From the IMG/VR virus record IMGVR_UViG_3300031576_000023, positions 21,329 through 85,328 of that record: a DNA stretch of 64,000 nucleotides, one strand, 5' to 3'. Origin of the DNA: a virus. A program made the translations under genes and the position numbers. This document shows positions 1 to 64,000 of the stretch, piece by piece. Every line of letters starts with the position of its first letter. Positions within the stretch are counted from its first letter, which is position 1. The notes under the pieces are model-generated. The model was not told where the DNA came from, searched no databases, and saw nothing but the letters and a program-made list of their open reading frames with translations.

Positions 1-503
1 ACATCGCCAACGGGGACGGCACGACCGAGCCGCTTGGAATCTTCGTGGCGGCCAGCACGACCAGCGTGAGCAACGCCAGCCCGTCTCCGTCCGGCTGGGA
101 CGTGGTCGACGTTGAGAACATGGTCAAGGGCCTGGGAAAGCAGTACCGCAACATGGGCAACCCGAGCGTCAGGTGGGTGTCGAACGACACGACCTACTTT
201 CGGGTGCGCGGCATGAAGGTCAGCACGACGGACGAGCGGAGGATTTTCGGCTACACGCACGAGGACTACAAGGTCATGGATCGGGGCTGGTCGATCCAGA
301 ACTCGATCGCCAACGCGAAAGTGGCCTTCGGGGACCTCAAGAAGTACCGCCTGTGGCGCCGGCTCGGCATGGAAATGATTGTGGACGAGAGCGGCCAGGC
401 GCTACGCTTAGAGAACTCGGTATTGATCGTCGTGCGGTCGCGATGGGCAGGACGGCCGGTGCTGCCACAAGCGTTCGCGGTAATGACGAATGCCCAGGCT
501 TAG
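1..503 (+). CDS. Major capsid protein, HK97 fold (C-terminal part)
   Basis: The gene is open at the left edge; the first full codon is at base 3 and the stop TAG is at 501-503. The first visible residues read NGDGTTEPLGIF, a hallmark of HK97-type major capsid proteins ('GDGT..PLGI'), and the remainder fits the P-domain and A-domain end of that fold. It builds the icosahedral head. Portal, protease and terminase genes are expected upstream of the window. Its position just before head-tail connector genes supports the call. The downstream neighbour is on the opposite strand. Confidence 0.85.
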   Translation, partial: IANGDGTTEPLGIFVAASTTSVSNASPSPSGWDVVDVENMVKGLGKQYRNMGNPSVRWVSNDTTYFRVRGMKVSTTDERRIFGYTHEDYKVMDRGWSIQNSIANAKVAFGDLKKYRLWRRLGMEMIVDESGQALRLENSVLIVVRSRWAGRPVLPQAFAVMTNAQA

Positions 504-530
504 GTTTGTTCGCCACCTACGCCGGCTCTC

Positions 531-1088
531 TCATTTCACAACGTATCTGGCGCGCACGTGTCCGCGGGCTTTCATCCACTCGGCCAACGACGTTGGCCCC
601 TCCGGCCCGGTCGGGTCTACGGTGAGCACGGCCAGCAGTCGGCCGTAGGTATCGTGTTCCCTCGCGACAGGCGAGGCCGTCACGTTCTCCGCGCTGGCCA
701 GCAGGGCCTGGAGGTCAACGGTCGCCAGCTTGCCCAGGCGGATTTCCTCGTCGGTGACCTCGACGCTGCGCCTGGCGCGCGTCTTCTCCCAGGCGTCGTA
801 GTCGGCGGCCCGGATGGTCCTGCCGCTGAGCGTGACGCCCCACGGCATCAGCACGTCCGCCTTGATCGTGTCGCCGTCGATAACCACCACGTTGGCGAGG
901 CGGAACTGGCCAGAAGGCTCGTCGATTGCCGCTGCTTCAAACGCTTCTTCTGGTTGCCTTTGGGCAATCTTTTGACCGAACGGCCAGCGAAGGTAGAGGA
1001 GGGCGACGCACCCAATGGAGAGCACAGAGATGAGGGTGATACCAAATCGCTTGCTAGTCAGATGGTAGGTTTGACAGCCGTCTCCCAT
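531..1088 (-). CDS. Membrane-anchored staphylococcal-nuclease-like protein
   Basis: 185 residues. One hydrophobic segment near residues 17-34 looks like an N-terminal membrane anchor. The rest matches the SNase (thermonuclease) pattern: VVIDGDTIKADV (about 68-79), then R93 and D96/D98/E101 in IRAADYDAWE, and R150 in DTYGRLLA. These are the equivalents of the metal-binding aspartates, the Asp-Glu pair and the two active-site arginines, so the enzyme should be active on DNA or RNA at the membrane. It is the only minus-strand gene in the head region and is divergent from the next gene. It could be an inserted moron gene. No strong Shine-Dalgarno precedes the start. Confidence 0.7.
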   Translation of the reverse strand: MGDGCQTYHLTSKRFGITLISVLSIGCVALLYLRWPFGQKIAQRQPEEAFEAAAIDEPSGQFRLANVVVIDGDTIKADVLMPWGVTLSGRTIRAADYDAWEKTRARRSVEVTDEEIRLGKLATVDLQALLASAENVTASPVAREHDTYGRLLAVLTVDPTGPEGPTSLAEWMKARGHVRARYVVK

Positions 1089-1140
1089 ACGGGGTAGAGT
1101 TTAGCGTCGATTGTCGCGGTGTTCAAATGGAGAGAGCCAA

Positions 1141-1593
1141 ATGGAAGTGATTATCGAAGTCGCCACGCCCCCTGGCGCCGAACGGCCCAACTGTCCGCTG
1201 TACTGCGCGCCGCTGGGCAGCCACCTGATCGGGCGGATCAGGGTCGCAGACAACCCCATTCCAGTCCATGAGGACTTGCAGGCCCTACCGGAGATTCCAG
1301 GCCACCGTGTTTCTCTGGACGTCAAGAAGCGCCGCGTGCGAGTCTACCATCCGCTGGCCGATCCGAAGATGGCCGACCGACTGGAGAAAATACAGGCCCA
1401 CCAGAAGCGCGAGTTCGGCAGCGAGCGCTCGCCACCGCGAGAGATAGTTCTGGAAAATATGACCGACGCTGCCACGAGAGAATGGGCGCAGTGGCTGGAG
1501 GCGTGCGTGGCCGGAAAGCTTGTCACACTGCTCCAGGGCGAGCTTCCTCCGCCAGAGCTGAGGGACGCCGAGAGCAAGCAGCCGGTGGCTTAG
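1141..1593 (+). CDS. Hypothetical protein, 150 aa
   Basis: Start chosen at ATG 1141 because GGAGAGA lies 6 bases upstream; an in-frame TTG at 1111 is less likely. The product is soluble and charged, with an N-terminal beta-rich part (MEVIIEVATPPG) and a helical C-terminus. I recognise no domain. It is followed after 11 bases by a glycosyltransferase, so it may belong to the same short operon. Confidence 0.6.
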   Translation: MEVIIEVATPPGAERPNCPLYCAPLGSHLIGRIRVADNPIPVHEDLQALPEIPGHRVSLDVKKRRVRVYHPLADPKMADRLEKIQAHQKREFGSERSPPREIVLENMTDAATREWAQWLEACVAGKLVTLLQGELPPPELRDAESKQPVA

Positions 1594-1604
1594 CAGGTGG
1601 CCTG

Positions 1605-2546
1605 ATGCGCGTCGCGGTCGTCAGCCCTTTGCCGGCAGCCCTCAAGCACGACAAGTACGCGTGGGTCGCGGAGGGCGTGCTGGACGCCGGCCACGAGTGC
1701 GAAAGGGTCCACGGGCTGCCGGCGCTTCGGCAGGCCGATAAGTCTTGCGAGTTAGTGCTGTTCTGCCAGTACGCGGGCGGCCTCAACCCGCGCGATGTGG
1801 CGGATATCACTGCCACAAAGCGTGCTACCTGGGCGGTCTGGTGGTTCGACCTGCTGGCCGTGGACGCGTCGCGCCAGCTTGCCGAGCAGGACCATGTGCA
1901 GACCTACCTGCCGTTCCTCTCGGCGATGGATGTCGCGTTCGTCAAGGAGCGCGGCATGCTGGGCGAGTATGCGGCCCTCGGGGTTCGGGCGGCCTGGCTC
2001 GACCAGTGCTGCTGGCGCGGCATGCCGATGGCGTCTCTCTCCGAAAATCCCGAATGCGACGTGCTGGTGGCCGGGCGGAGCACGAACGAACGGCGGTGGC
2101 GCGATGTGGCGCTTCTGGTGCACGCGGGGTTCCGCGTTGCGTGGCTCGGACCATCCGGCGGGGGCCGGCTCCCGGACGGGCTAGCGGCCGTGTGGCCGTG
2201 GGTCAAGCCTGAATTGATGCCTGCCTACGCCGGCAGGTGCAAGGTCGCGCTTTCCGTGGACGCAAGGCAGGACGTGGACGGGTACACCAGCGATCGCCTG
2301 CACTTGCTCTGCGGGATGGGCGCTACGACCCTCCACCGACGTGGCTGCTGGGCGCCAGACTGCCGGGCGTTCTTCTACCAGTCCGATGACGAGATGGTCT
2401 CGCTCTGCCGTGCTCTGTGCGACACGACTATTCAGTACCGGCGCGCGAACGCCTCCGGGACAAGGGCAGTCGAGATGGACCGCCACACCTACGGCGACCG
2501 CATCGGCGAGATCGTCGCCTGCTTGAGTGCGAGCTGCGCTACATGA
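1605..2546 (+). CDS. Glycosyltransferase, CgeB-like GT-B fold
   Basis: 313 residues from ATG 1605 (AGGTGG upstream). The N-terminus MRVAVVSPLP is a Rossmann strand-loop typical of GT-B enzymes. A C-terminal segment (YTSDRLHLLCGMGATTLHRR) matches the part of CgeB-type proteins that holds the nucleotide sugar ('..R..E.ma.G...l'). It probably transfers a sugar to a virion or cell-surface acceptor. It resembles the later glycosyltransferase at 18076 in size and layout. The stop overlaps the next start by 4 bases. Acceptor and donor are unknown. Confidence 0.65.
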   Translation: MRVAVVSPLPAALKHDKYAWVAEGVLDAGHECERVHGLPALRQADKSCELVLFCQYAGGLNPRDVADITATKRATWAVWWFDLLAVDASRQLAEQDHVQTYLPFLSAMDVAFVKERGMLGEYAALGVRAAWLDQCCWRGMPMASLSENPECDVLVAGRSTNERRWRDVALLVHAGFRVAWLGPSGGGRLPDGLAAVWPWVKPELMPAYAGRCKVALSVDARQDVDGYTSDRLHLLCGMGATTLHRRGCWAPDCRAFFYQSDDEMVSLCRALCDTTIQYRRANASGTRAVEMDRHTYGDRIGEIVACLSASCAT

Positions 2547-2707
2547 TAAAGCCTTCGGATGGAACGCGATGCCTCGGCTGCCACGGCGCAGGGTCGCTGA
2601 AGCTCCTCAACCGCGCCGTGTTCCTGGCGACGGGTAGGAAGAAGTACGCTGTGATGCAGTGCCCGCGCTGCGGCGGGACAGGCAAACACGGCCTCCGTGT
2701 CAAGTGA
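2543..2707 (+). CDS. Small zinc-ribbon protein, 54 aa
   Basis: Begins at ATG 2543 overlapping the upstream stop (ATGA). Two CxxC pairs, CLGCHGAG and CPRCGGTG, have the CxxCxGxG form of DnaJ-type zinc fingers, separated by a basic linker. Probably binds one zinc ion. Function unknown; it is translationally coupled to the glycosyltransferase. Confidence 0.6.
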   Translation: MIKPSDGTRCLGCHGAGSLKLLNRAVFLATGRKKYAVMQCPRCGGTGKHGLRVK

Positions 2708-2708
2708 C

Positions 2709-2734
2709 GGTAGTGTCCTAGGACTGTGTTGCTG
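2709..2734 (+). repeat. Left terminal inverted repeat
   Basis: 26-bp end of the 2709-3807 element; differs from the right end at two adjacent bases (GA versus CT). The inner half CTGTGTTGCTG is shared, so the match is not only the 12-base core. Confidence 0.65.
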
Positions 2735-2895
2735 CTGACGTTCGGTGCGCACGGTCCAGGCCATCAAACACCCTAGCCTGTCAGTGCATAAACATCGGAA
2801 TCTCGTACCGGAAGGCACAGGATCACAACCAACGGAGAGAATCTGGTGATCGGCAAGCAACACGGAACAGAGGAAATGCAGAGTTAGAATAAAAC

Positions 2896-2929
2896 GGCTG
2901 GTTGCGGCGCGGGAACGCTGCAACCAGCC
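2896..2929. other. Hairpin, 10-bp perfect stem
   Basis: Arms GGCTGGTTGC (2896-2905) and GCAACCAGCC (2920-2929) with a 14-base loop, preceded by AATAAAAC. There is no T-tract, so it is not a textbook intrinsic terminator, but it may protect the 3' end of the upstream mRNA. Hairpins of similar build occur at 3880 and 29118. Confidence 0.45.
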
Positions 2930-3095
2930 CGGAACGATCTAAGCCTCAGAACGTCAATCCGGAGGGATGCGCCCATGTATGGACGCACACAGTCAGGGTC
3001 CGTCTTTAGTTTAGCCAGACCGCCACCATTTGCAAACGGAATCTCACCGTGCCTGCCGACTAGACGTTGGGCCGCCGACGCAGCATACTGGTGGC

Positions 3096-3341
3096 ATGCC
3101 TAAACGCTCAAGCAAGCAGAAAGACACCCAGCAGATGGCCAGAGCCATTCTAGACCAGGTAGTGCCCGATGCCGAGCCGGCCCTGCTCACGAAGCCAGAG
3201 AAGGCCAAGAATCCGGCCGCCGTCGCGCTGGGGCGGCTGGGGGGCCTCAAAGGTGGCAAGGCGCGGGCCAAGAAGTTGAGCAAGGTGAAGAGGGCAGAGA
3301 TCGCGCGTAAAGCTGCTCGCGCACGCTGGAAGCCGGAGTAG
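3096..3341 (+). CDS. Small basic protein with GGxKGGxARA motif
   Basis: 81 residues from ATG 3096. The C-terminal half (LGRLGGLKGGKARAKKLS, then RAEIARKAARARW) matches a short, very basic family common in bacteria and phages, whose conserved core is GGLKGGKARA..LS...R..IA.KAA.ARW. The charge suggests nucleic-acid binding, but the family has no assigned function that I know. It lies inside the inverted-repeat element, so it may be cargo. Confidence 0.65.
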   Translation: MPKRSSKQKDTQQMARAILDQVVPDAEPALLTKPEKAKNPAAVALGRLGGLKGGKARAKKLSKVKRAEIARKAARARWKPE

Positions 3342-3351
3342 GAACCGCCCC

Positions 3352-3648
3352 CTATTCGTCTTCATCGTCAACATCCGGCAGCGGTCCCGGATCGTACTCT
3401 GTGCCGTGCTCCATTTCAGCCAGGTCCGGCTCGTAGTTGAAACTCAACATGATCTGCGCCCCGTGCGGGTTATTATCGTTATACGAGTCCTGGTCGATCT
3501 TCAACTGGCGATTGGCGCCCAAGATTGCTTTGCGGCGCTGCTGAAATGAACGGTGCATGAGATCGGGAATCGCGGAGCGGTCGAACCAAAGTGTCTTTTG
3601 GACCAGCTTGCAAAGGCAGATCCGCTGGGGTGGGCGAGGCTTGCTCAA
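3352..3648 (-). CDS. Hypothetical protein sharing its N-terminus with the gene at 45316
   Basis: 98 residues read from TTG 3648; there is no ATG or GTG before an in-frame stop 11 codons upstream. The first residues SKPRPPQRICLC are identical to the gene at 45316, and 37 bases of DNA are identical (3609-3645 versus 45364-45400); weaker similarity continues upstream (STI...SKPRPP). The C-terminal part (NRQLKIDQDSYNDNN onward, acidic tail DVDDEDE) is unrelated to the other copy. It could be a real TTG-started gene or a 5'-truncated copy captured by the inverted-repeat element. Confidence 0.5.
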   Translation of the reverse strand: MSKPRPPQRICLCKLVQKTLWFDRSAIPDLMHRSFQQRRKAILGANRQLKIDQDSYNDNNPHGAQIMLSFNYEPDLAEMEHGTEYDPGPLPDVDDEDE

Positions 3649-3781
3649 TTCTTGAATCGTCGACGCCGCAGGGACTTATAAGCCCATGCGTCCGCGTTCA
3701 ACTCCCGGCAGGTCCACCGAACTCACCGCGCCTTGCGGCCACGGTCGTTTCGCACGCTAGTATAGCAACTCGCAGAGCGGC

Positions 3782-3807
3782 CAGCAACACAGAGCTAGGA
3801 CACTACC
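3782..3807 (-). repeat. Right terminal inverted repeat
   Basis: Inverted partner of 2709-2734 (24/26 identical). It is followed after 8 bases by a third copy of the 12-base core in the opposite orientation, so 3796-3827 can also form a perfect 12-bp hairpin. Confidence 0.65.
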
Positions 3808-3815
3808 CACTACAC

Positions 3816-3827
3816 GGTAGTGTCCTA
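3816..3827 (+). repeat. Third copy of the 12-base inverted-repeat core
   Basis: GGTAGTGTCCTA, identical to the outer part of both ends of the 2709-3807 element; the next bases differ. It may be the left end of a second, decayed element. Confidence 0.5.
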
Positions 3828-3879
3828 ATTTGAAATCCAGCAAGACGACGAAGGCCGCTGGAAGGTGAAGGAATAGAAC

Positions 3880-3913
3880 GGCTCGGCGACCTACGGGGGT
3901 AAGTCGCTGAGCC
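3880..3913. other. Hairpin, 11-bp stem with one G-T pair
   Basis: Arms GGCTCGGCGAC and GTCGCTGAGCC around a 12-base loop, preceded by AATAGAAC. Similar in build to the hairpin at 2896. No T-tract follows. Confidence 0.4.
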
Positions 3914-3998
3914 GCCAAGGATGAACCCCCGCTGCTGTCGTGTCGGCTGACGCCTAGGAACGCTTCCGACCTGCCAGCCTTACAAGGAGGGCCACGCT

Positions 3999-4058
3999 AT
4001 GCGCTGGTTTCTGCCGTTCCTGTTGCCGATCATCCGGCAACGGGACGGCTCCGGTTGA
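3999..4058 (+). CDS. Possible 19-aa leader peptide
   Basis: ATG 3999 follows a strong AAGGAGG (8 bases before). The product is MRWFLPFLLPIIRQRDGSG, hydrophobic then charged. The good ribosome site in an otherwise empty region suggests translation, but the peptide is too short to be sure; it could be a regulatory uORF or a remnant. Confidence 0.25.
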   Translation: MRWFLPFLLPIIRQRDGSG

Positions 4059-4234
4059 AGCCGGAAGACGCTTTGCCGCAGGGCCGAAGACCTGCGGCAC
4101 TTTCCTGCTTCCCCGTGCCCCCATCATAGAATTCGGTCCGATGCAGGTCAAACTGTAAGTGACGGAGGGCGGCCCGCGTCTTGCCGGTGCAGCGGCCGTG
4201 GCGGCGTGATAGAATGCACGTAGGAGGCCCTACA

Positions 4235-4954
4235 GTGGAACTGTGCATCGTGACCCCGACCAGGAACCGCTGGCGCTGGCTACGCAGCCAAGCCGAGGCG
4301 CTGGCACCGCAGCTCGCCGACGGCGACCTGTGGGTCGTAGTGGCGGACTCCTGCCCAGTCGACGTCGAGGTCATGGACCAGGTGGCCGGGTGGCTCGGAG
4401 AGAGGATGGCCGTAGTAGAGCTGAGCTACGCCAGACGCGGTGACCGCGGCTGCGTCAACCGCGCCAGAAACGTCGGAACCCAGTTCGCAAAGAGCAACCA
4501 GTCCATTGTCGAGGTAGACGACCACGACATTGTGACGCCTGGCTGCCTCGACGCGCTCAGGGAAGCTATCGGGTGGGCGGGCTATGTGTACGGAGACTGC
4601 CACCAGGAAGCCGTTCTGCGGAGCCCAGGCGGCGACTTTCAGTTCATCGAACCCTGGCCGGACGTGACCGGAGAATACGGCTGCGGCGGAAGGGATGTCA
4701 TCGGTGTGCGCGCCTTTCGCAAGCAGCTCTGGGACTCTCTAGGAGGCTGGCGAGAGGACGTGTGGCCGGGCGGCGACTGGGACTTTTTCCAGCGCGCGGC
4801 GCACGAGTTGGAAGGGGTTGACCCTGGTATTGTCCACCTAGAACAAGCGCTGTGCACGGTGCTCGTGGACGCCGACAGCATATCGGGGCACAACAGGAGC
4901 GCAGGTGAACAGGCTACTGGTGAACAGGCTACTGGTGAACCATGCCGATCGTAG
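4235..4954 (+). CDS. Glycosyltransferase family 2 (GT-A fold)
   Basis: 239 residues. Start chosen at GTG 4235, 7 bases after TAGGAGG; an upstream ATG at 4214 lies before the ribosome site. CIVTPTRNR is the family 2 N-terminal strand, VEVDDHDIVTPGCLD holds the DXD-type metal/nucleotide site, and WPGGDWDFFQRA is the GT2 'ED' region. It should transfer a sugar from an NDP-sugar. The tail of the protein is a short tandem repeat (GEQAT) made by a 15-bp DNA repeat ending at the next gene, overlapping it by 13 bases. Confidence 0.7.
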   Translation: MELCIVTPTRNRWRWLRSQAEALAPQLADGDLWVVVADSCPVDVEVMDQVAGWLGERMAVVELSYARRGDRGCVNRARNVGTQFAKSNQSIVEVDDHDIVTPGCLDALREAIGWAGYVYGDCHQEAVLRSPGGDFQFIEPWPDVTGEYGCGGRDVIGVRAFRKQLWDSLGGWREDVWPGGDWDFFQRAAHELEGVDPGIVHLEQALCTVLVDADSISGHNRSAGEQATGEQATGEPCRS

Positions 4955-5688
4955 ACATCGCCGAGGCGAAGGCCGTAGTCGGCCGGGCTACCACGATCAC
5001 TGACAGGGACAGCGAGCTGATCGGCTTGCTGCTGCCGGTCGCCGAAGCGAACCTTGAGGACCACCTGGGAATTTCTGTGGCCCAGCAAAATATCACCGAG
5101 TATTACCCGCACGATGAGGAGCATGCGATCGTCTACGACTACCAGGAAACGTTCGTGGTCCAAGGCGACAAGGTTTACATCGAGCGCGGCGAGGTGCGCG
5201 GAAGTCTGCTGCACCTGCGAAAAACTCCGGTGCGCTCCATCACCACGTTGCACGAGGACCGCGAGGGGTACTTCGGTCAAGTGGCCGGATCGTTCGCTGC
5301 GGCGACCCTGCTGGTTTCCGGGACGGACTACTACTTGGCGCTTGACGAGCCCGGCATCTCGTTCGCGGGAAACCTGTGGCGGAGATATGCGAACTGGCCA
5401 ACGCAGCTCGGCTCGATCAAGGTCGTGTACGTGGCCGGGTTCACGGCGGCAGAGCTGGCGAACAGGTACAGCGCGTTCAAGTGGGGCGCTTTGAGAACTT
5501 TCGCCGACTTGTGGAGCCGCAGCAAGGCCATGCACGGCGGGCAGCGCAGCGACCAGATGTCGAGTGAGAGCATCGGCGGCGGGGTGTCGGCCGGGTACGT
5601 GAACGAGCACCTGCGCGGCCTGCCTGTGCCGGACGACGTGGCGGACAAGCTGGCGCGGTACGAGTCATACGACGAGCTGGGAATCTGA
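4942..5688 (+). CDS. Head-tail connector protein (gp6-like)
   Basis: 248 residues from ATG 4942. The helical N-terminus (AKAVVG..., DSELIGLLLPVAEANLEDHL) and the later GSIKVVYVAGF strand match the HK97 gp6-like adaptor that docks under the portal. Its place between capsid and head-closure genes agrees. A long insert (about 55-150) is larger than in the minimal 100-residue adaptors. Confidence 0.7.
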   Translation: MPIVDIAEAKAVVGRATTITDRDSELIGLLLPVAEANLEDHLGISVAQQNITEYYPHDEEHAIVYDYQETFVVQGDKVYIERGEVRGSLLHLRKTPVRSITTLHEDREGYFGQVAGSFAAATLLVSGTDYYLALDEPGISFAGNLWRRYANWPTQLGSIKVVYVAGFTAAELANRYSAFKWGALRTFADLWSRSKAMHGGQRSDQMSSESIGGGVSAGYVNEHLRGLPVPDDVADKLARYESYDELGI

Positions 5689-5692
5689 GCAT

Positions 5693-6046
5693 ATGCCGCT
5701 TGGCCAGGCAATGACGGCGGAGCTGAAGGTTGGAACCCGCACGAGCGCGCAGGGCGCGACGGGCGAGGTCACCTGGAGCTACTCGTACACCAACGTGGAC
5801 GGGATTCCGTGCCGCTTCCACGACAGCGGTGCGATGGTTCGACAGGCCAGCTTCGGGCAGAACCAGCAGGTGGACGCCGTGGCGATCATCGACGCGAACG
5901 AGACTGTGGGGCCGGTGATTTTGACGACGGATACCGGCGAGCGCCGGCAGGTCCAGATCGACGGCGTAGCCTGGGAGGTCACGAAGGTGGCCGACCTTGG
6001 AAACATCGGCAGGCTGAAGCTCGTCTCGCTGCGGAAATGGAAGTGA
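5693..6046 (+). CDS. Head closure / head-tail joining protein
   Basis: 117 residues of beta-rich sequence, 4 bases after the connector gene. Size, order and the final VTKVADLGNIGRLKLVSL strand fit the small stopper proteins (SPP1 gp16 / HK97 gp7 type) that close the head exit. Assigned mainly by gene order. Confidence 0.5.
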   Translation: MPLGQAMTAELKVGTRTSAQGATGEVTWSYSYTNVDGIPCRFHDSGAMVRQASFGQNQQVDAVAIIDANETVGPVILTTDTGERRQVQIDGVAWEVTKVADLGNIGRLKLVSLRKWK

Positions 6047-6049
6047 CGC

Positions 6050-6706
6050 ATGGCAGTTCAGTTCAGCGCCCAGGCCGGAGTCGGTGCTAAGCTGCAGATC
6101 AACCAGCAGGCGTTTCAGGCCCTCGGCAACGCCGTAAAAGAGGGCGGCGAGCAGGCGCTGAAGGACGCCGTGAAGGTCATGCGGATCGGCGCCCAGGAGC
6201 TGCGCAGGCGCGTGCAGAGGGTGTCCCCGGTCAAGGAGGGCCACATGCGCCAGAGCTGGCAGGTACACGAGAGAGCCGAGCCAGGCAAACACATCATCGA
6301 CATGGGCACAAGCGTCAAGAGCAAAGAGAATTACCCGTACCCTCTGTATCTCGAGCTCGGAACTCACCTGATCGCCGGCGGGGCCGTGATGGCCTGGCAG
6401 CCCGGCGACCCTCCGATCACGGAGTGGAAGGCCAAGCTCCAGGACATCCCCTCGTTCAAGCTCGCGGGCGACGTGCGCGGCCGCACGGGAAAAGTCAAGG
6501 AGTTCGGCGCCGGCAAGCCAGGCAGTCCGAAGTTCGAGCGGTCCGTCAAGATCGCCACGGGGGCGTTTACCGGCGGCCAGGGCGAGCAGATGCCGATGAT
6601 CCGGCCGGTGGCGTGGGAGCTGATGCCCGTGGTCCTCCAGGGGATGATAGAGGCCGCACAGAAGGGGCTTAAGACGTGGATGGAAGGCAAGAAGTTCGGT
6701 AAGTAA
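6050..6706 (+). CDS. Tail completion protein, HK97 gp10-like
   Basis: 218 residues. LRRRVQRVSPVKEGHMRQSW followed by YPLYLELGT is the signature of the HK97 gp10 family, which completes the head-proximal tail end. An insert of about 60 residues (roughly 120-180) precedes the usual C-terminal helix. Operon neighbours are all tail-assembly genes. Confidence 0.75.
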   Translation: MAVQFSAQAGVGAKLQINQQAFQALGNAVKEGGEQALKDAVKVMRIGAQELRRRVQRVSPVKEGHMRQSWQVHERAEPGKHIIDMGTSVKSKENYPYPLYLELGTHLIAGGAVMAWQPGDPPITEWKAKLQDIPSFKLAGDVRGRTGKVKEFGAGKPGSPKFERSVKIATGAFTGGQGEQMPMIRPVAWELMPVVLQGMIEAAQKGLKTWMEGKKFGK

Positions 6707-6726
6707 GAATTAAGAGGACTGGCGGC

Positions 6727-7221
6727 ATGGCGGCGAACGACTACGGCGGTGTACTCAGTATCGTCGTAACCGGCTTGAAGGCCAGGACTGCGCTGACTAC
6801 GCTACTCGCCACCCGCAATATCGCCGGCACATCCAGCAAGGCCAACTCGATCTTCTACGCGACCCACGCCCCACTGCCGCCCTTGTTTCCGTGCATCGCC
6901 ATGCGGGACTTCGGGCCGTTCGCGGCCGACCCGACCAAGCATGAGCTGCCCATGTTGCTCTGTCGCGTGGCCGTCGAATTGTCTATATTCGGTAGGAGCC
7001 AGGACATCAGGGCGATCCAGTCGGAGATCGACCTGTACCTGGAGAGCGCGGAGTACAGCGGAGCGCTTGACACGGCGTCCTGGGCCATCAAGGATATCGA
7101 CACGAGCGGAGGCTGGGTGAACGTACAAGTCCCCAAGGAGCTGACGGCCGACGGGAGCACGACGAACCTGGAGCAGCGAGCGAAGACGTTTGACGTGGTC
7201 GCGGCCAACAAGCTCGACTAA
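6727..7221 (+). CDS. Tail terminator protein (probable)
   Basis: 164 residues. Sits between the gp10-like gene and the tail tube gene, the standard place of the terminator that caps the growing tube. A central LLCRVAVELSIFG strand and helical DIRAIQSEIDLYLE agree with the alpha/beta terminator fold, but no unmistakable motif is present. Confidence 0.5.
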   Translation: MAANDYGGVLSIVVTGLKARTALTTLLATRNIAGTSSKANSIFYATHAPLPPLFPCIAMRDFGPFAADPTKHELPMLLCRVAVELSIFGRSQDIRAIQSEIDLYLESAEYSGALDTASWAIKDIDTSGGWVNVQVPKELTADGSTTNLEQRAKTFDVVAANKLD

Positions 7222-7232
7222 GGAGAATATCA

Positions 7233-7778
7233 ATGCCTACTAGTCCCGGCCAAGTCGGAGAGGTCACCAACGTGCGCGTTGGCGCCCATAAGATCACAAT
7301 TGATCCGACTGGCGTCTCGAAGATCGCCGGTTTCACGACAGGGTCCGTTGCGCTCTCGTGGGGCGTCCAGAGCAGGTTCGTATTGGCCAATGAGTTCGGC
7401 GGCACGCCAATCGACGAGGAGATATTCGGCCTCCAGCTCGGCATCTCGTTCTCGATGCTAGAGCGCGCCCTGCGCGTATTCGACATTGCGCTGAACGGGC
7501 TATACCCAAGCGTCGCGGTGGCCAACGCCAGGACTCTGATACGCGGCGGCATCGTCACTGCCCAGGATCGCGGCAAGGCAATCCTGCTGCACCCGATCAA
7601 GGAGGGCGCCAGCACGCAGCGCGACATCACGCTTCGCAAGATACTCCTGCGGCCGACAGGCAACTACGAGCTGTCCGACCAAGGCAACCAGATCATGCAG
7701 GTGACCGGGACGTGCGTCGTCGACATGGCGCAGTCCGACGGCCAGTTCCTGGCGCAGTTCAGCGAGCCGACGGCATGA
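7233..7778 (+). CDS. Major tail (tube) protein
   Basis: 181 residues, RBS AAGGAG. It starts with the flexible N-arm typical of tube proteins, followed by beta-rich sequence, and directly precedes the chaperone pair and tape measure, as expected for the hexameric tail tube subunit. A 4-base ATGA overlap couples it to the chaperone gene. Confidence 0.65.
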   Translation: MPTSPGQVGEVTNVRVGAHKITIDPTGVSKIAGFTTGSVALSWGVQSRFVLANEFGGTPIDEEIFGLQLGISFSMLERALRVFDIALNGLYPSVAVANARTLIRGGIVTAQDRGKAILLHPIKEGASTQRDITLRKILLRPTGNYELSDQGNQIMQVTGTCVVDMAQSDGQFLAQFSEPTA

Positions 7779-8296
7779 CCATGAGCGCGCCTGCGAGCGC
7801 AGTGACCATGTCGGACGGAAAGACCGTCGCCGTCAACCCGCCAAGGTTCGACGGGTTCCTGCGGTTCATGGAGGCACTCGGCGACGAGAACCTGCCCATG
7901 CCGGACCTGGCGAAGTCGGGGGTGAACGAGTGGCTCGACCAACTGAAGCAGGACGTGTCGCGCGCGGCTGGACAGGACGAGATTCGCGCCATGGCCATCC
8001 GGCAGCAGGTGATCCTGGTGGGCCTTCTGGCGGACGTCGTGTCTCACAACCTGGAGACGCTCTGGCGGTGGTTGCTGCGGTCGCCGTCGCTGCTTGCCAT
8101 CCTCGTCACGTCTTGCACCGGTAAGACCCAGGCCGAGCTGGACCAGCACTCGGCAGGGGAGTTCATGCGGCTCGCAACCGCCTCGTGGCTCGCGATGCGC
8201 CAAGACGGCGTGCTGGAGGGCTTCGGCAGTTTTTTCGGCGCGTTGCTTCCGCGCCTGTCAAGCCGCCCTGGGAGCACGACGCAGCAGGCCGCGTGA
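7775..8296 (+). CDS. Tail assembly chaperone (gpG-like)
   Basis: 173 residues; helical, acidic N-terminal part (FDGFLRFMEALG). It lies between the tube and tape measure genes, the place of the lambda G/GT pair. Near its 3' end is a T-TTT-TTC slippery heptamer, and the -1 frame continues into the next ORF. It should bind the tape measure during tail assembly. Confidence 0.6.
   Translation: MTMSAPASAVTMSDGKTVAVNPPRFDGFLRFMEALGDENLPMPDLAKSGVNEWLDQLKQDVSRAAGQDEIRAMAIRQQVILVGLLADVVSHNLETLWRWLLRSPSLLAILVTSCTGKTQAELDQHSAGEFMRLATASWLAMRQDGVLEGFGSFFGALLPRLSSRPGSTTQQAA
8230..8236 (+). other. Putative -1 programmed frameshift site (T TTT TTC)
   Basis: The heptamer lies in the zero frame as AGT TTT TTC. 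Slipping back one base gives CGG CGC GTT..., which is open through 8763, producing a fusion of the two chaperone ORFs as in lambda gpG-T. The downstream ORF also has its own GTG start at 8293, so both modes are possible. Confidence 0.55.
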
Positions 8297-8763
8297 CCGA
8301 AACCGTGTACACGGGCAGCTACGGCGTCGCGGCCAGGAGAATCCTCGTCACGCTCGCGAGCGTCACGGGGTGGGGGCTGGCCGAGCTGGAGGGACTCATG
8401 GCAAGCCGCGCACTTAGACTTTCTCTGTCGTGCCTTGAGCACCTGGCGGACGAGCTGGAGGCGCAGCTCACGGCCGCGGCGATGCCGGTCGCGCTGTTGG
8501 CTGGCAAGAGCGAGGCGTTCGACCACGCTTGGCACCGTATACTCAGGATGCGCGGCGGCGAGGTCGTCTGGGACCCGCAGGAGGCCGCCGGGATCAAGGA
8601 GATCGAGCGCGAGATGTGCGAGGCGTATCCGTGGTACGAGGACTCGCTGCGGCTCGACAGAGTGTGGCGCGAGTACGGCTCGTCCGGACCGAAGCGGAAC
8701 CCGGACCAGCACAGCCGTATGGTGACGCCGCCGGGGTTCCCGAACTTGATAACGGGGATGTGA
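8293..8763 (+). CDS. Tail assembly chaperone, T-like part
   Basis: 156 residues if begun at GTG 8293 (4-base overlap with the previous stop); longer if made by the -1 frameshift. Mostly helical, with PWYEDSLRLDRVWREYG near the end. Position after a gpG-like gene and before minor tail genes gives the assignment. Confidence 0.5.
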   Translation: MTETVYTGSYGVAARRILVTLASVTGWGLAELEGLMASRALRLSLSCLEHLADELEAQLTAAAMPVALLAGKSEAFDHAWHRILRMRGGEVVWDPQEAAGIKEIEREMCEAYPWYEDSLRLDRVWREYGSSGPKRNPDQHSRMVTPPGFPNLITGM

Positions 8764-8764
8764 C

Positions 8765-9142
8765 GTGCCCCTGGCCATCACAGTGACACTGGTGAGCGGC
8801 GCCGACACTGCGACGTTCCGCGCGCTGCCGCCGAGTACCGAGGCGCCGGTCAGCGTGCCGGGCGTCATCCACAGGTCGGCCGGCGGCGCCCTCGTGCACT
8901 ACAAGGTCGGCGCGGCATACCACGAGGTCGTCCTTCAGGTGCAGCACATGACCAACGCGCAAAAGGACACTCTGGAGAGCTTCTTCCGCACGCACTGGAG
9001 AGACGCAATCACTTACACGGACGAGAACGGAAACGCCTTCGCCGCGTGCAAGATCATGGAGGGCTCGCTCGCGCTGCGCAAGGACTACAAGAACAGTTGG
9101 CACTGCTCGCTCAGGATGCAGCTCCCGAGCGTGCTGAAGTAA
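8765..9142 (+). CDS. Minor tail protein
   Basis: 125 residues from GTG 8765. Beta-rich, with YHEVVLQVQHMTNAQ, then ESFFRTHW and IMEGSLALRKDYK, resembling small distal-tail or tail-fibre-associated proteins. Directly before the tape measure. Precise role unclear. Confidence 0.45.
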   Translation: MPLAITVTLVSGADTATFRALPPSTEAPVSVPGVIHRSAGGALVHYKVGAAYHEVVLQVQHMTNAQKDTLESFFRTHWRDAITYTDENGNAFAACKIMEGSLALRKDYKNSWHCSLRMQLPSVLK

Positions 9143-9158
9143 CAGACACCAGGTCTTT

Positions 9159-11936
9159 ATGGCAGCGACGATCTTCGAGGTCCTGGCAGGCAGGCTGAGC
9201 TTGGAGACTGGCCCGTTCGAGCAGTCCCTCCAAAAAGCCAGGGGCGCGATGTCGTCGTTCACCGCCGGCCTAGCCAGCGCCGCCGGGATCATCACCGGCT
9301 TCGGCGCTGCGCTGGCCGGGCTGGCCGGCATCGCGACCGGTATCGGCCTGATCAAGGAGGCCATTTCGTCTGCTGCCGAGGCGGAGGTAGTCCAGGTGCG
9401 CCTCGGCATCGCCGTGCGCAACATGGGCCAGGCGGCCGGCGTCACGAGCGAATTCCTGAACGACCTCGCCAACCAGCTACAGCGCACGACAGTCGCCACG
9501 GACGACGCGATTATCGAGATGGGCACGATGCTCTTGAAGATGGAGAACATCAAGGGCACGGACATGTTCGAGCGGGCCATCCGCGGCGCGCTCGACCTCT
9601 CGGCCGCGACCGGTCAGGACGCGACCGGCGCGATGAACATGCTGGCCAGGGCGATGGAGGACCCGGCCCACGGAATGATGATGCTCAGAAGGTCGGGCAT
9701 CATGTTCTCCGAGGAGATCAAGGAGGCGATGCAGGTCCTGGTGCTGGAGGGCCGGCACGCAGAGGCGCAGTTGATCCTGCTTGGCGAGGTGAACAAGCGA
9801 TTCGTCGGTGCCGCCGAGGAATACGCCAAGACCTTCCAGGGCGAGTTCATGAACTTTCGCAAGATGGTCGGCGAGGCCCTGGAGGCGCTCGGCAAGCCAC
9901 TCATCGAAGTGCTCACGCCCTACATGGCGCGGTTCAAGGAGTGGGCTACGTTCGCCGCCGACTGGATCACCGAGAATCAGCCAATTATCAAACGGTGGAT
10001 CGCAACCACGATTCGAGACATCGAAGACGGCTTGCGCTCGATCATACATTTCTTCGACAGACTGATTGTGAGCGCCAGGACCTTCCGTCTTCTGATGGGG
10101 GGAGTGGTGGGATGGGCCGCGCTAGCTTACGGCGAACCTGTTGTTGCCCAGATTAGAGGCGCCGCGCCGGACGGTACGCCGGACGGTACGCCGATGGCAC
10201 CGCCTCCTCCACCCGCGCAGCCCGGAAAAGAACCAGGGGATGTTGAATGGACGGCAGCTATTCGCGCTTTAGCCGCCGGCCGCCCTGCCGAGGCTCCAGG
10301 CGGCGTGGATATCAAGGGCCTGCCCAGCCTGGAAACGGCCAAGGCCCGCAAAGCCCTGATAGACGTCGAGAAGGAAATCGCCGAGCACCCAGAGGCAGCC
10401 GCCCTCATCGGCCTCGGGCTGCCGACGCAGGACGCCGTGCAGAAACTGAAGCAGCGGCAGCAGGCTCTGCAGGAGATCAAGCAGCGCGCCGTCCAGAGCG
10501 AGGGGCAGGCCGGCATATTCGGGGCCGAGGGCCTGTTCGGCGCCAGCCCAGACAAGAACAAAGCCGTGGCCGGAAAGCTCCTCAACCAGCTCGGAGATGC
10601 GCTCAAGCAGCAACTCAGCGGCGAGACGTTCGACCCGGTGTTCACGGAGGGCCTGCTGCTGGCGTACCGCGGCGCTCTTGAGAAGATGCCGGGCGTCACC
10701 GAGGACCAGCTAGACGACATCGAAAGGTCTGTCCGCAAGACCATCGACAAGCTGATGGAGATGCCGCCGGCCCTCAGAGGCGCGTTCAGCGACGCCTTCA
10801 GCGGGATCGCGCAGGACGCAGCCACGCTCGGGAAACAGATCGACCAGCAGACATCGATCTTCGTCAAGGATGAAGACCCAGTCATGGGCATGCTCGGCCT
10901 GGTCGGGAGATCAGGAGGAGAGGTGACCAGGCAGGGCCGGCGCGGCGCTGCCGGCGAGATGCGCCGCATGATCAAGGAATCTGGCGGCTCGGGGGCCACC
11001 AACGAGCAGTTGGACCAGCTCCGCATGATGCGCCAAGGCGTCCTGGAAGCCATGCAGGCCATCAACGTCGCAGAGGGGGCTGCCAGGGAGGTCGCCGTCA
11101 AAAACGCGATGGGCATGCAACAGGCGTTCCTGGGGGCGTTCCAGAACATCGCGCAGGGCGGCACAGGACTGTTCCAGGGGCTCGTGGATGACGCGCAGAA
11201 GGCGGCTGCGGGCGTGCAGGGGGCCGCGAACCGCATGGGCGGGGCCTTCGACGACGCGCGCGCCAGGAGGTCGCAGCGCGCGGCCATGCGTGGGCCTGGC
11301 GTCGGCGCCGCCGGGTTCGGGCTTGTCAGCGGCATAGGCAGTATGTTGCAGCGCGCCTTCAACAGCAGCCTTGGGAATGCGTTCGGCGGGCTGGGCATGC
11401 TGGAGCACATCCAGGCCCTGATGTCCATTGATCCGGCTGCCGGCCTCGACCTGGCCATCTCGAACACGAACGCGCAGCTCCAAGCCTTGTACGGAAACCT
11501 GGTTCGCACTGGCGAGTCCGGCGGCTTCGGAGCCGGGTTTCCAGGCTCCAGTAACCTTCCCTACCTGCTGACGCTTCCAACGCAGGCTTCGCAGACGGCT
11601 GCCTGGCTCAAAGACCTGCTGGATACGCTCTTGCAGCAGCGGTCCATGCTGGGTTCGGCGCATGGCATGGCTGGCGGAGGAGTAGTCACGCGGCCCACGT
11701 TCGCCATGCTGGGCGAGTCTGGGCCGGAGGCGGTGATACCGCTCAGCGGTCCTCGCACCTACATGGGCGGCGTCAACGTGACCGTGAACCTCCCGAATGC
11801 CAGGGTCACTCCGCAGTTGGCCGGCGACATAGCCGACGCCCTTGAAAGAGAGCTGGCGCGCCGCGGGACCGATGGCCTTGGACGAAGCCCGCTCAGGTCT
11901 CCCAGGAACACGAGCAGCAGATTCGTCAACAGGTAA
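9159..11936 (+). CDS. Tail tape measure protein
   Basis: 925 residues, the longest gene here. The N-terminal third is a helical region with a hydrophobic stretch (about 38-72) and a lambda-H/phage-tail module; the middle has long coiled-coil helices and a Pro-rich linker (about 345-355); the end holds GVVTRPTFAMLGESGPEAVIP, a motif often found at the C-terminus of tape measure proteins. At about 0.15 nm per residue it predicts a tail near 140 nm, pointing to a long flexible siphovirus tail. Confidence 0.85.
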   Translation: MAATIFEVLAGRLSLETGPFEQSLQKARGAMSSFTAGLASAAGIITGFGAALAGLAGIATGIGLIKEAISSAAEAEVVQVRLGIAVRNMGQAAGVTSEFLNDLANQLQRTTVATDDAIIEMGTMLLKMENIKGTDMFERAIRGALDLSAATGQDATGAMNMLARAMEDPAHGMMMLRRSGIMFSEEIKEAMQVLVLEGRHAEAQLILLGEVNKRFVGAAEEYAKTFQGEFMNFRKMVGEALEALGKPLIEVLTPYMARFKEWATFAADWITENQPIIKRWIATTIRDIEDGLRSIIHFFDRLIVSARTFRLLMGGVVGWAALAYGEPVVAQIRGAAPDGTPDGTPMAPPPPPAQPGKEPGDVEWTAAIRALAAGRPAEAPGGVDIKGLPSLETAKARKALIDVEKEIAEHPEAAALIGLGLPTQDAVQKLKQRQQALQEIKQRAVQSEGQAGIFGAEGLFGASPDKNKAVAGKLLNQLGDALKQQLSGETFDPVFTEGLLLAYRGALEKMPGVTEDQLDDIERSVRKTIDKLMEMPPALRGAFSDAFSGIAQDAATLGKQIDQQTSIFVKDEDPVMGMLGLVGRSGGEVTRQGRRGAAGEMRRMIKESGGSGATNEQLDQLRMMRQGVLEAMQAINVAEGAAREVAVKNAMGMQQAFLGAFQNIAQGGTGLFQGLVDDAQKAAAGVQGAANRMGGAFDDARARRSQRAAMRGPGVGAAGFGLVSGIGSMLQRAFNSSLGNAFGGLGMLEHIQALMSIDPAAGLDLAISNTNAQLQALYGNLVRTGESGGFGAGFPGSSNLPYLLTLPTQASQTAAWLKDLLDTLLQQRSMLGSAHGMAGGGVVTRPTFAMLGESGPEAVIPLSGPRTYMGGVNVTVNLPNARVTPQLAGDIADALERELARRGTDGLGRSPLRSPRNTSSRFVNR

Positions 11937-11954
11937 GGTGAAACGGAGAACCAC

Positions 11955-12164
11955 ATGGACGAGGCGCACCACAAGCAGTTCGTGGAGGCCATGAGCAGGG
12001 CGACGGCGCGCGACGGGCAGATGGCTGCGTACACGGGGATCGTGCGGTCGATAGTCAACCCTGACGTCTGGATGCTGATTACCAGGCGGGCCGTCGAGCT
12101 GGCGGTGATCGGCGACGCCAATGCGCGGGACTGGCTCACTGAGATACTTTTCCATGGAGAGTAG
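11955..12164 (+). CDS. Small tail-region protein, 69 aa
   Basis: Helical protein (MDEAHHKQFVEAMSRATARD) with a normal ribosome site, placed between the tape measure and further virion genes. No family recognised. Confidence 0.5.
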   Translation: MDEAHHKQFVEAMSRATARDGQMAAYTGIVRSIVNPDVWMLITRRAVELAVIGDANARDWLTEILFHGE

Positions 12165-12184
12165 GGGAGACTAAGGAGACGACG

Positions 12185-12679
12185 ATGGCAACCAAGGTCG
12201 AGTACGCCGCCAAGGTCACGGTGCTGGAGACGCTCTCGACAGCCGTTCCGGGCGCGGCCGACCCTACCCTCACCCAGGCGGGCTACAACACCGAGGGCTC
12301 TTTCAGCTCGACGAGTACGCCCCCGACTACCAAAAGCGTCGTGAACACTGTCGCCCTGGTCGCCGGCGCCAAGACGATCGACCTGACGGCGCTGACCGGC
12401 ATCAACGGCGCGACCGTGGACTTCACTGGCCTCAAGGTGCAGTTCGTGAAGTGCCGCAACCCGTCGGCCAATACCGGCGCGATCACGGTCCAGGCCGGCG
12501 CAGCCAACGCCTACAACCTGCTGGGCGCCTCGTGGAAGGTGATCCTCCAGACCGGCGACGAGTTCACATGGAAGGGCAGCGATGACTCTGGCGTGCCGGA
12601 CGTGGCTTCCGGCGTCAAGAACATCGACTTGGCGGGGACCGGTACGGAGAGCCTTGAGGTCGTCCTCGTAGCCGGCTGA
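12185..12679 (+). CDS. Virion structural protein, beta-rich, 164 aa
   Basis: Repeated Thr/Gly-rich strands (KTIDLTALTGINGATVDFTG, GAITVQAGAANAYNL) look like a beta-sandwich that could decorate the tail. Similar in style to the protein at 16171, which shares a strand-rich layout. No enzymatic motif. Confidence 0.5.
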   Translation: MATKVEYAAKVTVLETLSTAVPGAADPTLTQAGYNTEGSFSSTSTPPTTKSVVNTVALVAGAKTIDLTALTGINGATVDFTGLKVQFVKCRNPSANTGAITVQAGAANAYNLLGASWKVILQTGDEFTWKGSDDSGVPDVASGVKNIDLAGTGTESLEVVLVAG

Positions 12680-12710
12680 CGAAAAGGCAACTGAAAGGCT
12701 AGCGATAACG

Positions 12711-13172
12711 ATGGCACTTTTGCAGTTCACCGTGATCGAAAAGTTCGTGATCCAGGCTGGGGTGCCTGTTACGGTGCTTCTCTGGCGAGACAACCAAGTG
12801 TCAGCCGCAGGGTTGGCTGCGCCAACCGTATTGCCGCGAAAGCAGTACGCCGACATCGTGCAATCGGTGAACCACGAGTTCCAAACGCTGATCAAACAGG
12901 GGAACCCCGGCCTCACCGCAGTTCCGATCACCGACAAAATACACTTCCGCCACGAGGTCGAGGCCGACGGCCGATGGCACTTGCACGCGAAGTGCGGCCA
13001 GGGACAGCTAGCCTTAACGTATGACGTCTACTGGAATCCGGCGGACGACACGATCCGCCAGGAGCGTCCCAAGGCGTTCCAGGTCGAGTATGCGACGTAC
13101 CTGCTCTCGATTCAGCAGTTGACCGGATTCCTGAATGGGATCGCGCACATAGCCGGAACTGCTACTCTATAG
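12711..13172 (+). CDS. Hypothetical tail-region protein, 153 aa
   Basis: Mixed alpha/beta protein without recognised domain; contains KIHFRHEVEADGRWHLHAKC. Its stop lies 2 bases before the next tail gene, so it is part of the tail operon. Confidence 0.45.
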   Translation: MALLQFTVIEKFVIQAGVPVTVLLWRDNQVSAAGLAAPTVLPRKQYADIVQSVNHEFQTLIKQGNPGLTAVPITDKIHFRHEVEADGRWHLHAKCGQGQLALTYDVYWNPADDTIRQERPKAFQVEYATYLLSIQQLTGFLNGIAHIAGTATL

Positions 13173-13174
13173 CC

Positions 13175-15439
13175 ATGGCGCGCACTTTTCCGGCAGACTT
13201 CACGGCGGTCATGGATGACAAATCATCGGCGCCGTACATGATTCTGGAAATTCAGTGGGCGGGGGTAACTTTAACAAAGTACTACCTGGACCGCGGGAGC
13301 ACGGACTTCACGGCCAGCGGGACCAGAGTGCCTACCAGCGGTATCGGAACGTCGAAGGTCATGGAGTGGGGGGGTATCGGCCTGTCGCTCAAGGAGGGCC
13401 AGGTCGGGGCCGTGGATCAGACGGCCATCAAGCTCGACGACGCGGCTGGCGAGCTGACGGCGATCCTGAACCTGGAGTGCAAGCAGCGCAAAACCATCAA
13501 GGTCTGGCGCATGTTCGACGACGCTACGGTCACTTGGCCAGCAGATGCCGCGCTGATGCTCCAGGGGACACTGCGGCCGTTCGACTGGTCAGGCGCTGAC
13601 AACCAGCTCACCTTGAACATCCGTGACGGGTCGGACCTGCTGACGCACGACGTGAGCTGCATCGCCAAGCAAGCTGTGTTCACGACGATCCCCAAGGAAA
13701 GCCGCGACCGAAACATCCCGCTGGCCTGGGGGAACGCCAAGCGCGTCGAGGCTCTGCTCGTAGGCCGGCCGTGGGAGACAAGAATACTCCAGGGGATCGA
13801 CGGCAGCTACGACCAGGACGTGGCGATCTCGGACCACCCGACCGACCTCGGCGTGACGCCGGAAGTCAGCATGCAGGCGTGGCTGAACGGCGATCCGGTG
13901 ACGGTGACTTTTCACCAGTCGGCCGACCCGGACAACGTCTACTCGACGGTCACGGTTAAGTCCACGGCCAACCAGGTCGTCGCCACGGCCGTCGCCGTCT
14001 ACACGTTCGACACGGCCACGAATAGGTTTATGGTCATCCCCACGGCGGCCGTGACGCCCTACGAGCGCCGCGACGTGCTGACCAGCCTGATCCGCGCGGG
14101 CGATCCGGTCCTGGTGTTCTTGTCCGACACGACTCTCAGCTCGACCACGACGCCGCCCTACGGCTGGAACCAGACGACGGTCAACCAGCTCACGGCTCAC
14201 ACTCCCTGGCCGGACCACTACAAGCTGACCGTGACTGATGCCAACGTGAACCTGAAGGCCCTGCCTGGCGCGCACGTCAAGTTTCAGATGGGCACGACCA
14301 ACAGGCCGCCGGCGCCGGCCGGCTCGCTGCTGACGGCCTACGATGGCAAGTACATCTACGCCGCCAGCGCGCTGCCCAGCAAGGCGGTGGACATCGTCGA
14401 GGGGTACGGGCAGTTGCCGGACCAGTTCGGCGAGCGGCGCAAGGACTTCATCGTCATCGGAAACTTCATCGGGGACGAGCTGCAATCCGGGACGTGCTTC
14501 GAGAACCAGCTCAACCCGGACGGGTATTTCACGATCAACCTGGACGACGACACCTGGGCTTCGGCGCCGGGCGGCGGCCTCGGTCGAAACATCACGACGA
14601 TCACGTTTCCTCTGGCGCCGCGGTTCATGTGCCCGCAGCTCGACGACAACAGAATCTGGGTGACGCTCAAGGGAGTCGAGGACGTCGGGGACTCGTTCGG
14701 AAACTTGATTACGAATCCGGCGCGCGTGATCCAGAAGTATCTGGAGCACGCCAAGCTGATGAACGTCGGCGCGGCGAACGTGAACCAGGCCAGCTTCAAC
14801 ACGGCCGCGACTACCCTGACGGCTTTCAAGGTCGGCTGGGCGCAGACAGAGCCGATGGAGGGTCTGGCCCTATTGCAGGAGCTGGCGCGGCAGTGCCATT
14901 CCGTCGTGTTCTTCGACCAGGGCCAGGTATACATAACAGTCTTGCGCAACACGGCCGGCACGAGCGCCAAGACGTTCGACACGGTCGCCAACGACAACAT
15001 CCTGCTGGGGGCCGTGTCCCTGGAGGAGAGCCCGGTCGAGGACGTGGTCAACGAGCTGACGTTTAAGTGGCGGCAGGCGTGGGACGACATCACCGGGCAC
15101 AAGCCGATGGACGTGAAGGGCAGCAACGCGGCCAGCGTCACGGCATTCGGCAAGATGGCCAGGGAGATGGGGTTCGACCTGTACTGGCGGCGCGCGGACG
15201 TCGAGAGCGAGGTCGCGTTCTGGCTGGCGCGGTGGACGACGATCTACCGGCACGTCAAGCTGAGCGTGTTCCACGACGGGTTGAGCCTCCAGCCGGGCGA
15301 CTGGATAACCGTCAGCTACATCGACGGCGAGGCCCGCACGATCCTCTCGGCGCAGGTGATGGAGGTCAGGTCTGTGCGTGACACCGGCTTGCAGGGGCTC
15401 GTCGAGATCGAAGGCAGATTCGCGAAGTACACGTACTAA
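13175..15439 (+). CDS. Large minor tail protein (hub/baseplate-like)
   Basis: 754 residues. The start (PYMILEIQWAGVTLTKYYLD) and the part near 600-740 (LSLQPGDWITVSYIDGE) resemble tail hub proteins that follow the tape measure in siphoviruses and organise the tail tip. No lysin motif was seen. Confidence 0.6.
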   Translation: MARTFPADFTAVMDDKSSAPYMILEIQWAGVTLTKYYLDRGSTDFTASGTRVPTSGIGTSKVMEWGGIGLSLKEGQVGAVDQTAIKLDDAAGELTAILNLECKQRKTIKVWRMFDDATVTWPADAALMLQGTLRPFDWSGADNQLTLNIRDGSDLLTHDVSCIAKQAVFTTIPKESRDRNIPLAWGNAKRVEALLVGRPWETRILQGIDGSYDQDVAISDHPTDLGVTPEVSMQAWLNGDPVTVTFHQSADPDNVYSTVTVKSTANQVVATAVAVYTFDTATNRFMVIPTAAVTPYERRDVLTSLIRAGDPVLVFLSDTTLSSTTTPPYGWNQTTVNQLTAHTPWPDHYKLTVTDANVNLKALPGAHVKFQMGTTNRPPAPAGSLLTAYDGKYIYAASALPSKAVDIVEGYGQLPDQFGERRKDFIVIGNFIGDELQSGTCFENQLNPDGYFTINLDDDTWASAPGGGLGRNITTITFPLAPRFMCPQLDDNRIWVTLKGVEDVGDSFGNLITNPARVIQKYLEHAKLMNVGAANVNQASFNTAATTLTAFKVGWAQTEPMEGLALLQELARQCHSVVFFDQGQVYITVLRNTAGTSAKTFDTVANDNILLGAVSLEESPVEDVVNELTFKWRQAWDDITGHKPMDVKGSNAASVTAFGKMAREMGFDLYWRRADVESEVAFWLARWTTIYRHVKLSVFHDGLSLQPGDWITVSYIDGEARTILSAQVMEVRSVRDTGLQGLVEIEGRFAKYTY

Positions 15440-15448
15440 GTTGGCAAC

Positions 15449-16123
15449 ATGGCCTGCCTCCCGCTGATCCCTGACGCGACGCCTTGGCACGGGCCGCTAC
15501 AAGGCGGAGGCAGTGTTTCTACGCCGGAGTTGGACTTCGGATTCATGGTATTCGGCCAGGCTGCTGGCCAAGCGATCTCTGGGACTTCTGATGTCAAGAT
15601 TCTTTTCCTGGGCGTGATGGGGCGAAATATAAGCTTCGTCACAAACGGAATACAGGTTACGAACGCTGGGTACTGGCTCGTCATGGCGCGCGCGGATGTA
15701 TTTGGAACTGATGTGACTTCATGCACGATGTGGATTTACAAGAACGGATTCAGGTTTGCCGCTAACGGCTACACAACCATCCAGTTTAATGCTACGTCGC
15801 CGGGATACGCCACGATCTGCGTCATGCAGGTGATGAACCTAGCCGCCAACGACAAGGTACACATCTATCTGCAATACAGCACCAACAACGTCAATCACGC
15901 GATGCGAGAAGGTGCAACGTTCGCCATCGCGCGACTGGCGACCAATGCAACGGTGTTCGGTAGCGGCGGCAGTGGTGGCGGCTCGAACCCTCCGTCAACC
16001 GGCGGCTCTGGAACCGGCGGCCCGACTCCGTCAGCGCCGTCGCCGACCGGCAGCCCGGATGTCGCACGGTTCGGCAGCGGCACGAGCGGCGCCGGCGGCG
16101 GGCCAGGACACGCCAGGGGCTAG
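15449..16123 (+). CDS. Putative receptor-binding tail protein, C1q/TNF-like jelly roll
   Basis: 224 residues. Residues about 60-165 have the pattern of a C1q-like jelly roll: VTNAGYWLVMARADVFG, CTMWIYKNG, a strand around ICVMQVMNLAANDKVHIYL and a final FAIARL. The last 55 residues are Gly/Ser/Pro-rich and probably flexible. Such trimeric domains occur at phage fibre tips. Fold assignment is by pattern only. Confidence 0.45.
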   Translation: MACLPLIPDATPWHGPLQGGGSVSTPELDFGFMVFGQAAGQAISGTSDVKILFLGVMGRNISFVTNGIQVTNAGYWLVMARADVFGTDVTSCTMWIYKNGFRFAANGYTTIQFNATSPGYATICVMQVMNLAANDKVHIYLQYSTNNVNHAMREGATFAIARLATNATVFGSGGSGGGSNPPSTGGSGTGGPTPSAPSPTGSPDVARFGSGTSGAGGGPGHARG

Positions 16124-16170
16124 GCAAGCATGAGACTTTTCGAGTAACCTTCCACACGGAGATAGCTCAC

Positions 16171-16623
16171 ATGGCTGGAATCTTTTGGTCCGCGCAGACC
16201 GCCGAGATCACGACCGGCACAACAGTCAAGACGCTCTTGCAGGTAGCGTCAGGAGCGGCCGTCAACCTGATGGTCAAGGAGATTATCTGCTCGTTCAAGG
16301 GCACGGTGAACACCGACGCGCCAATCCTCGTCGAGGTTCTCAAGCAGACGGGCGCCGGAACCATGTCTGCCCTGACAGTGCGCAAGATCAACAATAACGC
16401 GGCGTCGCTCTCCATGACGGCGCTGCACACTGCAACCATTGAACCAGTCGACGGCGGCGTTGTCCTGGACAGACAAGAGGTCCATCCGCAAGGCGGCAGG
16501 TACTACTGGGTGCCTCCCAACAACTGCCCTGGCCTGGAGGTCGAAGCCGGTGCCAGGCTTGGCCTGCGCGTGACGGCCGCAGTCTCCGTCTCCGCGCTCG
16601 CCTCCATGAAGGGCGAGGAGTAA
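16171..16623 (+). CDS. Virion structural protein, beta-rich, 150 aa
   Basis: Strand-rich protein (TTVKTLLQVASGAAVNLMVK, CPGLEVEAGARLGLRV) that resembles small decoration or fibre proteins. It follows the C1q-like protein with its own ribosome site. Role inferred from position. Confidence 0.45.
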   Translation: MAGIFWSAQTAEITTGTTVKTLLQVASGAAVNLMVKEIICSFKGTVNTDAPILVEVLKQTGAGTMSALTVRKINNNAASLSMTALHTATIEPVDGGVVLDRQEVHPQGGRYYWVPPNNCPGLEVEAGARLGLRVTAAVSVSALASMKGEE

Positions 16624-16631
16624 CAGCAACA

Positions 16632-16826
16632 ATGACGACATGGCAAGCGCTCTCCGACCGCCTGGACTCCGGCGATACCCAAGCTGCCGCGCTCGTGACC
16701 GAGACGGTCCTGAAAGCCCTGGCCGAGCTGTTCGTCGCGGACTTCTCCTCCTGGCAGGAGTTCAGCCGCCTCGTCAACAAGTCCTGGAGTCTCGGTCGCG
16801 TCTGCACGGAGTGCGACGAGGAGTGA
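16632..16826 (+). CDS. Small protein, 64 aa
   Basis: Helical, acidic, with two cysteines near the end (CTEC). Eight bases after the previous gene. The IS200/IS605-type element begins just behind its stop. Confidence 0.5.
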   Translation: MTTWQALSDRLDSGDTQAAALVTETVLKALAELFVADFSSWQEFSRLVNKSWSLGRVCTECDEE

Positions 16827-16845
16827 GGGCCGGCTGAGTCAAGTA

Positions 16846-16865
16846 CCGCCGGCTGAAGCCGGCGG
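16846..16865 (-). repeat. Right-end hairpin of the IS200/IS605-type element
   Basis: CCGCCGGC-TGAA-GCCGGCGG. It lies downstream of the tnpB stop on the minus strand; transcripts through it are candidates for the omega-RNA 3' end. Confidence 0.65.
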
Positions 16866-16878
16866 CTTGTAAGTAGTC

Positions 16879-17985
16879 TCAGCCGCAATCCCGGAGTAGT
16901 CCAGTTTTGGCTTCATCGACCCCTACCATTGGTGCCTTGACAGACGCCTTGGCCCGGATGTTCCGGGCCGCGTTAAAATCGGCGTTCGTGGAGTAACCAC
17001 AGTGCTTGCAGACAAACTCGGACTGAGATTTTCGATTGGCCTTCTCGCAATGCCCGCACTTCGAACAGGTGCGAGACGTATTGCGGGGGTCAACCGTCGG
17101 GACCTGGATGCCGGCCAGTGCTGCCTTGTACTCCACGAACGCACGAAGTTGAAAGAATGCCCAACTACCGAGGCGATTCCGCTGCCGGCGTTTAACCGTA
17201 ACCCGATCCTTGATGCCTTTGAGGTTTTCAAGGGCGATCGCGGAATCGGTTGCCTTGGCCTTCACAACGAGTCGCTTGCTGATGCGGTGGTTGGTGTCGC
17301 GGCGGAAGTTAGCTTCTCGCTTTCGAATCTTGCAGAGTCTTCGCCGGGCACTCTTGGTCCCGGTGCGATTGAGCTCTGCCCGGCGCCGAGCATAGCGCTT
17401 TCTGAGCTTCTCAACCCCTTCCCCGGAGAATACTTCCCCGGTCGAATCGGTAGCGAGATTCACGACGCCCAGGTCAATGCCAAGCACGTTAGTCGGTTCG
17501 ATCATGGCGCCCTCGGGCATCTCGATTGTGCAGAGCAGGTAGAACTTGCCCTGGCGGAAGACAAGATCCGCTTGCCCTTTGATCCGCCCTTGGCGCTCTT
17601 TCTGGTATGCACCGCAGACGAATGGGATCAGGAGTCGGCCGGACAAAGCCCACAGGCTGACGGTGGTCAACCCTTTGAAGCTCAAGACCCGTTGGTCATA
17701 GCAGATAGCCGCGCGCGCCTTGAAGACGGGGCACTTCGTCTTGTCCCTCTGGAAGCACTCGACTGCCTTGGCGATTGCTCTGACCGCCATCTGGCTCGAC
17801 AACCGAAACTGCTCACGGATCTTCCGATAACAGAGACGATGGAGCGTCACCTGCCCGAAGATTTTGGCCTCGAATCCGACCTTGGCTGCGTAAGTGGAAG
17901 CGGCATTGAACCGCTCTATCGTGGCCAGGAGATCGGCTTTCTGCCCAGTAGTTGGAAGCAGTTGGAGCTGAAGAGTCAGTTTCAT
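16879..17985 (-). CDS. tnpB: TnpB RNA-guided nuclease / IS200-IS605 OrfB
   Basis: 368 residues from ATG 17985; the longer reading frame begins outside the element. The RuvC triad is intact: D171 in GIDLGVVNLATDS, E253 in ALENLKGIK, D336 in STNADFNAARNI. The zinc finger is intact too (C307/C310 and C326/C329). TnpB proteins are omega-RNA-guided DNA nucleases that help the element persist. The gene runs against all neighbours and looks recently acquired, with no disabling mutation. Confidence 0.9.
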   Translation of the reverse strand: MKLTLQLQLLPTTGQKADLLATIERFNAASTYAAKVGFEAKIFGQVTLHRLCYRKIREQFRLSSQMAVRAIAKAVECFQRDKTKCPVFKARAAICYDQRVLSFKGLTTVSLWALSGRLLIPFVCGAYQKERQGRIKGQADLVFRQGKFYLLCTIEMPEGAMIEPTNVLGIDLGVVNLATDSTGEVFSGEGVEKLRKRYARRRAELNRTGTKSARRRLCKIRKREANFRRDTNHRISKRLVVKAKATDSAIALENLKGIKDRVTVKRRQRNRLGSWAFFQLRAFVEYKAALAGIQVPTVDPRNTSRTCSKCGHCEKANRKSQSEFVCKHCGYSTNADFNAARNIRAKASVKAPMVGVDEAKTGLLRDCG

Positions 17986-18037
17986 ACGTGTACTGTAACC
18001 GGATTTAATCTCACAAGCAAGAGGAGCGGCAATTCCT

Positions 18038-18057
18038 CCATCGCCTGAAGGCGATGG
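18038..18057 (-). repeat. Left-end hairpin of the IS200/IS605-type element
   Basis: CCATCGCC-TGAA-GGCGATGG, upstream of tnpB on the minus strand; same stem length and tetraloop as the right-end hairpin but a different stem sequence. Confidence 0.6.
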
Positions 18058-18075
18058 TCTCCTTGCCGAAACTCC

Positions 18076-18990
18076 ATGAAGGTCCTGTACCTGGGCAGCT
18101 TCGACTTCGACTGGAACACCGAGTCGTATGTCGCCAGGGCCTTCGAGCGGCTTGGCCACGAAGTCCGCAGGCTCAACGAGGCGGACACGAACGAGCACCA
18201 GCTCGGCATGGCCATACGCGAGACCCAGCCGGCCTTGTTTCTATTTGCGAAGGGCCGGCTGAACGGAAACTTCGATCCGGCCGTATCCGGTGTCAGGCAG
18301 GCCCTGCACGACGTGCGCGGCCTGTGCAGGAACGTCTGCTGCTGGGTGTTCGACCTGCTGGCGCACGAGTACAGCCGGCAGCGCTGGACCTGGGCCAGGT
18401 CGGTGAACGAGCTGGTAGACACGTTCTTTGTGACCGACGGCTACTCGGCCACGAAGCTAAGCCGGGCCGTGGTGCTGAGGCAGGGCGTGCCTGACGACTA
18501 CAGGACCGGGATGCGGCGCCCGGAGTGGATAGCCCCTGTAGCGTTCCTGGGCGGCGCGTACGGCGAGAGAAAGCCGCTCTTGGACTTGGTTGCCACGGAG
18601 GTCAAAAACCGCCTAGGAACGCCGCTATTGCACGTACAGACCGTCCGTGGGGCCGACCTGTCCGACATGATGGCCTCTGTCGGGTGCGTTTTTGGCCCGC
18701 ACTGGCCAGCTTACCCATCTTACGGCTCGAACCGTGCCTATGTCGTGGCAGGGTACGGCGGCTGTTTTGTCTGCCCAGTAGCCGACTGGATGACCGAGGA
18801 GGGCTGGGTGGCAGGCGAGCACTACAGGCCGTACGACCCTGGCAACCGGTGGGACGCCGTCGAGCAAGTCCTCGTAGCCGTAGGGGACCGTGAGGGCTCC
18901 GCGGCGATCGCGGCCCGTGCCGCCAAGTTCGCGCGCAGCTCGTTCTCATACGACCGGCGCGTCCAGCAGCTTGTGGACAACCTCAAATGA
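18076..18990 (+). CDS. Glycosyltransferase, CgeB-like
   Basis: 304 residues. MKVLYLGSFDFDWNTESYVARAF is the GT-B N-terminal Rossmann strand and helix; FLGGAYGERKPLL begins the second domain; GSNRAYVVAGYGGCFV corresponds to the donor-binding region of CgeB/DUF3880-type transferases. First gene of an eight-gene sugar operon with overlapping ends. No ribosome site is visible upstream, probably because the IS element sits 10 bases away. Confidence 0.65.
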   Translation: MKVLYLGSFDFDWNTESYVARAFERLGHEVRRLNEADTNEHQLGMAIRETQPALFLFAKGRLNGNFDPAVSGVRQALHDVRGLCRNVCCWVFDLLAHEYSRQRWTWARSVNELVDTFFVTDGYSATKLSRAVVLRQGVPDDYRTGMRRPEWIAPVAFLGGAYGERKPLLDLVATEVKNRLGTPLLHVQTVRGADLSDMMASVGCVFGPHWPAYPSYGSNRAYVVAGYGGCFVCPVADWMTEEGWVAGEHYRPYDPGNRWDAVEQVLVAVGDREGSAAIAARAAKFARSSFSYDRRVQQLVDNLK

Positions 18991-19334
18991 CTCAAAGTCT
19001 CGAAACGGAAAACTGGTTTATCGAGCATTCAATCTCCATCGAGCACGGAAGGCTTCTCTACAGGCTCGCGCCTGGCGGAACGGCCGAGATCGTGGACATC
19101 ATGGTCACTGGCGAGCACCGCCGAGAGGGGTTCGGCAGGGCCATGTTCGAGCGCCTGCTGCGCGAGCTGCCGGACTCCGTGCGGACGGTGTATGCCTTTG
19201 TGCGCTGCGGCAACGGGATCGCCTGCGACTGGTACTGGGCGCTGGGGTTCGCGGACTGGCCGGTCCCTGGGTTCTACGGAGACGACGATGGGCTCGTCAT
19301 GGTGTATAAGAGGCTGCCGGAGGACGGGCCATGA
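18987..19334 (+). CDS. GNAT-family N-acetyltransferase
   Basis: 115 residues. VDIMVTGEHRREGFGRAMFERLL is the acetyl-CoA binding motif A (R/Q-x-x-G-x-G/A pattern), followed by the WYWALGF motif B region. In this sugar cluster it may acylate an amino sugar, for example perosamine, but protein substrates are equally possible. Overlaps both neighbours by 4 bases. Confidence 0.7.
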   Translation: MTQSLETENWFIEHSISIEHGRLLYRLAPGGTAEIVDIMVTGEHRREGFGRAMFERLLRELPDSVRTVYAFVRCGNGIACDWYWALGFADWPVPGFYGDDDGLVMVYKRLPEDGP

Positions 19335-20035
19335 ACGTCTGCGCCTTCACTAGCGTCTGTGAGGAGGACGCCTGCTGGTTGCCGCAGTACCTCGCGGAGG
19401 CCGAGCGGATCGGCATTCAGTTCGTCATGCACCTTGACCGCTGCTCGCGCGAGACAGCGCGTATCGTCGAGTCCCACCGCCTCTTGGCGGGAATCACGCG
19501 GCAGGACAATCACGCCAAGCAGTTCTCCGAGACGGACAAGCAAGCTGCCCTCGATGTCGTCGTGTCATCTGGCTGCCGCTGGGCGCTCGCGTGGGACGTG
19601 GACGAGACGTACGCGCAAGACGCGCGCCGGCACCTGGAGAATCTTGGGAACTACTTCGCAGACCTCTTGCAGGTCCGCATGGTCAATCTCTGGGGCGATG
19701 ACCTGCACGCCAGGGTTGACGGCCCGTTCTCATCCGCGTGGCGGTGCAAGCTTTACCGGATCGGCGCCGGTAACTCGTGGGCGTTCAGGCATCCGCTCGT
19801 CAACGGCGCCGTGGACCTCAGCGGCCGACACGCCAACGGTACGGAGCAGAGAACCGGCCTCGTCTGCCTGCACCACGGGTTTAAGACGCAGACGCTGAGG
19901 CTGGCGCATCGCGAGCGGTGGAACAGTATTTATGGCGCGGCCTTCGGCTATAATCCGTACGGAACGTGGGACTGGGTCTGCGACGAGACAATCGCGCCCA
20001 CCGTCAGGGAACTAGTCGAGGAACTTGCGTGCTGA
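19331..20035 (+). CDS. Glycosyltransferase, GT2/GT92-like
   Basis: 234 residues. A GT-A-like protein: AFTSVCEEDACWLPQYLAEA at the start, and the metal-binding WDVDE after about 90 residues in place of DXD; HHGFKTQTLRLAHRERW near the end. Such proteins act on a nucleotide-sugar donor. Part of the sugar operon. Confidence 0.6.
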   Translation: MNVCAFTSVCEEDACWLPQYLAEAERIGIQFVMHLDRCSRETARIVESHRLLAGITRQDNHAKQFSETDKQAALDVVVSSGCRWALAWDVDETYAQDARRHLENLGNYFADLLQVRMVNLWGDDLHARVDGPFSSAWRCKLYRIGAGNSWAFRHPLVNGAVDLSGRHANGTEQRTGLVCLHHGFKTQTLRLAHRERWNSIYGAAFGYNPYGTWDWVCDETIAPTVRELVEELAC

Positions 20036-20553
20036 GCGACCCCGCAACACTGGAATACTGGGATGCGCGCACCAAGGCGCACGGCGGCGGCGCTCCGCGC
20101 GAGCTGTACTTCAAGAGCGAGGCGTGGGCCAGGTACGACCGAAACGTGCTGGCGTTCATCGCCCGCTTCGTGCGCCGCGGGGTCCGCGTGCTCGATCTCG
20201 GGTGCGGTTTCGGGCTGTACGGGCCACACGTCGAGGCAGCGCGAGGCTCGTGGACCGGAGTTGACTTCTGCGCCGGCATGCGGGACTTATGGCGCACAAG
20301 GGGCGGCATGGTCGGCCGGTTCGTGCAAGCTGACGTGCGGGACGTGGCGGAGCTGCTGAATCTCACCTGGAAGCATGACGTGGTAATGCTCGGCTGCATT
20401 CGCAGAATCCTCGGGCTGAGCCCGGAGGATATGCGCGACAAGTACCTGCCGCTAGTGGCGAACGGGGGCGTGCTGGCCAACGTCGAGGCCAGCGAGTGCC
20501 ACGTGTGGGACCAGGACGGTGCGCCGGTCCAATGGAGCATACCAGGAGCCTGA
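20029..20553 (+). CDS. SAM-dependent methyltransferase, class I
   Basis: 174 residues from GTG 20029. VRVLDLGCGFGLYG is motif I, GVDFCAGM the acidic motif II, and FVQADVRDV the motif III region. It probably methylates a sugar or a glycolipid intermediate. Overlaps the upstream gene by 7 bases. Confidence 0.7.
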   Translation: MLSDPATLEYWDARTKAHGGGAPRELYFKSEAWARYDRNVLAFIARFVRRGVRVLDLGCGFGLYGPHVEAARGSWTGVDFCAGMRDLWRTRGGMVGRFVQADVRDVAELLNLTWKHDVVMLGCIRRILGLSPEDMRDKYLPLVANGGVLANVEASECHVWDQDGAPVQWSIPGA

Positions 20554-20556
20554 CCA

Positions 20557-21606
20557 ATGAACGCGATGCTGCAAGTAGCTGACTGCGGGCCACTGGAAAG
20601 CCTGGCGACGATGTTCCGCGCGATCGGATGGGATTGCTTCGTGCCAGACGCGGGCTTGCGGGCGCGGCTCGTGGCGGCCGGCTGCGACACAGTCCTGGAC
20701 CCGGAGTTTCTGTTCAGAGAGATGGGCTACGACCGTCCGCGCGGCGTCCAGCAAAGCGGAGACCTCGACAGCATGGACCTGTACGTTGATGTCAAGGCGC
20801 AGCGCAACGCGGAAAAAGCCTGGAAGCTTCACCGGCGCTTCGAGGGTCGCACAATCTGGTATCGCATCAACGGCGGTCTGCCTGAAATAACTCCTCAAGG
20901 CGGGGACGAGCTGAACTTCAACTTTCCGATTATCACGCCGAACAGGTACTATCTCGACAGTCCCACGGCATACAAGAACCACGTCGGCTCTCGGCGGGAT
21001 GCGAACTGGGGTGGACTGGCCTACGTCATGTGGCCCCCTTTCGCGCGCGCCTCTGATTATTCTGTGCGCGCCCCGAATTACGACGGGTACTGCAATCCAG
21101 TCTGCTTGATCCACAACGTCACTGGCTGGGGGTACTCCGACCTCGTCGAGCCGCTTCGCCGAGAGGCCAGGCTGCTGTGCTTCGGGTCGCACGGCAGCCC
21201 GGACGGGCTTATCCCGCACAGCGGCGTCCCCGGACTTCTGGCCGCGGCGCTGTGCATGGTCCACCTCAAGAGCAACGACTGCCCAGGATACGCCCTCTAC
21301 GAGGCCCTGCATGCCGGCTGCCCGCTGATCGTTCCGCGCAGACTGATAAAGCGCATGCGGATGGCAGACCTGCTGGTGGAAGGCGCGACGTGCCTCTGCT
21401 TCGACATCGAGGGAGATGAGCGCGGGTGCGGCGCCCTCGACGTCGCGGCCTGCGTCGCCGAGGTCCGCGCTGCCACCAAGCAACTCATGGACTCGGCAGA
21501 GAACGAGCGAATCGGGAATGCCGGGAAGCGCGCGCTGGCCGAGCTGATATGGAATCCAGAGCGCGACGCAGAGTCGTTCAAGGCGTTTTTGCGCAGATAC
21601 GGTTGA
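20557..21606 (+). CDS. Glycosyltransferase, GT-B fold
   Basis: 349 residues. The second half contains KSNDCPGYALYEALHAGCPL, the E-x7-E type donor site of family 1/4 glycosyltransferases. The first half is less conserved. Within the sugar operon, it would elongate a glycan together with its neighbours. Confidence 0.6.
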   Translation: MNAMLQVADCGPLESLATMFRAIGWDCFVPDAGLRARLVAAGCDTVLDPEFLFREMGYDRPRGVQQSGDLDSMDLYVDVKAQRNAEKAWKLHRRFEGRTIWYRINGGLPEITPQGGDELNFNFPIITPNRYYLDSPTAYKNHVGSRRDANWGGLAYVMWPPFARASDYSVRAPNYDGYCNPVCLIHNVTGWGYSDLVEPLRREARLLCFGSHGSPDGLIPHSGVPGLLAAALCMVHLKSNDCPGYALYEALHAGCPLIVPRRLIKRMRMADLLVEGATCLCFDIEGDERGCGALDVAACVAEVRAATKQLMDSAENERIGNAGKRALAELIWNPERDAESFKAFLRRYG

Positions 21607-21621
21607 TCCGGTGTACCGCTC

Positions 21622-22182
21622 ATGACCAGTTTCGAGGAAACCTGGAGCCTCCTGCCTGGGAACGGCTGGCTCGACCGCGACGAGGCCGAACTGCTATGGA
21701 ACGCCGTCAAGCTCGAAGATGACGTGCTTGAGGCCGGGGTGTACTGGGGCAGGTCGGCCGTGCTGCTGGCGCACCGGCTCGCGGAGGGTTCCGGCAAGTT
21801 CTGGCTCTGCGACCCGTTCATCGACGGCCACCACTTCGACACGCTGGCCGAGGGAGCGGTGGCGTGGCAGTGCGTCCTGGCAACTGTCGAGGACATCCTG
21901 CCGGCGGAGCGGCTCTGCCTCGTGCCGTGCTCCGAGAGCGATCTGCACGTCTTGGCTGCCGGGACCCTGCGGCCGGGCCTGGTTTACCTTGACGCAGACC
22001 ACTCCTACGAGGCGACGAGCGCCGCGCTGGCTAGGTGGTCGCCGCTCGCTGGGGCCGTGGCGGCGCACGACTACGCCGGGACCGGTGGCGGGGCCGAGGT
22101 CAAGCGCGCCGTTGACGAACTGCCTGGCTGGAGGATCAAACAGCGAGCGTCGCGGATGGTCGTGCTTGAAAGACACGCATGA
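21622..22182 (+). CDS. Class I methyltransferase (Methyltransf_24-like)
   Basis: 186 residues. VLEAGVYWGRSAVLLAHRL replaces the classic motif I, and LVYLDADHSYEATSAALARW plus AVAAHDY match the Methyltransf_24 family, which often methylates sugars in polysaccharide clusters. It overlaps gmd by 4 bases. Confidence 0.65.
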   Translation: MTSFEETWSLLPGNGWLDRDEAELLWNAVKLEDDVLEAGVYWGRSAVLLAHRLAEGSGKFWLCDPFIDGHHFDTLAEGAVAWQCVLATVEDILPAERLCLVPCSESDLHVLAAGTLRPGLVYLDADHSYEATSAALARWSPLAGAVAAHDYAGTGGGAEVKRAVDELPGWRIKQRASRMVVLERHA

Positions 22183-23129
22183 GCAAGCGCGCGCTGATCA
22201 CCGGCGTCTCCGGCCAGGACGGCTCGTACCTCGCCGAGTACCTGCTGGGGCTTGAGTACGAGGTCTACGGGCTCGTGCGGCCGCGCGCGTGCGCGACCAA
22301 CCACAACCTCGCGGAATGCCGCAAGCACACGGGCTTCTGCGAGCTGGAAGGAGACCTACTCGACCAGCCGTCTCTGGACGCGGCAGTCCAGGGCGCGCGA
22401 CCGCACGAAGTGTACAACCTCGCCGGCCACACCTTCGTGGGCAGTAGCTGGGACAGCCCGGAGCACGTTTTCCAGGTCAACGCCCTCGGCACGCTGCGAA
22501 TGCTGCAGGCGGTCCAGCGGCACGCGCCGTCCGCGCGGTTCTACCAGGCCAGCACCTCCGAGATGTTTGGAAACCAGCCGGCGCCGCAGAGCGAGGCCAC
22601 GCCGTTCGTGCCGTGCAGCCCCTATGGAATCGCCAAGCTGGCAGCACACTGGTTCACGGTAGAGTTTCGCTCCCGAGGTCTGTGGGCCTGCTGCGGAATC
22701 GCGTTCAACCACGAGTCTGCGCGGCGCGGCGGCCAGTTTGTGACCGGCAAGCTAGCCAGCCACGCGGCGTTCAAGCAGGCCACCAACAGCAGCCAGAAGC
22801 TCCAGGTCGGCAACCTGCACGCCAGGCGGGACTGGGGCCACGCGCGCGACTATGTGCGAGCCATGCACGCGATGATGCAGGCCAATGCGCCCACCGACTA
22901 CGTCATCGGTACGGGAAGGTCGCTCTCCGTCTTGGAGTTCGCGGAACTCGTTGGCCTCGGTACTGACGACCTTGAAGTCACTAGCAAGCACATGCGCCCG
23001 ACCGACATCGCCGAGCTCCGAGCCGACGCCAGCAAGATCAAGGCGGCGGTCGGCTGGTCGCCCAGCGTCGCCGTGGAGCAGCTCGCCGCCGAGATGCTTC
23101 GGCATCACGCCGACTGCTGGAAGCGATGA
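22179..23129 (+). CDS. gmd: GDP-mannose 4,6-dehydratase
   Basis: 316 residues. GVSGQDGSYLAEYL (about 9-22) is the NADP-binding loop specific to GDP-mannose dehydratases; STSEMFG and YGIAK provide the catalytic Thr/Ser, Glu, Tyr and Lys; the NHES sequence and RRDWGHARDYV follow as in the family. It converts GDP-D-mannose to GDP-4-keto-6-deoxy-D-mannose, the precursor of fucose, rhamnose and perosamine. The adjacent DegT-type enzyme suggests perosamine. Confidence 0.85.
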   Translation: MSKRALITGVSGQDGSYLAEYLLGLEYEVYGLVRPRACATNHNLAECRKHTGFCELEGDLLDQPSLDAAVQGARPHEVYNLAGHTFVGSSWDSPEHVFQVNALGTLRMLQAVQRHAPSARFYQASTSEMFGNQPAPQSEATPFVPCSPYGIAKLAAHWFTVEFRSRGLWACCGIAFNHESARRGGQFVTGKLASHAAFKQATNSSQKLQVGNLHARRDWGHARDYVRAMHAMMQANAPTDYVIGTGRSLSVLEFAELVGLGTDDLEVTSKHMRPTDIAELRADASKIKAAVGWSPSVAVEQLAAEMLRHHADCWKR

Positions 23130-24112
23130 AACTGGCCGTGCTCGGACGCGCCGACCCGACCGGCCTGGGCGCTATGACCGACGACTTCTGCCGCGCCATG
23201 GACCCCGATCTCGCCCTCGTCGTGGACTACTCCACCAGAGGCAAGACTGATCCAGGGCTGGTCCCCGGCAGCATTGTACTGCCCCAGACTGAGCTTCGGT
23301 TCAGCGACTTCTGGGCCGAGATGCTGGCCGGCTACGACGCTCTCGTGGGCTTTGAGACGTTCTACGACGAGGCCGTCCTGCGCGGCGCCAAGCTGGCGGG
23401 ATGCAAGACGATCCTGTTTCCGATGTGGGAGTGTACGCAGCCGTGGTGCGACGCCGCAGATGTGATGGTCTGCCTGAGCCCAGCCGACGAGGCGAGGTAT
23501 CCGCGCGGGATCCCGATGCGGTGGGCCGTGGACCCCAGGCGGTTCCAGCCTCGCACTGACATATGTTGGCCGCCGAAACTGATCCAGCACAATGCCGGCA
23601 CGCTCGGCCTGAACGGGAGGAACGGGACGGAGGAGTTCTTGCAGGCGGCCAGGTATCTCTCTGGAACTGGCGTCGCGGTGCTCGTGCGCGCACAGGAGCA
23701 GATTCCAACGGAGTGGCGGACGCCCGACGCCTACTATGCGGGCATGGTGGACCAGCGGGAGGACTTGTGGAGGGAGATGGACCTGTTCGTCTTTCCTCTG
23801 AAGATTCCTGGCCTTGCGTTGCCGCTAATCGAGGCCGCTGCCGTCGGCATCCCGACTCTGATCGTCGATATCGCTGAGCGACGCGACTACCACGCGGACT
23901 TTCGAGTCCCAATCGGCCGGACGTACCGCTGTCGGATCGGCGGTAACGAGGTCGAGTACCGCGCCGCGGACGTAGAGGCCCTGGGTAGGCGGATGCGGTC
24001 CATGGCGCTCGGGAACGTCCGCGTGCGAGTCCCGCCACATCCTCCGACGTGGCACAAGTTCAAGACACGGTGGCAGAACACCGTCACGCCACTGATCGGA
24101 AGAACGCCGTGA
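23126..24112 (+). CDS. Glycosyltransferase, GT4-like
   Basis: 328 residues. The N-terminus MKLAVLGRADPTGLGAMTDD and the C-terminal domain with DLFVFPLKIPGLALPLIEAA (the E-x7-E equivalent) fit GT-B family 4. Last gene of the sugar operon; its 3' end overlaps the convergent aminotransferase gene by 29 bases. Confidence 0.65.
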   Translation: MKLAVLGRADPTGLGAMTDDFCRAMDPDLALVVDYSTRGKTDPGLVPGSIVLPQTELRFSDFWAEMLAGYDALVGFETFYDEAVLRGAKLAGCKTILFPMWECTQPWCDAADVMVCLSPADEARYPRGIPMRWAVDPRRFQPRTDICWPPKLIQHNAGTLGLNGRNGTEEFLQAARYLSGTGVAVLVRAQEQIPTEWRTPDAYYAGMVDQREDLWREMDLFVFPLKIPGLALPLIEAAAVGIPTLIVDIAERRDYHADFRVPIGRTYRCRIGGNEVEYRAADVEALGRRMRSMALGNVRVRVPPHPPTWHKFKTRWQNTVTPLIGRTP

Positions 24113-25217
24113 TGACCTCGCACACGTAGTCAACCGCCCCATCCTCTAGCATCCCCTGGTACAGCGGCAGGTATAAGCCGCGCGCAGATAGGTCGTCGGC
24201 GACGGGATAGTCGCACTCGCATGCGTAATGACGCAGGTGGTTCTGCCTGTGCATCGGCACGAAGTAGGTCCGTGTCTCAATCCCGTGGTGCGCCAGCTCG
24301 CTCCGCAGGTCGTCGCGCCAGAACGGCGCGTCGCGAGTCACCAGTAGCGGGAAGACCCACCAGACGCTTCCAGCAGGACGCGAGGGGAACTCGATCCAGC
24401 GCGTATGGCGTAGGTTGTCTCGATACGCGGCGGCGATCATCTCGCGCTCACTCAAGATCGCGCTAAGGCGCTTCGTCTGTGAGTAGCCGAGCGCAGCCTG
24501 CATGGCCGTCATGCGGTAGCCGTAGGCCAACTCAGTATGTCGAAAATGCTCGTCATTGCTGAAGGCGTGCGCTTGCAGTTTTCGCAGCCATATGGCACTT
24601 TCCAGGTCGCGACACACCACCATTCCGCCTTCGCCAGTGGTGATGATTTTGTTCCCGTAGAAACTGTACGTTGCCAGGCTGCATGTTGCCAGGTCGCGAA
24701 GCCCTGCCGTTGCGCCGTGCGCCTCGGAGTTGTCCAGGATCAACGGGCATCCTTGCGCATTCGCCACGACAGTAGCCTCGTCTGCCGGAACACCGTATAG
24801 CGCTACCGGCATGACGGCCGCTGGCCTATGCTCGCGAATCAGTTTGTCGAGCACCTTCGGGTCCATGTTGCCCGTTGCCGGCTCGCTGTCGCAAAATACA
24901 GGGATCGCCCCGCAGTAAAGCACGGCGTTGGCGCAGGCCACCATCGTTAGCACTGGCAGTATTACCCTGTCGCCAGGCCGGACCAACGCCGCTCGCAAGG
25001 CCAGATGCAGTGCTGTGGTTCCGCTGTTGCAGGCTACGCCGTGGGCATAACCGCTGGCCGCGGCGAACGCTCGCTCGAACTGTTCGACGTATGGACCGCC
25101 GCTGACCCAACCGTCCTTTAGGCACGCGGCAACGGCCTGCCTATCGTTAGCCGTGATCTTCGGCCTGGCGACTGGTACGTACTTCTCAGCGCTAATGTTG
25201 ACGATCGGGTCAGGCAT
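24084..25217 (-). CDS. Perosamine synthase-like aminotransferase (DegT/DnrJ/EryC1)
   Basis: 377 residues. A PLP-dependent sugar aminotransferase: CNSGTTALHLAL phosphate-binding region, DNSEAHGA with the PLP-ring aspartate, and the lysine K190 in SFYGNKIITTGEGGM. The GNK.ITTGEGGM form is typical of GDP-perosamine synthases. With gmd it would make GDP-perosamine from GDP-4-keto-6-deoxymannose and glutamate. It lies on the opposite strand from gmd, preceded by a 39-residue gene. Confidence 0.7.
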   Translation of the reverse strand: MPDPIVNISAEKYVPVARPKITANDRQAVAACLKDGWVSGGPYVEQFERAFAAASGYAHGVACNSGTTALHLALRAALVRPGDRVILPVLTMVACANAVLYCGAIPVFCDSEPATGNMDPKVLDKLIREHRPAAVMPVALYGVPADEATVVANAQGCPLILDNSEAHGATAGLRDLATCSLATYSFYGNKIITTGEGGMVVCRDLESAIWLRKLQAHAFSNDEHFRHTELAYGYRMTAMQAALGYSQTKRLSAILSEREMIAAAYRDNLRHTRWIEFPSRPAGSVWWVFPLLVTRDAPFWRDDLRSELAHHGIETRTYFVPMHRQNHLRHYACECDYPVADDLSARGLYLPLYQGMLEDGAVDYVCEVITAFFRSVA

Positions 25218-25220
25218 GTT

Positions 25221-25340
25221 TCAATCTGCCTCGCCGCAGAGAGGAATATGCCGTTCTCTCAGGCGTCGCAACCGATAGCGATGCGCCGCAAGCTTCGGAG
25301 ATTTGGCGGCCTTGGTAAGCAGATTGACAAATGTAGTCAT
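25221..25340 (-). CDS. Small basic protein, 39 aa
   Basis: ATG 25340 is 5 bases behind a perfect AAGGAG. Product MTTFVNLLTKAAKSPKLAAH..., rich in Lys/Arg, ends 3 bases before the aminotransferase start, so the two are coupled. Function unknown; it could be the leader gene that drives translation of the aminotransferase. Confidence 0.55.
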   Translation of the reverse strand: MTTFVNLLTKAAKSPKLAAHRYRLRRLRERHIPLCGEAD

Positions 25341-25368
25341 GGAATCTCCTTGTGTTACAAAACTGATG

Positions 25369-25536
25369 CTAACTGCCGGTCGCCGCACCACGGGTCGAGC
25401 CGGCACAACTCTGGTTCATGTCGTGCACGACATTCTTCATGCAGGAATAACAGTACCGGCCGTCTCGTGTTACTGCGATTTTCTCTCCGCATGCGCCGCA
25501 TATTCCGTCTTTGCGAGCCTCCGGTAACTCACACAT
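25369..25536 (-). CDS. Small zinc-ribbon protein, 55 aa
   Basis: Starts at ATG 25536, overlapping the upstream stop. Two CxxC pairs, CGACGEK and CYSC, around a short hairpin (ITAVTRDGRY-like) form a zinc ribbon. Likely nucleic-acid or protein binding. Unassigned. Confidence 0.5.
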   Translation of the reverse strand: MCELPEARKDGICGACGEKIAVTRDGRYCYSCMKNVVHDMNQSCAGSTRGAATGS

Positions 25537-26176
25537 GGTAGTCAACCGCCACCAACATGGTATCGGGTGCCAGGGGTCGAATGAACCTTGCGTAGTACAG
25601 CTCCTGCCAGCGATCGTTTCTATCCTCGTCGAAGCTGACGATCTTTGCGTCGGTCTCCTTGCAGGTCACGAGGCACCGACCGGCGTACTCCATCCCCTTG
25701 TTCTCAGCCGTGATCTCGCACTCAGTCGCTGCTGTCATGCCGAAGAACCCGAGTCGTGCTTTCTCGTGCCATACTCGGTTTCTGAGAAACGCATAAGCTA
25801 TGATAGGAGATTCGCGCGCTGTCCGATCCAGCAGCGATTCCAGGCTGTCAACGCCATCGAGACCATATAGGAAATGTTGCGTAACCTCATCCTTATGTAG
25901 CTCGCGCTCCCATGCTTTCCACAGTTTACGGGATCGTTCCAAGCTCGCCTCGTGGCACGCTTCCTCCGTCAGCTCTACGCGGCGCGCAGCGTTCTTGCCG
26001 AGCAGCGCCCCCTCGTACCTGCCACCAATCGTCCAATAGTCCCAGCGAGAGCCGTCCTTGAACCACTTGTCCTCTTCATCGAACGGGTCCATCTGATACC
26101 CAACGGCTTTCGCCAACTCGTCTGCTGACAGCGACACCGCTTGTTCCAGCGCGACAATAACAAGCCCGTGTGACAT
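25529..26176 (-). CDS. Hypothetical protein, 215 aa
   Basis: RBS AAGGAG before ATG 26176. The beginning (MSHGLVIVALEQAVSL) and RWDYWTIGGRYEGAL recall a group of unassigned phage and plasmid proteins with a 'WW.IGGR' core. The function is unknown. Part of the minus-strand operon with RusA. Confidence 0.55.
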   Translation of the reverse strand: MSHGLVIVALEQAVSLSADELAKAVGYQMDPFDEEDKWFKDGSRWDYWTIGGRYEGALLGKNAARRVELTEEACHEASLERSRKLWKAWERELHKDEVTQHFLYGLDGVDSLESLLDRTARESPIIAYAFLRNRVWHEKARLGFFGMTAATECEITAENKGMEYAGRCLVTCKETDAKIVSFDEDRNDRWQELYYARFIRPLAPDTMLVAVDYHV

Positions 26177-26197
26177 CGCGACTCTCCTTGTTTTATT

Positions 26198-26644
26198 CTA
26201 ACAACTGGCTGATAGCTGCTGTACCGTTACTTCCACGCCTGCCGTCTCGCCGCCGGCCGCGACGAACTTGCTGCATACGAGTTTCGCTACGTGCGAGTCG
26301 TTGCTCCAGGCTAATCCGGTCAGCGCGTCGCAGGTGGACTTTGCAAGGTTGTCCAAGTCCTTCCCGCCTGCCAGCCATGCGCGCGGCGTCGCGCGTCTCT
26401 TCCAGCACATCGCTTGCGGTCGCGGGAACACGAACTCCAGAGTCACCGCGACCGGACCGGAGAACAGCCCCGCGCCGGATTGTTTCCAGGATAGCTGGAC
26501 GGCAGCCTTGTAGGCGTTGACGGGGTGCTTCACTGGCGTGTAGTTCCTCGTGTACGCCTGGTTGCCGGTCGTGACGACGCGATATCGCTGGCGCGGCTGA
26601 GCCACCGGGACGCAGGGGACGCGGAAATTGACCGCTTGAACCAT
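26198..26644 (-). CDS. rusA: RusA-like Holliday junction resolvase
   Basis: 148 residues. The core GKDLDNLAKSTCDALTGLAW, followed by NDSHVAKLVCSKF, carries the RusA aspartates (D96, D98 and D116 equivalents). RusA proteins are dimeric, metal-dependent endonucleases that cut four-way junctions during recombination or before packaging. It lies with a helicase in the minus-strand cluster. Confidence 0.8.
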   Translation of the reverse strand: MVQAVNFRVPCVPVAQPRQRYRVVTTGNQAYTRNYTPVKHPVNAYKAAVQLSWKQSGAGLFSGPVAVTLEFVFPRPQAMCWKRRATPRAWLAGGKDLDNLAKSTCDALTGLAWSNDSHVAKLVCSKFVAAGGETAGVEVTVQQLSASC

Positions 26645-26665
26645 CGCGCCACTCCGCCCTAGCCC

Positions 26666-27019
26666 TCACTTGTTACCGTCATAAGTAGCGCTCGCGGCTT
26701 TCTCGTCGTCGTGCACCGCCGATTCTTCGTCCTCGGCGGCCCGCGCGTACGCCTCATTGATCAACTCGCTGCCGACCACGTAGTACCCGCTGGCTGCCAG
26801 GGCCACGTCGAGCGCCGGCCACTTGCGCAGCTCAAGAATCTCGTCGCCCTCATGGGCCACGACGTTTCCGTCCGCGCTCGCCTTCAGGCCACGCGAAGTG
26901 CGGGCCACGCGGCGAAACCAGCCGGGCTGGCCCTCCACGACGTACAGCCGCTTGCCGGTAAATCCGTCGCTGTCGCACGCTGTTACCAACCCGATCATCG
27001 TCGCCTCTGGGATCATCAT
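26666..27019 (-). CDS. Hypothetical protein, 117 aa
   Basis: AAGGAG 5 bases before ATG 27019 (a second ATG follows at once). A beta-rich N-terminal half (GLVTACDSDGFTGKRLYVV) and an acidic C-terminus. No domain recognised. Overlaps the next upstream gene's stop. Confidence 0.5.
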   Translation of the reverse strand: MMIPEATMIGLVTACDSDGFTGKRLYVVEGQPGWFRRVARTSRGLKASADGNVVAHEGDEILELRKWPALDVALAASGYYVVGSELINEAYARAAEDEESAVHDDEKAASATYDGNK

Positions 27020-27492
27020 GCAGTCTCCTTGCGTCTTTGTGACTTGCCCGCTTTTAGGCGTGTCAATCGCGTGCCTTTAATCACCTGGAAAATGCGCTGC
27101 CTGGTAACGCCAGTCGCGTCCGCTATCGCCTGGTAGGTGGCGCCGCCACGGCGCATTTGTTCGGCGACGCCGCGCCATGCGGCAGTCCGTCTGACGGTCG
27201 CGGCGCTCATGACGCCAAGCCGCTTAATGTTGCACAGCCAGCACGTCTTCTTCGCCGCACTAGTCTTTGTTCGTTCGCATGCGTACCGCCTGGCGGCTTT
27301 CACGCAGGCGGCGCACAGCCAGCGCTTGCGTAGCTTGCGAACGCCTGCCCTGCGCGCCGCCCGAACTACCTTGCTAAGAACTACATTGTTAACCTGCACC
27401 GCCTTGTCGCTGAACTCCTCATGGTGCCCGCACGCCTGGCAGATGACGGTTAGAGTAATCAGTCGCGGCGGTAGACGATGGTTTGTATCCAT
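27016..27492 (-). CDS. Zinc-ribbon and HTH DNA-binding protein
   Basis: 158 residues from ATG 27492. Several CxxC pairs (CQACGHH, CAACV, CWLC) form one or two zinc ribbons. The C-terminal part GGATYQAIADATGVTRQRIF is a resolvase-type helix-turn-helix. Probably a transcription regulator of the phage. Its ATG lies 7 bases behind the -10 box of a promoter of the GCCCAACAG class, so the mRNA should be leaderless. Confidence 0.6.
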   Translation of the reverse strand: MDTNHRLPPRLITLTVICQACGHHEEFSDKAVQVNNVVLSKVVRAARRAGVRKLRKRWLCAACVKAARRYACERTKTSAAKKTCWLCNIKRLGVMSAATVRRTAAWRGVAEQMRRGGATYQAIADATGVTRQRIFQVIKGTRLTRLKAGKSQRRKETA

Positions 27493-27499
27493 GCCCGGT

Positions 27500-27530
27500 A
27501 TTTTACCGGTTGGGCGCAAGGCTGTTGGGC
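27500..27530 (-). promoter_or_regulatory. Promoter, GCCCAACAG class (for 27492 gene)
   Basis: On the minus strand: GCCCAACAG, 14 bases, GGTAAAAT. The -10 box TAAAAT ends 7 bases before the start codon. Confidence 0.55.
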
Positions 27531-27536
27531 GAAACT

Positions 27537-28916
27537 TCAAGGCCGAAAGCAAGCAAACCGCAGGCGTTCCGCAGCCCTGGTAGCGGCTGTGTAAGACCAG
27601 CGAACCTGGTCCCAGAGGATGTTCTTCTGCTCCAGGACGGCAACCTTGTCCCACTCGCTGCCCTGCGCCTTGTGACACGTAATGCAGTAGGCGTACTCGA
27701 CTGGAATTTCATTCCGGCTCTTGATAGCAAACGTCTCGTCCGTCGTGATTCCGTTCGAGCGCCCGAGGCAGGTCGTGTTCAGCTTGCACAGCCCCATGTC
27801 TCGCCCGTCGTCTCCGACGCAGCGCGCCTCAACGACGTCCCTTTCCTCCTTGACGATTTCTACGACTTCGAGCTGCATCCCGTTGAACACGCCAAGGCGC
27901 GTGTCGTTCGCCAATACCATGAGGCGCTCACCTGGCTCTAGTAGCCCGCGCCGGCCCTTGAGGGACCGGACCGCCTCGTTGGTTCTCACGCGCGTCGCGT
28001 TCCGCCCGCAGATCAACTGGTCGGCCCAGCCGTAGGACTCCTCGAATGACTCCGGCGGTACGACGTCGACTTCGCCCTTCGTGCCGTATTTGTATGGCCT
28101 GCGCTGACGGAGCACCGTCGCGAACTCAATGATGGCGGACTGCTCTTCCTGCCTGTGAATTTCCTGGAGCACGATATCGGGGTCTTTCATCAGGCGCGGA
28201 TCGTCCCCGATAGGTTCGAGCTGGCCGCAGTCCCCGCACACTACGACCGGCAAGCGGAACGAGCGCAGGTCCTTCCACAGCTCGGTGGAAACCATCGAGC
28301 CTTCGTCCAGCAACACCCAGTCGCATTCCAGGCTGCGGCGCCTCGTGAATGCGCCGTCGTTCCAGGTATAGATCAGGCTGTGCATGGTGCTGACGGCGCC
28401 GCTGATGCCCTTGCGCCGCAGGACGTGTACGGCCTTGCCGGTAAAGGCGCAGGCAGCTCCGCCGGGCACGGCAGCGAAGATCGCCCTGGCGACCGACGTC
28501 TTACCGGTCCCGGCGTAGCCGCCGATCCGAAAAAGCTGCTGGCCTTTGCGCACGCTGGCGACCGCCATCTCGATCGCCCGCTCCTGCTCGTCTGTATAGC
28601 AAAGTCCAGGAGCCGCTGGCCGCTTGGCTGGCACGCCCTTCGGGAGCGGGATGCCTCTGGCCGCCAGGAGCTGCCTGGCGGCCAAGATCAAGCTGTTCAG
28701 CTCTCGCTCTTTCGTCGTGGGGGCCAGACCGGCGTCCGCGATTTCCTGTACAGTCCGCTTTGCCGCGAACTTGAGGAGCGTCTTGGGCCTCAACTCACCG
28801 AGGCGCCGGCTGCCGGCCAGCCCGGCCGGAAAACTCTCCAGCATGGCAAGGTGTCCGCCCTTACCTCCCCGCTTGGAGTGGCAGACGCCCTGCCGACCTT
28901 CTTTTCTCCTTCGCAT
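27537..28916 (-). CDS. SF1 helicase, Dda/RecD-like
   Basis: 459 residues. Walker A GYAGTGKT (133-140), motif II DEGSM, motif III GDCGQLEP, and late motifs CITCHKAQGSEWD and SYTAATRAAERL place it with the RecD/Dda 5'-3' helicases of superfamily 1B. An N-terminal segment (about 40-100) resembles the small helical domain seen in phage relatives. The very basic first 24 residues may be absent if M25 is the true start. It should act in phage DNA replication or recombination. Confidence 0.8.
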   Translation of the reverse strand: MRRRKEGRQGVCHSKRGGKGGHLAMLESFPAGLAGSRRLGELRPKTLLKFAAKRTVQEIADAGLAPTTKERELNSLILAARQLLAARGIPLPKGVPAKRPAAPGLCYTDEQERAIEMAVASVRKGQQLFRIGGYAGTGKTSVARAIFAAVPGGAACAFTGKAVHVLRRKGISGAVSTMHSLIYTWNDGAFTRRRSLECDWVLLDEGSMVSTELWKDLRSFRLPVVVCGDCGQLEPIGDDPRLMKDPDIVLQEIHRQEEQSAIIEFATVLRQRRPYKYGTKGEVDVVPPESFEESYGWADQLICGRNATRVRTNEAVRSLKGRRGLLEPGERLMVLANDTRLGVFNGMQLEVVEIVKEERDVVEARCVGDDGRDMGLCKLNTTCLGRSNGITTDETFAIKSRNEIPVEYAYCITCHKAQGSEWDKVAVLEQKNILWDQVRWSYTAATRAAERLRFACFRP

Positions 28917-28922
28917 TGCCTT

Positions 28923-28953
28923 AATTTACCGCGCGAGGACCGGCCTGTTGGGC
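28923..28953 (-). promoter_or_regulatory. Promoter, GCCCAACAG class (for helicase gene)
   Basis: On the minus strand: GCCCAACAG, 14 bases, GGTAAATT. The -10 box ends 6 bases before ATG 28916, again implying a leaderless message. Confidence 0.55.
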
Positions 28954-29117
28954 AAACTGCCGTCTTTTACGCCTGTTTTTAGCTGATTGCCAGGCCGGCT
29001 GCCCTATGCCCAGGATTGCGGTTTACTTTCGGCCGCCAACACGGTAACGTTTACCCGCCGGCCGCGAACGGCGGCCGGGGCTGAGATGGGTTGATATGCA
29101 AAAGCGATCAACAAAAC

Positions 29118-29144
29118 GAGCCGGCGCAACAGCTACGCCGGCTC
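29118..29144. other. Hairpin, 9-bp perfect stem
   Basis: GAGCCGGCG and CGCCGGCTC around a 9-base loop, preceded by ACAAAAC and followed by TCATGTCTTTG. Could end transcription weakly or mark a control site. Confidence 0.4.
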
Positions 29145-29626
29145 TCATGTCTTTGACGCTGGTTTGGCCGCCGCCGTCAAAACACGTGCATCTCAATTTA
29201 GTCTAACAGCCCCTGTTTGGCAAGGCCACGGTTATCAGGTTCCGCCGAGATCGCGCCTTTTTTCGGCCAGCTCCAAGGGAACCCGCGGCAAAGACCTGAA
29301 GCCCCCGGTCGCCTAAAGCACGTGGGCGGGCACAGAAGTATCAACTATTCTGTCGCTGCGCGGCGTTCCAGCCGCGCGGCGAACGTCGTAGGGAAAACGG
29401 TACGCGACGGCAAAAACAAAGCGGGTGGCTTGCACGGCGGGATTGCGCGCGCAAACGACTTTTTGCCAGTGTTCTTCGCGCTTTACGCTCGTTTTTCCCT
29501 TTACAGAAGTAGCGCGCCGCACGTTTTTCATTGCAGCACGTTTTCTCGCTTTCCTTGTCCCCCTTCTTCGTCTTTCTTGGCGCGCAGCGTGACCTAAGCG
29601 CGCATAGCGCCAGCGCGAGAAAAGTC

Positions 29627-29656
29627 GCCCAACAGCCGGGCCGGCTAGGGTAGAAT
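29627..29656 (+). promoter_or_regulatory. Promoter, GCCCAACAG class (for 29702 gene)
   Basis: GCCCAACAG, 13 bases, GGTAGAAT; -10 box TAGAAT at 29651-29656. The start codon follows 46 bases later. Confidence 0.55.
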
Positions 29657-29701
29657 CTCCCGCAGTTTGTTGACACGTTCCAGTCACGGAATGGCCTGGA
29701 G

Positions 29702-30535
29702 ATGCCGCGAGAGTTAACGATCGACGCCGAGTTCAAGGGCCAGTGCCCTGCGCACTCCGAGGAAGAACTAAAGCTGCTGCGCGAGCAGATCGAGGAGGAG
29801 GGGTGCATCGCGCCATTGGTCGTGTGGGCTGGGGAGGGGATCATCCTCGACGGGCACACGAGGTACGCGATGTGCCTGGACCTCGGTATCGAGTTCAAGG
29901 TTCACGAGAAGCAGTTCGCCAAGCGAGAGGCGGCAATGGCGTGGATACTTCGGCATCAGCTCGGAAGGCGGAACTTGCTGCCGGAGCAGCGCGCTGTCTT
30001 GTTGGGGAATTATTACAACCTACTGAAGTCGTCTCGCGGGAAGCGCACCGGAAGAGGGTTGACGGCCGAGCTGATCGCGGTCGAGCAGGGCGTGTCCGTC
30101 CCCACGATCCTGCGGCACGCGCGGTACGCCGACGCGATGCAGGAGCTGAAGCGCCGCGGCAGCGGGGACATCGTCAAGGCGATCCTGGACGGCGACGTGC
30201 GGGCTAACGTGGACGCCCTGAAGCTTCTGTCACGGCGACCGAAGGCCGATCTTGAGCGTGCCAGCGTTCTCTTGAAGCGCGGAGATCTACACGACGTGGC
30301 GGACTTGCTGCCGGACGGCGGGCGCCGAAACAAGCAGGTGGCTGGGCAGGGGATGGCGGGTGGCATGCTGGGCGTGAGCTTCGGCGCCGTCGAGACGGTG
30401 CTAGCGAAGTGCGCGCGGCTCGTGGAGGAGCTGGCGCACAAGATGGGCGGCCCTTCGGTGCGATCGCGCGGGATCGTGGGCAAGCTTCGAGAGGTCACCG
30501 GCGACGTGCTGGCATGGAAACGCAGCTTTCGGTAG
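29702..30535 (+). CDS. ParB/Srx-domain protein 1
   Basis: 277 residues. The N-terminal domain has EELKLLREQIEEEGCIAPLV and IILDGHTRYAMC, the ParB/sulfiredoxin-like fold (the 'DGHxR' CTP/phosphate loop). HTH-like sequence follows (about 110-150). Phage members act as nucleases or regulators rather than partition proteins. No ParA is present nearby. A second ParB-like gene follows, so the pair may have duplicated. Confidence 0.7.
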   Translation: MPRELTIDAEFKGQCPAHSEEELKLLREQIEEEGCIAPLVVWAGEGIILDGHTRYAMCLDLGIEFKVHEKQFAKREAAMAWILRHQLGRRNLLPEQRAVLLGNYYNLLKSSRGKRTGRGLTAELIAVEQGVSVPTILRHARYADAMQELKRRGSGDIVKAILDGDVRANVDALKLLSRRPKADLERASVLLKRGDLHDVADLLPDGGRRNKQVAGQGMAGGMLGVSFGAVETVLAKCARLVEELAHKMGGPSVRSRGIVGKLREVTGDVLAWKRSFR

Positions 30536-30546
30536 GCGGTATTTCG

Positions 30547-30577
30547 GCCCAATAGCTATTGAGCTAGCCGGTAAAAT
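30547..30577 (+). promoter_or_regulatory. Promoter, GCCCAATAG variant (for 30621 gene)
   Basis: GCCCAATAG, 14 bases, GGTAAAAT; -10 box TAAAAT at 30572-30577. One mismatch to the box of the other copies. Confidence 0.5.
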
Positions 30578-30620
30578 TACCGCCGGACGACCATTTGACC
30601 GTTTTCATAGGAGCGAGCGC

Positions 30621-31520
30621 ATGGCGAAAGCCAAAGAATTCGAGCTGCATCCAGCGGCGGAGATCTTCCCTTTGTTGAAGCACTGCGACCCTGAAGTCTG
30701 GAAAGAATTTCTCGACGACATGCGCGAGAACGGCCAGCAGGAGCCGATCGCGCTCTGTGAGGGGAAGGTGCTGGACGGACGCAACCGCCTGCTTGGCTGT
30801 CAGGCGCTGGGCTTGGAGCCAAAGACAATCAACGTCCGGCCTGCTAGCCCTGTCAAATACGTGATTTCGCGCAACTTGCACCGCCGGCACTTGACCATCG
30901 GGCAATACTCGGGGTGCGCTGCGCGATCTATATCGATGTTCGAGGCGGAAGCGGCGGAGCGCAAAGCGAAAGGCCAGAAAAAAGGCGGGGCAGCCACGGC
31001 GAAAAAGGCTCTAGGCAAACATTTGCCTCAAGCCATTGAGGCTGACGGGACTGTGGCAGACGAAGCTAACGCGAAGCTTGCGGAGGCAGCGACCGGCAAG
31101 GCCGTAGACATGGCTGGCAAAGCGTTTGGCGTGAGCGGCGAGAATGTCCGCAAGGCTGCTGCGGTGATTGGACAAGCGTCTCCGGAAGTCACAAGACTCA
31201 TGGATCATGGCGAAATTACGGTGAACGTTGCTACCAAGCTTGCCGACTTACCGAAGGCCAAACAGGCGGAGGCGGTCGCCCAGATCAAGCGCGGCGAGAA
31301 ACCAAAGGCCCTGAAGATCAAGCGCGCGAAGTCCGGCGGCGTAGCTGTGACGCACAAGGACTTGAGGGAGCAGCTTGGCAAGCTGGCCCGGCTGGTTGAC
31401 GCGCTGGAGAAAAAACACCCTGGCGGGAAGTTCAGTCGCGGGATTCACGACAGGCTCAAGGCGTGCCATGGGCTGGTCGCCGACTGGCAGCGGTCGCCGA
31501 ACTCAGCGCAGAAAGATTGA
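30621..31520 (+). CDS. ParB/Srx-domain protein 2
   Basis: 299 residues, RBS AGGAG. The N-terminal domain EFLDDMRENGQQEPIALCEG and VLDGRNRLLGCQALG is ParB-like with DGRNR. A long helical, Ala/Lys-rich middle and a region resembling an HTH (ITVNVATKLADLPKAKQAEA) follow. Same class as the preceding gene but with different C-terminal parts. Its own promoter suggests separate control. Confidence 0.7.
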   Translation: MAKAKEFELHPAAEIFPLLKHCDPEVWKEFLDDMRENGQQEPIALCEGKVLDGRNRLLGCQALGLEPKTINVRPASPVKYVISRNLHRRHLTIGQYSGCAARSISMFEAEAAERKAKGQKKGGAATAKKALGKHLPQAIEADGTVADEANAKLAEAATGKAVDMAGKAFGVSGENVRKAAAVIGQASPEVTRLMDHGEITVNVATKLADLPKAKQAEAVAQIKRGEKPKALKIKRAKSGGVAVTHKDLREQLGKLARLVDALEKKHPGGKFSRGIHDRLKACHGLVADWQRSPNSAQKD

Positions 31521-31529
31521 CGGGCAGGC

Positions 31530-33047
31530 ATGGCTGAGCGCTGGCATCATCAAACGCGCGCCCTCACTGAAACCGTCGCGGCCTTGGACGAGGGCGTCAA
31601 GCGCATCTGTGTGACTGCTCCTGCTGGTGCCGGGAAGAGCGCTATCGCCTGCGATCTTATGACGGAGATCGCGAAGCCGCGCGGCTGGAACGTAGCGGCC
31701 TACACGAATCGCAAGATGCTCCTGGAACAATGGTGCCGAGTGCTCGACGCGGCAAATATACCATTCGGCATTCGGGCAAGCGGACATCCTCCAGCATACC
31801 TGCGGCAAGTACAGCTTTGCATGGTCCAATCAGAAAGCGCAGCAGTCTACGAGTCCGAGAGGCGCGATTTGCACGAGGCGCGGCTCGTCATTATCGACGA
31901 GGTGCATTTGAACAAGGCAGCCACTATGCAGCAGCTTGTCGCTGACCACGAGAAGCTTGGCGCGCAGACAGTTGGGTTTACCGCGACGCCCATGGACCTG
32001 GGGCCAATGGCGATCAGGCTGATTATCGGCGCCAAGACAAGCGAGTGCCGGGCGTGCGGCGCAATCGTACCATGCACGACATACGCCCCAGACGAACCGA
32101 GCGCCAAAGGGTTGCACCGCGAGGCGACGGGGGAATACTCCGAGGCCGACGTGCGCAGACGGATCATGACCCCGACAATCTTCGGGCGGGTGCACGATCA
32201 CCTGCTACGACTCAACCCGGACTTGCTGCCGACGTTGCTGTTCGCGCCTGGCGTAGCCGAGTCCATCTGGTTCTGCGAGCAGTTCGCAGCGAAGGGCCTG
32301 CGCGCGGCGCATTTAGGCGGCGAGGAAATCTGGATAGATGGCGAACGGCACGCGGGGACGCCGGAGCTGCGAGCACAGATCATCAAGGAGCACCGCGACG
32401 GGGAGATAGCCGTCCTGTCCAACCGATTCGTTCTTCGCGAGGGGCTCGACCTGCCATACGTCCGGCATGTCGTATTCGCGACGATTTTCGGGGGCCTTCA
32501 GAGTTTTTTGCAAGCCGGAGGCAGAGGGATGCGCGCATATCTTGGAAAAGCCCGCTGTTGCGTGCAGGACCACGGTGGAAACTGGCACCGCCACGGGAGC
32601 CTTAATGCCGACCGGGACTGGCAGCTGGGCGACTCGAACTACGTGCTGTCGGAGATGCGCGATGATGCCCTGCGCGAGCATACGATTCCCGATCCAATCC
32701 GCTGCCCGAAATGCGGCCTGGTACGGGTGCGCGGGCCGGTATGTTTCGGGTGCGGCTACCGCCACGCCAGGGGCAGCCGTATGGTTGTTGAGCTGGATGG
32801 CCGGCTGCAAAAGGTTGAGGGCTATATCTTGCGCAAGAAGTCCCGGCAGAAGCGGCACGACACGGAGCACATCTGGAAGCAGTGCTACTACCGGTGCCGC
32901 AAGGCGGAGAAGACGTTTCGTCAGGCGGAGGGTTTATTTGTGCATGAGAATGGATACTGGCCGCCCAGGACTCTGCCGCTGATGCCGCGCGACGCCTACG
33001 ACTGGTTTCGAGAAATTCAGGCCGTACCCGCGGAGGCTTTGCTGTGA
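31530..33047 (+). CDS. SF2 DEAH-type helicase
   Basis: 505 residues. Walker A APAGAGKS, DEVH box (VIIDEVHL), motif III GFTATP and the late motif QAGGRGMRA belong to the RecG/UvsW-like DEAD-box class. A zinc ribbon CPKCG...CFGCG lies near residue 390. It should unwind or remodel DNA in phage replication/recombination, together with the adjacent nuclease. Confidence 0.75.
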   Translation: MAERWHHQTRALTETVAALDEGVKRICVTAPAGAGKSAIACDLMTEIAKPRGWNVAAYTNRKMLLEQWCRVLDAANIPFGIRASGHPPAYLRQVQLCMVQSESAAVYESERRDLHEARLVIIDEVHLNKAATMQQLVADHEKLGAQTVGFTATPMDLGPMAIRLIIGAKTSECRACGAIVPCTTYAPDEPSAKGLHREATGEYSEADVRRRIMTPTIFGRVHDHLLRLNPDLLPTLLFAPGVAESIWFCEQFAAKGLRAAHLGGEEIWIDGERHAGTPELRAQIIKEHRDGEIAVLSNRFVLREGLDLPYVRHVVFATIFGGLQSFLQAGGRGMRAYLGKARCCVQDHGGNWHRHGSLNADRDWQLGDSNYVLSEMRDDALREHTIPDPIRCPKCGLVRVRGPVCFGCGYRHARGSRMVVELDGRLQKVEGYILRKKSRQKRHDTEHIWKQCYYRCRKAEKTFRQAEGLFVHENGYWPPRTLPLMPRDAYDWFREIQAVPAEALL

Positions 33048-33847
33048 ACGATATCAAGCCGCACCTGAGCCACAGCCAGATGATGACCTTTCTGCGGTGC
33101 CCGGAGGCGTGGCGCCGCAGGTACGTCGAGGGCCACAAGGTCCCTCCCGGCATCGTCGCGTTCATTGGCTCCGGCGTGCACGCGGCCGACAGCATGAACT
33201 TCGTGCAGAAGATCGAATCGCATGTTGATCTTAAGCCGAGCGAGTTCCGCGACGCGGCCGTGGCGGAGCTCGACGCGCGGATTGAGGACGAGGGCGTGTC
33301 TTTGCAGGAGGAAGACGGCAGCCTGGAGAGCGTCGTCGGCAAGGCGCGCGACCAGACGGCGGCCTTGGCGTTCCTGCACGCGACCCAGGTTGCGCCTGAC
33401 TACCAACCGGCGCACGTCGAGCGCGAGTTTCGCATCGATCTTCCGAAGAACAGTTTCGATCTGGTGGGATTTATCGACCTGGAGGACGACAAGGGCCGCG
33501 TGGTGGATTTCAAGACGACCGGCCGGCGAAAACAGCAGGCTGAGGCCGACCGTTCATTGCAGTTGTCCGTGTACGCGGCGGCGCACGCGGTGCAGACTGG
33601 CAAGCTGCCTGGTTCCCTGGTCTTGGACGTGACGATGCGGACGGACAATCCGAGCCGGTACACGCTGGAGACGCACCGCGACAAGGCTGACTTGCAGGTG
33701 CTGGCGAACACGGTCGCGGTGGTGTCGCGCGGCATCGAGAGCGGGGTGTTTCCGCCGGCGCCAGAGGGTAGTTGGTGGTGTTCTAAGAAATTCTGCGGCT
33801 ACTGGAGTACGTGCGCGTTCGTGAACGCGAAGAAACTAAAGCCGTGA
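33044..33847 (+). CDS. PD-(D/E)XK nuclease, RecB/Cas4-like
   Basis: 267 residues from GTG 33044 overlapping the helicase stop. LVGFIDLEDD and VVDFKTTGRR carry the nuclease D...D-x-K residues, followed by the QLSVYA helix. One cysteine near the N-terminus (RCPEAW) and three near the end (CSKKFCGYWSTC) could hold a 4Fe-4S cluster as in AddB and Cas4. Functional partner of the SF2 helicase. Confidence 0.8.
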   Translation: MNDIKPHLSHSQMMTFLRCPEAWRRRYVEGHKVPPGIVAFIGSGVHAADSMNFVQKIESHVDLKPSEFRDAAVAELDARIEDEGVSLQEEDGSLESVVGKARDQTAALAFLHATQVAPDYQPAHVEREFRIDLPKNSFDLVGFIDLEDDKGRVVDFKTTGRRKQQAEADRSLQLSVYAAAHAVQTGKLPGSLVLDVTMRTDNPSRYTLETHRDKADLQVLANTVAVVSRGIESGVFPPAPEGSWWCSKKFCGYWSTCAFVNAKKLKP

Positions 33848-33863
33848 TATTTTGGGCCTGACT

Positions 33864-34547
33864 ATGCCGAAGATGGGCGTCAGAACCGCTGTTATTGCCA
33901 GCGTGGAGGCTGGGCAATTCGTGTGGTCGCTCGTGGGATGGCGCAAAGGGGCAAGTCGGCTGGCAAGTCCGGTCCACCGAGCTAAAGAGCTTGGCGCGCT
34001 GCTGCGTTACGCGATGGCCGGGCACGGCAGTACGAAACGGAGGACGCTAGTGAAGGTTGAAGAGCTGGTTGAATCGTGGATCGAGGCCGTTGTCGGAATG
34101 TGCCTGGCGCATACGAAGGACGACTACGACGCGCACGACGCGAAGGCTGACGAGCTGCTCGGGCCGCTATTGGCGGCGCCGATTCGGCAGGTGCGAGAGT
34201 TCTACCATCGGCTGCTGGAGCGGATGAAGACCGACAAGCGAGTTCCCATGCTCGTGTGGATGGGGTTTGAGGCGTGGGGCGAGATCATGGTAAAGAATGC
34301 GCCGGACGAGGGCATCAAGCGGCTCAAGAACAAGCTTGCCGGCGAGATTGCTGACTTGGTCGAGGAGCCGTTGCGGGACCAAATTCCAGGCGCGGTAGCC
34401 CGTGCCTTGCGCTGGCGCGATCCAGAGACGCTAGAAGCGGTGAAGAAAGCTTTGGTGGCCGGAGTCAAACCGAAGCTTCGCGGTCGGCAGAGCTGCTTGT
34501 TCATGGAGATGGGGCGCGGCAAGCGGCAGGTCAGCGTGATGCTGTGA
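33864..34547 (+). CDS. Hypothetical helical protein
   Basis: 227 residues from ATG 33864. A GTG at 34050 has a better ribosome site (GGAGG six bases before) and would give 165 residues, so the first 62 residues are uncertain. Amphipathic helices (KVEELVESWIEAVV, EIADLVEEPLRDQI) dominate. No domain recognised. Confidence 0.5.
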   Translation: MPKMGVRTAVIASVEAGQFVWSLVGWRKGASRLASPVHRAKELGALLRYAMAGHGSTKRRTLVKVEELVESWIEAVVGMCLAHTKDDYDAHDAKADELLGPLLAAPIRQVREFYHRLLERMKTDKRVPMLVWMGFEAWGEIMVKNAPDEGIKRLKNKLAGEIADLVEEPLRDQIPGAVARALRWRDPETLEAVKKALVAGVKPKLRGRQSCLFMEMGRGKRQVSVML

Positions 34548-34602
34548 GGCGTGAGGAAACTCAAGCCATAACGTCGAGTGGGCACAGAAAGCGGGAGTAC
34601 AA

Positions 34603-35055
34603 ATGACGGCCAGGACCAAAACTAAGATTACAAAGCGTGTGAGCCTGCCGAGCGTCCCACACAAGTTGCTGGACGTGGCAATCCGCGACCTGAGGGCGGC
34701 AAGTCGGAAGAGTGGCGTGGTGGTTGATCCGGCTGTGTGGCTTCGGCAATGTGTTAAAGATTGCGTGTACTGCTTGGCCGGAGCGGTGATGCTGTGCACA
34801 TTGCGCGGGCGAACTATGCAGGCTTGGCGGTCTAACAAAAATGTGTACCCATGCAACTTTTCTCTGCGAATAGCGAAAAAACTCCATGCGCTAAACTCTT
34901 TTTCCAGGGGGTATTGTAACGACGCATTCCGTTACCTGCGACTGAACGACGCGATCGGGCGTAACTTCAATCGTGACATGCCTGACATGCGAACGTCGAA
35001 ATTCCTGCCGTCCCTGGAGAAACTGCGCGACGATTTGAAGGCTGAGGGGTACTAA
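34603..35055 (+). CDS. Conserved phage protein, 150 aa
   Basis: Contains DCVYCLAGAVMLCTL followed later by KKLHALNSFSRGYCN, a pattern I associate with an unassigned family in several phages (a 'CLAGAVM...ALN..R.G' core). Basic N-terminus. Placed between recombination genes. Confidence 0.5.
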   Translation: MTARTKTKITKRVSLPSVPHKLLDVAIRDLRAASRKSGVVVDPAVWLRQCVKDCVYCLAGAVMLCTLRGRTMQAWRSNKNVYPCNFSLRIAKKLHALNSFSRGYCNDAFRYLRLNDAIGRNFNRDMPDMRTSKFLPSLEKLRDDLKAEGY

Positions 35056-35160
35056 GTTATTGGCCGCCATCGAACGGGCGGCAACCTGGAGCGATGGGCG
35101 TAACGAGCCTGCCATGATGCTTCGCTCCTCGGGCCGCGTGGGTGAAGCGCGGCTACTTTT

Positions 35161-35191
35161 GCCCAACAGACGTTCTGGAGTAGAGTAGAAT
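35161..35191 (+). promoter_or_regulatory. Promoter, GCCCAACAG class (for 35298 gene)
   Basis: GCCCAACAG, then AGTAGAAT 14 bases on; -10 box TAGAAT at 35186-35191. A terminator-like hairpin lies between this promoter and the gene. Confidence 0.55.
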
Positions 35192-35239
35192 AATCGGCGA
35201 TCGGTGTAGCGAGCGCTGAAACAGAGTCCTGTGATGGGA

Positions 35240-35286
35240 GCCCGGCGCGGCTCGTAACTACACTGCGGCCCGCCGGGCTTCTTTTT
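35240..35286 (+). terminator. Intrinsic terminator or attenuator in the 35298 leader
   Basis: GCCCGGCG (35240-35247) pairs with CGCCGGGC (35271-35278), followed at once by TTCTTTTT. It ends 5 bases before the AGGAG that serves the next gene. Transcripts from the promoter at 35161 would therefore stop as a short RNA of about 90 bases unless read-through occurs: an attenuator or small-RNA arrangement. Confidence 0.6.
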
Positions 35287-35297
35287 AGGAGATACAA

Positions 35298-36290
35298 ATG
35301 GCATTGCTTGACTTGGTACGGCCTCGCGTTACAGAACTCGGCAAGATCAAAATTGGTGGGAAGGACGAGAAGGTTCGCCAGTCGAAGGGCGGCGGAACGT
35401 GGCGCGCCCCGAAGAAGCTGGATCACTTCCTGATTACTGGCATGGCGCGTACTGAGGCTGGCGACCTCGTGCAGGATATCGAGCTGATGGATCGGCTGGC
35501 GCAGAAACACGCTGACGCCGACGGAAAACTGCGGAAGTTGCCGATTATCTTGTGCTCTAACGACATTGAGGACATCATGCAGGCCAGGTATGTTTGGTAC
35601 GGCGGGAAGCGAGTAGCTGGTCGCAGTGACGGTAAGACTGTCGTGTGGTACGGTAATCCGAAGACGATGAAGTTCAGAAACGAAGGGCCTATCGAGGAGC
35701 CATGGAAGGACGAGTACCTTGACCTGGCTGGTCCGAACGGCTCAAAGCTTTTCAAATTGCACTCCGTATTCAACTGCATGATCGCATCGGACGTGGCCAG
35801 GTGGGGAGGGCTATACAAATTCCGCACGACGAGCCGGATTACCGCGAGCCAGTTGCTTGGGAGCATGATGCACATTCATCAGTTGACCGGCGGTGTCCTG
35901 CGAGGTCTGCCGATGCAGCTTGTGATCCGGCCGATGATGGTCGAGCCGGACGGCAAGCCGACCAAAGTTTTCGTCGTGCACTGTGAGCTGACTGGCGCCG
36001 ACCTGCTGGCGATCCGCGGGTGCGCCCTGGAGCTGGCGAAGTCGGAAGCCGAGAACTCCCGGCAGCTTCGGACCGCGCAGATAGAGTACCGCAGGTTGCT
36101 CTCCGCGCCGGGCGAGGACGAGACCTACGAGGAGTCCACGGACGTGGCCGAGGAATTTCATCCCGAGACGATTGACCAGGAGGGAGTTGACCAGCCGGCG
36201 CCGGAGGAGGAGTCGCAGGTTGGCCTGGACGATTTCCTTGGCCAGGAAAACGGCTCGCCGGATCAGAAGGAAGCAGCCGCAGACGTATGA
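35298..36290 (+). CDS. Gp3-like / recombination directionality factor-like protein
   Basis: 330 residues. The beginning LGKIKIGGK, then SKGGGTWRAPKKLDHFLIT, is reminiscent of the phage Gp3-like family (some members are recombination directionality factors, others are annotated 'hydrolase or metal-binding'). It continues with a helical central part and an acidic tail. No integrase is visible in this window, so an RDF role is doubtful here; ssDNA handling is another option. Confidence 0.5.
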   Translation: MALLDLVRPRVTELGKIKIGGKDEKVRQSKGGGTWRAPKKLDHFLITGMARTEAGDLVQDIELMDRLAQKHADADGKLRKLPIILCSNDIEDIMQARYVWYGGKRVAGRSDGKTVVWYGNPKTMKFRNEGPIEEPWKDEYLDLAGPNGSKLFKLHSVFNCMIASDVARWGGLYKFRTTSRITASQLLGSMMHIHQLTGGVLRGLPMQLVIRPMMVEPDGKPTKVFVVHCELTGADLLAIRGCALELAKSEAENSRQLRTAQIEYRRLLSAPGEDETYEESTDVAEEFHPETIDQEGVDQPAPEEESQVGLDDFLGQENGSPDQKEAAADV

Positions 36291-36523
36291 TGGACTTCTC
36301 GGAACCGTCCCAGCAGTATGTCGTGATGGAGTACCGCAGCGGCATCGTCGTCTATAGCGGCCCTTCGGAATTCCGCGCTGCCGTTGCCTTGGACCCAGGC
36401 ACTCAGTACGCGAAGCACGGGCTGCTCGACACTGCGCGGGCACTGTGCGAGGCGGCGTGCGCGAGGGCGCGGGAGAGCCAGGGCTGTTACGGTGCTATTA
36501 TCACGCGAAAGGTGGAAGTATGA
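36287..36523 (+). CDS. Small hypothetical protein, 78 aa
   Basis: Coupled by ATGA overlap to the Gp3-like gene. Contains an N-terminal strand pair (QYVVMEYRSGIVVYSG) and a helical end (ALCEAACARA). Unknown. Confidence 0.5.
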   Translation: MMDFSEPSQQYVVMEYRSGIVVYSGPSEFRAAVALDPGTQYAKHGLLDTARALCEAACARARESQGCYGAIITRKVEV

Positions 36524-36822
36524 GCGAATCCCATAAGCAGCGCACGGCAGCCCTGCGGCATGCTGCCGTAGCCCTAGAAAGCCTAGCTGGCACGATCCTG
36601 GAATGGAAAGACGACCTGGAGATGCATGCAGATGACGACGACCGCGACGTGTTGACGGACGTGCAGGGCGTGATGGACGCCTACACTTTTTGCCGTGAGG
36701 TCGAGGAAGCGTGGTGCGGTATTGCCGCGCCTTGCACGGACCTGTCTGGCGCCTGGGGTGAGGCGATGGCGGACTTGCAGGCGATGTTGGACGACTTGCA
36801 ATCTATGAGGATGCCGCAATGA
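36520..36822 (+). CDS. Small acidic helical protein, 100 aa
   Basis: ATG 36520 overlaps the previous stop. Long acidic helices (ILEWKDDLEMHADDDDRDVL). No recognised domain; could be a regulator or inhibitor of the neighbouring recombination proteins. Confidence 0.5.
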   Translation: MSESHKQRTAALRHAAVALESLAGTILEWKDDLEMHADDDDRDVLTDVQGVMDAYTFCREVEEAWCGIAAPCTDLSGAWGEAMADLQAMLDDLQSMRMPQ

Positions 36823-36995
36823 AGCTCTACGACGACACTGAGAAGTGCGTGGGCAAAGTTCTTAAGACCCCGGACGGATATGCAGCGTATCAATTCCGCA
36901 CGTTCTCTTTCCGACGCTGGTCTGTGTTTTTGGGTTATTTCTCCACGCTGAAATGCGCCCGTGAGCAAGTTCTGAGGGACATAGGAACATGCTGA
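36819..36995 (+). CDS. Small protein, 58 aa
   Basis: ATG 36819 overlaps the upstream stop (ATGA) and the gene's end overlaps the HNH gene. Product MKLYDDTEKCVGKVLKTPDG..., basic. Supported by the continuous chain of overlapping starts. Confidence 0.5.
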   Translation: MKLYDDTEKCVGKVLKTPDGYAAYQFRTFSFRRWSVFLGYFSTLKCAREQVLRDIGTC

Positions 36996-37489
36996 CATCC
37001 ATAAAGAGCCAGGCGGTGCGGCGCAAGTTCGCGGGCGAGTTCTGGCATTGCTGGGCTTGTGGGATATGCATGTCCATGCGCACGCCGGACATAGACTACC
37101 CGCGCTGGCTGGAGACGCACCATATCGTGAAGCGCGGCCGGTCGGACTCGCGCGCCAATCTGTCTCGCCTCTGCAAATTGTGCCACGACGTGGTGGAGGG
37201 CTTGCAGGTGCGACTCGCAAACGGAGAGCGCATGCCGCCGCTGCCGTTGTCAGCCGTGCTCTGGCTGAAGTCGCGGTGGGACGCCGAGCACTACGACAGG
37301 CCGCTGCTGGCAGCCTTGGCTGGCAGGGCTGTTCCGCGCGCGACGCGCCCGAGTGAGTGGTACATGCGCCAGCTTCGGGACCGGGCGAAATCTGCTTCGA
37401 CCGGTGGTTGGCGCAGCCGTGAAGTCTTGCTAGACTGCCCTGCGGCGGCAGGCCAATATCACGGAGCGAACAATGAGTGCCACGGCTAG
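36989..37489 (+). CDS. HNH endonuclease
   Basis: 166 residues. Zinc-coordinating CWACG and CKLCH flank LETHHIVKRGRSDSRANL, a typical beta-beta-alpha-metal (HNH) site. Free-standing phage HNH nucleases are used in homing or DNA processing; here it does not interrupt a gene. A C-terminal extension of about 90 residues is unassigned. Confidence 0.75.
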   Translation: MLTSIKSQAVRRKFAGEFWHCWACGICMSMRTPDIDYPRWLETHHIVKRGRSDSRANLSRLCKLCHDVVEGLQVRLANGERMPPLPLSAVLWLKSRWDAEHYDRPLLAALAGRAVPRATRPSEWYMRQLRDRAKSASTGGWRSREVLLDCPAAAGQYHGANNECHG

Positions 37490-37799
37490 CGCGTTTACGT
37501 CAATGGAGCAGGCCGCCGCGATCGGCGACCGCCTGCGGCTTATCAAGGGCCTGATCGACTTTCTGCGGTCGCTTGGCCTCGACAAGGGGGAGCTGCTCGC
37601 GATCGTGAAGGACGCCATCGGGCTGTTCACCGACTTCTCGATAGACAAGCTGCTGGCGTTCATTGAACGGCTGCTGGGGGCCATCGGCCAGCCAGGCACG
37701 TCCGCTGTCGGCGCGGTGGACGCAGCCGCGATCGACTGGCAGAAGATTCTTCAGTTCATTTTGATGCTGATCGAGATGCTCACGAAGTCCCCCGCGTGA
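37473..37799 (+). CDS. Hypothetical protein with amphipathic helices, 108 aa
   Basis: Helices such as RLIKGLIDFLRSLG and LLAFIERLLGAIG plus a hydrophobic end KILQFILMLIEMLT suggest membrane or coiled association. No signal peptide. Just before the protease gene. Confidence 0.45.
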   Translation: MSATASAFTSMEQAAAIGDRLRLIKGLIDFLRSLGLDKGELLAIVKDAIGLFTDFSIDKLLAFIERLLGAIGQPGTSAVGAVDAAAIDWQKILQFILMLIEMLTKSPA

Positions 37800-37812
37800 C
37801 CGGAGCGCAGGC

Positions 37813-38859
37813 ATGCCGCTGCACAGGTTACCTCCATACATCGTGCACTCGATGATCGAGGCGGACGAGCTGGCCCAGGTGATCGACTGGGGGCTAGCGT
37901 TCGGCGGCGTCCCGGATGCCTGGAAGGTGACGCGCGGCGAGGGGATCGTCGTCGGCGTCGTTGACACCGGCTGCCAGAGCGACCACCCGGACCTTGCCGG
38001 CCAGCTCGCCATCCCGCCGGTCGATTTTACTGGCAGCGCAGTTGGCGGAGAAGACCTGAGCGGGCATGGAACGCACGTCGCAGGAACCGTGGCTGGCAGC
38101 GACAACCAGACTGGCGTTGTGGGCGTCGCACCGGCCTGCAAGCTGGTGATCGCTAAGGGCCTGGGGGACGACGGCAGCGGCCTCGGCGAGTGGATCGCGG
38201 CGGGGGTGGACCACTGCGTCGCCAACGGCGCGCACATCGTGAGCATGAGTCTCGGCAGTCCGGTGCCAGACCCCTTCATTCACGCGGCGATCAAGCGCGC
38301 CGTGGCGGCCGGCCGAATCGTGATTTGCGCGGCTGGAAATTCTGGCCCTAGCAATCCGACAGATATCGAGTACCCAGGTAGGTTTGAGGAGGTCATCGCG
38401 ATTGCAGCGAGCAACAAAGACGGCAAGATCAGCCGGTTCTCCTCGCGCGGGCCGAGCGTGGCGTTCGCGTTTCCGGGTGAGAACATCCTGAGTTGCTACC
38501 CGACGAACAGGTACGCCAGATTATCGGGTACGAGCATGGCCTGCCCTTTTGCGGCCGGCGCGATCGCCCTGCTGCTGGCGAAGCACAGGACGCACGGCGG
38601 GTCTACCCCGGTGACCACTCGGGAGCACGTGATCGAGCACTATCGCCGGTTCGCCAAGGACGTGGGGGAACCAGGGCGGGACTTCGAGAGCGGGTGGGGT
38701 ATCGGCCTGGTCGGGGAAGTGATTGGCGAGCAGGAGCCTCAACCTATCCAGCCGGTACCAGGAGACGCAGCGAAGGAGTATACCTATCACATCGGGGGAG
38801 CGACTTTTGTCGTGCACGTGCCGTCTGTCCTGCTGGACAGGGCGTCAGTTACCTGGTAG
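37813..38859 (+). CDS. Subtilisin-like serine protease (S8)
   Basis: 348 residues. The full triad is present: D51 in VVDTGC, H85 in GHGTHVAG, S241 in SGTSMACP, plus N176 in AAGNSG. There is no obvious signal peptide or prodomain, so it may stay in the cytoplasm or be carried in the virion. Unusual on a phage genome; it starts an island of cellular-looking genes. The C-terminal 50 residues carry a Gln/Pro-rich linker and a beta hairpin. Confidence 0.85.
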   Translation: MPLHRLPPYIVHSMIEADELAQVIDWGLAFGGVPDAWKVTRGEGIVVGVVDTGCQSDHPDLAGQLAIPPVDFTGSAVGGEDLSGHGTHVAGTVAGSDNQTGVVGVAPACKLVIAKGLGDDGSGLGEWIAAGVDHCVANGAHIVSMSLGSPVPDPFIHAAIKRAVAAGRIVICAAGNSGPSNPTDIEYPGRFEEVIAIAASNKDGKISRFSSRGPSVAFAFPGENILSCYPTNRYARLSGTSMACPFAAGAIALLLAKHRTHGGSTPVTTREHVIEHYRRFAKDVGEPGRDFESGWGIGLVGEVIGEQEPQPIQPVPGDAAKEYTYHIGGATFVVHVPSVLLDRASVTW

Positions 38860-38869
38860 GAGCGCTGGG

Positions 38870-39802
38870 ATGCTGGTCTTGCTGCTCGCGCTGTGTGCCG
38901 ACCCGATGATGCCGATACCGTCTGACAACCCGCTGACGCCGGCCAAGGCGGCCCTGGGGCGCAAGCTGTTCTTCGACGGCCGGCTGTCGGCGGACGGGAC
39001 GGTAAGCTGCGCCACCTGCCACCAGCCCGCTAGGGGATGGGCTGACGGCCTTCCCGTCTCAAAGGGCTCCCAGGGGCGCCAGGGAACGCGCAACGCCCCC
39101 ACGATCGCCAACGCGGCCTGGGAGCGCCTGATGTTCCGGGACGGCAGGGCGGCCCTCCTGGAGGGCCAGGCGCTGCTCCCGCTGACGAGCGCGTCCGAGA
39201 TGGGCAATCGGAGTCTGGGCCAGGTAGTCTCCAGGCTGAACGCGACCGGCTACCGCGAGGAGTTCCGGGAGGCGTTCGGGACCGAGGTCACTGCCGACGG
39301 GATCGCCAAGGCGATAGCCTCCTTCGAGCGGACGGTGGTTGCCAGGGACGCCCCGGTAGACGAGTTTCTGGCCGGGCGGACCTGGGCGCTGACGAGGGCG
39401 CAGAAGCACGGCATGCGGGTATTTGAGCGGTCTGGTTGTCGGTCATGCCACGCCGGGCCGGATTTTCGGGACGGGCAGTTTCACAACACGGGGACTTCGG
39501 TCGGCGAGCGGGACCAGGGCAGGTTTACGATCACCGGCAACCGTACCGACTTCGACGCCTTCAAGACTCCGACTTTGCGGGAGGTTGGCAGGACGGCGCC
39601 GTACTTTCACTCCGGGCGCGCGGCGACGCTGCGGGACGTCGTGGAGCACTACGACGCGGGAGGCGTAGCAACAACAGGGCTTGATCCGAGGGTAAGGCCG
39701 CTCGGGCTTCCAGAAAATGACAAGCAGGCGCTGGTAGAGTTTCTGACCGGTGCGTTCCTGTCTGGATCACTGGTCATAGAGAAGCCGGAGCTACCGCAAT
39801 GA
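38870..39802 (+). CDS. Di-haem cytochrome c peroxidase (CcpA/MauG family)
   Basis: 310 residues. A short hydrophobic start (MLVLLLALCA) would export it. Two c-type haem sites are intact, CATCH (47-51) and CRSCH (190-194), with the family's early LFFDGRLSADGTVSC, and TAPYFHSGRAATL near the end. The family reduces H2O2 in the periplasm or, as MauG, oxidises protein side chains. Haem attachment would rely on host Ccm. A very unusual phage gene. Confidence 0.85.
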   Translation: MLVLLLALCADPMMPIPSDNPLTPAKAALGRKLFFDGRLSADGTVSCATCHQPARGWADGLPVSKGSQGRQGTRNAPTIANAAWERLMFRDGRAALLEGQALLPLTSASEMGNRSLGQVVSRLNATGYREEFREAFGTEVTADGIAKAIASFERTVVARDAPVDEFLAGRTWALTRAQKHGMRVFERSGCRSCHAGPDFRDGQFHNTGTSVGERDQGRFTITGNRTDFDAFKTPTLREVGRTAPYFHSGRAATLRDVVEHYDAGGVATTGLDPRVRPLGLPENDKQALVEFLTGAFLSGSLVIEKPELPQ

Positions 39803-40449
39803 ATGTGATTCTTCTGCTGGTGCTGTCTGCCGCGCCGGTCGCAAAAATTGAAGGCCCGGAGTCTGCAAGGATCGGCGACCTGGTTGTGGTGGCGTCAGCC
39901 GGGGAGGCGCACTCGTACAAGTGGGCCGTGCTCCCGAAAGGCACGCAGGGCTGGCGCGAAATAGACGGCGGGCGCCGGCTGGTGTTCAGCAGCCACGAGC
40001 CGCGGACTTACACGTTCGTGCTAGCGATCGGATCGTCCGACGGCGCGGTAGACGTGAGCACGCACGAGGTAGTGCTTGGCGAGGCGCACCTGCCGCTGGT
40101 TTCCAGAGCCAAGTCGAGCACGGTACAGGCCATGACACCCCGCCCGCCTTCGTGGACCAGACTCGTGCAGGGCGCCGGCACGGAGGAGGCTGGCAAGCTG
40201 GCCGGTGCTTTTCGGATGGCGGCGAGCATGATCGACACGGAGCACGTCGGGGACGCCGCCGAGTTGTTCGCGGCGACCGGTGAGCTGTCGCGCGGCGCTG
40301 TCGGGGACAGGATCGAGGCGTGGCAGCCTTGGCTGGACGCAGTGGATGAGTGGGTGGAAGGGTTGGAAGAATCCGGCGACCTCGATACAATTGCCGAGTA
40401 TGCTGAACGCTGGCGCGAGCTGGCAAAAACCCTGGGAGCGAAACGATGA
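39799..40449 (+). CDS. Exported protein with PKD-like N-terminal domain
   Basis: 216 residues. MNVILLLVLSAAPV resembles a signal peptide; AKIEGPESARIGDLVVVAS and YKWAVLPKG are typical strands of PKD/Ig-like domains. The C-terminal half is helical. It is coupled to the peroxidase by a 4-base overlap and is probably its partner in the envelope. Confidence 0.5.
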   Translation: MNVILLLVLSAAPVAKIEGPESARIGDLVVVASAGEAHSYKWAVLPKGTQGWREIDGGRRLVFSSHEPRTYTFVLAIGSSDGAVDVSTHEVVLGEAHLPLVSRAKSSTVQAMTPRPPSWTRLVQGAGTEEAGKLAGAFRMAASMIDTEHVGDAAELFAATGELSRGAVGDRIEAWQPWLDAVDEWVEGLEESGDLDTIAEYAERWRELAKTLGAKR

Positions 40450-40658
40450 ACGCGCTGATTCTCGCGGTTGGGTTGCTGTCTGGCGGGCAGGTAAGCACGT
40501 CTGCCGCCGTTGCGGCACCCTCGACGGCTGAGGTGATCCGGTCGAGCCAGGTTGGCCAGCGCAGGTACGATAACTGGCTGAGCGGGCGTAGCCGCGGGTA
40601 CTATAGCGCGCGGCGCGTCGGGCCGCTGCGGAGACTGCTGTTCGGACGATTGAACTGA
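40446..40658 (+). CDS. Small exported protein, 70 aa
   Basis: MNALILAVGLLSGGQV looks like a signal peptide; the mature part is basic and ends GPLRRLLFGRLN. Coupled by ATGA overlap. The LLFGR ending resembles the LARLFGRR near the end of the next gene. Confidence 0.5.
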   Translation: MNALILAVGLLSGGQVSTSAAVAAPSTAEVIRSSQVGQRRYDNWLSGRSRGYYSARRVGPLRRLLFGRLN

Positions 40659-40687
40659 AATACAAACACATGAAGGAGAGCGATCCC

Positions 40688-41098
40688 ATGATGCGAATCA
40701 TTTTGTTCTTGACTGCCAGCGCGTTCTGCTCTGAGGTCATGGCCGGCAACCGATTTCAGGCTGCTGCATCAAGCGTTTCCGGCGCCGCGTCTGCAAGCGC
40801 CGCGGCGGCACCAGCCGTGGTCATCCACGACGCCAGCGCAGCCGTGGCGGCGGTGCAGCAGGCTGAGGCGCAGCTAGCCGGCGCGCGTGCTCAACTCGCG
40901 GCCGTCCAGTTTGCCGCTGTGCAACAGGCCGCTTCGACGAGTGCGTCGGCCGCTGCGTCGGCGCCCCAGGTAGCGGTAGCACCGCTGGCCGTGAGAGCGT
41001 GCCCAGCTTGCGCCGCGAGCCGTCCCGGTTTGCTTGCGCGGCTTTTCGGCCGACGGACGGTCAGTCGCAGTCGCGCGGTAGTTGTGCAGTTCCCTTGA
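40688..41098 (+). CDS. Alanine-rich exported protein, 136 aa
   Basis: RBS AAGGAG before ATG 40688 (a second ATG follows). A signal peptide (ILFLTASAFCSEVMAG) precedes a long Ala/Ser/Gln-rich helix region (about 30-100) and a CPAC motif with GLLARLFGRR. Probably a surface or periplasmic structural protein. Function unknown. Confidence 0.5.
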   Translation: MMRIILFLTASAFCSEVMAGNRFQAAASSVSGAASASAAAAPAVVIHDASAAVAAVQQAEAQLAGARAQLAAVQFAAVQQAASTSASAAASAPQVAVAPLAVRACPACAASRPGLLARLFGRRTVSRSRAVVVQFP

Positions 41099-41127
41099 AA
41101 GTGTGCGACGCTTCCCGGCGTCCGTGT

Positions 41128-41168
41128 GCCCTGCGCCGGCAGAATAGGTCGGCGCAGGGCGTTTATTT
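41128..41168 (+). terminator. Intrinsic terminator
   Basis: GCCCTGCGCC (41128-41137) and GGCGCAGGGC (41151-41160) form a perfect 10-bp stem with a 13-base loop, followed by GTTTATTT. It closes the subtilase-peroxidase operon before the ParB/TET operon. Confidence 0.7.
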
Positions 41169-41183
41169 GCGCTTGAGGTGTCT

Positions 41184-41828
41184 ATGCCAGCCGCTGATAT
41201 TACTGGACCGCTCAAGATTGTGATGCGGAAGCTTGCCGACTTGCGGCCTGCGGACTACAACCCGCGGCAGTTGACGGAGAAGCAGTTCGCCGATATTCGC
41301 GCTAGCCTGGTGCGGTTTGGGTTCGTTGACCCGCTCGTAGTTAATGTGCACCCGGAGCGAGCCAACGTAATCATCGGTGGACACCAGCGCTGGCGCATTG
41401 CGGCCGACCTCGGGATCACGGACGTGCCGTGCGTGGAGGTGCGCCTCGAGCCTTCTCTGGAGCGCGAGCTGAACGTGCGCTTGAACAAGAACTCAGGAGA
41501 GTGGGACTGGGACGCGCTGGCTAATCAGTTTGACTTCGCCGAGTTAATGGACTGGGGGTTCACGGAACGCGAACTGGCCGGCTCATTTCCGCTGCCGAAT
41601 CTTGGAGGTGATCAAGCCGCGCGGGCCGTCGGCAGTGAACTCGGAGAATCGCACGTGCGGATGTTTCAGTTGTTTTTTGACGTTGCTGGGTATGAGGAGT
41701 TTACGCTGCTGGTGGAGCAGTGTTGCCGTGAGCGTGGGCACTCGAACCCGAGTGACGCCGTGTTGGTTTGTTTGCGAGAGGCGGCTGCTGGTCATGAAAT
41801 GCCATCTTGTGCAGAAGGCGCTGTCTGA
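41184..41828 (+). CDS. ParB/Srx-domain protein 3 (DNA modification operon)
   Basis: 214 residues from ATG 41184, next to GAGG. The ParB-like part is RKLADLRPADYNPRQL, then FVDPLVVN and VIIGGHQRW ('GGHxR' loop). This type often lies upstream of DNA-modifying enzymes in phages, where ParB-like proteins accompany TET/JBP oxygenases. It overlaps the next gene by 35 bases. Confidence 0.7.
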   Translation: MPAADITGPLKIVMRKLADLRPADYNPRQLTEKQFADIRASLVRFGFVDPLVVNVHPERANVIIGGHQRWRIAADLGITDVPCVEVRLEPSLERELNVRLNKNSGEWDWDALANQFDFAELMDWGFTERELAGSFPLPNLGGDQAARAVGSELGESHVRMFQLFFDVAGYEEFTLLVEQCCRERGHSNPSDAVLVCLREAAAGHEMPSCAEGAV

Positions 41829-42717
41829 CAAGGCAGCCAGTGAGCTGGCCGGCACGTTGTTGGGCGCGAGTGCTTACGATGTGCTGGTGCAAGAGTCCGC
41901 CGCGGTCCGGGATGTTGATGGGCAGCTCATGCTCAAATACATCCAGGGGGCCATCACTGAGGACTTGTGCTTGGCGGCTTATAGTGGTTTGCGCAACGCG
42001 GCAGTGCTGACAGAAAACCGAGGCATGGCGGCCGGCGTGATTCCAAGCGCGATAGGCGCGATCGCGGACGTCGGACGTATTGGCAGCCGCTCTAGGACGC
42101 GGTTCCGCGTAGCGAAAAAGGATGGTACTCTTTCCAACACGACCCGTGCGATTGTAGTGCACAGCGGCATCGTGGGTTATTTTGACAGGTCGGCTCGGGC
42201 ACCGTATTGCCGTCAGACGGCGTATACGGCACAGCAAGCCGCCAAGTACGAGCGAGCCCTACCGTTCTTCCAGGCTGCGAGTCGGCTGTTTGCTGAGCAT
42301 GTACCTGAGCGCTACGCCGTGCAGGCTGAAGTTGTGTCTGTGACGAGTCCCGCATTCGTGATACCGGGGACTGTGTTTACGACGGTCACGGTGAACCGTA
42401 ACTGGCAGACGGCGGTGCACAGGGATGCTGGCGATCTCGAAAGCGGTTATGGAGTGATGGCGGTGCTTGATGTAGGCCAGTACGGAGGCTGCTACTTGTG
42501 CTTTCCGCAGTACCGGTTTGCCGTGGACATGAGACGCGGAGGAGTGTGTTTAGCTGACGTGCATCAGTGGCATGGCAACACGCCCTTCGTGCGCAAGAGG
42601 GGTCGCTACGAACGCTTGTCCCTGGTGCTTTACTACCGGGAGCGCATGATGGAGTGCGGGAGCCCGGCGGAGGAGTTGCAGCGAGCCAAACATAGAAAAC
42701 GCGGCGATCGACTTTGA
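41794..42717 (+). CDS. TET/JBP-type 2-oxoglutarate/Fe(II) dioxygenase
   Basis: 307 residues. The catalytic double-stranded beta-helix shows VHRDAGD (209-211 H-x-D), GYGVMAVLDVGQYGGCYL, HQWHGNTPF with the distal histidine (H257 or H260), and RLSLVLYYRE with the oxoglutarate-binding arginine. YCRQTAYT before it fits phage TET/JBP members. They oxidise a methyl group on thymine or 5-methylcytosine in DNA, making a handle for sugars. No cytosine-5 methyltransferase is visible in this window, so thymine or an upstream enzyme must supply the substrate. Confidence 0.7.
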   Translation: MKCHLVQKALSDKAASELAGTLLGASAYDVLVQESAAVRDVDGQLMLKYIQGAITEDLCLAAYSGLRNAAVLTENRGMAAGVIPSAIGAIADVGRIGSRSRTRFRVAKKDGTLSNTTRAIVVHSGIVGYFDRSARAPYCRQTAYTAQQAAKYERALPFFQAASRLFAEHVPERYAVQAEVVSVTSPAFVIPGTVFTTVTVNRNWQTAVHRDAGDLESGYGVMAVLDVGQYGGCYLCFPQYRFAVDMRRGGVCLADVHQWHGNTPFVRKRGRYERLSLVLYYRERMMECGSPAEELQRAKHRKRGDRL

Positions 42718-43859
42718 TGAGGAAGCTGGCCGTCCTAGTGTTCATTGACTATCAGCTAGGCGGCATCGGCACACAAGCGGTCGATTTCACGAGGCTGGCA
42801 CGCGAGCATGGGTTCGCCGCTGATTTGATAACCTTTACCGCGTCGAAGAAGCCGCGCGAAGCACGTGAGCCAGGTCTCGCGGTGGCGCGAGACGGAAAGG
42901 GCCTTGAGCTTCAGGCGTGCATGCTCTCCGTCCATCCGGAGCGGCAGGGGGCGTCACTCAGCCGGCTGGCCGAATACGACCTAAGGCTCTGGGTCGGAGT
43001 TGCGCCGCATTGCAAGCCTGGAGACCAGGTATACGGCTTCTTCGAGGCCACCCTGCGGCAGTTACCAGGTCGGAACGTCGCTTTCGCTACAGATCGTTTT
43101 GTTAATGACCTGTATTCGTGGGTGATACCGCACCTGCATCGCTTTACTTGCGTGACGGCTTTCGCCGATGCGTACGCCGCAACATTGCGGGCGCACGGAA
43201 TCCCGGTGGACGTGGTGCCGCTCGCGCCGCTCGACGCTTGGGACCAGCGGCGTCTGGTGCTGCCAAGTCGCAAACCGCGGCAGCTGTTTTGGCCGCATCA
43301 GTGGCGCGGCTGGAAGAACATCAGTATGTTCCTGGAGAGCGCCGGAAAACTCGAAGTGCCGGAGATAAACGTGTACGCGAGTGGCGCGGGGTTCGAGTAT
43401 TCGGCTTTCCGACGTAGCGATGCGTACAGTGATCTCGTGCGCAGCGATCGCCATAACCCCTCTCACTTCAATCCCCGTGGCAGGCTCAACCTCTTGGGAT
43501 TTGTGCCACATGCCACGGTGTTACAGGCTTACCGCGATCATGCGGCGACGCCAGACTTGACGGGGATCAGCAGTAAAAGGCACACGGCAAACAGTTACGT
43601 CGGGAATTACCAGTGCGCCACGCTGGAAGCCATGTGCTTCGGCTGCGCGGTGCTGAAGATGGAGACGACCGTAGCGCCCTATAGTGCCATCCCACGCGAA
43701 GCGGTTGCGGTGTTGCGGGCTGGTGCTGCTGACTATGCTGCCGAGATGAACGTCGCATTGCGCGGAGGTCTTGATAGTGCCGCGGAGCAAGCCTTCGCGT
43801 GGATTGAAAGGTCGTGCGACCCCTATCAGCTATTCGGCAGTATCGTTGGAGAAAGCTGA
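42717..43859 (+). CDS. Glycosyltransferase, GT-B fold
   Basis: 380 residues from ATG 42717 (TGATG overlap). GGIGTQAVDFTRLAREHGFAA starts the GT4-like fold; the second domain has ATLEAMCFGCAVL, the E-x7-E region. Placed right behind the dioxygenase, it may glycosylate oxidised bases. Whether it acts on DNA is inference. Confidence 0.65.
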   Translation: MRKLAVLVFIDYQLGGIGTQAVDFTRLAREHGFAADLITFTASKKPREAREPGLAVARDGKGLELQACMLSVHPERQGASLSRLAEYDLRLWVGVAPHCKPGDQVYGFFEATLRQLPGRNVAFATDRFVNDLYSWVIPHLHRFTCVTAFADAYAATLRAHGIPVDVVPLAPLDAWDQRRLVLPSRKPRQLFWPHQWRGWKNISMFLESAGKLEVPEINVYASGAGFEYSAFRRSDAYSDLVRSDRHNPSHFNPRGRLNLLGFVPHATVLQAYRDHAATPDLTGISSKRHTANSYVGNYQCATLEAMCFGCAVLKMETTVAPYSAIPREAVAVLRAGAADYAAEMNVALRGGLDSAAEQAFAWIERSCDPYQLFGSIVGES

Positions 43860-44878
43860 TGAAGATCGGGATTACAGGAGGCTGTGGATTTGTCGGCGGT
43901 CATTTGTCGCGGCGGTTTCGTGAGCGCGGCGACGCGGTTGTGGTTGTTGACTCGCTGATCCGTCGCGGTTCTGAGATTACCGCGGCAAGCTTGTCGCGCA
44001 TGGGAGTGGAGGTCGTACGCGGTGATACCCGGTTGCCAGGCGATCTACATGCCCTGCACGGCTGCGACGTCATTTTGGATTGTTCTGCACAGCCCTCGGC
44101 TGTGGCTGGGTTCACGAAGCCGCTTGCAGACTTCGAGCACAATACGTTAGGCGTGATGAACGTCCTGGAGTTGTGCCGGCGCGAGCAATGTGCGCTGATT
44201 TTCTGGAGCACTAATAAGGTCTACAGCGGTTCTCTGGTGAACGCTATACCGCGCGTTGAGCTGGCTACGCGGTTCGCATGGTCTCACGCTGGGATCGGTG
44301 AGGACTTCCCACTCGATGGCGCAGACAAGAGCATCTACGGCGCCACCAAGGCCGCAGCGGACCTGCTGTGCCAGGAGTGGGGGGTGGCATTTGATTTCCC
44401 GGTCTGCGTGAATCGGTGTAGCTGTCTTGCTGGGCCGATGCAGTGGGGCAAATCTGAGCAGGGCTGGGTGGCGTGGTTTTGCATCGCGGCCGAGCTTGGC
44501 CTGCCGGTCGAGCTGATTGGCTGGGGCGGTAAGCAGGTGCGCGACGTCTTGTTCGCGCCCGATCTTTGCGACTTGATCGAGCACCAGGTCGACGCCAGGG
44601 CGACTGGCGTGTTCGCAATCGGTGGCGGTGCGTCTTGCACGCTTTCCCCGCGTGAGTTGGTGTCTTGGCTGAGCGCTGAGCGCGGCTTTGATCTGCCGCA
44701 TACGCTGGTCACTGAGGCGCGGCGCTCCGATCATGCGATTTACGTCAGCGATATTAGGCGCGTGCGTCACGCCTTTTCTTGGCGACCGCGCGTTTCGCTG
44801 GCTGCTGGTCTAACAGCCATCGTGCGCTGGGCACGCGAGTGCCACGGCGAGCTGGCAGGCCTGTACGCGGCCGGCTGA
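43859..44878 (+). CDS. NDP-sugar epimerase, CDP-paratose 2-epimerase-like
   Basis: 339 residues. GITGGCGFVGGH is the NAD-binding loop; STNKVYSG and YGATK the SDR active-site Ser/Thr and Y-x3-K. The STNKVY sequence and the later GGGASCTLSPREL fit CDP-paratose/tyvelose 2-epimerases. It would prepare the sugar donor for the preceding glycosyltransferase. No CDP-hexose genes are visible here, so the real substrate is open. Confidence 0.7.
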   Translation: MKIGITGGCGFVGGHLSRRFRERGDAVVVVDSLIRRGSEITAASLSRMGVEVVRGDTRLPGDLHALHGCDVILDCSAQPSAVAGFTKPLADFEHNTLGVMNVLELCRREQCALIFWSTNKVYSGSLVNAIPRVELATRFAWSHAGIGEDFPLDGADKSIYGATKAAADLLCQEWGVAFDFPVCVNRCSCLAGPMQWGKSEQGWVAWFCIAAELGLPVELIGWGGKQVRDVLFAPDLCDLIEHQVDARATGVFAIGGGASCTLSPRELVSWLSAERGFDLPHTLVTEARRSDHAIYVSDIRRVRHAFSWRPRVSLAAGLTAIVRWARECHGELAGLYAAG

Positions 44879-44963
44879 GCCGTTTTCTAGGCACTGTTTT
44901 AAGATTGCGCCGTAAGCTGTTGGTGCCATTGGTGTTACAGCGCGTGAAATTTTCGGAATCTTC

Positions 44964-44992
44964 TTGTTTTAGGCGGTGTTAAACACTATATT
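44964..44992 (+). promoter_or_regulatory. Sigma-70-like promoter
   Basis: TTGTTT, 17 bases, TATATT inside the AT-richest stretch of this area; no other gene-free place around has such a good spacing. It would drive the accessory array that begins near 45 kb. Confidence 0.5.
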
Positions 44993-45089
44993 ATATGCAG
45001 TCGATTGGCAATTCAAACGTCCCGGCCTGGGGGGCCTCCCCCGAGGCGGACCGGTACATGGCCCGGCGGGCGAGAGAGGAAGACTGAGG

Positions 45090-45263
45090 GTGGACGCGAA
45101 TCCCGGCACGGCAACGGCGACGGCCGCACGCTGCGGGATAGAGGCCCTTGGGACGCCGAAAAAAAGAAGGCGGCAAGCCGGGTGTGAGCCGGCAAAAAAA
45201 CAAAAGTCGAAACCGGCGGACGCGAGTTCGCTGGTCCGCGCGGGATGGCCGCCCGCGCGCTGA
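45090..45263 (+). CDS. Small basic protein, 57 aa (uncertain)
   Basis: GTG 45090 is preceded by AGAGAGGA. The product is Lys/Arg-rich (TPKKRRRQ, EPAKKQKSKP). A different frame overlaps with another basic ORF, so only one may be real. Unknown function. Confidence 0.3.
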   Translation: MDANPGTATATAARCGIEALGTPKKRRRQAGCEPAKKQKSKPADASSLVRAGWPPAR

Positions 45264-45315
45264 AGAGACAGGCCACATCAGCCCCGATTGGTGGGACAAC
45301 ACAGGAGTAACGACC

Positions 45316-45555
45316 GTGAACCGCAACGAGCGAAGAATGTGGGAGTCGACCATTCGCGCAGGCAGCAAGCCTCGCCCACCCCAGCGGATCTGCCTTTGCA
45401 CACTGTCGGCGGAGGGCATGGAAACGGAGTCGGGGCGGCAAGATTGGGACGGGATGGTCAACGATCCGCAGATTCAGCTCATGGCGAATGAACTGCGAAA
45501 GCCGATCACCATGACCGGCGAATTCGGCGTCCACGTTTGGACCCCAGTGAAATAA
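45316..45555 (+). CDS. Hypothetical protein with SKPRPPQRICLC N-terminus, 79 aa
   Basis: Starts at GTG 45316 behind ACACAGGAG, the local leader type. Residues about 15-27 (GSKPRPPQRICLC) are shared with the gene at 3352. The C-x-C motif and Pro/Arg residues faintly resemble the DTW-domain motif, but the rest of that domain is missing. Function unknown. Confidence 0.5.
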   Translation: MNRNERRMWESTIRAGSKPRPPQRICLCTLSAEGMETESGRQDWDGMVNDPQIQLMANELRKPITMTGEFGVHVWTPVK

Positions 45556-45558
45556 CCC

Positions 45559-45629
45559 AGCGGAGCGGGGCAGGCTCCGCGCGACACTAGGGGCAGGTCG
45601 CGCGGGGCGAACATCACAGGAGACGGAGG
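45559..45629 (+). promoter_or_regulatory. Repeated structured translation leader, copy A
   Basis: GCGGAG...CTCCGC hairpin, then GCGAC...GTCGC hairpin, then GCGGGGCGAAC and ATCACAGGAGAC before ATG 45630. Best-formed copy of a leader seen again at 47672, 48223 and 50487. Confidence 0.6.
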
Positions 45630-46496
45630 ATGAACGCTAGCGAGCTAACGTTCGGGATCGAGGTGGAGTGCTACATCTCGCGGGAGAATCTTCAGGCCGC
45701 CGGCTGGGAGGTCGGCGGCTACCACAACGGCCGCGAGATTCCTGATTTTGTGGGGTGGAACGCTCAGCGCGACAGCAGCCTGAACAGCCCCCCCAGCTAC
45801 GAGCTGGCAGGGGTCGAAGTAGTATCTGGGGTTCTGACGGGGGCGGAAGGGCTAGCGGAAGTGCGGCGGATGCTCGCGACCCTCCAGAGGATGGGGGCGA
45901 AAGTGAACCGCACGTGCGGGTTTCACGTGCATGTGGGGTTCGCGGGCCGCTCAGTCCAGGAGCTGCGGCGCTTGGTCTGCTTGGTCGCGAGCCATGAAGA
46001 GGCGTTGTACGCGGTTACCGGGAGTCGCGCCAGGCGCGATTCCTGCTACTGCAAATCGGTGAAGGACGGGGCGATGAATGGTTTTGCTCGCCCCGTGCGC
46101 AGTCACAGAGAGGCGTCTGGATGGTGCGACAGGTTCCGCGTGCTGAACCTCACGAATCTGCTCGGAGACTCGGCCCGCAAGCCGACCGTGGAGTTCCGGG
46201 TGTTCGCGGGGACCACGAACGAGGTCAAGATATTGGGCTATATCCAGCTCTGCCTTGGACTGGTCTCGAAGGCTGTGGCGATGCGGTCGGCGGCGCCGTG
46301 GCATAGTAGACCGGTGCACAATAAGTCGCTTGCCGGTTACGGGCCGGGCCGCACTGCGGTGTCTAAATTGCTGTGGCAACTCGGCTGGCGAGGCGATGCG
46401 GCACACCATGGGGTGCTGGACTTGGCAGGCGTGGCGAAGACGAAGACGGAGTTGTATCGGCTCGCAAAGAAGTACGACAGCGGCAGCGAGGAGTAG
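45630..46496 (+). CDS. Amidoligase-family protein
   Basis: 288 residues. The pattern of the phage/bacterial amidoligase_2 family (glutamine-synthetase-like COOH-NH2 ligases) is clear: TFGIEVECYI, a DSSL motif, ELAGVEVVSGVL, then NRTCGFHVHVG and a late VEFRVFAGT. These enzymes ATP-dependently join carboxyl and amino groups on peptides or small molecules. A class II amidotransferase follows, a known partner. Confidence 0.75.
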   Translation: MNASELTFGIEVECYISRENLQAAGWEVGGYHNGREIPDFVGWNAQRDSSLNSPPSYELAGVEVVSGVLTGAEGLAEVRRMLATLQRMGAKVNRTCGFHVHVGFAGRSVQELRRLVCLVASHEEALYAVTGSRARRDSCYCKSVKDGAMNGFARPVRSHREASGWCDRFRVLNLTNLLGDSARKPTVEFRVFAGTTNEVKILGYIQLCLGLVSKAVAMRSAAPWHSRPVHNKSLAGYGPGRTAVSKLLWQLGWRGDAAHHGVLDLAGVAKTKTELYRLAKKYDSGSEE

Positions 46497-46576
46497 CCGA
46501 AACGCCCGGCAACGGGCGTCGCCGTCCGGGTGGTCCCCGGCGGCCTGAAGAGGCAAACCAATCACAGGAGAAGCAT

Positions 46577-47254
46577 ATGTGTGGATTGTTCGGGTTCGTC
46601 GGGCTGGCGCCCGACGTTGGGAAACTCATTCAGATCGCGGAGGCGACCGCGAACGCGCGCGGCCGCGACGCCTGGGGAGTGGCGTGGGTGGACTGGCGGG
46701 GCCGGCTGCGGCACCACAAGGCCGCCGGCCAGCTTGACCGCCGCGCGCTGGCGGACGCGGCAGATGCCGTCGCGCTTATTGGGCACTGCCGATTGGCCAC
46801 GCATGGCGACCCGCGCGCCAACGAGAATAACCACCCGCATGCTTGCGACGGCGGCTGGCTGGTCCACAACGGCATGCTCCGACAGCATTGGAGCACGGCG
46901 ATAGAGCACGGTCTGCGGCTCACGACGGAGTGCGACAGCGAGCTACTGGCTCGGCTGATCGAGGTAGCCGAGGCCGACGACCGCTGCGAGCAGGTGTCCT
47001 GGGCGATCGAGACGGCCCTCGGCGACAGCGGCATGCCGTGCGCGGTGATGGCCCTCTGGCGGGACCAGCTCGTGATCGCGCGGGCAGGGAACCCGCTGGC
47101 GCGGAGCAAGCAGCGCGAGGGGACGTACATCGCCAGCCTGGCGGAGTACCTGCCAGGCTGCGGCGAGTCGTACCCTGACTGGGAGGTGGATACGATTCCG
47201 GTGCCCCAGCCGACAGCCAAGAATGGCAGGAGTCGTAGCCGTGCCGCATCCTGA
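46577..47254 (+). CDS. Class II glutamine amidotransferase
   Basis: 225 residues. MCGLFGFVG puts the catalytic Cys at position 2, and GHCRLATHGDPRANENNHPH matches the glutamine pocket; the later CDSELLARL is also typical. It releases ammonia from glutamine for a synthetase partner; the preceding amidoligase is the natural candidate. Leader AATCACAGGAGAAGC before the ATG. Confidence 0.8.
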   Translation: MCGLFGFVGLAPDVGKLIQIAEATANARGRDAWGVAWVDWRGRLRHHKAAGQLDRRALADAADAVALIGHCRLATHGDPRANENNHPHACDGGWLVHNGMLRQHWSTAIEHGLRLTTECDSELLARLIEVAEADDRCEQVSWAIETALGDSGMPCAVMALWRDQLVIARAGNPLARSKQREGTYIASLAEYLPGCGESYPDWEVDTIPVPQPTAKNGRSRSRAAS

Positions 47255-47654
47255 CAGCTACCCCAGAACAGTTGCCGAAGTCCTCGACGCCCGCGCGACG
47301 TACACTGCCGGGTGCCTGCGTGTAATGAGGAGGTTCAGGATGTCGCGGCCGTGGCATGGCAGCCAGGCCGCGAGGAGGCGGAAGTTCCGCCGGCTGCACG
47401 AGGCCCTCTGTCGGGTGTACGGGGTACGGGCACAGCTTGTATTCGGCGGATGGTATTCGCGCTACTGGATCGCGGAGCGCGCTATCCACCTGGCCGAGCT
47501 GTCCGTCGTGACCTACCTGCACGAGTTTGCGCACGCTCGCGGATGGCGCGAGCGGCAGGCGTGCAGGTGGTCGATCAACCTGTTCCGCCGTGTGTTTCCG
47601 CGCGAGTTCGCGCGGTGTAGGCGCGACGGACATGTGTTGCGCAAGAGGCGATGA
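47223..47654 (+). CDS. Putative zinc metallopeptidase (HEFAH motif)
   Basis: 143 residues. VVTYLHEFAHARG contains a perfect HExxH site. The rest is short and basic, like SprT/WSS1-type mini-peptidases, but the third ligand cannot be fixed. It overlaps the amidotransferase by 32 bases and probably belongs to the same peptide-modification module. Confidence 0.6.
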   Translation: MAGVVAVPHPDSYPRTVAEVLDARATYTAGCLRVMRRFRMSRPWHGSQAARRRKFRRLHEALCRVYGVRAQLVFGGWYSRYWIAERAIHLAELSVVTYLHEFAHARGWRERQACRWSINLFRRVFPREFARCRRDGHVLRKRR

Positions 47655-47671
47655 ATCGATTACGCCCGCTC

Positions 47672-47736
47672 ATGCGGGGCAGGCTCCGCGCGGTAGGGAC
47701 AGCTGCGCGGGGCGGATCAACATAGGAGAAACCGAA
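47672..47736 (+). promoter_or_regulatory. Repeated structured translation leader, copy B
   Basis: GCGGGGCAGGCTCCGCGCGG, then GCGCGGGGCGGATC and AACATAGGAGAAACC before ATG 47737. Same order as copy A, one hairpin less. Confidence 0.55.
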
Positions 47737-47883
47737 ATGACCACCCAAGAAACGCTGGAGCGCAGCTTTCGGCATCTGAATAGATCGCAAATCGAGAACC
47801 TCGTGTGGCACGTCCATGCGGGAACTCCGATATGTTGCGGGGATGACGCACATCTTTTCTCGTCTGCGGAGGGTGGTGGATGA
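47737..47883 (+). CDS. Cassette gene A, copy 1 (48 aa)
   Basis: MTTQETLE start, then IENLVWHV and TPICCGDDAHLF. The same 48-residue protein occurs at 50545 and 50932 with identical length and conserved CCG, WHV and GGG ends. Function unknown. Each copy is followed by a gene of the B type. Confidence 0.65.
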   Translation: MTTQETLERSFRHLNRSQIENLVWHVHAGTPICCGDDAHLFSSAEGGG

Positions 47884-47910
47884 CCAGCCCTGTTGGCGTG
47901 CACCCGTGTG

Positions 47911-48081
47911 GTGCCCAGGATTCAAATTGGTGCAGATGAACCAGTCCAGCGCGAGTGGAACGACGCCTTAAAAACCTTGGCGGGCGCGGACAAATATGAA
48001 TACATGGCTAGCCTGTACCGGGCCGACCAAGATACAGTCCGGCAAGCAATTGGTGCCGTCGCCTCTACGCTGACCACCTAG
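47911..48081 (+). CDS. Cassette gene B, copy 1 (56 aa)
   Basis: Read from GTG 47911, because all three copies share GTG-CCC (MPR start) at the same place behind CACCCGTG. The protein is helical with YMASLYRADQDTVRQAI, conserved in the others. Probably interacts with the A protein. Unknown. Confidence 0.6.
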   Translation: MPRIQIGADEPVQREWNDALKTLAGADKYEYMASLYRADQDTVRQAIGAVASTLTT

Positions 48082-48086
48082 CAGCC

Positions 48087-48200
48087 GTGTTCGCGCCGCG
48101 CGCGGCGGCTGATGCGGCTCGCAACACTGTCTTCGTGGCGGCGTGTGGAGTCTGGCGTGACGCACTGGACGCAGCAAAACCAGTCAAACAAGCGACGTAG
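48087..48200 (+). CDS. Possible small protein, 37 aa
   Basis: GTG 48087, five bases after the B-gene stop. ARNTVFVAACGVWRDALDAA looks like a real helix, but there is no ribosome site of its own. Weak. Confidence 0.25.
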   Translation: MFAPRAAADAARNTVFVAACGVWRDALDAAKPVKQAT

Positions 48201-48222
48201 CGGGACTCACTTTTCCGCCGCG

Positions 48223-48290
48223 AGCGGAGCGGGCAGGCTCCGCGCGACACGAGGCAGGGTGCGCTGGGCAAAATCTAAAGGGAGAAAAAC
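48223..48290 (+). promoter_or_regulatory. Repeated structured translation leader, copy C
   Basis: GCGGAGCGGGCAGGCTCCGC, then GCGACACGAGGCAGGGTGCG and AAAGGGAGAAAAAC before ATG 48291. Confidence 0.5.
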
Positions 48291-48497
48291 ATGCAAGATT
48301 CTCGATACGACGCGCGATGCGATGGGCTGCACGAATCGTGCGGCCACTCGCATAGAACAATTGCGCCGGCGCAACGGTGCGCCCGCAAAATGTTTCGGAA
48401 GCACGTCGCAGCCAACAATGGCACCGGATCATTCGTCGTGCGGGTTGTTCGGTATGTGCGGACATCATCAGACGATTGGGAGAGGTCAAGTTACTAG
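48291..48497 (+). CDS. Hypothetical protein, 68 aa
   Basis: Behind leader copy C. MQDSRYDARCDGLHESCGHS..., Cys/His-rich at first and basic later. A second frame runs along it. Accepted because it sits in a leader-gene-leader-gene array. Confidence 0.4.
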   Translation: MQDSRYDARCDGLHESCGHSHRTIAPAQRCARKMFRKHVAANNGTGSFVVRVVRYVRTSSDDWERSSY

Positions 48498-48559
48498 CGG
48501 GGTACACCACAGGGGCAGACTCCGCGCGCCACGGGGCATTAAAGAAAAGAGGGTACAAA
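48498..48559 (+). promoter_or_regulatory. Repeated translation leader, degraded copy D
   Basis: Shares GGGGCAGACTCCGCGCG with the other leaders; ribosome site AGAGGG before ATG 48560. Confidence 0.4.
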
Positions 48560-48763
48560 ATGCAATTCGTAAGGCGAACAGAGGCTCGGCGGCGCAAGCT
48601 ACTTGGCATCAACTTGACGGAGCAGGAGTGCGCAGCGGTGGACAGCGAAGCCAAGCATCTCGGTGTTACGCGGTCGGATTTCGTTCGCACGCTCCTGGAG
48701 GAATATTTCCAGGACGCGAAGGCGGGGCGCGCGGCCTCGAAGGCGGTGCTCGATGCGCGCTAG
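48560..48763 (+). CDS. Ribbon-helix-helix-like DNA-binding protein, 67 aa
   Basis: RRKLLGINLTEQECAAVDSE and LGVTRSDFVRTLLEEYF form the strand-helix-helix of CopG/Arc-type repressors. Probably a transcription regulator of the array. It overlaps the next gene by 11 bases. Confidence 0.6.
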   Translation: MQFVRRTEARRRKLLGINLTEQECAAVDSEAKHLGVTRSDFVRTLLEEYFQDAKAGRAASKAVLDAR

Positions 48764-49055
48764 CAGTGCGATCGAATATGTCTACGACTGCGACGACGGA
48801 CGAGAGGTCCGATGCGTCGTCCACTATCGCTGGTCGCCGCCGGAGCAGCGCACCTGGCACTACCCAGGTTCGCCAGCGGAAGTGTCGGTGGTGTCTGTGC
48901 GGGCGGTGGCAGTTCGTGAGAATGGCGCGGTGCGCGAGCCTGACCTGGAGGAGCAAGAGGAGATCGAGGCCAAGGTCGCCATCCGGGCCGCCGACTACGA
49001 CTCGGAGCTGTATCGGGACATCGTGGGGCAGGCGACGGCCGTGTACGAGGACTAA
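48753..49055 (+). CDS. Hypothetical protein, 100 aa
   Basis: ATG 48753. Beta-rich with IEYVYDCDDGREVRCVVHY, then an acidic helix (EEQEEIEAKVAIRAAD). Stop 16 bases before the next small ORF. Unknown. Confidence 0.5.
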   Translation: MRASSAIEYVYDCDDGREVRCVVHYRWSPPEQRTWHYPGSPAEVSVVSVRAVAVRENGAVREPDLEEQEEIEAKVAIRAADYDSELYRDIVGQATAVYED

Positions 49056-49071
49056 TCACAGGAGACTTACC

Positions 49072-49098
49072 ATGCGCGGAAAGGCGGTGCGCTTATGA
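49072..49098 (+). CDS. 8-aa leader peptide
   Basis: ATCACAGGAGAC precedes ATG 49072; the ORF MRGKAVRL ends in TTATGA, which also gives the start of the next gene. This looks like a translation-coupling leader for the 49095 gene, which has no ribosome site of its own. Confidence 0.45.
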   Translation: MRGKAVRL

Positions 49099-49403
49099 CC
49101 GCTATGGACATCGCACAGTACCTGGACGAGGTCGAGCGCCGCTGGCGCAGCAGGACGCCCGCGCGGACGGTCAACGACGTGGACGCCGGTAGCCGCGTGA
49201 CGCGCGGCGAGATGCGCACGTGGTGCAGAGTCAACGGCATCGCGTTCGTGGAGATGGACGAGGAGGACTCCCAAGTCCCGCTGACGCGCTTGATGATGCG
49301 GCTGCGGCGGGAGTTTCCCGGCGAGCGCTGGGGGTATTTGAACTGCGCCACGGTTGACATGTGCCGCCGGCACAAGATCGTGGTCCCCAAAACCAGGGGG
49401 TAA
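49095..49403 (+). CDS. Hypothetical protein, 102 aa
   Basis: Coupled to the preceding 8-codon leader by ATGA overlap. Charged (RSRTPARTVNDVDAGS, LMMRLRREFPGERWG), with two Cys near the end (NCATVDMC). No family recognised. Confidence 0.5.
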   Translation: MTAMDIAQYLDEVERRWRSRTPARTVNDVDAGSRVTRGEMRTWCRVNGIAFVEMDEEDSQVPLTRLMMRLRREFPGERWGYLNCATVDMCRRHKIVVPKTRG

Positions 49404-49408
49404 AATTT

Positions 49409-49448
49409 GCCCAACAGGCGTTGCGTGCCACGCAACACACGGTAAAAT
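49409..49448 (+). promoter_or_regulatory. GCCCAACAG box with wider spacing
   Basis: GCCCAACAG, 23 bases (including palindrome TTGCGT-GCC-ACGCAA), GGTAAAAT; -10 TAAAAT at 49443-49448. Another GGTAAAAT lies just before the box at 49399. It is the variant of the family with about one helix turn more spacing. Confidence 0.45.
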
Positions 49449-49521
49449 AGAGCTTGTCATCCGACAGGCTGGCCGAACCGGTCGCGGCCTTTCGATCGAC
49501 CGGATCACAGGAGACAAGACG

Positions 49522-49656
49522 GTGGATCACAGAACGAGAACGACGCAGGCGGTAGAGAAGCGCCTCGCCGCACGGCAGAGGCGGGAGCAGCGTGACTGGC
49601 GGGTATTCTTCCGGGCATGGCGCGCGTACCTCCGGGCGAATGGCGGTGTCGAATGA
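49522..49656 (+). CDS. Small basic protein, 44 aa
   Basis: GTG 49522 behind ATCACAGGAGAC. RRRREQRDW-like helix (AVEKRLAARQRREQ). ATGA coupling to the next gene. Confidence 0.5.
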   Translation: MDHRTRTTQAVEKRLAARQRREQRDWRVFFRAWRAYLRANGGVE

Positions 49657-50138
49657 CTGGGACAGCTACACTCACGCCACTGGAGTGCGCGGCTATTCGT
49701 TTGGCGTCGCGGCAGATCGAACAGGCCGCGAAGGGTTTGCAGCCAGGCCGTGGTCAGCGGATAGACCTGGTACTGCGACTAGAGGGCATGCTCAATCGCG
49801 GCGAAGACGGAGTGTCGCAGCGGAAGACCCCTCCAGCTTGCCAGGACATGCTGGCCTGGCTGCTGTCCAGGATGAGCGTGCCGGCGCGCGACAAGCTCAT
49901 GGACGACTACGTCGCGCACTGCCAGAAGCACGGCGCGCCGAGCACCGAGGACGCGGACGCGACGGCGCGTGCCCGCCAGATGGCAGATGTTGGCTCGACG
50001 ACCCAGACATTCCCCAGGGCCGGCGCGCTGACCGGCAGTATCACGCTGGCGGTGATCGACACCACCAGCCTCAAGCCCCAGGCAATCAGGCAGCTCGCTG
50101 AGTGCTCCCGGATGATTAGCCTGGAGGAGGGCGAGTGA
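49653..50138 (+). CDS. Hypothetical protein, 161 aa
   Basis: ATG 49653 overlaps the previous stop. Mostly helical (LECAAIRLASRQIEQAAKG), with a Thr/Ser-rich linker, and a final ISLEEGE. Unknown function. Confidence 0.5.
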   Translation: MTGTATLTPLECAAIRLASRQIEQAAKGLQPGRGQRIDLVLRLEGMLNRGEDGVSQRKTPPACQDMLAWLLSRMSVPARDKLMDDYVAHCQKHGAPSTEDADATARARQMADVGSTTQTFPRAGALTGSITLAVIDTTSLKPQAIRQLAECSRMISLEEGE

Positions 50139-50545
50139 TGGAAAAGCTCATCCTGCTGTGGCCTAAGCGCCCACGAGTTATCCAGCGCGGGGGGAGCGTG
50201 CACCGTGAGTGGCGGACCAAGTGCGGCCGGTACTGCGTGAGCCGGCACTACTGCGAGCTGGCGAGTCTGCCGACGCGGTACATGCCGATGATGCGCACAG
50301 TTCACGGGTTGGTGCCGTTGCGGCGCAATAAATCGCCGCGCGCGATAATCCGCCGCAGGACGTGGCGACTGGCGATGCTGGACTGTGTCCGGCACGTCAG
50401 AAAGCAAGCCCGCTCGGAGCGGGCTGAGGCACGGATGCGTAAGGACGGCGCGGCGCGCGGTAGGCGCGTCTGCTTTTCCACGTCGCGAGTGCGGCGGAGT
50501 GGATTGACAGGTCGCGCGGGGCGGACAACACAGGAGACAGGATAA
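50138..50545 (+). CDS. Hypothetical basic protein, 135 aa
   Basis: ATG 50138 shares a base with the previous stop. Basic, Arg-rich. Its last third reads through the next leader (50487-50544) and its stop shares a base with the next start, so the C-terminus is shaped by a regulatory sequence. Confidence 0.45.
   Translation: MEKLILLWPKRPRVIQRGGSVHREWRTKCGRYCVSRHYCELASLPTRYMPMMRTVHGLVPLRRNKSPRAIIRRRTWRLAMLDCVRHVRKQARSERAEARMRKDGAARGRRVCFSTSRVRRSGLTGRAGRTTQETG
50487..50544 (+). promoter_or_regulatory. Repeated structured translation leader, copy E
   Basis: GCGGCGGAGTGG, then GACAGGTCGCGCGGGGCGG and AACACAGGAGACAGG before ATG 50545. Lies inside the reading frame of the preceding gene. Confidence 0.5.
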
Positions 50546-50691
50546 TGACTACCCAAGAAACGCTGGAGTGCTGCTTTTCTCGCCTGAGCGACTTGCAAAT
50601 CGAGAACCTACTGTGGCACGTTAACGCAGCGACTCCAATCTGCTGTGGGCAAGACGCACATCTTTTCGCCTCTGCGGACGGTGGTGGATGA
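50545..50691 (+). CDS. Cassette gene A, copy 2 (48 aa)
   Basis: MTTQETLE start, IENLLWHV, TPICCGQDAHLF and GGG end; about 75% identical to copy 1. Too short for most gene finders. Preceded by leader copy E. Confidence 0.65.
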   Translation: MTTQETLECCFSRLSDLQIENLLWHVNAATPICCGQDAHLFASADGGG

Positions 50692-50718
50692 CCAGCACTG
50701 TTGGCCAGCACCCGTGAG

Positions 50719-50919
50719 GTGCCCCGCGTCCGCCTGGATTCACACTCACATGGACGAATCATGGATAAATGGCGAAACGCCCTGACAATCTTGATGGCGT
50801 CTGGAAATTACATGCGCAGCTTGTGCTTAGCCGACGAGCAAACCGTCCGCCAAGCAATTTCGGCCGCCGCGAGCGCGGCTGGGCGGATTGAAACTAGTCC
50901 AGCAGCGAAACAAAAATGA
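50719..50919 (+). CDS. Cassette gene B, copy 2 (66 aa)
   Basis: From GTG 50719 in the shared CACCCGTGAGGTGCCC context. LCLADEQTVRQAI agrees with LYRADQDTVRQAI of copy 1; a Lys-rich tail is extra. Ends 12 bases before copy 3. Confidence 0.6.
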   Translation: MPRVRLDSHSHGRIMDKWRNALTILMASGNYMRSLCLADEQTVRQAISAAASAAGRIETSPAAKQK

Positions 50920-50931
50920 AGGGAAAGGAAA

Positions 50932-51078
50932 ATGACCACCCAAGAAACACTGGAGTATTGTTTTTCCTGCCTGAGCGATCAGAAAAGCGAGAACCTACTG
51001 TGGCACGTCGAAGCAGGGACTCCAATATGCTGCGGCGACGACTCATATCTTTACACCGATGGGGCGGGTGGAGGCTGA
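50932..51078 (+). CDS. Cassette gene A, copy 3 (48 aa)
   Basis: MTTQETLE start, SENLLWHV, TPICCGDDSYLY, GGG end. GGGAAAGGAAA serves as ribosome site instead of the usual leader. Directly behind copy 2 B gene. Confidence 0.65.
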   Translation: MTTQETLEYCFSCLSDQKSENLLWHVEAGTPICCGDDSYLYTDGAGGG

Positions 51079-51105
51079 CCGACTGTACTCGCCTGCACCC
51101 GTGCG

Positions 51106-51288
51106 GTGCCCCGCAAACGAAGCCTGTCGGACGGCCCAGTCCTGGACTCGTGGAACGACACAATAGAAAGCCTAAAGCCATCTACGTGCCCATCTGTGTA
51201 CATGGAAGCCTTGTACCGCGCCGACGAGGAGACAGTCCGGCGAGCAATTGTGGCCGCCGTCAAAGCAAAGCGCGACGGGACGGATTGA
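51106..51288 (+). CDS. Cassette gene B, copy 3 (60 aa)
   Basis: From GTG 51106 (MPRKRSLSDG). YMEALYRADEETVRRAI is the conserved helix. Basic end. Completes the third copy of the cassette. Confidence 0.6.
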   Translation: MPRKRSLSDGPVLDSWNDTIESLKPSTCPSVYMEALYRADEETVRRAIVAAVKAKRDGTD

Positions 51289-51330
51289 AACATGGAGCGG
51301 CTAGGAGCCGTGTTTGACGGATCGAAGCGT

Positions 51331-51389
51331 GGTCGGCGCCTGGTCGAACCGGGCGCCGGCCTTTTCAAACCCATCACAGGGAGACGAAC
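51331..51389 (+). promoter_or_regulatory. Hairpin and translation leader of the AAA+ gene
   Basis: GGCGCC (51335-51340) pairs with GGCGCC (51352-51357), followed by GGCCTTTTC, then CATCACAGGGAGACG before ATG 51390. The hairpin plus T-run may be a weak terminator before the gene. Confidence 0.45.
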
Positions 51390-52883
51390 ATGCTTACCGA
51401 GGTTTTCACGCGGGCCAAGAAACGGTCTGTCCCGCTAGTGCTGGTTGTAACCCCGGACCCGGCCGCCACGGTCCGAGAGCTGTGCACGACCCTGAACGGG
51501 GACGCCCAGGCTGTCTGCTGGGACCTGGTGCGCGGCCTGCACGAGCCGCCGATCACCTACGGGCTGGCGGACAAGCTGCGCGGCGGCGCGGAGGACGAGA
51601 CGTTGTTTGCGCCGGTAGCATTCGCGCAGGTGATCCGCAAAATGCCTGCGCACGGCGTGGCGTTCGGGTTGCAATTCGACCGCTACCTGCACGGACAGGA
51701 CGCGGCCGGCGTCACTCAAGCAGTTTGGAACCTGCGGGATCAGTTCAAGCAGGACGAGCGGATGCTGGTCATGCTGTGCTCTGACGGGAAGCTGCCGGTC
51801 GAACTCAAAAACGACGTGCTCGTGCTGGACGAACCATTGCCGAACGAAGCGCAGCTCAAAGCGGTCGTGACAAGCTTGTGCAAGGCCGCGAAAAAGGCCA
51901 GCACTACGTTCGCGGCGACGCCTGACGACATTGCCAGGGCTGCCGTGCGCGTCACCGGGCTGTCGCAGTTCGCGGCCGAGCAGGCGGTGGCCATGAGCCT
52001 GCGCGCCGGCGGTATCGACCAGGACGATCTGTGGGCGAGGAAACGGAAGCTCATCGAGGCAACGCCCGGCCTGGCGGTCTACGGCGGCGAGGAGCACTTT
52101 GGCGACCTGCGCGGCGTCGATAACGTCACGGGCTACCTGCGGCGCGTGATCGACGGGAAGCGCAGCCCAAATGTTATCGTCATGGTGGACGAGATCGAGA
52201 AGGCCCTGGCCGGCGCGCACGGCGACACGTCCGGCGTTTCCCAGGGTCAGTTGCAGTGCCTGCTGACGGAGATGCAGGATCAGAGCTATCCAGGCTGTAT
52301 ATTCATCGGGCCGCCTGGCAGCGGCAAGTCGATGGTCTCGAAGGCTGCCGGCAACGAGGCCGGCGTTCCGACGATCCTGTTCGACCTGAACGGGATGAAG
52401 GACTCGCTGGTTGGAGCCAGCGAGCGGAACATGCGCGACGCGCTGAAGGTCGTGCGCGCCGTCGGGGACGGCAAGGCGCTTTGGCTGGCGACGTGCAATG
52501 AGATCACCCAGTTGCCGAGCGCGCTGCGCCGGCGGTACACGCTCGGCACGTTCTTTTTCGACCTGCCGACGGGGGCGGAGCGCAAGGCGATCTGGGAGCT
52601 GTACCTCGGCCGGTACGATCTTGCGAAGGACCAGAGGGCCAAGCGGCCGGATGACGAGGGCTGGACCGGTGCCGAGATCAAGCAGTGCTGCGACAACGCC
52701 TGGGCGCTCGGTGTGACGCTTAAAGAGTCGGCCGGGTACGTGGTGCCGATCGTCAAGAGCGCGGCTACGGAGATCAGGCGCCTGCGGCAGGAGGCCAGCG
52801 GCCGTTTTCTCTCGGCGAGCCAGCCTGGCGTCTATCAGTTCCGCGAGAACGAGCAGGACGGGCAACGTGGCATTACGATGTAG
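51390..52883 (+). CDS. Ycf46-like AAA+ ATPase with permuted motif order
   Basis: 497 residues. Residues about 95-155 (LQFDRYLHG..., VLVLDEPLPNEAQL) match the N-terminal domain of Ycf46-type ATPases. In the ATPase part the Walker B/alpha segment NVIVMVDEIEKALAG (261-275) and DTSGVSQGQLQCLLTEMQ (279-296) comes before Walker A GPPGSGKS (307-314). Then come LVGASERNMRDALKVVRAV, sensor-1-like LWLATCNE (364-371), LRRR (379-382) and FFFDLPTGAERKAIW. In normal AAA+ domains Walker A is first. All catalytic elements appear intact. Function unknown. Confidence 0.75.
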   Translation: MLTEVFTRAKKRSVPLVLVVTPDPAATVRELCTTLNGDAQAVCWDLVRGLHEPPITYGLADKLRGGAEDETLFAPVAFAQVIRKMPAHGVAFGLQFDRYLHGQDAAGVTQAVWNLRDQFKQDERMLVMLCSDGKLPVELKNDVLVLDEPLPNEAQLKAVVTSLCKAAKKASTTFAATPDDIARAAVRVTGLSQFAAEQAVAMSLRAGGIDQDDLWARKRKLIEATPGLAVYGGEEHFGDLRGVDNVTGYLRRVIDGKRSPNVIVMVDEIEKALAGAHGDTSGVSQGQLQCLLTEMQDQSYPGCIFIGPPGSGKSMVSKAAGNEAGVPTILFDLNGMKDSLVGASERNMRDALKVVRAVGDGKALWLATCNEITQLPSALRRRYTLGTFFFDLPTGAERKAIWELYLGRYDLAKDQRAKRPDDEGWTGAEIKQCCDNAWALGVTLKESAGYVVPIVKSAATEIRRLRQEASGRFLSASQPGVYQFRENEQDGQRGITM

Positions 52884-52893
52884 GAGAAATAGC

Positions 52894-53202
52894 GTGTACT
52901 ACCAGTATCCAGACGCGAAGCTCTGCCCCGCACATCTTGTGGAAAGCCTCACTCGCTACGCCGAGCACGGCGTTCCGGTCGGCGGATTCTTGACTGCGTG
53001 CCTGGAAAACAACTTGCTAGAGGCTATCGCGCGCGCGGACGGCGAGAACTTGCCGCTGCTGCCGCACATTGTTGCGTGGCTGTACGAATACATGCCTTTT
53101 GGTGCATGGAGAAGCAGGGAGAACGTGGAAGCGTGGCTCGCGACCAAGCGTGCAGCGAGGGAGAGATCACACGGGGCGCCAATCACAGGAGAAAACGTAT
53201 GA
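52894..53202 (+). CDS. Conserved small phage protein, 102 aa
   Basis: GTG 52894 after TAGGAGAA. The pattern GGFLTACLENNLLEAIARAD and LLPHIVAWLYEYMPFG...W recurs in unassigned small proteins of phages and plasmids. Overlaps the next gene by 4 bases. Confidence 0.55.
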   Translation: MYYQYPDAKLCPAHLVESLTRYAEHGVPVGGFLTACLENNLLEAIARADGENLPLLPHIVAWLYEYMPFGAWRSRENVEAWLATKRAARERSHGAPITGENV

Positions 53203-54092
53203 AACTGGAGCTGTTCAAAGACGCTGTCCTCATCAGCGTCGTCAAGCGAATCCCAGGCAACCGCCGCAAGGTGGACCTGGAGGATGTCGAGCTAGAAGTC
53301 GGGGGGCAGGCCTACAACGGCGAGAAGTCGGAGCTGCATCTTGGCAAGGACCTTCTGGAGAGCGTAGAGATCAAGGACATCCGGCACGAGTTTAACAAGT
53401 TCGGCCTGTACTTAGCGCGCAGGCGAGTGCCTGGCAATTTCTTTCGCGCTGGCTGCTACGTGGTGAAAAAAACGCGGCTGCCAGAAATCTACGCCGAGTA
53501 CCAGGCGCGGCGCGCCGGCGTGAAGCTCGGGGTAGACGCCTTCTGCGGCGCCTACGACGAGCGCAGGGCGCAGGCCAAGGTGCGGCTTGGAAATCTGTAC
53601 CGCGAGGATGAGTATCCGACCGAGGACAAGTTCCGCGGCGCTGTAGACCTGAAGATGTTGGTGGTCGAGCTGGCCGAGCCGGAGGGCATTGACCCCGCGA
53701 TCAAAGCGCAGCAGGCGGCCGAGGCGGAGGCGGAGTGGAAGGATGCTGTGAACGACGTGCGTCTTGCGTTGCGGACTGCGATGCAGGGCTTCGTGGCGCA
53801 CTTCGCCGAGCGGCTGCGCCCAGGCGAGGACGGCGCGAAGAAGGTCATCACCGAGAAGAAGGTGGCGCGGTTCAGGGAGTTCCTGGAGTTCTTCTCTGAC
53901 CGCGACATCACGGACGACGCTAAGCTGGCCGAGCTTGTCGGGCAGGCCAAGGGTTTATTGGACCATGCTGATGTTGGCCTGATGCGGCAGGATGGCATGT
54001 TCCGGGCGCAGCTCAATGATGCTTTCGGTCAGATGGAGCAGGCGGTAGGCGCGCTGGTTGAGGAGCAGCAGTCGCGGATGATTTCGTTCTGA
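53199..54092 (+). CDS. DUF3150-like protein, 297 aa
   Basis: From ATG 53199, in the middle of ATCACAGGAGAAAACGT leader and the previous stop. The start (LFKDAVLISVVKRIPGNRRKV) resembles DUF3150 proteins, which sit next to AAA+ ATPases in some phages and integrative elements. Long helices follow. Assignment tentative. Confidence 0.45.
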   Translation: MKLELFKDAVLISVVKRIPGNRRKVDLEDVELEVGGQAYNGEKSELHLGKDLLESVEIKDIRHEFNKFGLYLARRRVPGNFFRAGCYVVKKTRLPEIYAEYQARRAGVKLGVDAFCGAYDERRAQAKVRLGNLYREDEYPTEDKFRGAVDLKMLVVELAEPEGIDPAIKAQQAAEAEAEWKDAVNDVRLALRTAMQGFVAHFAERLRPGEDGAKKVITEKKVARFREFLEFFSDRDITDDAKLAELVGQAKGLLDHADVGLMRQDGMFRAQLNDAFGQMEQAVGALVEEQQSRMISF

Positions 54093-54147
54093 ACCTGTGA
54101 TGCGGCTGGCGGAATGGAGTCCGCCGGCCGGTTTTGGAGGACCAAGT

Positions 54148-54486
54148 ATGCGCCCACCTATTTGCGTAGCGTGCGAAATCGAATACTGGCCCCACGAGAA
54201 TGGCGCGACGCTAGTTCTCATGGCGATTGACAGGCCATTAGCGGCCTACCAGTGCGACGTCTGGAAGTGCCCCGGCTGCCGACACGAGATCGTGTTCGGT
54301 GTTGCCACAGAACCGTATTCCGCTGAGTGGCTGCCCGGGCGCGGCATCAACGACGCCATGCTTGCGGCAGATGCGCAGCAGCATCGGCAGATACGCGCCT
54401 GGCTGAACCACAAAGAACGAACGGCCTACAAATGCAAGGAGCTAAGTGATGTCACACGTGACGGCAGTATCCCTGGAGGTCAGTGA
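54148..54486 (+). CDS. Zinc-ribbon protein, 112 aa
   Basis: RBS TTGGAGG before ATG 54148. CVACEIEYWPHENG and CPGCRHE give two CxxC knuckles. A short hairpin GGCGGA...TCCGCC with TTTT lies just upstream at about 54108-54137. Overlaps the DUF1257 gene by 38 bases. Confidence 0.55.
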   Translation: MRPPICVACEIEYWPHENGATLVLMAIDRPLAAYQCDVWKCPGCRHEIVFGVATEPYSAEWLPGRGINDAMLAADAQQHRQIRAWLNHKERTAYKCKELSDVTRDGSIPGGQ

Positions 54487-54901
54487 TTTGAAAGTGCTGA
54501 AGGCGGCCTGCGATCAGCTCGGTCTTGAATTCTGCGAGGGCCAGAAAACATGGAAGTGGGTAGGTCGATGGTACAACGACTACGGCACGGCCGACGCGGC
54601 GTACAACATGGGCGTGCCAGTGAAGGACTACGGGAAGTCCGCCCATGCGATCAAGCTGGCCGGCTGCGCGTTCGAGATCGGCGTAGTAGCGAACGAGGCG
54701 AAGCCAGGGACGTACCTGCTGGCCTACGACTTCGTCGGACCAGGCCGCGCGATCATGGACAAGCTCGGAAAGGGGCTGGAAAAGCTGAAACAGGCGTATG
54801 GCGAGCAGGCTACGCTGGCGTTCGCTCGCCGGAAGGGATACGCGGTTGCCAGGTCTGTCTCAGGCGGTAAGGTCACGCTCAAGCTTAGCGTCAGACGGTA
54901 G
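54449..54901 (+). CDS. DUF1257 / Ycf35-like protein
   Basis: 150 residues from ATG 54449 (AAGGAG 8 bases before). MSHVTAVSLEVSDLKVLKAA opens like the DUF1257 (Ycf35) family; AYDFVGPGRAIMDKLGKGLE and the QAYGEQA end also match. In cyanobacteria and plastids ycf35 proteins occur near DUF2997 and Ycf46 ATPases; all three are together here. Molecular function unknown. Confidence 0.7.
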   Translation: MSHVTAVSLEVSDLKVLKAACDQLGLEFCEGQKTWKWVGRWYNDYGTADAAYNMGVPVKDYGKSAHAIKLAGCAFEIGVVANEAKPGTYLLAYDFVGPGRAIMDKLGKGLEKLKQAYGEQATLAFARRKGYAVARSVSGGKVTLKLSVRR

Positions 54902-54946
54902 TTACGATCGAAACGTATCACTGTGATAGGTTTCACTGGAGGAAGT

Positions 54947-55144
54947 ATGGGTAAAGAGACAATTACGGTCACGATTGATGAGCAGGGGGCCGTTGTGGTG
55001 GTCGTCGCCGGGCACAAGGGCGCCGGCTGCAAGGCGTTGACGGAAGCCCTAGAGAAGATGCTCGGCGCGCCAGGTTCGAAAGTCATGACGCCAGAGTACG
55101 CGCAGCGGCCGGAGAAGGCAGTCAAGCAGGAGGCCAAGCGATGA
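54947..55144 (+). CDS. DUF2997 protein, 65 aa
   Basis: RBS GGAGGA before ATG 54947. TITVTIDEQGAVVVVVAGHK and GAGCKALTEALEKMLG match DUF2997 well. Neighbour of the DUF1257 protein as in cyanobacteria. Overlaps the next gene by 4 bases. Confidence 0.75.
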   Translation: MGKETITVTIDEQGAVVVVVAGHKGAGCKALTEALEKMLGAPGSKVMTPEYAQRPEKAVKQEAKR

Positions 55145-55386
55145 ACGATCTGACGGTGCTCATCGATGAGGCTGGCCGGCTGCACTTCGTGTACGACGAC
55201 GCGCTGGCTGGTTTGCTGTCGCTCGGGAAGTCCGAGACCGTGCGTGTCAGTCACGTCGAGCCGGCACCTGGCGGCTGGGTGGCGTCGATGGCACCAGTCG
55301 GCGGCGCAGACTTGGGACCGTACCGGCTGCGTTCCGAGGCCCTGGCTGCGGAACGACGGTGGCTCAGGGAGCATCTGGAGCTGTAG
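55141..55386 (+). CDS. Small protein, 81 aa
   Basis: TVLIDEAGRLHFVYDDALAG, then SHVEPAPGGWVASM and LRSEALAAERRWL; short alpha/beta protein often beside DUF2997. Function unknown. Confidence 0.55.
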   Translation: MNDLTVLIDEAGRLHFVYDDALAGLLSLGKSETVRVSHVEPAPGGWVASMAPVGGADLGPYRLRSEALAAERRWLREHLEL

Positions 55387-55388
55387 CA

Positions 55389-55871
55389 ATGGACGACGCG
55401 ACAATAGCGCCGGTTTCGACTCAGCGACCACGGACTGCGGCCGTGCGTCCGAGCCTCTCGCCTTGGAGCTGTTGGACCGGGCTCGTGATGCCGTGCGACA
55501 CGGAGAAAGAGGTGGCCATCCTCGGGCACATGATCTGCGGGCCGTCGCAGGCCGACGAGGCAGCGGCGGTTCTCAAGCCGGCTGACTTCTACGGCGAGCG
55601 GCAGCGCGAGCTTTTCACGACGCTGGCTGGCCTGCGCGCGAAGCCGGACCCGGCGGCTCGCGAGCGCGCGAAGGCGCTAGCAGGTGAGCTGCTGTTGAAG
55701 CGCGGCAAGCTCGACGACTGGCGCGAGGTCTCTGCTGCGCTGCGGCGGCTACGGTGCGAGCGGGCCGTGGAAGCTTCCAAGGCCCTGTTGTGCGCGCATA
55801 TAGGGGGATGGGAGGAGTGGATCGAGTTGGCCAGGGCAGAGTTGCAGTTTCTTGCGGAGGCGACTGCATGA
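55389..55871 (+). CDS. Stand-alone DnaB N-terminal-like domain
   Basis: 160 residues from ATG 55389. After a Pro-rich start, PCDTEKEVAILGHMICG and LKPADFYGERQRELFTTLAG follow the DnaB N-terminal domain pattern ('E..vLG..l', 'L...dFy...h..if'). No RecA-like helicase half follows. It could act as a helicase-loading decoy or partner. Only the fold is supported. Confidence 0.5.
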   Translation: MDDATIAPVSTQRPRTAAVRPSLSPWSCWTGLVMPCDTEKEVAILGHMICGPSQADEAAAVLKPADFYGERQRELFTTLAGLRAKPDPAARERAKALAGELLLKRGKLDDWREVSAALRRLRCERAVEASKALLCAHIGGWEEWIELARAELQFLAEATA

Positions 55872-56083
55872 GCAGGACTCGCGGCAACCTCGGCAGCCGG
55901 CTCAGAGGCGCCAGGCTGAAAGCTGGACTGAGCTTGAGGCAACTTGCAGCGATGGTCGGCGTTTGCGCGTCAACGCAGTTCCGCCGCGAGGAGGGGGCAA
56001 TGTTTCCGTTTGCCGACGTGGCGAAGTACGCGCGGCGCCTTGGCGTGACTGTCGAGTGGCTCGTGCGCGATGACGAGTTGTAG
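55868..56083 (+). CDS. HTH (Cro/CI-like) regulator, 71 aa
   Basis: LGSRLRGARLKAGLSLRQLA, then VGVCASTQFRREEGAMFPF and YARRLGVTVEWLV is a single XRE-type helix-turn-helix. ATGA overlap with the preceding gene. Probably a phage repressor or Cro. Confidence 0.65.
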   Translation: MSRTRGNLGSRLRGARLKAGLSLRQLAAMVGVCASTQFRREEGAMFPFADVAKYARRLGVTVEWLVRDDEL

Positions 56084-56110
56084 CGTGTCACAATCACAGG
56101 AGACTGGAAA

Positions 56111-56452
56111 ATGGATAGGTATCACAAATACTGGAACGAGCAGGAGGAGGCGGTAGCGATGGAAATGTTCATCGGTGGCAAATCGCTGGACGAGATCGGG
56201 CGCGCGCTTGCGCGGAATGTGAACGCCGTCCGCAAGAAGCTGGACCAGCTTCTCAGGCTGGAGGCGGTCGGCGAACATAACAACGCGGACTGCGGGGCCG
56301 CGTATATCCCGACCGAGCAGCAGATCGCGGATGGCTGCCGAAGCATTCAGGCTCGGTGGAGCGAGGCGGATCGACTGCGCAGGCAGTGCGCTGCGTACCG
56401 AAACGCAACGCCGGACTTTACGCGAAGCGAGCGCGTGGGAGGCAGGCCATGA
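56111..56452 (+). CDS. HTH (SANT/Gcr-like) DNA-binding protein
   Basis: 113 residues. EQEEAVAMEMFIGGKSLDEI plus RNVNAVRKKL is a Myb/SANT-style helix-turn-helix, as in GcrA-like and phage regulators. Leader AATCACAGGAGACTGG precedes the ATG. Confidence 0.55.
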   Translation: MDRYHKYWNEQEEAVAMEMFIGGKSLDEIGRALARNVNAVRKKLDQLLRLEAVGEHNNADCGAAYIPTEQQIADGCRSIQARWSEADRLRRQCAAYRNATPDFTRSERVGGRP

Positions 56453-57243
56453 TCTTCATCAGCATCGATTGGGACTTTTTTATAAAGCTGCCGCGACCGA
56501 ACGCCATGCTCAAGTTACCGAACGGTGCTCGGCTCCCTGCGGCGCTCCTGATGGATTGGGGCGCGAACGACCGGATGCCACACGGTCTGTGCGACGCACT
56601 TTGGCTGGCTCGTAGCGCGGATATACTGGCCAACGGTTTCGACTTGCGGGAGTTCATGCCTCGCCAGGTGGTCCTGGGCGACTTCTACTGCGCGCTTCGA
56701 CGGCGCTACGACTGGGGGCGGTGCTTGCACGCCTCGGATAGCCATGCGCAGGCTAGTCGGCTGTGCCAGGATGCCGACGAGATAGTCCACTTCGACGCGC
56801 ACCACGACATGGGGTATAGCCACGCGCAGCTCGTCGGCGAGGTTCATTCCGGTAACTGGCTGCATCGGGAGTGGCGCCGCGGCGCCGACGTGACCCTGGT
56901 CTACCCAGACTGGCGCGGTCTCGGCGAGTGGCGCGAACGGAAGATGCCTATGAGCACGCGCGGCGCGCGGCGCGCAAAGGCAACGACGTGGAGCAAGTGG
57001 TCGGCAAGCGCTACCACTGGCCAAACGCGAGCCGTGGCGTTTCTGTGCAGGTCGCCGGCGTGGACGCACCCGCAGTGGGACGTGGAGTTTAGACGGCTAG
57101 AATCGATGCTAGGGCAGAACCACGTAGAGTGCATGGACTGCGCTGACGGCGTTTGCCGCGGCCGATGCGTCATGCGGCGATGGGACCCAAAAGCGGCCGA
57201 GACATTGGTCGAGGCGCGAAGTGGGCTTGTATGTCGCGCTTGA
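56449..57243 (+). CDS. Arginase-fold hydrolase, UPF0489/peptide arginase-like
   Basis: 264 residues from ATG 56449. FISIDWDFF (4-11) corresponds to the S-x-D-x-D metal motif; VHFDAHHDMGY (113-123) to the D-A-H-x-D motif; GEVHSGNWLHREW follows as in UPF0489 proteins, some of which convert arginine in peptides to ornithine. Substrate unknown. ATGA overlap with the upstream regulator. Confidence 0.6.
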   Translation: MIFISIDWDFFIKLPRPNAMLKLPNGARLPAALLMDWGANDRMPHGLCDALWLARSADILANGFDLREFMPRQVVLGDFYCALRRRYDWGRCLHASDSHAQASRLCQDADEIVHFDAHHDMGYSHAQLVGEVHSGNWLHREWRRGADVTLVYPDWRGLGEWRERKMPMSTRGARRAKATTWSKWSASATTGQTRAVAFLCRSPAWTHPQWDVEFRRLESMLGQNHVECMDCADGVCRGRCVMRRWDPKAAETLVEARSGLVCRA

Positions 57244-57836
57244 CAGACGACGAAAAGCAGGCCATGTGCCGCTTCGTGATGCGCGCGAGCGGAGAGGTAA
57301 CCGGGCTCCCGCCTGAAGGGCTGTGCGTCCCTGCGGCTGGGCTGCTGGTGCGCCTGCTGCGCGGTGGCGGGGAGCTAGCCTTGCTCCAGGCCGGCAGCGC
57401 AAGCTGGCGGTGCGTGAACGCGGATGACGACGGTGTAGGCTTCACGCATTTCTCATACGTGTGGGAGCCGGCTAGCGCTGTGACGAGGGCTAAGATCGCG
57501 GCAGGCGAGCTGCCGGAGCTGCACGCCTGGGTGGGAGTGCTGAACCAGGACGGCAGCGGAAAGTGGTTGATCGACCCCACGACTGGCGCCTGGCCGGACC
57601 AGCTTGAACGAACGCTCGGCCTCTCGTGGCGCGGCGCGAGACCGCCGAAGTACCTGTGGCACGATGTGGCTATACCGCAAATCTATGACTGCGAATACTG
57701 GCCGGAGCGTGAGGCGTGCCTGCTGGCAGAGCGCAAGTGGCTCGCGTGGTGGCGCGACTTCGAAGGAGCGTTCAGCGAATGGAGTTGTCGGGCCGGTCGG
57801 ACGCGCGATAGAATCAGCCGATCAACAACCTGGTAA
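57231..57836 (+). CDS. Hypothetical protein with Cys-His-Asp pattern
   Basis: 201 residues from ATG 57231, overlapping the arginase-like gene. GLCVPAAGLL, HAWVGVLNQDG and LIDPTTGAWP are spaced like the Cys, His and Asp of transglutaminase/papain-type folds. If so it could be a protease or amidase partner. The fold call is a guess. Confidence 0.4.
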   Translation: MSRLTDDEKQAMCRFVMRASGEVTGLPPEGLCVPAAGLLVRLLRGGGELALLQAGSASWRCVNADDDGVGFTHFSYVWEPASAVTRAKIAAGELPELHAWVGVLNQDGSGKWLIDPTTGAWPDQLERTLGLSWRGARPPKYLWHDVAIPQIYDCEYWPEREACLLAERKWLAWWRDFEGAFSEWSCRAGRTRDRISRSTTW

Positions 57837-57885
57837 TCCAAACATAGAAGCACGTGAGCTGCGCCGAACAGCCCGCCTATCCGCC

Positions 57886-58089
57886 ATGCTAAAACAGATT
57901 GACACGACCAACACGTTTTTCGTTTCGATTCAAGGCGATCATATAGTCGTGTTGAGGCCCAGCAACCGTTTTGATCGGGAGCAGGCTCGAAACTTCGCTG
58001 CATGGCTCCTGGTCATGTCGGAGTGCCTGCCCCCGTCTGACGCAGACGCGTCTTTCGAGGAGCTGTGCGAAGCAATAAGGAACACCTGA
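57886..58089 (+). CDS. Small protein, 67 aa
   Basis: ATG 57886 without a good ribosome site. FVSIQGDHIVVLRPSNRF and REQARNFAAWLLVMSE form a strand pair and helix seen in small phage proteins. Unknown. Confidence 0.4.
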   Translation: MLKQIDTTNTFFVSIQGDHIVVLRPSNRFDREQARNFAAWLLVMSECLPPSDADASFEELCEAIRNT

Positions 58090-58206
58090 AACTGAAATAC
58101 CAAAAGGGGAAAGGCGCGACACCTGCGAAGCGATCCCCGCCAAACGTAAGGAAAGTGGCGTGACAGCCGGGAGAGACCGGCACTTTTGAACGCATGAGGA
58201 CTAGAC

Positions 58207-60165
58207 ATGCCCACCGTCCCACCGCAGCTTGTCACACAGCATGAGACGATTCCAGTGTTCGGGCACGATTATACGATCTACGCCGTAACAGACGGCCTTT
58301 GGAATGTCCCGGCCGTGTGGGATCAGGTGCGGGCACCGACTGCGCAAGACTCCGTGTTGATCCCGGCGGGCGTGACAGTGCAGGTCGATGGCGCTGCCAT
58401 GACCAGGCATGTAGTGATTGAGGGCACGCTCGAACTACTGGATAGTGCGCATCTGACATGCGTGAGCATTTTTGGCCTGCCCGGCAGCATGTTCTTGGGT
58501 GGACAGGACGGCGCGCCGATCTCGGCCACCGTAACATTCCTGGACACACCACTGGACCCGGCCGACACGCTGCAATTCGGCAACGGATTGATTACAGCGG
58601 GCGAGTGGCGGATGTGCGGGCATCCGCGGACGCCCTTCGTGCGGCTGGATCGGGAGTACGTTAGCGGCGAAGTGTTGCAAAATCTTCCGGCGGACTGGCA
58701 GCCGGCGGACGCGCTTATGATCCCCGACAGTCGGCAATGGGTGTTCAGCGGGCCACGGCCGGTGAATTCCTATAAGATCGAACGAAGCTGGTCAATGGTG
58801 CCGTTGGTCCATGATCACCCAGGCGCGTGCGACGCTGTCGGCGCGCTGCGCTACTTGCCGCACGTGGCCAATCTCACACGTTCCATCGTGTTTCGTTCGG
58901 AGAATCCCAACGGTGTGCGCGGTCACGTCATGGTTACGGATAGTGGCATGGCGGAGTTGTGCCATGTCGGATTCATTGGTCTGGGCCGCACGACTGTTGC
59001 ACAGGTCGGTCCCGGCAACCAGATCGGGCGGTACTCGCTGCACTTTCACCACAGCCATATGGCCAGCGAGGTTGACGGCTGCGTGGTTGCCGACGGGAAA
59101 AAGTGGGGCTTGGTGCTGCACGACACCGATGAGTGCGTGATAACGGGCAACGTGCTGGCCGACATCGACGGCGCCGGGCTAGTTACGGAGGCCGGGACCG
59201 AGCGCGACAACGTGATAGATGGAAACTTCGCCGGCGTCATCACGGGCGGAGGGATTAAGGTGGTTCCGCGCGGAGGCGTGCGCAAGACATTCAACACGGA
59301 CGGCACGGTTGCTTCCAATGCCGGTGACATCGCTTTCGAGGGTAGCGGTTTCTGGTTGCGGCGGGCTGGACGAAACGTCTTCCGAAACAACGTCGCGGCC
59401 AACTGCCGCTTCGCTGGCTTTAACGACAATGGATACTACCTTCCAAAAGTCCCGGACATGGAATCACTGGAGTGGTCGAACAACGAGGCTTACGCTTGCG
59501 AGATGGGGCAGTGGAGCACGTACTGGGGCGGTGGCGGACCGCTGCACACGTATCAACACACGATCTTCTACGATCGATTGAGAGTGTGGCACTGTCACAA
59601 GCGCGGTTGGGAGCACTATCACGTCATCAATGTGGACGTGGTTGATCCAGTTGTACTGTTCGATCCGGCGGCCGTGGCGGCAAAACCAAACAAGGTGAAG
59701 GGCTACATTGTTCATGGTGCGAACCTGGGCGAGAAGGCCAACTATGAGACCGAAAACTACCGCGTGTTTCGCGCGGAGATATTCGGGGCTGACGTTGGAA
59801 TCGTGCTACCGCCGACCAGGATGCACAGAGGCATTCCGAAGGGCTGCATGATTCTGGACGGCCGGATCGGGTGCCACGTCGCCTTTCAGCAGGCTCCTCC
59901 TACGATTAAATTTTCCGCGCCTGGCAGGGTGTGCACGCTTCACGGCGTGGAGGTTATCCCGCTGACGCTGCCGAAGATGGGCGGCTTGCCGGCTGTGTCT
60001 TGCACGCTGTTCATGGACGCCTCGGGGATTCCGGCTGGTTATCCGTGGGCGAGCCTACAGTACACGACGTTGCTGGACGGTGTGCGGGTGTGGTTCAGTG
60101 TCGACCAGATCAAGCCATGCAACACGACGAGGCCCGACATTGTGGGCGGAGTAGTGTGCCCGTGA
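58207..60165 (+). CDS. G8-domain and beta-helix protein, putative tail spike/depolymerase
   Basis: 652 residues. Residues about 30-115 (LWNVPAVW, VLIPAGVTVQVDG, VVIEGTLELLD) match the G8 domain of CEMIP/TMEM2-type proteins. A right-handed beta-helix follows, with GRYSLHFHHS (274-283), WGLVLHDTDECVITGNVL and NVIDGNFAGV. Animal and bacterial relatives bind or cut hyaluronan-like glycans. In a phage it could be a tail spike or depolymerase, though it lies far from the tail genes. RBS AGGA before ATG. Confidence 0.65.
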   Translation: MPTVPPQLVTQHETIPVFGHDYTIYAVTDGLWNVPAVWDQVRAPTAQDSVLIPAGVTVQVDGAAMTRHVVIEGTLELLDSAHLTCVSIFGLPGSMFLGGQDGAPISATVTFLDTPLDPADTLQFGNGLITAGEWRMCGHPRTPFVRLDREYVSGEVLQNLPADWQPADALMIPDSRQWVFSGPRPVNSYKIERSWSMVPLVHDHPGACDAVGALRYLPHVANLTRSIVFRSENPNGVRGHVMVTDSGMAELCHVGFIGLGRTTVAQVGPGNQIGRYSLHFHHSHMASEVDGCVVADGKKWGLVLHDTDECVITGNVLADIDGAGLVTEAGTERDNVIDGNFAGVITGGGIKVVPRGGVRKTFNTDGTVASNAGDIAFEGSGFWLRRAGRNVFRNNVAANCRFAGFNDNGYYLPKVPDMESLEWSNNEAYACEMGQWSTYWGGGGPLHTYQHTIFYDRLRVWHCHKRGWEHYHVINVDVVDPVVLFDPAAVAAKPNKVKGYIVHGANLGEKANYETENYRVFRAEIFGADVGIVLPPTRMHRGIPKGCMILDGRIGCHVAFQQAPPTIKFSAPGRVCTLHGVEVIPLTLPKMGGLPAVSCTLFMDASGIPAGYPWASLQYTTLLDGVRVWFSVDQIKPCNTTRPDIVGGVVCP

Positions 60166-60205
60166 GATTTCCGATAGATGATGGGCGACAGGGGAGGATG
60201 CAGGC

Positions 60206-60430
60206 ATGACGCTTAACGATCCGCGACATCCGGCCTGGGCCTTTGCCAGGTGGTTCAGCACCTTGGTATTTGTGCTTGTAATCCTGGCCCTCAACGCCAG
60301 CAAGTTCGACGCCACCGAGGTACGCGCGTGGATTGAGATTGCCTTGGGTTACCTGGCCATCCAGGGTGGGCACCGCGTTTTGAAAAAGCGGGCGTGGAAA
60401 AACGGTCTGGGAACCAGTAATGGGGGCTGA
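60206..60430 (+). CDS. Small membrane protein, possible holin
   Basis: 74 residues. Two hydrophobic segments (WFSTLVFVLVILALN; then WIEIALGYLAIQG) separated by a polar turn, with a charged C-terminus, fit a class II holin layout. The neighbouring coiled-coil membrane protein would fit a lysis block, but no lysin was recognised. Confidence 0.45.
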   Translation: MTLNDPRHPAWAFARWFSTLVFVLVILALNASKFDATEVRAWIEIALGYLAIQGGHRVLKKRAWKNGLGTSNGG

Positions 60431-60431
60431 T

Positions 60432-61052
60432 ATGCCTGAACCGAGACAGCTTGAACCGCGGGTTGCATCCCTGGAAACTTCCTTGGATGCCGTCCTCGGG
60501 CGGGTTCACCAGCTCGACCAGCACATCGGGGCGGTGCGCACTGAGCTGTCTGCGCAACTAACGGCGTTGGCTACTGACATGCGGCATCAGATTTCTGGAA
60601 TCGTTGCCGCCCGGCAGACTAACTGGGCGGTTATTCTGGGCGCGATGGCGGTCCTGCTGACGGTGATTGGCGCAGTCGGAAATTCCTGGATCACTCCCAT
60701 CAAGGAAAGTGTCGCGTTTTCTCGTGAACTGACGGATGGCCGTTTCGGAGTTATCGAGCGCGATGTAGCGGCGACTGTTGCGCGCTTGGCTGCGAATATG
60801 GAATCTATCGCCGCCATTCGCGGCAATGTACAAGTGATGCGCGAGCGATTTACTGAAATCGAGACGCAGTTTCGGTGGGGAAACGACGTCCACAACATGC
60901 GCGAACGAAACTCGGATCGGTTGCTTAGAATGCTGTGGGCCAAAGCGTTTGGGGATGATCTTCCGATGATGGGGATGCCGGAGGTCGGACCTGGGCATAA
61001 CAATAGGGCTGCGGTGGGTCCACCGTCGGAGACTCGGTCGGTAGGAGATTGA
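60432..61052 (+). CDS. Membrane protein with coiled coils, 206 aa
   Basis: From ATG 60432 after the previous stop. A heptad-like N-terminus (VASLETSLDAVLGRV) precedes a hydrophobic segment (AVILGAMAVLLTVIGAVGN) and a second helical part. Could be a spanin-type or tail-anchored protein. Confidence 0.45.
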   Translation: MPEPRQLEPRVASLETSLDAVLGRVHQLDQHIGAVRTELSAQLTALATDMRHQISGIVAARQTNWAVILGAMAVLLTVIGAVGNSWITPIKESVAFSRELTDGRFGVIERDVAATVARLAANMESIAAIRGNVQVMRERFTEIETQFRWGNDVHNMRERNSDRLLRMLWAKAFGDDLPMMGMPEVGPGHNNRAAVGPPSETRSVGD

Positions 61053-61161
61053 GCCATGAACTACCAGGCGCGCGCACATTGATACGAATGTGCATGGCGT
61101 GGCCGTGGAGTCCGTGGGGCGCCTGACCAAGCCCGAGCCGTAAGCTTGCAGAAAAGCAAGA

Positions 61162-61338
61162 ATGCCTTACACGTTCCAACAATGGGACCGCCAAGTTGAC
61201 CGCGCAAGACGAAAGCGCGAGCGGCGGTTGTTCTTTTCCAAAGCCTGGAAAGTCTTGCTGCTTGCACTGATCGCCGGATTGATCGTATTCATCTTTGTGA
61301 AGTCGATTGGTTGGTTCGTACCAGGTCCGGGGCCGTGA
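61162..61338 (+). CDS. Small membrane protein, 58 aa
   Basis: ATG 61162. A basic N-terminus (DRARRKRERRLFF) and one hydrophobic helix (VLLLALIAGLIVFIFV). Position between other small membrane genes suggests a lysis or envelope role. Confidence 0.45.
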   Translation: MPYTFQQWDRQVDRARRKRERRLFFSKAWKVLLLALIAGLIVFIFVKSIGWFVPGPGP

Positions 61339-61350
61339 AGGAGCACGAAC

Positions 61351-61563
61351 ATGAAACGACGCACGGGGCGCTTTAACATTCCCGCCCCAATCAGCGAATC
61401 AGCGGCGCGCGACCTTGAATTCGTGCGCTGCTTGTGGGCGCTCGGCATCGAAGATAAAGCATTGGATCGGATGGCCCAGCGCGCCAGGTTGCAGCTGCAC
61501 TCTCTTATCCTAGTCGAGCGACGCCGGCGGAAGCGCGACGATAAACGGAGCGCGGGTGACTAA
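61351..61563 (+). CDS. Hypothetical basic protein, 70 aa
   Basis: AAGGAG before ATG 61351. SESAARDLEFVRCLWALG and a basic end (VERRRRKRDDKRS). Unknown. Confidence 0.45.
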   Translation: MKRRTGRFNIPAPISESAARDLEFVRCLWALGIEDKALDRMAQRARLQLHSLILVERRRRKRDDKRSAGD

Positions 61564-61637
61564 CGTGCGAAAACTCCAGGCGCTGGAGGCCGAAACGGTC
61601 CCGGTGGAGCCATCGTATGGAAACACGTGATTTAAGA

Positions 61638-61687
61638 AAAGGAGGCACGGGAACGGCACGGATATTATCTGCGCCGTTCCCGTAGCA
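61638..61687 (+). promoter_or_regulatory. Ribosome site separated from its start by a hairpin
   Basis: AAAGGAGG (61638-61645) is 42 bases from ATG 61688. Between them GGGAACGGC (61649-61657) and GCCGTTCCC (61673-61681) form a perfect 9-bp stem. Folding would bring the ribosome site to 9 bases from the start codon, as known for T4 gene 25. Confidence 0.5.
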
Positions 61688-62719
61688 ATGTACTTCGGTG
61701 GTAAATCCCGCTGCGCTAATTTGATATGGCGAGCCTTGGGCGACGTGCGCAATTACGTCGAACCATTCTTCGGCAGCGGCGCGGTGCTATTGGCGCGTCC
61801 ACGGCCGTTTCGCGGAACGGAAACGGTCAACGATGCCTGCCAGTTCGTCGAGAACTTTTGGCGCGCTGTGCAAGCCGAGCCTGACACCGTGGCCAAGTGG
61901 TTGGATTGGCCTGTAAATGAGACTCGTCTTGAGGCGGTCCATAAATGGCTGGTTACCGCCGCGCGCAAGGAGGAGCACGCGCGGCGGATGAAGGATGAGA
62001 TGGGTTATTACGACCCGAAAATCGCCGGTCTCTGGTGCTGGGGTCTGTGCGCGTGGATAGGTAAGGGCTGGTGCGCCGGCGCGTGGTATGGGCCTGACGA
62101 TGAGCGCAACGCAGGCACGGGCGTCAATGTTCGGGACAAGCAACGAGGCGGCAAGCGCCCGCATTTGAACAGGGGGCAGGGCATCCACAAGCAGCGCCCG
62201 CACCTGGGCGACGCTGGGCAGGGCGTTCACAAGCAGCTCCAGCACCTAGGCGACGCTGGACAGGGTGAGTGTGTTCGCCGATTGGAAGTGCTTGTGAACT
62301 GGATGCGGCAGTTGCGCGACCGCTTGCGCAATGTGCGAGTGTGCTGCGGGGATTGGTCGCGGGTCTGCACGCACACGCCGACCAGCAACCTGGGGCTTAC
62401 GGGAATTTTCTTGGATCCGCCGTATTCCGATGCCGCCGGTCGAGATGAGAACATTTACGCTCGTGAGAGCCTGACAGTAGCTCACGACGTGCGAGCATGG
62501 TGTCTCCAGCGAGGGTGCGATAAAGACATGCGCATAGTGCTCGCGGGTTACGAAGGCGAGCACGAAGAGCTGGAAGTTAACGGTTGGCGTGTCGAATCTT
62601 GGACGGCGAACGGTGGATATGGCGTGCAATCCGGCAATGGCGAGTACACTAACAAATACAAAGAACGGCTGTGGATGAGTCCGGCCTGCGTGGATGTTGA
62701 GCGGAGATTATTCGTATGA
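61688..62719 (+). CDS. Adenine-specific DNA methyltransferase, Dam/D12 class
   Basis: 343 residues. MYFGGKSR (the FxGGK motif), VEPFFGSGAVLLA (SAM site) and FLDPPYSD (catalytic DPPY) are intact. The region about 150-195 holds 14-residue repeats (KQRPHLGDAGQGVH form). Methylates adenine in DNA, probably to escape restriction or mark phage DNA. The stop overlaps the next start. Confidence 0.8.
   Translation: MYFGGKSRCANLIWRALGDVRNYVEPFFGSGAVLLARPRPFRGTETVNDACQFVENFWRAVQAEPDTVAKWLDWPVNETRLEAVHKWLVTAARKEEHARRMKDEMGYYDPKIAGLWCWGLCAWIGKGWCAGAWYGPDDERNAGTGVNVRDKQRGGKRPHLNRGQGIHKQRPHLGDAGQGVHKQLQHLGDAGQGECVRRLEVLVNWMRQLRDRLRNVRVCCGDWSRVCTHTPTSNLGLTGIFLDPPYSDAAGRDENIYARESLTVAHDVRAWCLQRGCDKDMRIVLAGYEGEHEELEVNGWRVESWTANGGYGVQSGNGEYTNKYKERLWMSPACVDVERRLFV
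62155..62268 (+). repeat. Tandem 42-bp repeats inside the methyltransferase gene
   Basis: Nearly three units of a 14-codon repeat (PHLGDAGQGVHKQR type). They lie between the SAM-binding half and the catalytic half. Confidence 0.6.
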
Positions 62720-63960
62720 ACCTCGGCGTCAATCTCGATCCGATCTACCCCCGTAGCCGCTTGTGGGTCTTTGGCGACGCCATGCGCCAGGGTATTTTGC
62801 AGCCGGACGGCGCCGTACGATGTTTGACCGAGCAGGGTGGGCACTGCCGGGTCGATTTGTGGGTTGGGCCTCTCGCCGCGCCTGGACGCATAGCCACGCT
62901 TCACCCTGACGACCGTGGCGTCCTCGTTCACGACGGGTCATCGCGCCTGTTTCCGCAGGCCAATCCACGGCGGTATTTTTGGCACCCGCGATTCTTGGAG
63001 TTGCTGAAAGTCCCGACTAGCTCGGGGCTGAAGCCGTTCAAGGTGCTGCGGTTCATGGACTGGCAACAGACGAACAATTCCGTGCAAACCTCATGGTCCA
63101 CTCGCGCGAAGCCAGCCGATCCACACCAGACAGGCCCGGCCGGCGTGGCCCTGGAGCACATGATAAACCTGTGCAACCTGCTGGATGCCGAGCCGTGGTT
63201 CTGCATTCCGCACTTGGCCGACGCTGACTACTGCCGGCAGTTTGGCGCGCTCGTTTCGGCCACGCTCAAACCGTCGCTGCGGTGTTGGTTGGAATACTCA
63301 AATGAACTCTGGAATGCGAGGTTTGCGCAGGCGCAGCATATTGCGATGGTGGCTGCATCGACTGGGCAAACGCGCCAGGGGGTCGTCGCCGAAATGGGTT
63401 TCCCGGCATGGGACCAGTTCATGGTCGGCTGGAGCGCCAGTCTAACTCGTGTCGTCCGCGTTGTCGGCGGTCAGAACACCCGCCCGGCCTGGGCCAAAGA
63501 AATTTGCCTTGCACTCGGTGGGAACTTCGACGCCGTTTCCTGCGGGGCGTACTTCAAGCCGCCCGCGCTTGTGGAAGCGACCTACGACGCCGCGACGACG
63601 GTAGAGGCGATCCTGGCCGACTGCCAGACCGACCTCCAGACCAAGACCTTGCTCGGTGTCGCCAGACACGCGGACGTTGCCGCAAAGCACGGCACACCAC
63701 TTGTCATCTATGAAGGGGGCCAGCACCTGGTAGGCCGTGGCAGGCCCTATCAGCCCGCCTACCTGGCGGCGCAGAATCACCCACTGATGGGGAACCTGTA
63801 TCGCGAGCTGGTTGCCGGGCTTGAGGCGGCTGGCGTTGAGCTGTTCTGCCATTACTCGCTGGTGGATGGGCCTGGCGCAAGCGGCTCGTGGGGCCTGTTG
63901 GATCACATGTACGCGGACGAGGGCGCCAGCGTGAAGTGGAAGGCGTTAATCGGGGTTTGA
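62716..63960 (+). CDS. Glycoside-hydrolase-like TIM-barrel protein
   Basis: 414 residues. A TIM-barrel pattern with RFMDWQQTNNS, LEYSNELWN and LVIYEGGQHL resembles GH-A clan-type proteins from environmental bacteria and phages; E in EYSNE and E in YEGG are candidate acid/nucleophile. It could trim host surface polysaccharide together with the G8 protein. No signal peptide. ATGA overlap with the methyltransferase. Confidence 0.55.
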   Translation: MNLGVNLDPIYPRSRLWVFGDAMRQGILQPDGAVRCLTEQGGHCRVDLWVGPLAAPGRIATLHPDDRGVLVHDGSSRLFPQANPRRYFWHPRFLELLKVPTSSGLKPFKVLRFMDWQQTNNSVQTSWSTRAKPADPHQTGPAGVALEHMINLCNLLDAEPWFCIPHLADADYCRQFGALVSATLKPSLRCWLEYSNELWNARFAQAQHIAMVAASTGQTRQGVVAEMGFPAWDQFMVGWSASLTRVVRVVGGQNTRPAWAKEICLALGGNFDAVSCGAYFKPPALVEATYDAATTVEAILADCQTDLQTKTLLGVARHADVAAKHGTPLVIYEGGQHLVGRGRPYQPAYLAAQNHPLMGNLYRELVAGLEAAGVELFCHYSLVDGPGASGSWGLLDHMYADEGASVKWKALIGV

Positions 63961-63978
63961 GGCTGGAGGTACGGAAGG

Positions 63979-64000
63979 ATGGCGCAACAGACGTACAAGG
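63979..64000 (+). CDS. Start of a further gene, cut by the window
   Basis: GGAGG and then GGAAGG before ATG 63979; only MAQQTYK is visible. Too short to assign. Confidence 0.35.

What the first reader, a model, noticed from the sequence alone, without database searches (positions are those of the whole stretch)
41184..44878. Probable DNA hypermodification operon: ParB, TET/JBP dioxygenase, glycosyltransferase, sugar epimerase
The four genes overlap and are bounded by a terminator. Known from comparative genomics: phage TET/JBP oxygenases occur with ParB-like proteins and glycosyltransferases that decorate oxidised bases. Here HRD, the distal His and the Arg are conserved. An NDP-sugar epimerase in the same operon suggests an unusual sugar on DNA.
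Basis: partly seen in the sequence, partly recalled or inferred. Interest (0 to 1): 0.7.

Follow-up and report, generated by a model that had tools for sequence, protein, structure and literature searches.

The report
Phage operon for sugar-coated DNA bases
A bacterial virus carries four tightly coupled genes that most likely oxidise a base of its own DNA and attach an unusual sugar to it; relatives suggest the oxidised base is more often ordinary thymine, as in trypanosome base J, than the methylated cytosine that well-studied TET enzymes use.

Summary
Window 41184-44878 holds four translationally coupled genes: ParB_N protein, Tet_JBP dioxygenase, GT4-like (GT-B) glycosyltransferase and NDP-sugar epimerase of the CDP-tyvelose 2-epimerase family. 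The TET model (pLDDT 92) matches human TET2 at Z 21.8, against 13.7 for AlkB-type enzymes; the HxD, distal His and Arg are invariant in 83 of 83 relatives. ParB sits directly upstream of TET in 71 of 73 viral loci. The same ParB-TET-GT-epimerase set recurs in a different 163-kb virus, and the only viral homologues found of this GT lie beside a TET. DNA hypermodification is therefore well supported by inference, though undemonstrated. Comparative data argue that this need not be the partner: C5-MTase is in 4 of 82 contigs of this TET clade and none of 6 complete cultured phages with related TETs, but directly beside TET in 61 of 61 loci of another phage TET clade. The clades also differ at the residue aligned with TET2's base-contacting H1904 (Arg versus Asp/Gly). 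Thymine is thus the slightly favoured substrate, making a base-J-like product. New variant of a known kind.

The parts
41126..41162 (+). Intrinsic-terminator-like stem-loop immediately upstream of the operon (15 pairs, 11 G-C, followed by TTTATTT)
   Evidence: -34 kcal/mol, z -4.6
41184..41828 (+). ParB_N-domain protein (214 aa; alternative GTG start 41178); ParB-like box GGHQRWRIA
   Evidence: PF02195 2.8e-8; phrog_498/620; ParB directly upstream of TET in 71 of 73 relatives
41794..42717 (+). TET/JBP 2OG-Fe(II) dioxygenase (307 aa): H209-x-D211, H260, R274, D214, R282
   Evidence: PF12851 1.7e-24; AlphaFold pLDDT 92.3; TET2 Z 21.8
42717..43859 (+). GT4-like GT-B glycosyltransferase (380 aa; TTG start possible at 42714)
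   Evidence: weak PF13439; homologue L086 PF00534 3.3e-4; EAM..G motif, 52% identity to the L086 GT
43859..44878 (+). NDP-sugar epimerase of the CDP-tyvelose 2-epimerase type (339 aa)
   Evidence: PF01370 4.9e-29; PDB 9rl0 6.2e-42 and 1orr 5.3e-39, with GxxGxxG, STNKVY, YGxxK and QGW aligned

Best explanation
This is a post-replicative DNA base hypermodification operon of a tailed phage. Inferred steps: (1) the TET/JBP enzyme flips a base out of the phage DNA and hydroxylates the 5-methyl of a pyrimidine, most likely thymine to 5-hydroxymethyluracil; (2) the GT4-like transferase adds a sugar to that hydroxymethyl group, giving a base-J-like nucleotide; (3) the CDP-tyvelose-2-epimerase-like enzyme inverts a hydroxyl of a host or phage NDP-sugar, so the donor is not plain UDP-glucose; (4) the ParB_N protein, translated just before TET, binds or slides on DNA and directs the oxidase. 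The likely benefit is protection from host nucleases, or packaging. Shown here: gene content, coupling, fold, conserved catalytic residues, and recurrence of the same set in another virus. Inferred: action on DNA, choice of base, identity of the sugar.
For: Domains and coupling. TET fold specific to DNA TETs: TET2 Z 21.8, NgTET1 19.1, next non-TET 13.7. ParB directly upstream in 71 of 73 relatives; the next gene is a GATase-II, ADDT or FkbM gene in most, and 59 of 80 loci carry both an ADDT (amino acid:DNA transferase, PF18724) and a P-loop kinase, an arrangement like phage thymidine hypermodification. The cultured phage P12024L has TET followed by TAGT (TET-associated glycosyltransferase, 4.2e-21) and no C5-MTase. 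The same ParB-TET-GT-epimerase set is in the 163-kb virus L086 and in L099; all viral GT homologues found sit beside TET. For thymine: C5-MTase over cut-off in 4 of 82 contigs (2 of 26 of at least 25 kb) and 0 of 6 complete cultured phages of the Arg type, versus adjacent in 61 of 61 loci of the Melnitz-type TET clade (Fisher p about 1e-19 for 2/26 versus 61/61). L086 has no C5-MTase, and its thymidylate-synthase homologue keeps the Asn that marks dUMP enzymes. At the residue aligned with TET2 H1904 the window clade has Arg in 83/83 and in all 6 cultured phages; the C5-MTase-adjacent clade has Asp or Gly in 63/63.
Against: The window contig does encode an intact C5-MTase, and the closest TET in the tree, L005, also has one about 3 kb upstream, so 5mC may be the substrate in this sub-branch. 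D214, at the position of NgTET1 D234 (recalled as a contact to cytosine N4), is kept. The Arg/Asp difference separates two clades, so it is not independent evidence. Many contigs are fragments. No base modification has been measured.
Confidence: 0.5

Rival explanations
1. Cytosine route: the phage C5-MTase (contig 106-1461) makes 5mC, TET oxidises it to 5hmC, and the GT glycosylates 5hmC, as in described phage TET clusters.
For: Intact C5-MTase with PPCQ, ENV and QxRxR motifs on the same contig; the TET sister L005 also carries one; Melnitz-type TETs always sit beside a C5-MTase; PMC12730594 states that phages combine C5-MTase, TET and GTs to make glycosylated cytosine.
Against: The C5-MTase is some 62 kb from TET on the contig and only 28% identical over about 200 aa to the L005 enzyme. 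The same four-gene set in L086 has no C5-MTase, nor do most of the clade and all six cultured Arg-type phages.
Confidence: 0.35
2. TET and ParB modify DNA, but the GT and epimerase glycosylate something else (virion protein, surface polysaccharide) and are neighbours by chance; the contig carries other such genes at 18076-25217.
For: A separate sugar island with GTs, GDP-mannose dehydratase and an aminotransferase exists in the same phage; the epimerase family is widespread in viruses without TET.
Against: All three junctions overlap; the same GT and epimerase follow TET in L086 and L099; no viral homologue of this GT was found away from TET.
Confidence: 0.12
3. The modification continues with an amide or amino group: the downstream amidoligase (45630-46496) and class-II glutamine amidotransferase (46577-47254) act on the oxidised or glycosylated base.
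For: GATase-II directly follows TET in 43 relatives, and five TET loci carry an amidoligase-like protein.
Against: The window GATase is only about 25% identical to those and scores better against the GlmS N-terminal family. Amidoligases are common in phages with no TET hit. A 750-bp gap with a small ORF separates them from the epimerase.
Confidence: 0.1

Closest known systems
Phage TET clusters with C5-MTase and glycosyltransferases (Burke et al. 2021 PNAS, recalled, paper not held; Iyer et al. 2013, recalled)
   Same: Phage-encoded TET with GTs, proposed to act after replication on phage DNA; ParB neighbours were noted by Iyer et al.
   Different: The TET belongs to a clade that mostly lacks a C5-MTase and has Arg where the C5-MTase-linked clade has Asp/Gly; the GT is GT4-like, not TAGT; a CDP-tyvelose-type epimerase is in the operon.
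Base J pathway of kinetoplastids (JBP1/JBP2 plus J-glucosyltransferase; PMC10276184)
   Same: TET/JBP-family hydroxylase followed by a glycosyltransferase; thymine as inferred target.
   Different: Phage operon with ParB and epimerase; no J-binding domain; the substrate is not shown.
RB69-type DNA arabinosylation (PMC6024577, PMC13390438)
   Same: Phage DNA GT accompanied by its own sugar-modifying genes, including an epimerase.
   Different: There the hydroxyl is put on the nucleotide by a thymidylate-synthase-type enzyme before replication; here by a TET, and PF00303 is absent from this contig.
ParB-TET-GATase-ADDT-kinase cassettes of marine phages (loci L008-L083)
   Same: Orthologous TET with an adjacent ParB-domain protein.
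   Different: Those end in amino acid:DNA transferase and a P-loop kinase; the window has GT and epimerase instead, and neither ADDT nor kinase was detected in called genes of the contig.
CDP-tyvelose 2-epimerase (PDB 1ORR, 9RL0)
   Same: Full-length similarity with cofactor and catalytic motifs aligned.
   Different: Sequence divergence leaves the actual nucleotide sugar open.

Membership tests
TET/JBP DNA dioxygenase | DSBH fold closest to TETs rather than to other 2OG oxygenases | tested here: met
   TET2 Z 21.8, 254 residues aligned, rmsd 3.2; NgTET1 19.1; best non-TET 13.7
TET/JBP DNA dioxygenase | HxD...H iron triad and 2OG Arg | tested here: met
   H209, D211, H260, R274 invariant in 83/83 relatives
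TET/JBP DNA dioxygenase | Oxidation of a 5-methylpyrimidine in DNA | not testable with these tools
   needs an enzyme assay
C5-MTase-paired phage TET (5mC type) | C5-MTase in the same genome | tested here: met
   PF00145 1.2e-51 at contig 106-1461
C5-MTase-paired phage TET (5mC type) | C5-MTase adjacent to or consistently co-inherited with the TET | tested here: not met
   about 62 kb away on the contig; absent in 78 of 82 clade contigs and from L086; versus 61/61 adjacent in the Melnitz clade
JBP-like thymine hydroxylase | Acts on thymine | not testable with these tools
   inferred only from the lack of C5-MTase in the clade
JBP-like thymine hydroxylase | Occurs with a hydroxymethyl-directed sugar transferase | tested here: inconclusive
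   GT4-like GT next door; its acceptor is unknown
CDP-tyvelose 2-epimerase | Full-length similarity with GxxGxxG and YxxxK | tested here: met
CDP-tyvelose 2-epimerase | Epimerises CDP-paratose at C2 | not testable with these tools
   no CDP-paratose pathway was looked for outside the phage
TAGT (PF20691) TET-associated glycosyltransferase | Match to PF20691 | tested here: not met
   no hit for the window GT; relatives L004, L100 and P12024L do hit
ParB/Noc partition protein | ParB_N domain | tested here: met
   PF02195 34.1 bits, cut-off 26.3
ParB/Noc partition protein | Above the full ParB family cut-off (TIGR00180) | tested here: not met
   30.9 versus 58.45 bits: domain only

The most novel reading that the evidence does not exclude
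A prokaryotic virus makes a base-J-like nucleotide: a JBP-type thymine dioxygenase guided by a ParB-domain protein, with a GT4-family transferase adding a C2-epimerised (manno- or tyvelose-type) sugar. The whole ParB-linked phage TET clade, including the many ADDT/kinase cassettes, would then be thymine-directed, with Arg282 as a specificity mark.
Probability: 0.35. Interest if true: 0.8.

Novelty: new variant of a known kind. Interest (0 to 1): 0.56.

Why it matters
Thymine oxidation by TET/JBP enzymes is established, to my knowledge, only in kinetoplastid base J. A large phage clade of TETs without cytosine methyltransferases would be a candidate source of that chemistry, and would mean that phage TETs should not be read as 5mC enzymes by default. 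The residue split (Arg versus Asp/Gly) and complete cultured phages such as P12024L and HTVC112P make the question testable. The epimerase points to a DNA sugar other than glucose.

Tried and rejected
GT structure prediction with two sequences failed (pLDDT 42) and was not used for a fold claim. Searches for the GT in cultured phages and GTDB genomes found nothing. Thymidylate-synthase-type hydroxymethylase in this contig: none. The L086 thymidylate-synthase homologue was checked as a possible dCMP enzyme; it keeps the Asn of dUMP enzymes. Amidoligase and GATase as part of the same cassette: considered, but the window copies are only distant relatives of the TET-linked ones. A downstream terminator after the epimerase was not better than chance. 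The PNAS 2021 and NAR 2013 papers are not in the library, so statements about them are from memory. The DLP6 paper was read for evidence of restriction-resistant DNA; its text reports no result on this.

Full report
Observation. The window is bases 21329-85328 of an 85,328-bp virus contig. At 41184-44878 four + strand genes encode a ParB_N protein, a Tet_JBP dioxygenase, a glycosyltransferase and an epimerase. Each pair overlaps: the TET ATG (41794) lies within ParB (stop 41828), GT starts in the TET stop (TTTGATGA), and the epimerase ATG (43859) overlaps the GT stop. A strong terminator-like hairpin precedes ParB (41126-41162, -34 kcal/mol, z -4.6); the downstream candidate is not better than shuffles. 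The GT is barely visible to Pfam by itself (E 0.03), but its homologue in locus L086 matches Glycos_transf_1 across the C-terminal domain (E 3.3e-4), and the pair share 52% identity.

The oxygenase is a real TET. An AlphaFold model from 42 relatives has pLDDT 92.3. VIA-align ranks human TET2 first (Z 21.8, 254 residues), then NgTET1 (19.1), CMD1 (18.6) and CcTET (17.2), with a clear drop to AlkB and FTO at 13.7 and below; Foldseek agrees. H209, D211, H260 and R274 are invariant in 83 of 83 relatives.

Neighbourhoods. Of 188 viral relatives, 80 loci were kept. ParB lies directly upstream of TET in 71 of 73 evaluable cases, mostly overlapping. Downstream come GATase-II (43), ADDT (16) or FkbM methyltransferase (8), and 59 of 80 loci have both an ADDT amino acid:DNA transferase and a P-loop kinase. 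Some have TAGT, the TET-associated glycosyltransferase. The company is thus DNA base modification. The exact ParB-TET-GT-epimerase set recurs, with two extra genes between GT and epimerase, in a 163-kb virus (L086) and in a 7-kb contig (L099). No homologue of this GT was found in viruses outside such a locus. The epimerase aligns end to end with CDP-tyvelose 2-epimerases, with the cofactor and catalytic motifs kept.

Which base? The contig has an intact C5-MTase at its far end (106-1461; PF00145 1.2e-51, TIGR00675 above its cut-off) and no PF00303 protein. Taken alone this supports 5mC. The comparison weakens it: PF00145 is over its cut-off in only 4 of 82 contigs with this TET type (2 of 26 contigs of at least 25 kb), against a background of 3 of 16 in other viral contigs, and in none of six complete cultured phages with Arg-type TETs (HTVC112P, P12024L, Cr30, DLP6, S-CBWM1, C48C1). 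L086, with the same four genes, has none. A second phage TET clade (Melnitz type) has a C5-MTase directly beside TET in all 61 loci with room for one. The two clades differ at the position aligned with TET2 H1904: Arg in all 83 of the first and in the six cultured phages, Asp or Gly in 63 of 63 of the second. H1904 as a base contact is recalled from the TET2 structure papers. Since thymine is the only 5-methylpyrimidine present without a C5-MTase, the simplest reading of the clade is thymine oxidation, as in base J. Against this, the nearest TET in the tree (L005, support 0.94) also has a C5-MTase about 3 kb upstream, so this sub-branch may differ; the two MTases are only 28% identical. I hold thymine at about 0.5 and 5mC at 0.35.

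Mechanism. Shown: the genes, their coupling, the TET fold and the catalytic residues. Inferred: ParB brings TET to DNA, TET hydroxylates the methyl group, GT adds a sugar, and the epimerase makes the donor non-standard. A precedent for phage-encoded sugar-modifying genes beside DNA glycosyltransferases is RB69-type arabinosylation (PMC13390438). The following amidoligase and GATase-II are suggestive, since GATase-II is frequent in the related cassettes, but the window copies are distant from those and amidoligases are common in phages without TET; I leave them out of the operon.

Verdict. It is a new variant of a known kind.

Noticed in passing
window 18076-25217: Sugar island behind the tail genes: three GT-B-like GTs, a GNAT, a methyltransferase, GDP-mannose 4,6-dehydratase (22179-23129) and a DegT-type aminotransferase on the - strand (24084-25217); could make a GDP-4-amino-6-deoxy sugar for virion glycosylation.
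   Followed up: partly
window 16879-17985 (-): TnpB/IS605-type protein (Cas12f1-like_TNB 7.2e-24) inside the phage, next to the sugar island.
   Followed up: no
window 45630-47254: Amidoligase_2 protein followed by a stand-alone class-II glutamine amidotransferase with Cys2; possible separate amidation module.
   Followed up: partly
window 37852-39802; L002:2488-3783: Subtilase-like protease, a cytochrome-c-peroxidase-like protein (by sequence motif only) and a sulfatase-like protein with an N-terminal LESRDLL motif; suggests a planctomycete host.
   Followed up: no
window 61688-62719: D12-class adenine methyltransferase match limited to the first 68 residues of a 343-aa protein; possibly a split or fused gene.
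   Followed up: no
L008-L083 (e.g. L053:1083-6420): Recurrent marine cassette ParB-TET-GATaseII-GNAT-ADDT-P-loop kinase running straight into the large terminase; a TET-started amino-acid hypermodification pathway that deserves its own study.
   Followed up: partly
L111:16409-18674 (phage P12024L): Complete cultured phage with TET, TAGT and N4/N6 methyltransferase in a row and no C5-MTase: a ready laboratory test case.
   Followed up: partly

What the first reader, a model, noticed from the sequence alone, without database searches (positions are those of the whole stretch)
51390..52883. AAA+ ATPase with circularly permuted motif order
Seen: VIVMVDEIEKA (Walker B) and the following helix lie before GPPGSGKS (Walker A), then GASERNMRDALK, then LWLATCNE and LRRR. 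Known: in Ycf46/FtsH-type AAA+ domains the order is Walker A, ESE helix, Walker B, sensor 1. Inference: strand beta3 with its helix has been moved in front of the P-loop while the rest of the order is kept. All key residues remain, so it should still bind and hydrolyse ATP.
Basis: partly seen in the sequence, partly recalled or inferred. Interest (0 to 1): 0.8.

Follow-up and report, generated by a model that had tools for sequence, protein, structure and literature searches.

The report
Phage AAA+ ATPase with rearranged core
A phage gene encodes a ring-type ATPase of the Ycf46 kind in which the Walker B strand and its helix have moved in front of the P-loop; about a hundred related phage proteins share this order, so it is a real inherited rearrangement of a fold whose layout is normally fixed.

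Summary
The 497-aa protein at 51390-52883 has the order degenerate AAA N-domain, β3 (Walker B) with α3, β1 (Walker A) to α2, β4 (sensor 1) to lid. Profiles cut from canonical Ycf46-type relatives match the same pieces once each, in swapped order, with iE 9e-11, 9e-22 and 4e-19. Ninety-four distinct relatives share the order, including isolate phage Tunturi_3; 37 have the canonical order; no duplicated or intermediate order was seen. The permuted proteins form one clade (100/100). One copy lies in a prophage-like region of a 4.73-Mb contig. E268, K313, N370 and R382 are in 94/94. It is a block swap rather than a circular permutation of the whole domain. The gene sits in a DUF1257/DUF2997/DUF3150 module shared with canonical relatives. 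Its cellular role is inferred only. I found no report of a naturally permuted AAA+ core in the held literature.

The parts
51390..52883 (+). Permuted Ycf46-type AAA+ ATPase, 497 aa
   Evidence: Pfam AAA E 8e-14; PHROG 8638 E 1.5e-43
51420..52064 (+). N-terminal degenerate AAA domain without P-loop (residues 11-225)
   Evidence: canonical N-domain profile iE 5e-24; Walker A pattern in N-domain in only 1 of 106 permuted and 0 of 41 canonical loci
52065..52172 (+). Linker with conserved glycine G242 and helix α0 (residues 226-261), now leading into β3
   Evidence: model H244-255; G242 invariant in 94
52173..52283 (+). Moved block: β3 Walker B (VIVMVDEIEK) and helix α3 (residues 262-298)
   Evidence: canonical β3-α3 profile iE 9e-11 at 262-298; model E262-266, H283-298
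52293..52466 (+). Block β1 (Walker A GPPGSGKS 307-314) to α2 (residues 302-359)
   Evidence: canonical β1-α2 profile iE 9e-22 at 302-359
52476..52829 (+). Block β4 (sensor 1 ATCN 367-370), arginine region LRRR 379-382, β5 and helical lid (residues 363-480)
   Evidence: canonical β4-end profile iE 4e-19; N370 and R382 in 94/94
52867..53202 (+). Small ORF between ATPase and DUF3150-like gene, 111 aa
   Evidence: one homologue, in L006, E 2e-48
53196..54092 (+). DUF3150-like protein, 298 aa
   Evidence: family near the ATPase in 98/106 permuted loci; 15/26 members hit Pfam DUF3150; the window copy itself is below threshold
54449..54901 (+). DUF1257 (Ycf35)-like protein, 150 aa
   Evidence: 94/106 permuted loci; 12/18 members hit Pfam DUF1257; window copy only weakly, E 0.045
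54947..55144 (+). DUF2997 protein, 65 aa
   Evidence: Pfam DUF2997 E 1.1e-10, above cut-off
55141..55386 (+). Small conserved module protein, 81 aa
   Evidence: 49/106 permuted and 9/41 canonical loci

Best explanation
It is a Ycf46-type AAA+ ATPase of tailed phages whose catalytic AAA domain underwent one ancestral swap of two adjacent blocks (β1-α2 and β3-α3). Shown: the order, its single origin among sampled relatives, conservation of catalytic residues, and a shared DUF1257/DUF2997/DUF3150 gene module. Inferred: β3 still occupies its usual place beside the P-loop, because the new joins are short and the catalytic residues stay strictly conserved; the protein assembles as a ring with a non-catalytic AAA tier (N-domain) and an ATP-hydrolysing permuted tier; and it remodels a protein complex together with the neighbouring DUF proteins in the phage early/replication region. 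The swap most simply arose by tandem duplication of the β1..α3 block followed by loss of the first β1-α2 and the second β3-α3; no intermediate was found.
For: Segment profiles match once each in swapped order in the 26 proteins first tested and, in the wider survey, in 106 loci / 94 distinct proteins; an isolate phage has the same order at 37% identity; a further copy lies in a 4.73-Mb single contig near an integrase, ribonucleotide reductase, primase and sliding clamp. D267 89/94 (rest Glu), E268 94/94, K313 94/94, S/T314 94/94, N370 94/94, R382 94/94. Joins between moved blocks are mostly 2-4 residues. AF2 full protein pLDDT 89.4, pTM 0.81; C-domain pLDDT 94.1, pTM 0.90. Foldseek: tandem-AAA Rix7/NVL/p97 for the full model, phage 'ycf46' proteins in BFVD with TMq up to 0.70, FIGL-1/FtsH/katanin/Vps4 AAA domains for the C-domain. 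Permuted/canonical split 100/100. Same module beside canonical relatives L041, L126-L143.
Against: Distances in the model could not be measured. Sequential Foldseek TM values for the C-domain are modest (0.36-0.57, rmsd about 9-18 Å); this is what a rearranged order should give a sequence-ordered aligner, but it is not proof. The last Walker A glycine is Ala or Ser in 51/94 permuted proteins but Gly in 37/37 canonical ones, so ATP turnover may be altered in part of the family. Pore loop 1 is mostly SLVG, not aromatic, so threading is unproven. The remodelling role rests on gene neighbourhood and family analogy only.
Confidence: 0.83

Rival explanations
1. The fold is rearranged but catalytically dead or only nucleotide-binding; the permuted domain acts as a structural or regulatory tier.
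For: Last Walker A glycine replaced by Ala or Ser in 51/94 relatives, with at least 18 changes on the tree. No activity data.
Against: Walker B glutamate, P-loop lysine, sensor 1 asparagine and R382 are in 94/94; dead ATPases usually lose these. The window protein keeps the glycine. Ala in this position is known in MoxR-type AAA+ proteins (own knowledge, not tested here).
Confidence: 0.1
2. The β3-α3 block completes the site of a neighbouring subunit (a three-dimensional domain swap) rather than its own.
For: The block sits at a different chain position and ring ATPases pack subunits closely. A swap cannot be excluded without an oligomer structure.
Against: The single-chain model is confident (C-domain pTM 0.90, strand and most of the helix above pLDDT 90, only the loop between them at 75-87), and joins of 1-7 residues to β1 leave little reach.
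Confidence: 0.04
3. The order is an assembly error, frameshift artefact or chance motif match in an otherwise canonical gene.
For: The window comes from a metagenomic virus record.
Against: Same order in 94 distinct proteins from many assemblies, an isolate phage genome and a 4.73-Mb contig; 1060 shuffles never exceed 5.2 bits.
Confidence: 0.01

Closest known systems
Ycf46-type AAA ATPases (plastids, cyanobacteria, plasmids, phages; PHROG 8638; e.g. Rhizobium phage L338C_050, Agrobacterium phage JP1_048)
   Same: Degenerate AAA N-domain plus catalytic AAA domain, GG motif, DEIEK, GxSE and ATxN motifs, neighbouring DUF1257/DUF2997/DUF3150 genes
   Different: In these the order is Walker A, GxSE, Walker B, sensor 1; here Walker B and its helix come first, and in the clade the last Walker A glycine is often Ala/Ser
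CDC48/p97, NVL, Rix7 tandem AAA ATPases
   Same: Two AAA tiers; top PDB fold matches of the full model; sequence profile matches out of order
   Different: Canonical strand order; nucleotide motifs in both tiers of p97; no DUF module (own knowledge)
Circularly permuted GTPases (YlqF/RsgA/Nug1 group)
   Same: P-loop NTPases whose motif order is naturally permuted while the site is kept (own knowledge; Nug1 is named so in PMC9196750)
   Different: GTPase fold with circular permutation of the whole G domain; not AAA+ proteins
IetA AAA ATPase of the IetAS anti-phage system
   Same: Weak AAA-level similarity (NCBIfam E 2.6e-8, PADLOC E 3.6e-11)
   Different: 33 bits against a 510-bit family cut-off; the similarity is that of the general AAA domain

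Membership tests
AAA family of AAA+ ATPases (Pfam PF00004) | Sequence match above curated cut-off | tested here: met
   52.7 bits against a cut-off of 21.2, in two stretches
AAA family of AAA+ ATPases (Pfam PF00004) | Walker A, Walker B, sensor 1 and arginine-finger residues present | tested here: met
   K313, E268, N370, R382 in 94/94; which arginine is the finger is inferred
AAA family of AAA+ ATPases (Pfam PF00004) | Canonical order β1(A)-β2-β3(B)-β4(sensor 1)-β5 | tested here: not met
   β3-α3 precedes β1 in all 94 permuted proteins
AAA family of AAA+ ATPases (Pfam PF00004) | Walker B strand beside the P-loop in the folded domain | tested here: inconclusive
   Confident AAA-like models, but coordinates not available to measure distances
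AAA family of AAA+ ATPases (Pfam PF00004) | ATP hydrolysis and ring assembly | not testable with these tools
   Needs biochemistry
Ycf46-type ATPases | N-terminal degenerate AAA domain homologous to canonical relatives | tested here: met
   N-domain profile iE 5e-24 at 11-225
Ycf46-type ATPases | Gene neighbourhood with DUF1257 and DUF2997 | tested here: met
   94/106 and 56/106 permuted loci; window DUF2997 E 1.1e-10
Ycf46-type ATPases | Canonical motif order of the catalytic domain | tested here: not met
   hence a separate clade with 100/100 support rather than an ordinary member
IetAS defence ATPase IetA | Curated NCBIfam score of 510 bits | tested here: not met
   33.4 bits

The most novel reading that the evidence does not exclude
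A naturally occurring, catalytically active AAA+ family with a rearranged core (β3-α3 ahead of the P-loop), formed once in tailed phages by a block swap inside a Ycf46-type gene and kept in about a hundred sampled lineages, with a relaxed Walker A glycine; the first such AAA+ rearrangement described.
Probability: 0.7. Interest if true: 0.75.

Novelty: new variant of a known kind. Interest (0 to 1): 0.68.

Why it matters
AAA+ ATPases are identified and aligned on the assumption of a fixed motif order. A large natural clade that breaks the order while keeping the catalytic residues shows that the connections between core strands can be rewired by evolution. It gives a natural test of which links (α2-β3, α3-β4, linker-β1) matter for coupling ATP hydrolysis to movement. 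It also shows that order-based annotation splits such proteins: Pfam reports two partial stretches.

Tried and rejected
Single-protein search of viral contigs found no relatives; the two-sequence alignment found 33 loci. Assembly artefact and chance were rejected. A second, hidden Walker B in the canonical place was rejected. Intermediates with duplicated blocks were looked for among 149 loci with an ordered match and not seen; one apparent exception (L019) is only a β3-α3 hit below the cut-off used there, visible at iE 3e-5; L149 is a truncated contig match. The defence-system reading (IetA) was rejected by score. Solved-structure profile searches with the DUF3150-like and DUF1257-like families gave nothing useful. 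Literature searches for permuted AAA+ proteins gave no such case: the papers opened that use the word mean methylases, a GTPase, subunit arrangement or statistics. Subscription papers are not covered. MAG binning as host evidence was rejected as unreliable: L161 and L168, from genomes drawn from two different phyla, are 99.95% identical over 3780 bases. Foldseek TM values could not be used as a test of β3 placement because that program aligns in chain order.

Full report
Check of the observation. The ORF at 51390-52883 (+) encodes 497 aa and starts after an AGGGAG ribosome-binding site. The window is part of an 85,328-base virus record; it carries a tape-measure protein gene and a helicase gene, so it is a tailed phage.

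Is the order real? I took 15 canonical Ycf46-type relatives, aligned them, and cut the alignment into blocks: N-domain, β1-α2, β3-α3 and β4-end. Each block profile was searched against 26 whole permuted proteins. In every one the blocks appear in the order N, β3-α3, β1-α2, β4-end. For the window: 11-225 (iE 5e-24), 262-298 (9e-11), 302-359 (9e-22), 363-480 (4e-19). In 1060 shuffles the β3-α3 profile never exceeds 5.2 bits, against a median of 39 in the real proteins, and no such match lies downstream of the P-loop. A profile of the permuted family against PDB sequences shows the same crossing: in p97, the match to profile positions 301-352 lies upstream of the match to 259-297.

How wide is it? 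Tunturiibacter phage Tunturi_3 gp103, from an isolate genome, has the same order at 37% identity. Scans of viral contigs gave 94 distinct permuted relatives (this count includes Tunturi_3 and two MAG contigs) and, with the plasmid and phage loci, 37 distinct canonical ones; no protein has a duplicated block or another order. One scan reported 164 relatives, of which 80 were kept. Searches of two phyla found more copies with the same order, one inside a 4.73-Mb contig, about 10 kb from an integrase and near ribonucleotide reductase, primase, helicase and sliding-clamp genes, that is, a prophage-like region. On a tree built from separately aligned blocks, permuted and canonical proteins are split by a branch with 100/100 support (FastTree 1.0). 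The nearest canonical proteins by distance are the L126-L143/L041 group. That canonical is ancestral follows from its universality among AAA+ proteins (own knowledge); the tree is unrooted.

What kind of permutation? β4, β5 and lid stay at the end, so this is a swap of two neighbouring blocks and not a circular permutation of the whole domain. The new joins are short: usually 2-4 residues between α3 and β1 and 3-4 between α2 and β4. This is compatible with reconnection along one edge of the sheet. A duplication-deletion route (β1-α2-β3-α3 doubled, then the outer pieces lost) would give exactly this order; it is inference.

Structure. AlphaFold2 on the window protein with 24 relatives: pLDDT 89.4, pTM 0.81; on residues 226-486 with 93 relatives: pLDDT 94.1, pTM 0.90. 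The elements run β3 262-266, α3 283-298, β1 302-306, α1, β2 328-331, α2 343-359, β4 363-369, β5 387-389. Foldseek places the full model with tandem AAA proteins (Rix7, NVL, p97) and with phage proteins named ycf46 (TMq up to 0.70), and the C-domain with FIGL-1, FtsH, katanin and Vps4. The indirect evidence is that E268, K313, S/T314, N370 and R382 are in 94/94 and D267 in 89/94 (rest Glu) in a family with 49% mean column identity.

An odd extra. The last glycine of Walker A is Gly in 37/37 canonical relatives but Gly 43, Ala 40, Ser 11 in the permuted ones, with at least 18 changes on the tree. Alanine there is known from MoxR-type AAA+ proteins (own knowledge), so it need not be inactivating, but the contrast with the canonical group is clear.

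Surroundings. Downstream lie a DUF3150-like gene, a DUF1257 (Ycf35)-like gene, a DUF2997 gene and a small conserved protein. Family profiles find them near 98, 94, 56 and 49 of 106 permuted loci; Pfam confirms DUF3150 in 15/26, DUF1257 in 12/18 and DUF2997 in 15/15 members. The window's own DUF3150-like and DUF1257-like copies are below Pfam thresholds and are assigned through their families. The same module accompanies canonical relatives on Candidatus Manganitrophus plasmids, and parts of it canonical relatives in Rhizobium phages, so the permuted ATPase sits in the place of the canonical one. In cyanobacteria, DUF2997, DUF1257/ycf35 and a ferredoxin gene also cluster (PMC4284462).

How it works. 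Most likely a ring ATPase with a non-catalytic AAA tier (N-domain) and a permuted catalytic tier, remodelling a protein complex with the module proteins, perhaps in replication, since the prophage copy and the Rhizobium phage relatives lie near replication genes. The order, conservation and module are shown; the site geometry, ring, activity and role are inferred. Pore loop 1 is mostly SLVG and not aromatic, so substrate threading is open.

Novelty. I found no account of a naturally rearranged AAA+ core in the held papers, with the limit that subscription papers are missing. It is a new variant of a known kind.

Noticed in passing
P0001 residue 312; 94 permuted relatives: The last Walker A glycine is Ala or Ser in 51/94 permuted proteins but Gly in all 37 canonical relatives, with at least 18 changes on the tree.
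   Followed up: partly
L006, L007, L016 (N-domain): Three permuted ATPases carry a DnaJ-type CxxCxGxG zinc-finger-like insert in the N-terminal domain; L023 has a similar one seen by eye.
   Followed up: partly
L028:3126-4557: Permuted ATPase gene that lacks the P-loop stretch, with a frame break just after α3; could be a real deletion or an assembly join.
   Followed up: no
L161 and L168: Genomes drawn from two different phyla carry a 99.95% identical 3780-base stretch with the permuted ATPase, so the bin gives no safe host for this phage.
   Followed up: yes
L166, L169, L171 (one genome, G335): One genome bin holds three diverged copies of the permuted ATPase on three contigs.
   Followed up: no
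window 45630-46496, 30621-31520, 22179-23129: The phage carries an amidoligase-like gene, a ParB-like gene and a nucleotide-sugar epimerase gene.
   Followed up: no
L045:2078-6302: A canonical Ycf46-type ATPase on a Treponema plasmid lies between a 4Fe-4S protein gene and a phage baseplate assembly protein V gene.
   Followed up: no
window 51435-52865 (-): Long antisense ORF of 476 aa opposite the ATPase, most likely a high-GC mirror frame.
   Followed up: no
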